Shown here: in pieces, positions 1 to 30,340 of the stretch
Layout: every line of letters begins with the position of its first letter
Numbering within the stretch: the first letter of the stretch is position 1
IMG/VR virus record: IMGVR_UViG_3300025617_000074
Coordinates: 1 to 30,340 of that record
DNA length: 30,340 bases
Reading direction: 5' to 3' (one strand)
Origin: a virus
Notes under the pieces: generated by a model
The model's database searches: none
Told to the model about the DNA's origin: nothing
The model's input: the letters and a program-made list of their open reading frames with translations, nothing else
Translations under genes and position numbers: made by a program

Positions 1-367
1 TGTTTTCATGAGTCCGCATGTTGTACACAAAGTCCTTGGTCCAGCAACTGATTCCACCATTGCCATACATGAGTCCATTGATATGATTTCTAGCTCGCCA
101 TCTTAATACGGCGTCTTTGCTTGTATCATCAAAGTCTAATGTTAGATTAAAAAAATTCTCCTCGGGCAAGTTATCACCGTCAATTAACACAAATCTGTCT
201 GTGGTACTAGCATCTGCGGCAGCCTTATGTGCGGCATCACTTCCTTTGATGCCATCAACACGAGTAGCCCAGGGAATCATGTTTTGTATTTTAACCCAAA
301 ACTCTTCTTTTTGTGGCTCGTCGTAACTGAGGTATATTACATCTAAATCTGCTACATCAATTTTCAT
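1..367 (-). CDS. Glycosyltransferase-like protein, partial (C-terminus off the left edge)
   Basis: Reading the minus strand from an ATG at 367 gives an open frame of 122 codons with no stop before the window edge. It starts MKIDVADLDVIYLSYDEP. Residues 56-68 (TTDRFVLIDGDNL) look like the strand and DxD metal/nucleotide-sugar site of GT-A glycosyltransferases, with D62 and D64 as the pair. A later segment, ARNHINGLMYGNGG (residues 91-104), resembles a motif I recall from small phage glycosyltransferase-like proteins. The start overlaps the end of the upstream 110-aa gene by 11 bases, which suggests translational coupling. It is the third DxD-type protein of the cassette. Substrate and target are unknown. 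The family call is by eye, and the missing C-terminus prevents a length comparison. Confidence 0.7.
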   Translation of the reverse strand, partial: MKIDVADLDVIYLSYDEPQKEEFWVKIQNMIPWATRVDGIKGSDAAHKAAADASTTDRFVLIDGDNLPEENFFNLTLDFDDTSKDAVLRWRARNHINGLMYGNGGISCWTKDFVYNMRTHEN

Positions 368-689
368 ATTGTTTTAATTTCCAGTGCGTACCCGATTCGG
401 CAACTATCATAACGTTGTCTACATGTGCGGTTGTGCCGCTATCGCTAGGAACAAGTTTCCTATACAAACCCACAATATTGAGATTAATTATTTTTCCGTT
501 TTCAACTTGACAATGATAATTGCTTATATCGTATGTTTTTTTGTCAATAACAATGTATGTACCTGGTTCGTTGGTGCTTGTGTAAAATAATGGGCTGCCT
601 GTTTCAGGATCATAATAAAGTCTATATTCGAGATCAACAGGTTTTTGCGGCTCTAAACTGTTTAGTGCTTCAAAGAACGCATCACTCAT
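357..689 (-). CDS. Conserved small protein of unknown function (110 aa)
   Basis: The protein is soluble-looking and beta-rich, with no signal peptide or membrane segment. Visible features are a tyrosine-rich start (EYRLYYDPETGSPLFYT, about residues 21-37), a GTYIVIDKKTY strand pair, and a C-terminal GTTAHVDNVMIVAESGTHWK segment. I recognise no catalytic motif. The ATG at 689 overlaps the end of the preceding glycosyltransferase-like gene by 8 bases, and an AGGG lies about 9 bases upstream. Its own end overlaps the next glycosyltransferase-like gene. Because it sits between two such genes in an overlapping cassette, it may be an accessory to them, but that is inference from position only. Confidence 0.75.
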   Translation of the reverse strand: MSDAFFEALNSLEPQKPVDLEYRLYYDPETGSPLFYTSTNEPGTYIVIDKKTYDISNYHCQVENGKIINLNIVGLYRKLVPSDSGTTAHVDNVMIVAESGTHWKLKQYEN

Positions 690-1464
690 AACATTGCCCT
701 AGATCTCTTGCAAGGTCCTTAACGTGGTAGTGCAATAGCCCACTTTGACTAAACCCATTGAGTCTGACTTGTCCACTAATGATTTCCCACACTAACTGCT
801 TGCTCCAATCTTCAGCTGTTAACCCATTGATAGCAGGTTTCATGTGTGTAATCTGTGGACCGTTCATACTAATAAATTGTTCTTCGCCCATAAAAGCGAT
901 AGCAAGTGCATAGGCCAAGTCTGTGTTTACTGGCTCGCATTTACCGTATACTAAACTATTTTGCACACTTGACCAATTATTCATTAAACTTTTTACAGTA
1001 GTGAAAAAGTTCTTTGCCAGTGGGCTTACTCGCCAATAGGTAACTGCATTGTACACATCGGGTAATTGATTAGCATCGAAAATTTTTCTATATCGTCTAC
1101 TAGTTGCAGCATCGTCTTTGAAGTTTTTACAACCTGTACTTACCCAAACATCATAATGCCTAAACAGTGTCCACCAATGTTCAAACGGACCAGTTACTAT
1201 CATGTCTGCTTCTAGTTTAACTGTTTCGTGAAACGGACTGTGATTGTATACTTGATAATCGTTTAGATATCCGCCTAGATCTTCTGCTACACGAACATAA
1301 TCAAACAGCGAGTCTTCTATGGCTTCGTTGGTAAGCAAGCATATTTTAACATCAGGATGCTGATAACGCAAACTTTTTGCAAGTGTTCTAGCACACTCTA
1401 CATAGTCAGTGTCTGCTGTATTAAATGCAGGAATAATATATCCGCGATCGTCACTGTAACTCAA
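682..1464 (-). CDS. Small glycosyltransferase-like protein (260 aa), TTG start
   Basis: The N-terminus (RGYIIPAFNTADTDYVECAR, then LAKSLRYQHPDVKICLLTNE) resembles the start of a GT-A Rossmann-like domain: a first strand, then an ARxLAxSL helix, then a second strand. Residues 82-90 (VKLEADMIV) fall where the DxD motif is expected but read E85-A86-D87, so the first aspartate is replaced by glutamate. The C-terminal half has a KPVNTDLAYALA-like helix (CEPVNTDLAYALAIAF) and a late histidine pair (LLHYHVKD). The start codon is TTG. It is supported by GGAGA at 1471-1475 with a 6-base spacer and by a 14-base overlap with the upstream paralogue. It looks like a divergent paralogue of the 249-aa neighbour. 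Activity and sugar donor cannot be told from sequence. Confidence 0.75.
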   Translation of the reverse strand: MSYSDDRGYIIPAFNTADTDYVECARTLAKSLRYQHPDVKICLLTNEAIEDSLFDYVRVAEDLGGYLNDYQVYNHSPFHETVKLEADMIVTGPFEHWWTLFRHYDVWVSTGCKNFKDDAATSRRYRKIFDANQLPDVYNAVTYWRVSPLAKNFFTTVKSLMNNWSSVQNSLVYGKCEPVNTDLAYALAIAFMGEEQFISMNGPQITHMKPAINGLTAEDWSKQLVWEIISGQVRLNGFSQSGLLHYHVKDLARDLGQCYE

Positions 1465-2200
1465 GAAGTTTCTCCAGATTGCGTTTGCCCATAATATGTA
1501 GGTCTTGGTGTTGTACCGTTATGCGTTTAGGTTTTAGTTCTTCATTTTCAAACACTGTATAACCTATTGTCCACTGTTCGTCTAGTTCTATGTCGCAACT
1601 GTCAGGGACATTTATCAGAGTCCACGGAATACATTCTGTAGGCATGGTTCCGCCATTCACTAGAAGTAGTGCCAGACTCAATGCATAGTCGTTACGAAAA
1701 GGTTTCTTTTGAAAATGAAATAAGTTTGCATAATGATTGTAATTGTCTTGTATCATGCGCCAAGCATCAAACACATCATGTGTGTATTGACTGCGATCAA
1801 AAACACAAACAGTTGCCCACCACATTGGCGTGTTTAGCATGCCAAATGTTTCTGTTTTAGGTTGTGCTTCATTAACGTACATTCTAGTGTTGTGTGCAAG
1901 AAAACTTGCATCACTATATAATGCTGTTTTTAATACATCACTGCTGATCCAATAGTCTGCATCTAATAACAAAGTACGATCATAGGGTGTATCCATTAAT
2001 GCATTACAGCGTCCGCTGTTGCGCCACTCTACTGGAGCGTCACAATCAGCCCACGCTCTCTTACCAGTAACAGTACTGTTGCCTTCAACAATAGTAGTAG
2101 GTATATCCAGATAATGCTTTACACGTTTAGCACATTCTCGAGCAATACGAGTGTATTCTATATCGCCATCTGTTGCGTATATAAGTGCGCCAACTGTCAT
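1451..2200 (-). CDS. Small glycosyltransferase-like protein (249 aa)
   Basis: The protein opens with GALIYATDGDIEYTRIAREC, a strand-then-helix start like that of nucleotide-sugar transferases. Residues 73-84 (YDRTLLLDADYW) carry a textbook GT-A DxD at D80 and D82, the usual metal and nucleotide-sugar binding pair. A tryptophan-rich segment, NTPMWWATVCVFDRS, follows at about residues 123-137. NDYALSLALLL (about 170-180) matches the NTDLAYALAI helix of the next gene, so the two are probably paralogues. No membrane segment is visible, so it is likely a cytoplasmic enzyme. The ATG at 2200 overlaps the upstream TGA by 4 bases (ATGA), a typical coupling arrangement. Inferred role: glycan or virion-protein modification. 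Confidence 0.78.
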   Translation of the reverse strand: MTVGALIYATDGDIEYTRIARECAKRVKHYLDIPTTIVEGNSTVTGKRAWADCDAPVEWRNSGRCNALMDTPYDRTLLLDADYWISSDVLKTALYSDASFLAHNTRMYVNEAQPKTETFGMLNTPMWWATVCVFDRSQYTHDVFDAWRMIQDNYNHYANLFHFQKKPFRNDYALSLALLLVNGGTMPTECIPWTLINVPDSCDIELDEQWTIGYTVFENEELKPKRITVQHQDLHIMGKRNLEKLLELQ

Positions 2201-2517
2201 CGTTCTCGCTTCAAACTTTCGTGTTCAGCATACCAAGCATTCATTTGCTCTTGCCAACGTTGCATTGCTAGAGTTTTTAATTCGTTAGCGTCAACTTTTA
2301 CAGGATTCCCGTGTGTGTCTTGTAACACAGGATCAAAGTGTCCATTAGCCATGCACAAATTACACTGTGTAATAAGTGCAGGATCTGCATGCCACATACC
2401 CCCGGCATGTGCGAACGCCATTTTTGCTTGATATTTTTCTCGCAGAACACGTTTTGCTTGATTGTGATCAAAACGTTTGCGAATTCTTTGTGATAGTTTA
2501 TCTGTATCCATAGTCAT
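2197..2517 (-). CDS. Small conserved phage protein of unknown function (106 aa)
   Basis: This is a charged, mostly helical protein. It has a basic N-terminal helix (KLSQRIRKRFDHNQAKRVLR), then GGMWHADPALITQC, and a C-terminal part with VKVDANELKTLAMQRW and QEQMNAWYAEHESL. The pattern GG-(M/L)-(W/F)-A-DP-LI, then PVKVD-EL, then MN-WY looks like small proteins encoded near fibre genes in T4-like phages, but I cannot name a family. It is the first gene after the terminator at 2544-2571 and is joined to the glycosyltransferase-like genes by an ATGA overlap. The start could be the ATG at 2517 or the one two codons later at 2511; neither has a good Shine-Dalgarno. A chaperone-type or accessory role is possible but unproven. 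Confidence 0.7.
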   Translation of the reverse strand: MTMDTDKLSQRIRKRFDHNQAKRVLREKYQAKMAFAHAGGMWHADPALITQCNLCMANGHFDPVLQDTHGNPVKVDANELKTLAMQRWQEQMNAWYAEHESLKRER

Positions 2518-2523
2518 TTCTAT

Positions 2524-2529
2524 ATTATA
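2524..2529 (-). promoter_or_regulatory. Possible -10 element (TATAAT) for the glycosyltransferase cassette
   Basis: On the minus strand a perfect TATAAT sits 6 bases upstream of the ATG at 2517, just after the terminator. No -35 box lies at normal spacing: TTGACT is present but only about 10 bases away. A start site here would give an almost leaderless message. It is reported because the cassette needs some promoter after the terminator. Confidence 0.25.
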
Positions 2530-2543
2530 CAGAATAATTAGTC

Positions 2544-2571
2544 AAAAATAAAGGCCCCGGAGGACCTTTAT
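2544..2571 (-). terminator. Intrinsic terminator after the structural operon
   Basis: On the minus strand ATAAAGG (2571-2565) pairs perfectly with CCTTTAT (2554-2548). One or two more G-C pairs can form inside with a bulge. The stem is followed at once by a T-rich run (TTTT at 2547-2544). It lies between the stop of the 327-aa structural gene (2589) and the start of the 106-aa gene (2517), where transcription of the structural block would end. Confidence 0.75.
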
Positions 2572-2588
2572 AGTTGCTTTGGTTGCAA

Positions 2589-3572
2589 TTAACTAGTTAG
2601 CGACCAAGTAGCAGCATTCATAGTTGGTGTACCCCAGGTGTTTGTGAGATAAGTTGTTTCAGGAGGACGAACAACTGTTGTCATAGTAAGTGTACCATCT
2701 ACAACGTCAGCTGCATCGCCTGATCCTGTTCCGTCTGGTGCAATAGTATCTGCTGCATCGTCTCGTAGTAGAACAGCAAATGAAATAACACTTCCTGAAA
2801 TGCTTGCTTGGATACGAATGTAGTTAGCAGTGTATGGTGCACTATCAGCATACTGTTGGAAAATTGTAACAGCAGAACCTGTATAATCTTCAGCACCAGT
2901 TCCTGTTGCTAGTGTAGTAGGTGTTCCCGATCCGCCGATTTTTGTAGTTCCTGTGTAGGCAACAGAATCAATGGTTTTACTAGTTGCACTACCAGTTACA
3001 ACAATAGTACCAGTTTTAGTTAGTAGATCGGCCCATTCTTGCGACTTAGTGTCACTACCGCCTGTTAGGCTAAAGCTCATGCGGATCATTCCACCTGCGT
3101 TAAAGAAGTAGCGCAGACTTGCTGCATCAGCAAAAGTAACTGTTTTAGTTGTTGCAGCCTGAACGTCCCAAGTGCTGGTTGTTTGTGTAGTACCGTTTGT
3201 AGTAAGATCCGTTCCGTTTGCACTTGCATCTAAACGACTATTAAAAAGATTTGTAACGTTTGTGCTAAGAGCAGCATATGCTTCGATTGTATCCCCAGCA
3301 CTTGGATTTGATATAGCTGTGATACTTGTTCCCTGATGACTAGCAATAGTTGTCATTCTAGTCAGCAAAGTTGACCACTGTGTAGCAGTAATTGTACTAC
3401 CTGCGCTTACAGCACTTATTGTACTAGATTGCCCGTAGCCCTTGTCTCCAGTTCCTGTGCCCCAAACTGTATTTAAATTTGCAGTGTTATTGTCGCCTGT
3501 TCCGGCAGCATTACCAGTTGCAAAAATATTATAATCGTCGTCTAGGATTACTGATCCGCTTGAATATGCCAT
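2589..3572 (-). CDS. Virion structural protein, fibre-like (327 aa)
   Basis: The protein is very rich in Thr, Ser, Ala and Gly and has no cysteine, which is typical of beta-structured phage fibre or tail proteins. It begins MAYSSGSVILDDDYN. The best-defined segment is SLRYFFNAGGMIRMSFSLTG (about residues 152-171), followed by a TGTIVVTGSATS strand set and a VVDGTLTMTTVVRPPETTYL end. Similar small structural proteins lie near tail-fibre genes in marine T4-like phages. The ATG at 3572 has AAGGA at 3579-3583 with a 6-base spacer and starts 9 bases after the fibre-gene stop. It is the last gene before the terminator. Whether it is a fibre tip, a collar part or another appendage cannot be decided here. 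Confidence 0.75.
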   Translation of the reverse strand: MAYSSGSVILDDDYNIFATGNAAGTGDNNTANLNTVWGTGTGDKGYGQSSTISAVSAGSTITATQWSTLLTRMTTIASHQGTSITAISNPSAGDTIEAYAALSTNVTNLFNSRLDASANGTDLTTNGTTQTTSTWDVQAATTKTVTFADAASLRYFFNAGGMIRMSFSLTGGSDTKSQEWADLLTKTGTIVVTGSATSKTIDSVAYTGTTKIGGSGTPTTLATGTGAEDYTGSAVTIFQQYADSAPYTANYIRIQASISGSVISFAVLLRDDAADTIAPDGTGSGDAADVVDGTLTMTTVVRPPETTYLTNTWGTPTMNAATWSLTS

Positions 3573-3581
3573 TCTATTTCC

Positions 3582-4937
3582 TTAGTTAATCTTTACAATA
3601 GCTTCGACAGTGCCTTCGCCATCTGTTGTCTTTGTTTCTAGTGCTCTACCAATAACATTAAATGCTGTAATTTCGCCAGGCGTAGCCGATCTTGCAAAGC
3701 CATTTCCGGCACTTACTAGTCGATCACCTTTTGTAACTTTACCTACCACCAATACAGGAACACGACCTGTCATTGCAATAGCAGGGTGTGTTTCGTCGTT
3801 ACCAGCGCCGCCGTTCATTGTATAAGCAGGGCGTGTACTAATAACACCAAATACGTCATCAGTTAATTCTTCATTTGCACGAGTAACTTCAGCAACACCG
3901 CCTAATTGTACAACTGTTCCTGGAGCATAAGCTGCATCAGCCTCAAAACGCTCCGCCAAGTCAGCGTACTCTGCACTTGTTGCTTTCGCAAAAATTGTGT
4001 TAAAGTATGTGCTTGCACTACCGATGTTACCAACGCCGTTAGCATTAAGGTTAGTAATACCTGTAACACCAACTGTTGCATTAGCACCGTCAACTTGCAT
4101 AACAGTAGTTGTACTACCGCCATCGTTAACTTGAACATAAATGTCGCCGTCGCTGGTTTGGTTTCTTAGGTAAACATCGCTACCACTAACAAACATTCTG
4201 CCGTCACTGTCGGCACCAACATACAAACCTGTGTCGTTTAGAACACTAAGTGTACCAGTTGTGGCAGTGTTTGTATTACTTCTCATAAACGCTGTGCTAT
4301 CCAAACTGTCTAGCAATTCTGCGTTTGTAGCAGTACCTTTAAACACTGCGTTTGAAACTGTTGTGCTTAGGTTCAATCCTGGGCCAATTGTAGCAAAACC
4401 ACTAATAGCAACTGCTGGTGTAAATGTAGCATCTTTGCTCCAAATACCAACAATTGTGTTGTTTACATACATTTGAATTACAACGTGGTCAGCACCTGGT
4501 GAACTATCAGTAATTGTAGTAACAATAGCACCTGATGTACCTTCGCCTGCTGTAAACGCTGGACCAATTGTTGTAAAATCTGATCCGTTGTATACTTTCA
4601 ACTGGCTGTTAGTAGTATCCCACCAAAGGTCACCGGTAGCATTACTAGTCGGAGTAGTAGCACTAGATCTTGCACCCGAGATTGATTTAAAAGTTGTACC
4701 ATTGTAAACTTTAATGACGCCATTAGTCTTGTCGTACCAAAGCTGACCTGTTAGTGGATCACCAGGAGCAGTTGTGTTTGCACCGTTTTCCAATAATTTA
4801 ATAAAGTTCTCATCCAAGAACTCACCGTACCCTGCATAGTTTTTACCAACTAGGGTAAGGCTCGAATCTGTGTTGATAGTACCGTCTGCGATTACTGCAA
4901 AGATTGTACCGTCTGTTAAGTTAATGGTATATGCCAT
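3582..4937 (-). CDS. Tail-fibre-like structural protein (451 aa)
   Basis: N-terminal residues 1-60 (MAYTINLTDGTIFAVIADGT onward, then GKNYAGYGEFLDENFIKLLE) form a conserved-looking base. Two copies of a G-x-LW-x-D-TN-x3-KVYNG-x2-F-x2-I motif follow at about residues 63-128. The middle is a Thr/Val/Asn-rich beta region. The C-terminal 120 residues begin at TSAEYADLAERFEAD and contain APGTVVQLGG, VFGVISTRPAYTMN and GRVPVLVVGKVTKGDRLV. These resemble C-terminal domains seen on many phage fibres and bacterial surface proteins, some of which self-cleave, but no catalytic residue can be assigned by eye. The ATG has GGAG at 4947-4950 with a 9-base spacer. A late-promoter motif lies upstream at 4986-4993. 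Likely a host-contacting fibre or fibre subunit. Confidence 0.8.
   Translation of the reverse strand: MAYTINLTDGTIFAVIADGTINTDSSLTLVGKNYAGYGEFLDENFIKLLENGANTTAPGDPLTGQLWYDKTNGVIKVYNGTTFKSISGARSSATTPTSNATGDLWWDTTNSQLKVYNGSDFTTIGPAFTAGEGTSGAIVTTITDSSPGADHVVIQMYVNNTIVGIWSKDATFTPAVAISGFATIGPGLNLSTTVSNAVFKGTATNAELLDSLDSTAFMRSNTNTATTGTLSVLNDTGLYVGADSDGRMFVSGSDVYLRNQTSDGDIYVQVNDGGSTTTVMQVDGANATVGVTGITNLNANGVGNIGSASTYFNTIFAKATSAEYADLAERFEADAAYAPGTVVQLGGVAEVTRANEELTDDVFGVISTRPAYTMNGGAGNDETHPAIAMTGRVPVLVVGKVTKGDRLVSAGNGFARSATPGEITAFNVIGRALETKTTDGEGTVEAIVKIN
3600..3970 (-). other. Fibre C-terminal domain starting at an AEYADLAE motif
   Basis: This region encodes about the last 120 residues of the fibre-like protein, from the AEYADLAERFEAD motif to near the C-terminus. 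The block (an ADLAE-x2-EAD start, P-G-TVV-LGG, VFGVIS-RPAY and a GRVPV-V-G strand) recurs at the ends of otherwise unrelated fibres, so it probably acts as a module for trimer folding or capping. No direct function is visible. Confidence 0.55.
4555..4750 (-). repeat. Duplicated LW-D-TN-KVYNG motif in the fibre protein
   Basis: Two consecutive protein repeats, GQLWYDKTNGVIKVYNGTTF and GDLWWDTTNSQLKVYNGSDF, lie about 40 residues apart. They share G-x-LW-x-D-TN and KVYNG-x2-F. They are probably structural repeats of the fibre shaft base. Confidence 0.8.
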
Positions 4938-4985
4938 TTGTTTCTACTCCAATTATTGTGTATTTACCAATTCTTTCTATGCGTA

Positions 4986-4993
4986 TATTTATG
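4986..4993 (-). promoter_or_regulatory. Late-promoter motif CATAAATA upstream of the fibre gene
   Basis: CATAAATA on the minus strand matches the T4-type late promoter core (TATAAATA in T4, NATAAATA in marine relatives). It overlaps the stop codon of the 221-aa gene and lies 48 bases before the fibre start, leaving room for a leader with a Shine-Dalgarno. Late transcription of this type needs the phage sigma factor gp55, which is not in this window. Confidence 0.6.
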
Positions 4994-5654
4994 TCGAACT
5001 TAAATTTGTTAGTGTTTGAATACGCACTGTATAATCTATCTGTATCTGGCGGTTCAAGCTCTTTTGCACTGGATGGAAAATAACATGAGTAATAAGTCTC
5101 AAGTCATCAGCACTGCCATTCCAGGTTTTTAGCCCTAGTTCATCAAATACATAATCCCCGTTAAAATCTGTACTATTATCGAATGCCTGTTGTCCAGCTG
5201 GCTCACCGTAATCTAACAAACAGCTCACAAGAATATCTGTGTACACGTTGCCTGCTGTGTGTAAAATTGTAAGTTTATTTCTGCTAGGATCTGTGTTGCT
5301 TGCGCTCAAATCATCAACAACTTTGCTGTAAGTTTGATTATACAAGTCAGCATTTTGTCCTGTTGTGTTCGGCGGTAGGTATGTAATAACACCTGTAGGA
5401 TCTACACTACTACCCCCATTACCAAATGCCATGCTATAAATTTGTCCAATGGTTTTATTAGCAAGACTGTTTGCTAGGCTTTCACTGATATTCTCGTAAT
5501 GAATAGCATTTCGCTTGTCAACAAACACTTCGTCGTTGTTTGGATCAAATATTTTAATATGACCGCTGATAGCAATACTACCAGTGTCATTTGGTTTAGT
5601 ATTAGACATTTTTTTCTCTTCTTTTACAACAGGTTTTTCTTTTTTAGAATCCAT
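4989..5654 (-). CDS. Virion structural protein of the marine T4-like type (221 aa)
   Basis: A lysine/glutamate-rich N-terminal tail (residues 1-20) is followed by a globular beta-rich part. This contains SGHIKIFDPNNDEVFVDKRN (about 30-49), NAIHYENISESLANSLAN, and IGQIYSMAFGNGGSSVDPTG. The C-terminus (ITHVIFHPVQKS, then IQIDYTVRIQTLTN) looks like an edge strand pair. I recall similar proteins of about this size next to the giant structural gene in marine T4-like phages, but not an assigned function. The ATG at 5654 has AAGG about 10 bases upstream in the 15-base gap after the giant gene. A second ATG at residue 16 (KKMSNTKP) has a weaker site, so the long form is preferred. Probably a baseplate-peripheral or fibre-attachment protein. 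Confidence 0.7.
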   Translation of the reverse strand: MDSKKEKPVVKEEKKMSNTKPNDTGSIAISGHIKIFDPNNDEVFVDKRNAIHYENISESLANSLANKTIGQIYSMAFGNGGSSVDPTGVITYLPPNTTGQNADLYNQTYSKVVDDLSASNTDPSRNKLTILHTAGNVYTDILVSCLLDYGEPAGQQAFDNSTDFNGDYVFDELGLKTWNGSADDLRLITHVIFHPVQKSLNRQIQIDYTVRIQTLTNLSST

Positions 5655-5669
5655 ATGCTATTTACCTTT

Positions 5670-8600
5670 TTATATTTCGCCTCGAATAAACCTTGCAGCT
5701 TGTGTTGTTTGTTCTTGTAATGCAACACCATTACTAGCTGAACTAGTTCCTTGTGCATACATCACAGTACTCTTAACAATACTAATTTCAACTTCGACAC
5801 CGGTTGCTGGAGCATCTATTAGTGTAACTTCTACAAAAGGATCAACCTGTGTTACGGTATATGCACTGTCAGCGAGCTCAGTGCCGCCAACTTTAACACG
5901 GACTGCTTCTTCAATTTCTGTACTATCGATACCTGCACCGATTGTTACGTTTGTAGCTCCAAACAATCTAGTGGTGCCGTCTCCTATCAACGTGTTACTG
6001 TAAACAGTTTTCTGGTAACTTCCAGGAAGTATTTCGCCTATGCTGGTATTTGTAATTGTTGCTCCAGCAAGATGTTCAGCAATACCTGTTCCGAGCACTC
6101 CTCTTCTTAATCCACTCAAAGTATTATTATTGGTGTTTCTTGTTCTGTAAAGAATTCTTTCACCATCAATGATTACTGAACCAAAAATGTTTGCTTCAGG
6201 ATTTGGCTGGCTTAATTTTGACACGTCTCTGACATGAATAACGTCGTCAGTGATGCTTAAACTCTGCATCAGTTCAGTGGTATTGTTGTTGTTAATTCTA
6301 GAAATTTTCTGATTGCCAAGCATATCTTGGAAAATTCTAAAGTTAAGCGGAACCGGTACAACCTGTTGTGTATAACTGGTTATTACTACAACATCACTAG
6401 GTCCTAAAACACTTCCGCCTAATGTTACAACTGTTCCCGAAACTGTAAAATCAATACCCGAAAGTAGTCGTCTGCCGTTTTTGTGTACTTCCAAACGTTC
6501 GCTAGCGGTAATTTCTTTACCGATATCAAGGTTGTTTGTAAAGACTACTTCGCCAATTTCATAAGAGAATGATCCTGGTGCACCTGTTGTATCCCCCGCA
6601 TCAAATCCAATGATATCAAATCCTTCACTTTCAGTTAAGTCTTCGGATGTTGGACCTTGGAATACTTGTGTAAGTAGATCTTGCTCACTGGTGTCACCAT
6701 AAGTTGCACAGGTGATTACAGTACCTGGTGGTGGTGTTGTTTTAAGTGTTATTGTACTGTCATGTATTGTGTAGTCCGCACTAGTTGTAACTGCCACAAT
6801 AATGTTAGCGCCAGCAGCTGGTGCTGTAGTAAACTCAATATAACGATCACTCGACCCGTCCCACTCACTAACAGAGTAATCAACTGCCAGTGTTTGTAAC
6901 TCATCATCGACATAAACTCTGATTTCGTTATCAGCAACAAACCCTTGGTTTGTTGCTCCACGATTTGGCAAATAATATGGGCCAGCACTACTTCCGTCGC
7001 CGGTGTGTTCTCTGCTCTCTGGTGGACGCAATCTAAATCCATTACGCAATACCAACATGTTAATTGGGTTAGTGCCTTGTAGAGGAACTGTTAGATCAAA
7101 TTCAGGTGTTCCAGACACATAAACATTGTATTGCCCAATAGGTGTGCTCCATGAGGTTTGCGGAGTAGTAATACCCATTACTGCTACAGTAACAAGATCG
7201 CTACTGTTATATGTGTTGTCAAATGTGATAGTTGTATTGTAATCCCCATTGGCAGCATATGTGTAATCAGTAACTATTAAACCGTTAACTTTGATCAAGA
7301 ATTCATAAATCTCGTTGTACGCAACCGGAACTGTTAGACTGTTTCCTACTAAGTCGCCAGTGTAGTCGTTAACAAACAACTGATTACCGCCGCCGATTCC
7401 GAATACTCTGATACCAAGTACATCGCCGATACTTGCTCCGCTGTTTACAGTTAAACGCTTGTTTGGCCAATCCACTGTAAAGTTGTTTACTGCGTCAAGT
7501 GTTTGTCCTATTGTTTCGTTCTCCACGCTCAATGATGCTGGATACAATATTAGATCCCCAAACTCGACCGTGATTCCACTAGCAGTATACTCAAAGTTTT
7601 TAGCACGAACTGCAAACCCGTGTCCGTCACCTGTCCAGTCTGCACCTGGACGAGTGTAAACTTTCAAGTCTAATGTGTCGAAGCTACTTCCCGGTACAAG
7701 CTCTTCTGGAGCATGGCTACTGTAAGTGTCAATAAACCCGCCGCCTTCGACATTAATATCTGTACTTCTTAGTCCTAGTAGACTATCAGTAAACGAACTC
7801 TCGTAAATCGAATCTAGAATGTCTGGGCTGTAAGTGGGTGATCCTTCAGGACCAAAATCCAAGTTATCAAATGGAGTAATATCAAAATTACCAATGTCGT
7901 AACCCGTGTTTTGATTGAATGGTACGCCTTGTACTTGTACACCAGGGTAATCAATACCTGCAATTAAAAGTGCAAGTTCTCTGCCAGGATCTTGAGAATC
8001 TGGATCATACAAGCCAATCGTACGATCAGCACCACTAAGTGTGCTTTGATCTACTTCTGTATAAAGATTTGGATCAAATATGTCTCCGCTTAACAATTCA
8101 GCACTATCAGGTACATCGTTAACACTATACACCTTGTCAAGATATCTTACTAAGCTACCTTCTTCGTATTTTGTATTAGGCTCCCAGTCCTGTACGCTAG
8201 AAGTATATTCGCATCTATCAAATTTAATAGTTGTATCAAAACTTCTAATCATGGTGTTAGTCATTACAGGTACTGCAATTACACCGCTACCGTTGCCTCC
8301 TGAGATAGTAACAGTAGGTGTAGTTAGATATCCTTCTCCGGATGTTAGCACATCAATAGCAATAACTTCTCCGGCAGTATTAATTCTAGCAACTGCGGTT
8401 GCAGGAACTGTGGCTTCTCCTTGTATTGTTACCTGAGGAGGAACAGTGTAATTGGATCCACTGTTGATAACAGTAATGCTAGCCAAACTTAATTTATAAT
8501 TGTCGTACCATTGGCTCCAAGGAAGTGTTTGCCAAATCGGATCTGTACTAGGGGTATGACTTTCTAGTGCAGTGGTTACTGTGTTATAATCAGTTTCGTC

Positions 8601-11600
8601 TAACACAGGACTGATAAACTTGTTGTATGTACTATCGTAATAAGCAGGAACATCAAAGTCTGTTAGTGTGCCCAAGAAACTGTCTTGTCCTTCGTAACGG
8701 AGATTAAACTCTTTGATCTTAACGTGATAAGGTTTAACTTCGTTGATATATTCTTGAACAAAGTCCTGGTTATCTCTGCGATAAATTTGGAATGGTTCCA
8801 AATCTCGGATTTTATGACTAACATCAATAAGACTGGTTTTAATCAACCATTCAGGCGCTACCTGTTCAGTAAGAATATATTCAAATACAAGAATCAATAA
8901 CTCGTTACGATATATTAACATTTCGCTGGTGAAAATTTCTTCGTTTAGAGCACGAAGAATTTGTCTTGTTTCGGTGATTGGATTTTGGTCCCAACGCTGA
9001 CTATCAAAAACTTCAAGATCAAAACCAAATCTGCCGCTAGAATAATTCCAAACCAAACTGCTAATTTCAACAGTGCTGTTTTCAGCAACAACACGAGTCC
9101 ACTCGCCGCCTAAGTATTGATAAATTTCAAATTTACCAAAGCTGTTAGCCGTTACTTTAGCACTGTCGCCTTCATTAATATTTGTTAATGTTTGTAAATC
9201 ATTAAATGTTACAACTTCAGCTACTGGACGAATGCTGTTATTATACCCAGGTAACACCCAATCAACATAATCCCAATACTGTTTTGTATCATAGTTTTGT
9301 ACTCTAGTTAACAGCAAGCTCTTGTCATTTTGCACTGTGTAAATTGTCCACAGACCGTTCTGTGTTTCATCGCTAGCGATTAAGTATCTGTATCCTGTAG
9401 ATACCAATGCAAGATTTTGATACGTGAGCTCAGCATAGGTAGCCAATCTCTTATCCCACTCACCGCTTGCACTAGTAGGCTCAGGTTCTTCGCTGTTTAA
9501 CAAGTCAAAACGTTTGCTTTCAGCAATTGGGTACAAGCTCAATATAGTATTGGCTCGTGTTAGATAGTTTTCTAACGCAAGGAATCTATCCTCAAACAGG
9601 CTCTGTCTTGGACGGAATTGCACACCGTATTTGTCCGCAGGACTAAGATTAACATCAGGAACACTATTACCTAGTGTGTCTGCACCTGCAAAACTATCTA
9701 ACAACTTACGGTACAATCCTTCGCCTAAGAAACTGTCTGCTTTTCCGTCGCCGACAAGATCATATTCAACGTGGACATTATCATTGTTGCGTATTTTGTC
9801 AAACTCAATGTGTAAAATAGTATCGTTTGCGTCAAGCAAATCACGACAGTTGTAAAGTGCTACTGTGTTCGTTGCAATAGGGGCAATGTAAGGGATACCG
9901 CTACTGCGTGGATTTTCAATATATTGAGCAACTGCTGACGCACTAAGAGTTTTAGATTTGTCTGTTGCTACACTATTAATACCCTTAACCCAGAAATAGT
10001 ATTTGCTAGAGAATAGCCCGTCTGGATTCAACACGCTACCGATTACATAGCTATTTGTGTTGAATACTGTTCCTTCGCCGGCATAATTAGCTGGTGGAAC
10101 ATCGCTTTCGATCCATTGATATACATCTACGCTACTACCTGGAAATAATTGTCCCCAGCGACGTGATCTGTAAGCAAGATTATCTTGGTGATAATCAATA
10201 AATCTAACTGTGCTAGTATTCCACCAAATTTCTCCTACTCTATCAGCACCCCAGAATTGCCCAACATTGTTAGTTGTACCAACATTGTACTGTGCTGGGT
10301 CGATACCTGTGATATAATCTATGTTTTGTCTTGCACTGCCTAAAATCTTTCCTTGTAGAGGATCGATGTAATCTAAGTATCTTGTGATTCCGCCGGCAAT
10401 TCTATTATAGGTAAACACACTGTTAAACAACTGTACATCTACTACATCAGTTTGTACATAACGCTGTTGCCATGCTGATTCTTTGTCCGGGTTGTTATAC
10501 TGTATAACTCTGCCATAATCACCAACGCTGTCGCCAAGATCGTCTTGCGGAGAACCAACTAACAAAACACCATCTTTAAAACTCACTGACGTTCCAAACT
10601 GATCTAGTCTACGCTGTCCATCATCGTACAACTGCTGTCCGAATACAAATTTAGCAGGATTACTTGCACTGCTGTTTGCACTTAGCAAGAAATCATATGT
10701 GTAAACTACACCCGAACGTTCGAGTATATCTACATATTCAGTTGATCCACTGTCAAATAGTGTGGTATTGTTATCAAAAGTTGCTGGTTTAGCTGCAGCA
10801 CTGTCAGGTGCACCAATAACCAATGTGTCAGCGTTAACGTCAATTGATATACTGCTACCAAAATGTCCATAATCAACTTCAAGAGGAGGTCTTATGGTTT
10901 GTGCAAAACTATAAGGGTCAAACCCTAAATCAGTCCATGCTTCGCCTAATCCTGGTAATACTAATAACTTGATAAACTGATCGGCTGCACTAGCATCAGA
11001 CAGTGTTAGCAATAGACGGTCTGAACTATTACTTGCAACTACATTAGGAATGTTTGCTGTATTAATATCATTAACATAAAGATCCAGCCAACTGCTAGCC
11101 TGCCAATAATCTGTATCTGATATCGATGTTGTTACAGGAACTGCCTGAATGCTCAAATAAATGTCGTCATCATTTATAACAAATGTGCCACTATCCCATG
11201 CAATTGCACTTGTCCATGTGCTCGGTGTGCTAACTAAAACATCATAATTGTTAATACGAATACTACTACCAGGAGTAAGACCAGGATCTGTTACTGTACT
11301 AGTGATGTTTCCATAAAGTCTTGCTTGGTTCGTCCATCTATCAACACTTCCGCTTTCTGGTGCATTGGTACTATCGTTTGGCATACCAATGTAGACACTA
11401 CAGTTTGTGCCACATTGCGCTACAGAACTACCATATTTGCCAAGTGTTTGATTGTTTGCACTTTGCATGGTTTGCATTAATTCAAATGTATTTGTTTCAA
11501 TTTCCAGTATATCACCAACTGCAAGACTTACACTAGATGCAATAGTAATTGTAGATCCAGCAACAGTAAATTCACCATTGTTAACATAACCGTCGTTTCT

Positions 11601-14600
11601 GATTAAGAATGTATTGTTTAATTTAACAGTAACAGGACCATTTGGTGTTCTCGCAACAGTGTAAGTTCTATCTGTAGCGTCTGTAATTTGAAATCTTTCC
11701 ACACTACGGTCGATAACTTGTACTGTTCCAGCGAAGTCTAATGCACCTGGGTCGTCATTTGGTGATCCAATAATAACCTGTCTGCCATCTGTTGTAGTAT
11801 CAATTGTATGCCCGAATCTTGGATTTGTACTGCTGTCGCCTGTTTCGCCGGCATAAGTTAGTGTGTCTACTAACTGCCAATGTGTACTACTAGAAATAAC
11901 AACTGTTCCGGTTACACCAGCCAAAAACGTTACAACTTTAGTAGATGGATTAAATGTATAATCTAAATACGGACGCTGTATAACATCATTAACAATTGCA
12001 CTAAAGCTATAAATGTCAACTGCTGTATACAAATCTTCTACACTAAATTCTGTAGTACTAGTTGCAGGTAGATATGTTTTACTTTGACTTCTTGTAATTG
12101 TTATTTCGTCGCCAATGTTAGGTGCTGTGGTAAATGCAACTTCCCCAGAGCTGTAAACCCAATCAGTTCCAGCAATTTTAGGCAGGTTGTTTACTAGAAC
12201 ACCTATTTGTTGGCTCCCTACACCCGCTTGGCTACTGTCATCGTCGATGATAATAGTCGAACTAATATCAAAGTTTGTAGTATCACCGTCGCCAACAAAA
12301 TTCAAACTCTGACTTTGCACTTCTACTTTGTTATAAGCATAAACACTATCGTCACCGGGTGCACCAACGTACATCCAACGCTCGTCTGAGCTAATTGCTA
12401 CGCTATATCCAAACTCACTGCCAGTGTCAGTTGCTGATTCTACAAGACATTGTGTATTTCTGTAGCTTCCGTTTTCTGGATTTCTGCGTATAACATAAGC
12501 ATATCCTCGGTTGCTTAAACTATCCGGTGCACCTGTTACAGCATATTCTGTATCCCCGGCATCCAAACTTGTTCCGTATCCTATAAGTCCAGTAGTAGTT
12601 GGTGCAAGAATACCAGTTTCAACATAAGTGGTTGGACCAGCTTTGTTATATGTAAACACTCCGCCAACTAAACTATTGTATCCTGGAGATCCTACTAATC
12701 CGCCTTGCTTGTTAAGGCCTTGTGCAATACTCGATCCAAATACAGTATTAATGTCTTCTGTACCAGGTGTTAGGTCAACACTGGTCGAGAACGGATCTGT
12801 TTTTTCGTAAGCAGCCCAGTGCCCAGTTCCGTCATTATCTACCCATGCACGGCTACCTGTAACAAGTTGATTAGAAAAACTCAGCGTTGAGATATCACTG
12901 GCTTGGTTGACACGAATGCTTTCTAAATATAAACCTATCCCTGTTCCGGTAATGTTGGTTGTCGAATCAGGCAAGCTCAGATCAACTACTACTGTTTTTA
13001 TACTCGGAACAACAGCAATTTCGTATGCACCATCGACATCAGCATCAAAATATTTTACAATTAACTTGTCGCCGGCGGATAAACCATGTTGTCCGTTAAA
13101 CGTAATTGTACAAGTGCCATTTAAATTGTCGCTTACTTGAGCAATTGATGCAGGAACTAAATTAGTTCTATACACATTCCAGTCATATTTGTTACTCTTA
13201 GCAACCCAAATATTACTTCCTAGATTAACTTCTTCTAGGTTGTTTACAATTTCAGACAAATCGTTGAAATCAAATACTTTAATATCAACATCATCATAGT
13301 TTACATATCCAGCACTTGGAAGTATTCTGTCTGGTTGACCTAATGTGTAAGTAGGTAGTATACTACTACTGTTAATAAAATAACTTTGCTTCCAAATATC
13401 ACTTATCTGAATAACCTGATCAGCATTGCTGGTTTCACCAGGTGCAACAACTGCTACTGTACTTGGATTAGAGAACAAGTCTTCTTCAAACAGTCTACTT
13501 TCAAAGTAAACTCTGCTAGCATTGGCACCATAGGTTGCTCGTTGAATAGCCCAGTTTTCTGTAATTTCGTATTCAGCAACTTCTTTGTTTAAGTTTGCAA
13601 GACTAAAAATTTCTGCACTCTGAAGTGTACCTTTTGTGCCTAAGAACTGCTTGTACAAGTTAACCTGAGAAATGTCGTCAAGGTTAAGATTTTGCATATA
13701 CTGTCTTGGACGGAAACCGATCAAACCAAATCCTAATAGGTCGGCATCTCTTTCAAGGTTAGCACTATTAGTATCGTAATAGTTACGAATCAAATCTGCT
13801 TTGGTTGCAATGTTAGGTAATAACCCTTTAGTGATCTTATTATAGTCGCTCTTGATCCACACACTGAAATCAAATGTTTCGCTCGGTGGAATAATTTCAG
13901 CAGCACTCCAGTACGAATTTTTGTAAAGTACAATTTCGCCTTTACTGTATGAACGATTAGCTGCCCATTCTTGTACGTTATCCTGATTAAGAATAAACCC
14001 TTGTGCATCCAGTGTACCGTTCCAGTCATATGTGGTATACCCGTTAACAAGAAGTCTACTTTGTCTAGCACCTGTTCCTGGATCGTAAATCAAATCATTG
14101 AAAATACTGGTATTATCTAACACAATTATGTGTTCGTATGCTGTAAATCTTGCATTTATCAAATTAAATGTGTTATTGTTAAAACTTCTTAGTGTGAGAG
14201 TATTCTCGATACGTTCCACAACATAGTCATCTGTTCCCAATGGCTTTTTATTTTGATTTAATAATACGTTGTCTAAACCAGGTGCAAGTAAACTTTCAGC
14301 AACTGCATTTGGCTTTGTAATCTTGATCAAATCAGCACCAGGGTTTAGATTAATCATACTACCTACAGCCCAGCTACTTTGTGCCCAATACACAAATTCT
14401 TGTGCCATCTGGTTCCAGTTCATTATCAAATTATTTTCGATATTTTCGAAACTCATACCTTGTTCAGATAAGAACTTGCCATAACTAACCAAAAAGTCTA
14501 CCACACTACTTTCAGTAGTAAACGTGTATCCATACGGAATTCTTACTACACTATCACGGAAGTTTTCAGGAATTCTGTAACTGTCGCTTCCTACTGTAAA

Positions 14601-17600
14601 ATTGCTAAACTTTCCAGTTGGAATGCTTGGGAATATTTCAAAGTAAGGATTAACTGTGCTATAACCATAGATAGTATAACCGTTGTTTGTTTTTTGTACC
14701 ATAACACTGCTGTATGTTAATTCGCTAAACGCAGGGTTTTTATAAAGTAATAACTGGTAACTTTCATCAGGTAGCAACAAACTACTGTTTAAACTATTTG
14801 GGCTAGATTTTTCTGTAAAGATTTTTAAGTAACCTTTGTCACTAAACGAAGCCATTCTGTACGCCAAACGCACATCGATATTTTCCAATCTTTCTTCAAG
14901 CAACGTGGTGCTGTCTAATCCAACAATACGATTATAATCTACTATCCAGTTAATGTAACTATTTTTTGCTACACCATTACCGTAGATAGTCAGCTCAGCT
15001 GGATCAAGTCTAAAACGATTGTTTAACAGGAACTGCTCAAATGTTGTGTTATAATTGTATGCATCTCTATCAGCAAACAAACTAAAATACTTGGCCGGTT
15101 GAGTAAGTGCCATTAGTCTTTGTAGTGCAAAAACATAACTGCTACTTCTTCTCCAAGCAGTTTCAACTGGGCCGCCGTCGCCAAACACCCAACTCTTGCG
15201 GAAACTGTTACTGTTATATTCGCCAACAATAACGTCAAATGGGCTGCGTAGATTTCCTTCACTGTCTGATGGGATAATATCTAACAATTGAGGTCTAGCA
15301 AATTCACTTACAATTCTAGTGTTGTCTGGATCAGCAATACGCCCGTCTCTCAGATCTTCCCATAGAACCAAGTTACCACTGGTGTACGGAGCAGGACCGT
15401 ACTGATCTTCCCACCAGTCTGGGCGTTCAGTTAACCCAATCATTTCCCATGGGCGAGTATGTGGTGTATCTGTATCGTACAACTGTTCGTAGATAGCTCG
15501 CCAGTTTCCTAAAAGAAGAGAACCGTCTAATTTATTACTGCTTCTGCTGTAGTTCCATGTAAACTGATTGTTTGCATCATATGTTTGCGCTTGGTAGGGC
15601 AATTTGTTAGTTCCAACCCATGTTAAGAAACTTTCAGCAAGTATTTCGTTTATTTCTGCTAATGTATAATCTGTAGTTCTAAATTGTCCAGGAACTACAT
15701 CTTGCAGATTAATCGGAGGATTATACTGGTCATCAACTTTCAAGTTGTTGTAAACACGTTTTTCAAATTCTAAAAGTACGTCGTCTCGGATATCACCAAA
15801 TGCAATTGTAAGACTACCGTCATGACCTAGAATAACCTGAGTTGGTGTTAGGTATGTATTGTCAACGTAAGTCTGAGGTCTAAATGCTTTAAACAATCCT
15901 AAACTAGTAGGACTTGCTGGAACATAACTTCCGTATGTTGCAGTGTATTCTCTTATCTTCAGCACATCGCCAACGTTTAATGTAACAGTGTCGGTGTTAA
16001 TCGTAATACGAGGACCATCAGTTGCAACAGTGTATTCGTGTCCGTCTGCTAGCAATATTTCGTCGTTTAGATAAACTAGTATACCGTTGTAGTTGGCACT
16101 ATTAAAATTGTAACTGTATAAAGTATCAAACGTCGTTGTACTAATAGGTGTAACAGTATAAACAGTTTCTTCGTATGTTTCGCCACTTGGCAACATATCG
16201 GTCCAATAGAATGGACTGTTTTCGTTTTTGCCAAGATTGATATTTTTCAGTGTTTGATCTAAGATTTCGTTTGTTGTATAACCGTCCCAGTCATTTTTAG
16301 CAATATAATCTAAGATTAAATTTTTAAATTTTTCGTATTCAGCACTTGCAAAATCTATTGCATTAAAATAATCAAATCTACTGTCATTCAGGAAAGTTCC
16401 CAACAGTGTCATTGGCGAACTTTGTTGTAATATAGTTCTACCATATGGAACAACGTTGCCGAGGTCTCTGATATTATTAGCACCATTGATGTATCCGCTG
16501 AAGTTTTCTACATTTTGACAAATTGTGTTATAATGATTACGAATTGTACCTAGTGTTAGTTCTGCTGTAGTTTTATTAATTGGATTGTTTTCTAGGTTAC
16601 TAGGAACAGTGTAATAAGCAACTTGGCTTGCTGTGTCACTGATAACTGTTACTTCAATTAGTGCACCTGTTTCGGGTGCATTTACAAATGAAATTTGAGT
16701 AACCCCTTCACTGTTTGTTGTGTAGGTATAGTTGCTAGGCAACAAAAATACGCCATCAACAAACATTTTAACTGGAATGTCGTTGCTATTGGTAATAACT
16801 TCAACGTCAAGAATTAAGTCATCTCCGGTATATTCAAAACTAAAGCTCTGTCTTGAAACTGTTTGATTACTACTGGTTTGCCATCCTATCAGTTCAGCAT
16901 AATTGGTTCTATTAGAATATTGTCTAACATATCCCGTTTCAATATTTTGAGTAACACTAGCAGTGTTTTGTACCCAAGTAAAAGTATCTGTATAAATGTT
17001 GTTTTCAAATACAATATCGCCTACGTTAGCAATAGTTAAATATTTTAAAGGTTGTCCAATAACACTATCTTCAACGCCAGTGCCTACTGCATAGCTGAAT
17101 AACTTGCTACCAACAAAATCTGTACCTGGGTACGATTCAGTATCGCCAAAGCTATTACCGTTGATATCAAGTATGTCGAACAACGGTGCTTGATTAATAG
17201 AAGTTTTTTCTTGTGCTAACAACCAATTGGTACCGTTGTAGTAATAGGTTTTTCCTTGGCTAGTAACACCACTGGTTACTACCACAGTTTCGTTTAGACT
17301 TGCACCAGGGCTGTTAATATCTGCCGGTTGTAAATCGATAACAGTATCTGAACTGTCGTTGAACTCAACAAAATTTACAACATATACTTTATTTCGAACT
17401 GTTGCATCAGTGTCATTGGCAAAGATAACTCTAGTGCCTTCTGCAAAACTATACCCATCAACGCTATAACCAATGGTACCATTGATATTCGATAGAGCAT
17501 CTGTTTCTCTAAAATCAATGATATCAATCGGTGCAATTGCTTGAGTTCCAGAATTATAAAGTTTAATTCCGGCCTTGAATTCAAGTATAGGACGGTTTGC

Positions 17601-19286
17601 ACGTTGTTCGTTATCAATTACTGCGACAGTATTATTATAAGCCGCTGTAGCGTTAATAACATCAATGTGGAACCATCTGTTACTGCGAGACCAAGCATTT
17701 AAATCTGCACTAGCTCGGTTGATTGTTAGATAATCTTTCTGAGTAGGTGCGTTTAATGTATCATCAAACCCGCCAATATCATAACCAACACTATCATAAG
17801 GAACAGTTGAGCTTTGCGTATACCCTTCTGGTGTGATTAATTCTTCAACTGCGACCAGTTTAATCTGTGTTCCGACTCCTTCTACATAATATTCGTTACC
17901 ACTGTAACTAGAAGGATTTGTTTCGCCTTCGAATTGAACTTTTAATCCATTAGTGAACACCACTCCATTTGGACTAGTGTATGTGCTAGAACTTAAAATT
18001 TCATCAATATCAAGAATTTGATCGCCACTTTGATCTACTAACTTGATCACTCCAAAGAAGTTTGGATTATTTGCATCTTGGTAATATAATAAGTCCAAGT
18101 TTGCTGTGATAAGAGGAACCTTTTCATAATAACCTTCGCTGGTTTTCCAAAACTGTGTTCCAGCATATTGCGTTCCGTAGTTAACAAAAAGTTTACTAAG
18201 ATTAGCCACAGATCTATTACTTACAAGACGTATAAATGGATTATCAGAATCATCATACACATACTGTATTTGCCATACACTGTACTTTTGACTATCAAGT
18301 GTTAGAATTGTAGTTTGATCAAATGTTGTTTCATCGTACCCAGCAGTTTCACTATCAAACTGCGTAGTAGACAACCAGCCGCCATCTTCTCCAGGGATAG
18401 TGTTTGTAAAAATAATTGTACGTCCTTCGAGGTCATTAATGCCGTCAATGCCGCCATGTGTTGATAAAAATTCGTTAACATAGATATTGTTAATCTGATT
18501 AAATTGTAAATTGGTTACAAGATCTACTTTACCAGCATCGGTTAACTCAAAGAAAAAGTTTTGTGCGCTTTTATCTGGAACATTAAAAGTAATTGTTCCG
18601 TTGTCATCGCCGTTATTAATAACACCCAACACTTCACGTGAACTTTGACTGTTTTGCGATAATGTGCCATCTGCACCCGGTACACTTTGTATCCAAAATG
18701 GATTACCAGTTTGGTTTAATTCAAATGTATAACTACCTTCTCGTACAAGAGTAATTGTAGGTAGTGTACCGACTTGATCACTAAACGTATAACCTTCTGC
18801 GCCTCGAGTAACTGTAAAATCATCAGTAAGGGGAATATCCGTGCTACTAACATCCACGCTATCCGGTCCAGCAGGTAACCAATAATATTGACCAAAGTTT
18901 ACAAACTTATCAAAATCAACAAATGGATCCCAACTATAAAATTCGCTACTGAATAGTCTATCATGTTTTTCTACATTAGCACCTTTAAGGCGGAGTCTGT
19001 CAATATATCCAGGATATGTTAATACATCTGTAATGTTATTGGTATTGTTTTCTAGAAAAACAAGTCCAGGCTCAAGTTGATAGTTGCTACGCTCATCACT
19101 GGGTTCAATAACATAGTTGTCGTTAGGATTGACGCCTGGACCTACACGTCGACCAATGTAACCTTGCGTGGCCTTAAGTTTTGGTTCTTGTACTAATTGG
19201 TCTAGCGTACTACCTAAAAACTGCTTGTTGGTTTCAGTTCTGAAAATTTCAGGTAGAAAATCAATGGTTCTTATTCTGTTAGCCAA
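5670..19286 (-). CDS. Giant multidomain baseplate/tail structural protein (4538 aa)
   Basis: One uninterrupted frame begins at a TTG that directly follows the gp6-like stop. GGAG at 19295-19298 (8-base spacer) and the absence of an early in-frame ATG support this start. Order of parts: conserved N-terminus with FLPEIFRTETNKQFLGSTLD (9-28); cupredoxin-like stretch (about 178-256); long baseplate-type region; chitin-binding-like segment at W1774; seven FG-GAP-like blades (2183-2930); an EYINEVKPYHVKIKEF segment near 3510; a G-Y-PP-VTI repeat pair (3603-3673); second chitin-binding-like segment at W3701; a YPGVQV...HAPEELVPG region (3775-3866); tandem fibre beta-modules (about 3996-4503); and an IDGERILYRTRN motif near 4371. 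T4 has gp7 and gp8 in this position, but I see no clear gp7 similarity. Probably a peripheral wedge or long host-contact appendage. Confidence 0.85.
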   Translation of the reverse strand: MANRIRTIDFLPEIFRTETNKQFLGSTLDQLVQEPKLKATQGYIGRRVGPGVNPNDNYVIEPSDERSNYQLEPGLVFLENNTNNITDVLTYPGYIDRLRLKGANVEKHDRLFSSEFYSWDPFVDFDKFVNFGQYYWLPAGPDSVDVSSTDIPLTDDFTVTRGAEGYTFSDQVGTLPTITLVREGSYTFELNQTGNPFWIQSVPGADGTLSQNSQSSREVLGVINNGDDNGTITFNVPDKSAQNFFFELTDAGKVDLVTNLQFNQINNIYVNEFLSTHGGIDGINDLEGRTIIFTNTIPGEDGGWLSTTQFDSETAGYDETTFDQTTILTLDSQKYSVWQIQYVYDDSDNPFIRLVSNRSVANLSKLFVNYGTQYAGTQFWKTSEGYYEKVPLITANLDLLYYQDANNPNFFGVIKLVDQSGDQILDIDEILSSSTYTSPNGVVFTNGLKVQFEGETNPSSYSGNEYYVEGVGTQIKLVAVEELITPEGYTQSSTVPYDSVGYDIGGFDDTLNAPTQKDYLTINRASADLNAWSRSNRWFHIDVINATAAYNNTVAVIDNEQRANRPILEFKAGIKLYNSGTQAIAPIDIIDFRETDALSNINGTIGYSVDGYSFAEGTRVIFANDTDATVRNKVYVVNFVEFNDSSDTVIDLQPADINSPGASLNETVVVTSGVTSQGKTYYYNGTNWLLAQEKTSINQAPLFDILDINGNSFGDTESYPGTDFVGSKLFSYAVGTGVEDSVIGQPLKYLTIANVGDIVFENNIYTDTFTWVQNTASVTQNIETGYVRQYSNRTNYAELIGWQTSSNQTVSRQSFSFEYTGDDLILDVEVITNSNDIPVKMFVDGVFLLPSNYTYTTNSEGVTQISFVNAPETGALIEVTVISDTASQVAYYTVPSNLENNPINKTTAELTLGTIRNHYNTICQNVENFSGYINGANNIRDLGNVVPYGRTILQQSSPMTLLGTFLNDSRFDYFNAIDFASAEYEKFKNLILDYIAKNDWDGYTTNEILDQTLKNINLGKNENSPFYWTDMLPSGETYEETVYTVTPISTTTFDTLYSYNFNSANYNGILVYLNDEILLADGHEYTVATDGPRITINTDTVTLNVGDVLKIREYTATYGSYVPASPTSLGLFKAFRPQTYVDNTYLTPTQVILGHDGSLTIAFGDIRDDVLLEFEKRVYNNLKVDDQYNPPINLQDVVPGQFRTTDYTLAEINEILAESFLTWVGTNKLPYQAQTYDANNQFTWNYSRSSNKLDGSLLLGNWRAIYEQLYDTDTPHTRPWEMIGLTERPDWWEDQYGPAPYTSGNLVLWEDLRDGRIADPDNTRIVSEFARPQLLDIIPSDSEGNLRSPFDVIVGEYNSNSFRKSWVFGDGGPVETAWRRSSSYVFALQRLMALTQPAKYFSLFADRDAYNYNTTFEQFLLNNRFRLDPAELTIYGNGVAKNSYINWIVDYNRIVGLDSTTLLEERLENIDVRLAYRMASFSDKGYLKIFTEKSSPNSLNSSLLLPDESYQLLLYKNPAFSELTYSSVMVQKTNNGYTIYGYSTVNPYFEIFPSIPTGKFSNFTVGSDSYRIPENFRDSVVRIPYGYTFTTESSVVDFLVSYGKFLSEQGMSFENIENNLIMNWNQMAQEFVYWAQSSWAVGSMINLNPGADLIKITKPNAVAESLLAPGLDNVLLNQNKKPLGTDDYVVERIENTLTLRSFNNNTFNLINARFTAYEHIIVLDNTSIFNDLIYDPGTGARQSRLLVNGYTTYDWNGTLDAQGFILNQDNVQEWAANRSYSKGEIVLYKNSYWSAAEIIPPSETFDFSVWIKSDYNKITKGLLPNIATKADLIRNYYDTNSANLERDADLLGFGLIGFRPRQYMQNLNLDDISQVNLYKQFLGTKGTLQSAEIFSLANLNKEVAEYEITENWAIQRATYGANASRVYFESRLFEEDLFSNPSTVAVVAPGETSNADQVIQISDIWKQSYFINSSSILPTYTLGQPDRILPSAGYVNYDDVDIKVFDFNDLSEIVNNLEEVNLGSNIWVAKSNKYDWNVYRTNLVPASIAQVSDNLNGTCTITFNGQHGLSAGDKLIVKYFDADVDGAYEIAVVPSIKTVVVDLSLPDSTTNITGTGIGLYLESIRVNQASDISTLSFSNQLVTGSRAWVDNDGTGHWAAYEKTDPFSTSVDLTPGTEDINTVFGSSIAQGLNKQGGLVGSPGYNSLVGGVFTYNKAGPTTYVETGILAPTTTGLIGYGTSLDAGDTEYAVTGAPDSLSNRGYAYVIRRNPENGSYRNTQCLVESATDTGSEFGYSVAISSDERWMYVGAPGDDSVYAYNKVEVQSQSLNFVGDGDTTNFDISSTIIIDDDSSQAGVGSQQIGVLVNNLPKIAGTDWVYSSGEVAFTTAPNIGDEITITRSQSKTYLPATSTTEFSVEDLYTAVDIYSFSAIVNDVIQRPYLDYTFNPSTKVVTFLAGVTGTVVISSSTHWQLVDTLTYAGETGDSSTNPRFGHTIDTTTDGRQVIIGSPNDDPGALDFAGTVQVIDRSVERFQITDATDRTYTVARTPNGPVTVKLNNTFLIRNDGYVNNGEFTVAGSTITIASSVSLAVGDILEIETNTFELMQTMQSANNQTLGKYGSSVAQCGTNCSVYIGMPNDSTNAPESGSVDRWTNQARLYGNITSTVTDPGLTPGSSIRINNYDVLVSTPSTWTSAIAWDSGTFVINDDDIYLSIQAVPVTTSISDTDYWQASSWLDLYVNDINTANIPNVVASNSSDRLLLTLSDASAADQFIKLLVLPGLGEAWTDLGFDPYSFAQTIRPPLEVDYGHFGSSISIDVNADTLVIGAPDSAAAKPATFDNNTTLFDSGSTEYVDILERSGVVYTYDFLLSANSSASNPAKFVFGQQLYDDGQRRLDQFGTSVSFKDGVLLVGSPQDDLGDSVGDYGRVIQYNNPDKESAWQQRYVQTDVVDVQLFNSVFTYNRIAGGITRYLDYIDPLQGKILGSARQNIDYITGIDPAQYNVGTTNNVGQFWGADRVGEIWWNTSTVRFIDYHQDNLAYRSRRWGQLFPGSSVDVYQWIESDVPPANYAGEGTVFNTNSYVIGSVLNPDGLFSSKYYFWVKGINSVATDKSKTLSASAVAQYIENPRSSGIPYIAPIATNTVALYNCRDLLDANDTILHIEFDKIRNNDNVHVEYDLVGDGKADSFLGEGLYRKLLDSFAGADTLGNSVPDVNLSPADKYGVQFRPRQSLFEDRFLALENYLTRANTILSLYPIAESKRFDLLNSEEPEPTSASGEWDKRLATYAELTYQNLALVSTGYRYLIASDETQNGLWTIYTVQNDKSLLLTRVQNYDTKQYWDYVDWVLPGYNNSIRPVAEVVTFNDLQTLTNINEGDSAKVTANSFGKFEIYQYLGGEWTRVVAENSTVEISSLVWNYSSGRFGFDLEVFDSQRWDQNPITETRQILRALNEEIFTSEMLIYRNELLILVFEYILTEQVAPEWLIKTSLIDVSHKIRDLEPFQIYRRDNQDFVQEYINEVKPYHVKIKEFNLRYEGQDSFLGTLTDFDVPAYYDSTYNKFISPVLDETDYNTVTTALESHTPSTDPIWQTLPWSQWYDNYKLSLASITVINSGSNYTVPPQVTIQGEATVPATAVARINTAGEVIAIDVLTSGEGYLTTPTVTISGGNGSGVIAVPVMTNTMIRSFDTTIKFDRCEYTSSVQDWEPNTKYEEGSLVRYLDKVYSVNDVPDSAELLSGDIFDPNLYTEVDQSTLSGADRTIGLYDPDSQDPGRELALLIAGIDYPGVQVQGVPFNQNTGYDIGNFDITPFDNLDFGPEGSPTYSPDILDSIYESSFTDSLLGLRSTDINVEGGGFIDTYSSHAPEELVPGSSFDTLDLKVYTRPGADWTGDGHGFAVRAKNFEYTASGITVEFGDLILYPASLSVENETIGQTLDAVNNFTVDWPNKRLTVNSGASIGDVLGIRVFGIGGGNQLFVNDYTGDLVGNSLTVPVAYNEIYEFLIKVNGLIVTDYTYAANGDYNTTITFDNTYNSSDLVTVAVMGITTPQTSWSTPIGQYNVYVSGTPEFDLTVPLQGTNPINMLVLRNGFRLRPPESREHTGDGSSAGPYYLPNRGATNQGFVADNEIRVYVDDELQTLAVDYSVSEWDGSSDRYIEFTTAPAAGANIIVAVTTSADYTIHDSTITLKTTPPPGTVITCATYGDTSEQDLLTQVFQGPTSEDLTESEGFDIIGFDAGDTTGAPGSFSYEIGEVVFTNNLDIGKEITASERLEVHKNGRRLLSGIDFTVSGTVVTLGGSVLGPSDVVVITSYTQQVVPVPLNFRIFQDMLGNQKISRINNNNTTELMQSLSITDDVIHVRDVSKLSQPNPEANIFGSVIIDGERILYRTRNTNNNTLSGLRRGVLGTGIAEHLAGATITNTSIGEILPGSYQKTVYSNTLIGDGTTRLFGATNVTIGAGIDSTEIEEAVRVKVGGTELADSAYTVTQVDPFVEVTLIDAPATGVEVEISIVKSTVMYAQGTSSASNGVALQEQTTQAARFIRGEI
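10500..12755 (-). repeat. Seven FG-GAP-like (integrin-type propeller) repeats in the giant protein
   Basis: Seven segments share an aromatic-G-x-S/T start and a following V-G-(A/S)-P strand. The aromatic residue starts at F2183, Y2237, F2292, F2491, Y2618, F2809 and F2897. Clear copies are EFGYSVAISSDERWMYVGAP, RFGHTIDTTTDGRQVIIGSP and QFGTSVSFKDGVLLVGSPQD. Seven is the blade number of the integrin alpha propeller. The calcium loop DxDxDG usual in FG-GAP blades is not seen. Insertions of about 90-170 residues after blades 3, 4 and 5 carry fibre beta-modules and a chitin-binding-like segment. Confidence 0.7.
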
Positions 19287-22200
19287 TTATTGTACTCCAC
19301 TGTTGGTTGCTGTTCTTAATGCACTGCTTGTAAGTGCATCAACTACTTCGATGTCATTTACATTTGCAGCGTTTACAAAAATCTCATCTGGTTCGCTTCG
19401 TACTTCATACAAATCGCCAAAACTCTTGAGAGGGTCGTTTGGTACTAGCACCACGCTACTAATAATGTCGCCTAGTTGATCATGTAAATAAGCACTAAGC
19501 TCACTAAAGTAAAAAGTATCGCCAAAGTCCCAAACATCAATAGTAAAATATTCGTTCATCGCAGCAATAGTTCTGCTCTTAATTTCACTAACACTTGCTG
19601 TGCTACTGCTATTTTTAATTACTTTAATAGTTGCTCTTAGGTCAGGATCTGCTTTGCTACCGAATAGTGGCTTGAATCTTACACTATTCAAAATAACATT
19701 GTCGCTGATCATTTTGTATTGGTTAATGCTTTCATAATCACTGCTCAATTCGTCGATAGTAGGACGACTTGGTTCTGCAACAGATCCAGTGCTATCTTTA
19801 ATATAGTTCTGATATGCGGTATAATATGCATTTGTAACCAAATAAATGTCAATGATGTTACTAGTACCCGGATCAATTCTTCTGCTTAACGGACTGTTGT
19901 GTCTATATTGGAAGTATAGATCTTGTCTTCCGGTAAACACTGCATAATCAGTGACAGAAGATATTGTTCTTACCCCAGTGGCTGAAACTGCTAGTTGATA
20001 GAATGCATTATCGCTGGTTGCATAAAATACTTGTCCAGCCGGGTACTCGCTTTTTGCAAGTTCAATTGCATTCAGTGTAGCTAAATTAGAGACCACTGTT
20101 CCACTTGTCAATGGAATATATCTTTCTAGATTGTCAAAATCAGTCTGACGTTGTAGGAATACCAATTTATTATTTGGATTTGTGTCCGGTGACACTATGT
20201 TTTCAAAATAATCCGGGTCGTCAGGTATACCATCATTGTCAAGATCACCATAGCTAATTCTTACACGGAAGTCATCAACAAACCCATCGCTTTCTGCAGG
20301 TTGTCCAATAATATCCAATTGATTATCTGTGTTCATCGGGCTACTACTATCGGGCTGACTATTGGTTTTTAATACATTAATAAAGTCATTGATTACTGTT
20401 CCTGTTTTAGGATCATAAACCTGCTGACTACCATCGTAAAAGAAACGGGTTTGTAATATGCTACCAAAGAATCGTTGTAGGCTTCTGCTGGTAACAGTGT
20501 ATGTTTGGCCGTCGGTTTCGAACTTAACTAACCAACTGTTGTCCAATCCTGCACCACTGGCATCTTGAGCAAATGCAAAACTAAATGTTGTTGCTGGGTT
20601 AAGATTAGAATTTGAAATCAAGTACCAAGTTCTTGTGTCATTATCAAAGCCTAACCCAAAGTCTCTGTATAGTTCTACTTGCTCAGTGATGCTTTGTTCA
20701 AATGTACTAGGCAAATCTGTAACAAAAACTGGTATAACTTGCGTAGGCACAGCACCAGTTGGGATATAGTTGTTAATTGTAACCGGACCGCTTCCGTCAG
20801 TGAAATTACCGTTACCAAAGTTTGTACCGTCGAGGTACGAGTCAACAACAGTTGCCCATAAAACAGTTTTTTCTTCTGGTAGTGTAGCTGTGCCCAGTTG
20901 TAATCTATTGTTTCTGTCAAAATAGTAACCAGTTGGCGGAACAAACTTAACTAGTGCATTTTCAATAATGTATTGCTTGTTATCGCTAGTGGTTGCACCG
21001 ATCGGTGCCGGTTCTTGACTGCCTACAAATCTAAAGTAACCTGTAGTTTCGTTGTTTAAACTGGTACTTTGCACCCAATCAAGATTAAGTGCTGTAAGAC
21101 TTGGCCTTGTAAAGTTGTTAAAATAAAACTCCTGCATTCCTCTTTCAGAAATAGCAGGCTCAAGTTGATTTCGAACAACATTATCAATATCATTAGTATC
21201 AACAAATGTAAAAGTAAAACTTGGAGTTAGATTTTGTTCATAAATTAAACCATCGCTAGAAAAAATATTTGTGCTAGAATATTTTCCAGTGATATCAAGG
21301 AAATCCAAGTAACGACTTGTTCCAATACTGCTACGATTTACAGCTTTTGACTTAATAACTGTGCCGAACAATGTGTAAGGAAGATTATTATAGTCTTCGC
21401 CATTCACCATACGGTTTTGCGTATAGTATCTTGCCGGAGCACGGCCTTTAATGTCAGCAATGTTTTCTCTGTTATTGGCATTACTAACTGGCTGACTCAA
21501 CTGACAAGTAAATGTAACAGTTTCGTTGCGTCCTGTTCTACTCACATAGGTAAAACTCAAGCTGATGTTTTGCATGTCCTGTGGATTAATAATATAACGC
21601 AATCCATTACTGGCACGAACATAACTGCGGAAGTTGCCCACAGGGATTTCGCTGAATACACCATCGCCAAAGTTTAAATTAATTTGATCGTTTGCTCTAC
21701 TGCTTACACTGAATAGTTGTCTTTCGTTAGGACCAAGTTGATTAGTGGCACCAGCATAGATGTTGTCTACTTTGGTCCATTCCTGGCTTACATTATTATT
21801 TTCATCTAACTTGTACAACCAAACATCTTCGTTGTTTACGCCTTCGATGTTAACATTCACAACACGGTTGCTGATACGCTCTGCAAGTGTAAAGTTCTGA
21901 GCTTGCAAACTTCCTTGTTTGAAGAAGAAGAAAAATCCTGTGTTAGGGCTAGCATAACCTTGACGGTCATTTCTGTACAACATGTTAAACACGCCATTTG
22001 GCTGTGGTGCCGGTTCGTAAACAAATTCGGCATCTTCGGTGGTAGCACTTACTGCTTCAAACACCATGTTGGTGTTGTTTACTGTGCTGTTAAAAGGTAC
22101 AACAGGAAGAATGCCTTGAATTAAGTTTAATGTGTATTCGTCGGTTTGTGTGCCAAGAATATTTTTTGTTGATCCAGGGCGTCCGAATCTTTGGCTATCT

Positions 22201-22694
22201 ACCATTGCAGCATTTACAATGGTTGTAAACTGTTCTAACCAATTTGTGTTTACTGTGTCATTCCAGTTTATCACAACATTGCTTAGGTTAATACCGTTGT
22301 AGTCTACAACATTTTCAGTTGTGCTAACACTGGTTACTTTTAAGAAACCCTTTGCTTCCTGATTACGCTTCGGAGTGTATCCAACAAGCTCGGCAAGACG
22401 TACAACACTGTCTCTTCTTTCAGCAGTGTCAAGGAAGTTTTCTCTGGTGTTTAAATCGTTACGGAAGCTGAGTGCTTGGCCCATAAACGCCATAACATCT
22501 AGCAGTGCAACAAATTCACTGCTTTCGATATAGTCGTTATAACTTTCTGGATAGTAAAGACGAATATAGTCTACAAAACTCTTTCTTAGAGTTTCAAAAT
22601 CGTAGCTCTGAAAGTCTGCTTCTCTATATGTTTGATAGATGCGTTTCCAGTCTTCTACACCAAAAATAGCGGTTTGTCTTGTTGTCTTTGCCAT
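19287..22694 (-). CDS. 6: Baseplate wedge protein, gp6-like (1135 aa)
   Basis: The N-terminal 110 residues carry the family signature: KSFVDYIRLYYPESYNDYIE, LLDVMAFMGQALSFRNDLNT and RENFLDTAERRDSVVRLAEL, ending LVGYTPKR. In T4, gp6 dimers join neighbouring wedges into the inner baseplate ring and trigger its opening. The C-terminal part (SRTIAAMNEYFTIDVWDFGD, then a SELSAYLHDQLGDII helix) resembles the gp6/Baseplate-J C-terminal domain. The protein is much longer than T4 gp6 (660 aa); the extra length lies in the middle and includes a DLDNDGIPDDPD loop near residue 816. The ATG at 22694 has AAGG with a 5-base spacer, and a CATAAATA late-promoter motif lies upstream. Its TAA abuts the TTG start of the giant gene. 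Confidence 0.88.
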   Translation of the reverse strand: MAKTTRQTAIFGVEDWKRIYQTYREADFQSYDFETLRKSFVDYIRLYYPESYNDYIESSEFVALLDVMAFMGQALSFRNDLNTRENFLDTAERRDSVVRLAELVGYTPKRNQEAKGFLKVTSVSTTENVVDYNGINLSNVVINWNDTVNTNWLEQFTTIVNAAMVDSQRFGRPGSTKNILGTQTDEYTLNLIQGILPVVPFNSTVNNTNMVFEAVSATTEDAEFVYEPAPQPNGVFNMLYRNDRQGYASPNTGFFFFFKQGSLQAQNFTLAERISNRVVNVNIEGVNNEDVWLYKLDENNNVSQEWTKVDNIYAGATNQLGPNERQLFSVSSRANDQINLNFGDGVFSEIPVGNFRSYVRASNGLRYIINPQDMQNISLSFTYVSRTGRNETVTFTCQLSQPVSNANNRENIADIKGRAPARYYTQNRMVNGEDYNNLPYTLFGTVIKSKAVNRSSIGTSRYLDFLDITGKYSSTNIFSSDGLIYEQNLTPSFTFTFVDTNDIDNVVRNQLEPAISERGMQEFYFNNFTRPSLTALNLDWVQSTSLNNETTGYFRFVGSQEPAPIGATTSDNKQYIIENALVKFVPPTGYYFDRNNRLQLGTATLPEEKTVLWATVVDSYLDGTNFGNGNFTDGSGPVTINNYIPTGAVPTQVIPVFVTDLPSTFEQSITEQVELYRDFGLGFDNDTRTWYLISNSNLNPATTFSFAFAQDASGAGLDNSWLVKFETDGQTYTVTSRSLQRFFGSILQTRFFYDGSQQVYDPKTGTVINDFINVLKTNSQPDSSSPMNTDNQLDIIGQPAESDGFVDDFRVRISYGDLDNDGIPDDPDYFENIVSPDTNPNNKLVFLQRQTDFDNLERYIPLTSGTVVSNLATLNAIELAKSEYPAGQVFYATSDNAFYQLAVSATGVRTISSVTDYAVFTGRQDLYFQYRHNSPLSRRIDPGTSNIIDIYLVTNAYYTAYQNYIKDSTGSVAEPSRPTIDELSSDYESINQYKMISDNVILNSVRFKPLFGSKADPDLRATIKVIKNSSSTASVSEIKSRTIAAMNEYFTIDVWDFGDTFYFSELSAYLHDQLGDIISSVVLVPNDPLKSFGDLYEVRSEPDEIFVNAANVNDIEVVDALTSSALRTATNSGVQ

Positions 22695-22712
22695 AATTAC
22701 CTTCCGATAGAG

Positions 22713-22720
22713 TATTTATG
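22713..22720 (-). promoter_or_regulatory. Late-promoter motif CATAAATA upstream of gene 6
   Basis: CATAAATAC on the minus strand lies in the 46-base gap between the gp25-like and gp6-like genes, 18 bases before the ATG at 22694. A good Shine-Dalgarno (GGAAGGT, 22699-22705) follows at the right distance. This is the most convincing late-promoter arrangement in the window and would drive gene 6 and the giant gene. Confidence 0.65.
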
Positions 22721-22740
22721 GCAGAAATTAACTGCGCAGT

Positions 22741-23115
22741 TTATACATAGGTAGCGAATTGTGCTTCTTGATCAAATAATACAATAAGATCTTGTACACC
22801 AGTGCCATTAACAGTTTCTACTTGTAGTTCAACAAGTACACCGTTTTCTTTGCTGTACACTGCGAGACTGCTTGCTTGTATTCTAGGATCTTTGCCTACT
22901 ACTCGCTGTATTTCTGTTTCGATAGCACGAATTGTTTCTGGGCTTTGTGGCTCAAAGATATAATCCCAAACATTAGTACCGTTGAGAGGACGCATAGGTG
23001 ATTCGCCTTGACGAATGTTCAATGCATTTAATAAGTCTCTTTTGATCAAATCAAAATCAGTAAGAGTGTAATTCTTATACTGGTTGATTGAATTGTATCC
23101 TATAAATGTTGCCAT
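22741..23115 (-). CDS. 25: Baseplate wedge protein, gp25-like (124 aa)
   Basis: The length matches T4 gp25 (132 aa). Shared features are an N-terminal helix that enters the wedge core (DLIKRDLLNALNIRQGESPM), a P-x-GT-VWDYIFEP strand (about 43-55), the SPETIRAIETEIQRVV helix (about 58-73) and DPRI (about 76-79), which corresponds to the EPRI motif of gp25 and type VI TssE proteins. A final strand pair, VLVELQVETVN, follows. In T4, gp25 with gp6 and gp53 forms the wedge core that nucleates sheath assembly. The ATG at 23115 is preceded directly by TATAAATAC and has no visible Shine-Dalgarno. The spike gene stops 7 bases upstream. Confidence 0.88.
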   Translation of the reverse strand: MATFIGYNSINQYKNYTLTDFDLIKRDLLNALNIRQGESPMRPLNGTNVWDYIFEPQSPETIRAIETEIQRVVGKDPRIQASSLAVYSKENGVLVELQVETVNGTGVQDLIVLFDQEAQFATYV

Positions 23116-23119
23116 AACG

Positions 23120-23127
23120 TATTTATA
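23120..23127 (-). promoter_or_regulatory. Late-promoter motif TATAAATA just before gene 25
   Basis: This is an exact T4 late-promoter core on the minus strand. It overlaps the stop codon of the spike gene and ends 4 bases before the ATG of gene 25. Initiation at the usual distance would fall at or near the ATG, giving a leaderless message, which fits the missing Shine-Dalgarno. It could instead be a chance match. Confidence 0.5.
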
Positions 23128-25537
23128 AACTTTCTAATTGTGCTTGTAGTGCATCACGACGTGAGTCTAATTGCTTGAATTCTGTGCTACGCAAAAAGTC
23201 ATTAAATGATGCATCGGGATTCGCTGCCTGATATGCTCGTCGAGCCGCTGGTATTTCTACATTGGTTATATTATCAATTTGACTCTTAAGTTGTACATAT
23301 CTAGGACTGGTTCTATCTGGGACTTGTGCAGTTCTTGTATAACTTGGGGGAGCAACTTTCTTTTCAGTAATCACAGTAGTTGCCGAACTATCAACTTGTG
23401 TTCTAGACACTGTGTTTGTACTTCCTACACTAGGCGCAGAGTATCCTTTGGTTTCTTCACTGAGTTTTTGATTTGCTAGTTCAACACTGTATTGGGCACT
23501 TCTACTTGCTTTTGCAATTGTTGTGGTTGTTGTTTCGTCAGGTGCAGTACTTTCAATCCACTGTTTAACACTGGTAGTACCAAATTGGCTTGCAGGTTCA
23601 ACCAAGGCAGCAATTTTATCTGGTGCTTCACTACCGGTGAGTAATCCTTCGGCTCTCAATTCATTAAATGAATTGGTATAAAGATCTGTTTTGATAAAGT
23701 CCTGTAAACTTTCGTCGCCTAGTACACCTGTTAAATTACTAACACCATTTTTACCCGACCATACTGTGCCACTTTGTAAAACAGTATCTAGAGTAGCACG
23801 ACCGTCCTCTAAGAAAAATTCAGTTACACCAGACTTTAAGTAGCCAGCATTTTCGAGTTGAGTGGCACTGAATCCATACTTTCCAACTCCTAAATCGTTG
23901 CTTATAGTATTAAAACTTTGTGCGACGTTTAGATTAGCTTGTGCTAGCATGCCTGTTACTTGTTCTGGTTGTAGATTACCGATGCTTACATCAACCGGTG
24001 GTTGTGTTTCGTAATCTTCTGCTGTAACTGGTGCAAATTCTACATCTTGTATTTCGTTTAACTTGTTTTCAATTTCCGGAGACACAGGAATCTCAGCACC
24101 GGCAGTGTACGAAGTGGTTTTGCTTACACCTGTGTTATGCAATGGCCATGGTTCGTGTGTGGGTGCTCGCGAAACAACTGTTTCAATTTTACTATTTTCT
24201 ACAATCCATCCAACATTTTGTTCGAATGTGGTATCTGGTAATTTTTGTTTAGGGATAGGAGTTGTTTTAGGAACACTAGGTGCTTTTCCGCCGTTAAGAT
24301 CAATGCAGCCAGCACTTAATGTCATGCTAGTACCGCCTTCCCAGCCACTGGTCTTGCTTTGCAAACTAAGTGTTCCGTCGCTCTTTACACCTACATATTT
24401 TTCGCTGTACATGGTAATATTATCATTGCCTGTAACGCTTAACTGTTTTGCTTCGATGTTAAACGTACTAGCACTGTTCATATTAACACTTTGTCCATTA
24501 ACATTTACACTCCTGTCAGCATGTAAGTTGATATCACCACTGCGAATATTAACACTATTTGCGGCATAGATATCAACTGTGCCTTCTGCGCCAAGCTCAA
24601 ACCAACTTTGTCCATTAGCATGACTAATATAGAGAGTATCGCCGCTGTCGCTGAGTATTATTTGATGTCCTTTGGATGTTCGAATTCTTATTAGTTGATC
24701 ATCGCCATTGATGTCACCGTCATCCATCACAAAACTGTGTCCGCCTTCTCGGCCAACAACCTTCATGCTTTCAACAGGCACACTACCTGGACTGTTAGCA
24801 TCTTGGGCTAACCTTGTTTGTAAGTTTTGGCTGTTGTACCCGCCTTGGTATATCGGTCTACCCGGTGTGCTAAAACCAAAAACTGTGCTCGGACTTTCTC
24901 TATAACTGTTTGAGCCGATGGTGCCTCGCACAGAGTCGTTTAATAAGCCTTGCTGTAAAAAAACATAAGCCTGTACCTGATGCACAGGTTTTGCACTGTC
25001 AAAGAAACGCTGTGCTTCCGTTAGCCCTCGGTTGTTGTCATTGAATTCAACTGCCGGAAGTCTACTGCTGTTAGCAAAATAAGGATTTTGTAGTTCCTGC
25101 CCGATGATCTGACTGGTAGCACCAATAGCAGGAACCATGTGGTGTGCATCTTCGTTTACAATACTACCAAGATAATAGCCAATGTTAGGATCGCCATTGG
25201 CAAATACAAACAGTATCTTTGTTCCTACGTCAGGCGGAGTAAACCACATGCCATAACTGTGTCGATTTTGTGCAAAGGCACCATCGGTGCTTTCTGGTGC
25301 ACTGGGTTCTGTAGTTCCGTAAAATGGCGAAACATAACTTACAGGTGTCCATCCTTTAGGGTCATTTTCATCAGGTCCGCTGAGAAATTGATTGTAAACC
25401 ATTAGCTTGCCGGTGCGAGTGGTATCAGTATTGTTTTTAACAATACCCACAAACGGTCCGGTTTCCGTAGGTACTCCTCCGGCATCAAGTTTATACCGTC
25501 TACTACGTCCTACACTGCGATCATAATTCTCTGCCAT
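23123..25537 (-). CDS. 5: Baseplate central spike protein, gp5-like, no visible lysozyme domain (804 aa)
   Basis: Residues about 25-130 look like the gp5/VgrG OB-fold: FVGIVKNNTDTTRTGKLMVY, YGMWFTPPDVGTKILFVFAN and GYYLGSIVNEDAHHMVP. Residues about 263-414 are a strand-rich spike region with short periodic beta turns, such as ANSVNIRSGDINLHADRSVN and NGQSVNMNSASTFNIEAKQL, like the gp5 C-terminal beta-helix. No T4-type lysozyme block is evident between them. The C-terminal 390 residues hold a distinct domain (FSATQLENAGYLK near 551, through IAALVEPASQFGTTSVKQW), a linker, and a terminal helical segment (AARRAYQAANPDASFNDFL). The ATG at 25537 has only a weak GAG upstream; the hub gene ends 3 bases before it. 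Probably the membrane-piercing spike. Confidence 0.82.
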   Translation of the reverse strand: MAENYDRSVGRSRRYKLDAGGVPTETGPFVGIVKNNTDTTRTGKLMVYNQFLSGPDENDPKGWTPVSYVSPFYGTTEPSAPESTDGAFAQNRHSYGMWFTPPDVGTKILFVFANGDPNIGYYLGSIVNEDAHHMVPAIGATSQIIGQELQNPYFANSSRLPAVEFNDNNRGLTEAQRFFDSAKPVHQVQAYVFLQQGLLNDSVRGTIGSNSYRESPSTVFGFSTPGRPIYQGGYNSQNLQTRLAQDANSPGSVPVESMKVVGREGGHSFVMDDGDINGDDQLIRIRTSKGHQIILSDSGDTLYISHANGQSWFELGAEGTVDIYAANSVNIRSGDINLHADRSVNVNGQSVNMNSASTFNIEAKQLSVTGNDNITMYSEKYVGVKSDGTLSLQSKTSGWEGGTSMTLSAGCIDLNGGKAPSVPKTTPIPKQKLPDTTFEQNVGWIVENSKIETVVSRAPTHEPWPLHNTGVSKTTSYTAGAEIPVSPEIENKLNEIQDVEFAPVTAEDYETQPPVDVSIGNLQPEQVTGMLAQANLNVAQSFNTISNDLGVGKYGFSATQLENAGYLKSGVTEFFLEDGRATLDTVLQSGTVWSGKNGVSNLTGVLGDESLQDFIKTDLYTNSFNELRAEGLLTGSEAPDKIAALVEPASQFGTTSVKQWIESTAPDETTTTTIAKASRSAQYSVELANQKLSEETKGYSAPSVGSTNTVSRTQVDSSATTVITEKKVAPPSYTRTAQVPDRTSPRYVQLKSQIDNITNVEIPAARRAYQAANPDASFNDFLRSTEFKQLDSRRDALQAQLESL

Positions 25538-25540
25538 GGT

Positions 25541-28500
25541 TTAGTTTCTCGCTCTTGCGCTTCTTCCGCCTACAATTCTTGTTGTTTCTGTTCCGGCATC
25601 ATCGTCTACACTTTGATTTGCACTTGCTTGTACTGCAAGACGTTGAGCCTGTGCTTTTGCTCTATTGTCGGTTCCAGCAGCACTTTCGCTTGCTTGACTT
25701 GTTCTAGTAGTTACACTTGTTTTAGGTGATCCTAAATTTAAATTATTTCTTTGAGTCTGCGCCTTTGCTCTATTGCTGGTACCTCCAGCGTTGGTTCTAA
25801 CACCCCCAACAATTGCACCAGTTGGCTCAGTGTCATCTTGCTCTACTTTAGCCAAACTTTGTTCCACAGTGTTACCGTTGCTTAACACAGTTTCTGCTTG
25901 TGGATTAATAGGAGCATTTTTAGCACTATTAAAGTCTCTGTAAATACCCTGTAATCTTTGAGTAAACTGTCCGTCTTTGAACATACTGGTTACAGTGGTT
26001 GCGGCCCACACCAAACTTTCTTGTGCTACATTTGCTTCTTCAAGTTTACTGTTTGCTCCTTGGTAGGAAATTTCTCTGTTGTTTTCGTAAACGTTGCTCA
26101 ACCCTGTAGCAAGATCATAATCCTGTACTGGGTTAAATCTTAGTTCAAAAAGCACTTCACTGCTATCGTAGTTTACACTACCGTCTGGAGCAAAAGGACT
26201 TAATCCTAAACTTTTATTATACACTACTTCGCTTTGTTGTATCCAGTCTGGATCGCCAACAATTAGTATTTCTCCATTGGCTACATCAACTGGACTGTAG
26301 AGTCTATCGCTGAGGTTTGCCGCTGGTACTGTGCTACCTCTTTCTCCGTTTTGTAAAGTTTGTCCAGGCGCACTGCTATAACTTTGTTGCACCGGAAACT
26401 TGCCTTGATCTCTGGTATCCACTCTACCGTCATTGCCTATTACCATATAGTAATTGCTGTTAACATCAATTTCAAAATCCAGTACTTCGGTATTTTGTCC
26501 TGTGAACCAATAGTTGTAGAGCTTGTGTACTCCTCGATATTCAGCAGGAGGGAAGTACGGACTTCGAGGAGTGTTTATTTGGTATTTGCTAACAATATAG
26601 GTTATCTTGTTTGCCAATGCTTTACGTTTTTTATCATATCCTAACGGAGTAACTTGTGTTTTGATTCTATACCATTGCACAGTAGGCACACTTCTCGGTT
26701 GCCCATTTGGATCAGTGGAACTTACGGGTTTACCAGTTTTTTCGTCGATATAAATGTCTTGTTGACTGGTTATATAACTGCTGGTTCTCAATACCAAATC
26801 CAATAGTTGAGCTATTTGTGTGCCAGCAAGAACATTATATGTTTGACTTTCTTTATCATAATTTATCTTGCTTGTCAAATACTTTTGTGCAGCCTGTTGC
26901 GCTGTTTTATTAACTGCTCTGCCTTTGTTTACACTTCCTGGTTTAATTATTTTGGCATTTTTAATGTCCGAGTCCTGGAATATAACTTCATACTGATCTG
27001 GAATATCGTAACTAGTACCAGCCAATCTTAACTGTTGTTCATTTAATGCCTGAATCAGTCCTTGTACCACTGTTTGTGTGCTACCAGATTGTATTTGCGT
27101 TTGTTCGCCAGATTCTTCATTGGCTTGTGTTTCTGCTAACACAGTGTTACCGTTGAATAACTGATCCACGGTAGCAGCGTTGAGTTGAACGTTGAAAGGA
27201 ATTTCGCCTCGCTGAGTACTAAACGCAACGTTTGTACCTTGGCAAACACCCTTGATTTGGTATTCGGTTGCTTTAGTTGAAATTTTATATGTAAAATTGC
27301 TGATCATAAAAGGTATGAATTTTTCAATTATTGCATCGCTGTCAGTTGTGTTTTCTAAACCAAGATCAGCGGCTGTTACAGCATTACCAGCGGCATCATA
27401 TCCGTAAAAACGTATTACCATTAGATAACCTTGTGCAAATGCACTGGTTTTTTCTTCTTGTTCTCCAATGTGTGCTATAACAGCATTGTTCAATCTGTTA
27501 AGAAATGTAATGCCTTGTGGTTCAACAACTGTGAATTCTAAACTCACAGCATTATGCGGACTACCAGTTGCCTGGGTTCCTACAATGCTTTCCAGTGTAA
27601 AATCTTCTATGTAAAAATCAACGTTAAACCACTCGTTACGCTCTGCTTTGTTTGCACCAGCACTTTGCATTAATAATTGATTGGTAGGTAATATTTTTTT
27701 CTCACTTGCAACAAGAGCACCAAATTCGTCTGGACTCATTAGGTACAAACTCAATCCATAGGTCATACTGCTAAGTCCACTTAGCAAGTTTGGTTTTGAC
27801 ACAATTGGCTCTAAAAATTCTTTAGCAACCGCAGGACGTCCGTCGTTGCCTACTGTGGTAGCGGTACTAGTTCGACTTTCTGTGTATGCATCTTCGTTAG
27901 CAGCAGTTGCCGCTACGTTACCTGTGTTGTTGGCTCGTTGTGTTTGCTCTGCTTTAACCGTAGGCTTGTCACCACCTACTTTACTGGTTGCGCCGCCCTG
28001 TGCTTGATTACCAATGGTAGCATCTTCTATATTACTAGCATCATCATTTTCAATGTTGGGTTTTCTTGCGTTAGTATTAGTATTGGTGTTTGTTGGTTGA
28101 GGGACTACATTATCGTCCTCATCCATGGTTAATCTACCTTGCGGTGGCGATTGCACATTAGCATCTTCTTCACGGGCATCTTGTTCGTTTTCTACAATGT
28201 CGCCGGCGCTGTTTTTGGGTTGTGTTTCTAGTAAATCACGCTCTTTGTCATTTTTAGCAGCCTGTCTTAAAAGATCAGATGTAGAATCTAATAGATCGTT
28301 ATATCTGTCTCTCAAGGCCCCAGTTGCATAGTAAAGAGCTTCAACTTGATTTTGAGATGCATCATTGATATCAGGAATGACCAGATCTTGTAAGGTTTGC
28401 ACAAAGGATAAATTTACTTCAGTACGTCGTTGTAAATCTAACACATTGGCAGCAATTGCTCCAACGCCTGCTCCGTTATCAACAGAATTTTGCAGGATAT

Positions 28501-28576
28501 CAAATCCACGTTGAAGCTCATCAAATCTAGTTAAAAGGTCATTATACTCTTGTTGTGCTGAAGCATAATCACGCAT
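25541..28576 (-). CDS. Baseplate hub-like structural protein with disordered flanks (1011 aa)
   Basis: Residues 1-110 are helical and probably coiled-coil (EYNDLLTRFDELQRGFDILQ and later heptads). Residues about 110-250 are low-complexity, rich in Asn, Asp, Thr and Ala, with an NTNTNTN run. The folded core (about 250-870) includes WFNVDFYIEDFTLESIVGTQ, VSLEFTVVEPQGITFLNRLN, LMVIRFYGYDAAG and FMISNFTYKISTKATEYQIK. This resembles phage tail hub proteins of the gp27 type, and its position directly before the gp5-like spike fits, since gp27 and gp5 form the hub in T4. In marine T4-like phages a long protein here has been called VrlC-like; I cannot confirm that match. The last 90 residues are again low-complexity, with a duplicated NRAKAQ-x-QR motif. 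Confidence 0.7.
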   Translation of the reverse strand: MRDYASAQQEYNDLLTRFDELQRGFDILQNSVDNGAGVGAIAANVLDLQRRTEVNLSFVQTLQDLVIPDINDASQNQVEALYYATGALRDRYNDLLDSTSDLLRQAAKNDKERDLLETQPKNSAGDIVENEQDAREEDANVQSPPQGRLTMDEDDNVVPQPTNTNTNTNARKPNIENDDASNIEDATIGNQAQGGATSKVGGDKPTVKAEQTQRANNTGNVAATAANEDAYTESRTSTATTVGNDGRPAVAKEFLEPIVSKPNLLSGLSSMTYGLSLYLMSPDEFGALVASEKKILPTNQLLMQSAGANKAERNEWFNVDFYIEDFTLESIVGTQATGSPHNAVSLEFTVVEPQGITFLNRLNNAVIAHIGEQEEKTSAFAQGYLMVIRFYGYDAAGNAVTAADLGLENTTDSDAIIEKFIPFMISNFTYKISTKATEYQIKGVCQGTNVAFSTQRGEIPFNVQLNAATVDQLFNGNTVLAETQANEESGEQTQIQSGSTQTVVQGLIQALNEQQLRLAGTSYDIPDQYEVIFQDSDIKNAKIIKPGSVNKGRAVNKTAQQAAQKYLTSKINYDKESQTYNVLAGTQIAQLLDLVLRTSSYITSQQDIYIDEKTGKPVSSTDPNGQPRSVPTVQWYRIKTQVTPLGYDKKRKALANKITYIVSKYQINTPRSPYFPPAEYRGVHKLYNYWFTGQNTEVLDFEIDVNSNYYMVIGNDGRVDTRDQGKFPVQQSYSSAPGQTLQNGERGSTVPAANLSDRLYSPVDVANGEILIVGDPDWIQQSEVVYNKSLGLSPFAPDGSVNYDSSEVLFELRFNPVQDYDLATGLSNVYENNREISYQGANSKLEEANVAQESLVWAATTVTSMFKDGQFTQRLQGIYRDFNSAKNAPINPQAETVLSNGNTVEQSLAKVEQDDTEPTGAIVGGVRTNAGGTSNRAKAQTQRNNLNLGSPKTSVTTRTSQASESAAGTDNRAKAQAQRLAVQASANQSVDDDAGTETTRIVGGRSARARN
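25641..25783 (-). repeat. Pair of direct repeats encoding NRAKAQ-x-QR at the hub C-terminus
   Basis: Two similar 35-base segments (25641-25675 and 25749-25783), 108 bases apart, encode TSNRAKAQTQRNN and TDNRAKAQAQRLA in the same frame. They are positively charged short motifs inside a disordered tail. They may be binding motifs or remains of a duplication. Confidence 0.7.
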
Positions 28577-28579
28577 AAC

Positions 28580-28876
28580 TTAGAACCCCAACACAGATTT
28601 CAGTGTGCTTTTCTTTGGAAGATAGATATCAGTACCAGTTACAAAATCCAGCAGTGGATCTGCTAAACTGTTTGGATTGCGTTGTGCAAACACCCACCAT
28701 AGGTTTGGTGTACCATACAAGTCATATGCCAACAAGTCTGGGCGTAGATTGTATGTTTCGTTGATGGTAAATCGTATGTCGTCGGCGTATTTTGGTATGC
28801 TTCTGTTTACCATTGGTCCAAGGTATTCGCCATTCACTGGTGTTAAGAAATACGGTGATGTTGATTGATAAGCCAT
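28580..28876 (-). CDS. 53: Baseplate wedge protein, gp53-like (98 aa)
   Basis: The protein carries a compact block: DIRFTINETYNLRPDLLAYD, LYGTPNLWWVFAQRNPNSLA and DPLLDFVTGTDIYLPKK. The RPDLLAY-LYG-P-LWW-(x)n-N-DP-F--G-xI--P pattern is the LysM-like domain typical of gp53-type wedge proteins. It is about half the length of T4 gp53 (196 aa). A TTG at 28882 would add two residues, but AGGAGG at 28886-28891 is only 3 bases from it and 9 from the ATG at 28876, so the ATG is chosen. That ATG overlaps the upstream TAA as TAATG, suggesting coupling. It probably acts with gp25 and gp6 in the wedge core. Confidence 0.78.
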   Translation of the reverse strand: MAYQSTSPYFLTPVNGEYLGPMVNRSIPKYADDIRFTINETYNLRPDLLAYDLYGTPNLWWVFAQRNPNSLADPLLDFVTGTDIYLPKKSTLKSVLGF

Positions 28877-30340
28877 TACCAAAATCCTCCTTTGATTAAA
28901 CTACCATTTGCATACTGCTTAAGACTAAATCCTTCGCTGACCTGTAGTCTGTTTTGTACAGGCAATAATGTGATGGTCATTTCTAACTTGGTAGGAACGT
29001 ATGTAGCATTTTCTCTGCTGAGGTTCGCAGTTTGGGTGCTTAATTTAGAAGTTGGATTTTCAGCTCCGATAGTTAGTCCTGGTGTGGTTAAAATTCTGTT
29101 GATGCTAGCACTCCAGGTGTTTAATGCACTTCCATTGTTTTTGTTTCTTAAATCAGTTTGCAGTGTTTGCCCGGCTCGAATTTGACTCACATCGGCTCTG
29201 ATATAGTCCACGTCATTAGGAAGTACATAGTTGAACTGCGAAATAACACAAGGTGCTTCGTTGAACTGAAAATCGCCTAATCCTGTTAAGAACAGCAACG
29301 GAGGAGGGCTTCCTCTTTCTGGGTCTTGTCCGTAAAACATCTTACTGGCACTCTTTAAAAAGTGTATTACTGCTAACAAATAGTTGGCTTCTGCTGTGTC
29401 TTGTGCAGTAAAGGTTGCAGTCATCACAACTTCTCCTACTTTTGAACCTTTGTAGAAGTAATGCTGATAGTTGCTGTGTGTTGGATGATACTGATTGTAG
29501 TCAGCAGCATATAATATTTGTATGCTCGGCGTGTAAGGAAACACAATACCGTCGGTGGCCAACAAAGGTTTTAATATAGTATCAGCTTCTCCTGATCTAT
29601 AAAAGTAGTTTGCACCGCTAGCTAGTCTTAATTTAACACGCCAGTCGCCAGTGCCTTCGGGTTCACGTTGTTGTTGAGCGGCGCTCTGTTGTCTAAGACG
29701 ATCAAGTGCGGCATTGTTGATCTGTGCTTGCTGTTCTTCTACGGTAATAATGTCTTCGTTAGCCGCAGTGTTTTCCACTGTTCTAGGAACTTGTTGTTGG
29801 TCTTGAGCTTGTTGATCGTTGACTGGAGTAGCAACTCTTTTTGTATTGCCATCAGGATTCTGCAGATCTCTTTCTTCTTGTGAAAGTTCGTCAATATCGT
29901 TCACAATAGGATCTGTTGCCAACACAGGCTCTGGATTTAAATTCTCTCTAATAGGAACAATGGTTTCTTCTGTGACATTAACATCAGCACCGCCGGCAAA
30001 TGAAGCATTAGGATCTTCAACAGGCTCAGGTGAAGCGTTTTCTGCACGAGCTTCTGCAATCAGTTGATCTCGTTGGTTTCGTAAGGCATCAATTTGTGGC
30101 TGGACTTGCAATCTTTCTTGTGTGGGCAATGCTTCGAGACTATTAAGAGCATTTTCTGTTGCATCCAATTGAGAAATAGTTGCTTGTCTGGCTGCCGGGC
30201 TTGCTGCATAACTTGGTGTTATCTGTGCTTTAGGATTCGGATCTGATCCTCTACCTTCTACATACCCGGTTTGTGCTGATGTAGCAGGTGCATCAGTTAC
30301 TTTTTGAATAACAAAACCGTCGTCTGTGGTTTCTACCACT
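28876..30340 (-). CDS. Tail-tube junction protein, gp48/gp54-like, partial (N-terminus at the window edge)
   Basis: About 487 codons are open up to the right edge. A GTG at 30339 is the first possible start, but the gene may begin outside the window. Residues 1-225 are low-complexity, acidic and glutamine-rich (QAQDQQQVPRTVENTAANED, QQSAAQQQREPEG), probably disordered. The folded C-terminal half begins at GDWRVKLRLA and includes VFPYTPSIQILYAADYNQYH, VVMTATFTAQDTAEANYLLA, VIHFLKSASKMFYGQDPERG and FLTGLGDFQFNEAPCVISQF. This resembles the gp48 and gp54 proteins that cap the baseplate hub and start the tail tube, which have a tube-protein-like fold. Its place before the gp53-like and hub genes agrees. 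Which of the two it represents is undecided. Confidence 0.68.
   Translation of the reverse strand, partial: VVETTDDGFVIQKVTDAPATSAQTGYVEGRGSDPNPKAQITPSYAASPAARQATISQLDATENALNSLEALPTQERLQVQPQIDALRNQRDQLIAEARAENASPEPVEDPNASFAGGADVNVTEETIVPIRENLNPEPVLATDPIVNDIDELSQEERDLQNPDGNTKRVATPVNDQQAQDQQQVPRTVENTAANEDIITVEEQQAQINNAALDRLRQQSAAQQQREPEGTGDWRVKLRLASGANYFYRSGEADTILKPLLATDGIVFPYTPSIQILYAADYNQYHPTHSNYQHYFYKGSKVGEVVMTATFTAQDTAEANYLLAVIHFLKSASKMFYGQDPERGSPPPLLFLTGLGDFQFNEAPCVISQFNYVLPNDVDYIRADVSQIRAGQTLQTDLRNKNNGSALNTWSASINRILTTPGLTIGAENPTSKLSTQTANLSRENATYVPTKLEMTITLLPVQNRLQVSEGFSLKQYANGSLIKGGFW

Follow-up and report, generated by a model that had tools for sequence, protein, structure and literature searches.

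A predicted seven-bladed FG-GAP propeller of integrin alpha fold within a giant phage baseplate protein

What would a ring of integrin-like repeats do within a phage baseplate? The question is raised by a virus record 30,340 bases long (henceforth the window, meaning the whole stretch of DNA analysed), in which a single, intact open reading frame on the minus strand encodes the 4538-residue protein that holds the repeats. A preliminary description had placed this protein in the baseplate and proposed that its repeats form a receptor- or glycan-binding propeller head. The baseplate setting is borne out by the neighbouring genes, and the locus is laid out as follows:

5670..19286, minus strand: giant baseplate protein, 4538 residues, preceded by gp5-like, gp25 and gp6-like genes, in the position of T4 gp7
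19287-22694: gp6-like gene, matching a baseplate family
22741-23115: gp25 gene, matching a baseplate family
23123-25537: gp5-like hub gene, matching a baseplate family
28580-28882: gp53-like wedge subunit gene, matching a baseplate family
13107..15989, minus strand: N-side flank (residues 1100-2060), conserved and common to cultured jumbo phages
12912..13154, minus strand: small beta domain ahead of the ring (residues about 2045-2125), from the model and alignment
8607..10514, minus strand: C-side flank (residues 2925-3560), conserved, overlapping the end of blade 7

A Pfam scan of the whole giant protein returned only FG-GAP_2, CBM_5_12 and a sub-threshold fn3_3. Two CBM_5_12-like chitin-binding stretches lie away from the repeats, at residues 3701-3721 (window 8124-8186) and about 1773-1800 (window about 13887-13970), and residues 3598-3696 (window 8199-8495) resemble phage hub/lysozyme and head-closure modules (phrog_1922 and phrog_460). 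The N-side flank was modelled too poorly by AlphaFold2 (pLDDT 56.6) to assess structural likeness to T4 gp7, and the Foldseek list for this model held nothing with E below 0.001. The record of the PA5oct homologue of the giant carries an ESI-MS/MS mark from virion proteomics. Elsewhere in the window (682-2200), two genes appear glycosyltransferase-like by eye: the first (682-1464) matches phrog_1903, a family without known function, and nothing in Pfam, and the second (1451-2200) has no match in Pfam or PHROG.

Seven FG-GAP repeats and their predicted fold

A motif pattern search of the giant protein retrieved exactly seven FG...GAP copies (residues 2183-2897), in the number and at the residue and nucleotide coordinates first described:

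Residue 2183: motif 1, FGSSIAQGLNKQGGLVGSP
Residue 2237: motif 2, YGTSLDAGDTEYAVTGAP
Residue 2292: motif 3, FGYSVAISSDERWMYVGAP
Residue 2491: motif 4, FGHTIDTTTDGRQVIIGSP
Residue 2618: motif 5, YGSSVAQCGTNCSVYIGMP
Residue 2809: motif 6, FGSSISIDVNADTLVIGAP
Residue 2897: motif 7, FGTSVSFKDGVLLVGSP

Shuffled versions of the protein (n=2000) contained 0.0025 motifs on average and one at most. That the repeats arose by chance, or are an assembly artefact of one contig, has a negligible probability and is refuted by these shuffles, by the many independent assemblies with the same architecture and by the single, intact reading frame. The Pfam family FG-GAP_2 (PF14312) matches the whole giant at 35.6 bits, against a curated cut-off of 23, and the propeller segment alone at 51 bits; at E 0.01, it is the sole Pfam family in the window propeller. 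The repeats are of the bacterial FG-GAP_2 type.

We predicted the structure of residues 2030-2980 with AlphaFold2, using a 27-sequence alignment composed of the window and 26 relatives, and obtained a seven-bladed model with a pLDDT of 86.5 and a pTM of 0.84. Its best match with an in-house structural aligner was integrin alpha-M (Z 35.7, 2.8 A over 359 residues, model residues 135-914); integrin alpha matches reached Z 32-36, integrins made up 48 of the 50 matches listed, and integrin alpha chains were among the top Foldseek matches in the PDB. Independently of structure, a sequence profile of the equivalent region (the slot between the flanks) in distant relatives matched integrin alpha-4 at E 1.9e-10, with integrin alphas accounting for all 12 of the 12 matches listed. 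Both checks proposed in the preliminary description, a profile search and a structure prediction, point to the fold that it had suspected, and the outcome that it had named as refuting did not occur: residues 2165-2944 are predicted to form a seven-bladed FG-GAP beta-propeller with the integrin alpha fold but without calcium loops. The absence of such loops had also been remarked on, and indeed no blade of the window protein contains DxDxDG, nor is it conserved in relatives; a lone D-x-D-x-D-G, at model residue 52 in the domain before the ring, is not conserved. Since the calcium loops are absent, the propeller is not an integrin. The strand at 2167-2172 superposes in register on the integrin N-terminal strand by which that ring is closed, and on the model strand 2165-2172 probably closes the phage ring; the outermost strand of blade 7 may be either 2167-2172 or 2939-2944.

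Modules inserted within the blades

Mapping of the model strands onto the alignment of relatives gave the positions of the blades and inserts:

10455..12794 (-): whole seven-bladed propeller with inserts, 2165-2944, predicted by AlphaFold2 and by the match to integrins
12771..12794 (-): strand before blade 1, 2165-2172, from the model and integrin match
12606..12740 (-): blade 1, 2183-2227, from motif and strand mapping
12444..12581 (-): blade 2, 2236-2281, from motif and strand mapping
12324..12416 (-): blade 3 strands A-C, 2291-2321, with strand D at 11856-11882
11883..12323 (-): blade 3 C-D hairpin insert, 2322-2468, 147 residues, apparently two beta modules
11694..11819 (-): blade 4 strands A-C, 2490-2531, with strand D at 11466-11504
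11505..11693 (-): blade 4 C-D hairpin insert, 2532-2594, 63 residues, of near-constant length among relatives
11328..11438 (-): blade 5 strands A-C, 2617-2653, the A-B loop bearing a CxxxC pair, with strand D at 10893-10913
10914..11327 (-): blade 5 C-D hairpin insert, 2654-2791, 138 residues, from strand mapping
11082..11231 (-): chitin-binding-like segment, 2686-2735, part of the insert of blade 5; about half of the relatives have a gap here
10629..10865 (-): blade 6, 2808-2886, whose hairpin at 10713-10808 has the conserved motif TFDxxTTxFDxxST
10455..10601 (-): blade 7, 2896-2944, from motif and strand mapping

The A-B loops are almost fixed in length across all aligned relatives, and the C-D hairpins span 76-240 residues in blade 3, 58-67 in blade 4 and 91-217 in blade 5. 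These long hairpins place the inserts within blades, at an equivalent place in three consecutive blades. Of the original claim that modules fill three gaps between blades, the modules are upheld and their inter-blade location is not. Because the same hairpin is extended in three consecutive blades, the extra modules would all extend from the same side of the ring. Two loci (L210 and L213) encode naturally compact rings without C-D inserts.

The segment described as chitin-binding-like gave no CBM_5_12 match in the window insert at E<=1; it is sub-threshold in some relatives and reaches E 0.0011 in L014, and CBM_5_12 is significant within 13 of 52 distant slots. In some relatives with slots of about 1100-1250 residues, such as L182 (4575-7922), a very large insertion follows an early blade and begins with a chitin-binding-like stretch. 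The CxxxC pair (window 11400-11414), kept in 25 of 27 sequences, occupies the type of loop that in integrins holds calcium, and may be a disulfide or a metal site. The blade 6 motif recurs in the majority of the distant relatives checked; it is absent from all seven cultured giants.

Many propellers are enzymes, several propeller folds being catalytic, and with carbohydrate-binding modules nearby the ring could be imagined as a baseplate enzyme, such as a glycan hydrolase or lyase clearing capsule. We consider this very improbable, as FG-GAP_2 has no companion among Pfam families in the propeller, the VIA list consists of integrin and WD40 chains, which are non-enzymes, and the acidic blade 6 hairpin is the sole candidate site seen.

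Inheritance of the ring and its slot in cultured phages

A scan of viral contigs seeded with the propeller region yielded 44 loci, and FG-GAP_2 is matched by every member of the aligned set (27/27). The C-side flank retrieved at least 586 relatives; among the best 80, the propeller occurs in 76 of the 76 that have both flanks. With the PA5oct flank as seed we obtained 59 distant relatives with slots of 442-1250 residues, FG-GAP_2 being found in 50 of the 52 distinct distant slots scanned. Scans seeded by the SCTP-2 and Vibrio flanks gave no matches. The relatives sit on contigs of up to 332 kb; the clade that bears the propeller is large and consists of uncultured phages, most of them very large. 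Within the clade the distances of ring and inserts track those of the flanks (r 0.91-0.93); the ring was therefore inherited, and a freely exchanged cassette is rejected for the window's clade. Mean identity is 0.43 for the ring and 0.37 for the inserts versus 0.55 for the flanks, so that both diverge faster than their surroundings.

In seven cultured jumbo phages whose flanks are homologous, the slot has 80 to about 1000 residues, and no FG-GAP blade was found there in any of the seven; the ring has therefore been added to the baseplate protein, which does not require it. Indeed, the slot measures merely 80-170 residues in Munch, CBB and Vibrio 2.275, which argues that the ring is dispensable. 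An impression of a LamG-like domain in the SCTP-2 slot was unconfirmed by Pfam or a PDB sequence search. Searching cultured phages with the propeller by tblastn returned none, bar weak matches to separate FG-GAP proteins of Sinorhizobium phage Phosso. This phage (L081 4339-24979, L082 4125-6533) has 42 FG-GAP_2 matches, mostly in two adjoining unannotated proteins of 3162 and 3692 residues, together with two small genes; apparently, these form multi-propeller arrays separate from the baseplate giant. Agrobacterium phage Atu_ph07 (L083 5019-6200) encodes a 393-residue FG-GAP_2 protein annotated as hemagglutinin, whose gene adjoins a MazG-like gene, likewise in Phosso.

The pattern of inheritance bears on a structural explanation, in which the propeller, as a rigid hub, grips adjacent wedge, fibre or hub proteins with its inserts and plays no part in host recognition. 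Vertical inheritance with the flanks speaks for such a hub, as do the ring's presence in every full-length close relative of that best-80 set, the near-constant length of the blade 4 insert and the signature blade 6 hairpin kept in most of the family. The inheritance, the blade 4 insert and the blade 6 hairpin also count against an adhesion head, since tail-fibre and receptor tips are often swapped, a blade 4 insert that hardly varies suits a structural part, and the conserved hairpin may mean a fixed contact within the virion; that the window's chitin-binding-like segment falls below Pfam detection counts against it as well. A hub is harder to reconcile with the short slots of Munch, CBB and Vibrio 2.275 and the bare rings of L210 and L213, from which it follows that a baseplate of this class can be built without the ring or the inserts, and with the CBM_5_12 modules in some slots. 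We regard it as possible, if rather doubtful.

A candidate host-contacting head and its known counterparts

We lean towards an ancient insertion that provides a host-contacting head on each wedge. An FG-GAP propeller would have been inserted long ago into the giant baseplate protein at the gp7 position; the ring would act as a platform, with modules on three consecutive blades jutting from one side. Most likely one head would be displayed per baseplate wedge and would contact host surface glycans or proteins, serving either in primary or secondary receptor binding or as an aid to baseplate triggering. For the window's clade, we infer that the head is present in the virion, in one copy per wedge, that it is exposed and that it binds a ligand. 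Our best guess at its role is receptor or glycan binding because the ring is an accessory, faster-changing platform of integrin type that bears modules, in some relatives carbohydrate-binding ones; such a role would fit a dispensable, faster-evolving insertion. More tentatively, an integrin-type propeller on every wedge may be the built-in adhesion head of a large uncultured clade of mostly very large phages. If so, phages and animals would have put one fold to parallel use in cell adhesion, the modules set into adjacent blades resembling the I domains set into integrins.

For very large phages known from metagenomes only, whose receptors are unknown, the propeller is a specific candidate for host contact that can be put to the test, and natural rings with and without inserts permit separate testing of the parts. 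FG-GAP proteins are already known from bacteria and viruses, and databases include some from uncultured phages; a literature search found no publication that connects FG-GAP with the baseplate of a phage, and in the wider FG-GAP and phage literature, judged by titles, none dealt with a phage baseplate. Here, an adhesion fold known from integrins is fixed within a baseplate protein.

Like T4 gp7, the wedge protein (5hx2, 5iv5), the giant is encoded directly after gp6 in the baseplate cluster, but it is 4.4 times longer, and no sequence or profile similarity was found, hhalign with single and family profiles giving probabilities under 1%. With the giant structural proteins of PA5oct, Phosso, Atu_ph07, Munch and CBB it shares homologous flanks on either side of the slot, whereas theirs lack the FG-GAP ring there, Phosso and Atu_ph07 encoding FG-GAP proteins separately. 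It resembles bacterial FG-GAP_2 propeller proteins in its above-cut-off family match, seen in the window and all aligned relatives, and in its calcium-free loops, and differs in being part of a baseplate protein of a phage, in having modules within its blades and in its signature hairpin in blade 6. In integrins, the I domain enters the ring on the upper face, between blades 2 and 3, whereas the phage inserts lie in the hairpins between strands 3 and 4 of blades 3, 4 and 5. The phage ring differs from the N-terminal beta-propeller of integrin alpha (alpha-M, alpha-4) in lacking DxDxDG calcium loops, yet shares with it seven FG-GAP blades, the same predicted fold, detectable sequence homology, an N-terminal strand that matches the ring-closing one in register, and a ring that holds extra inserted domains.
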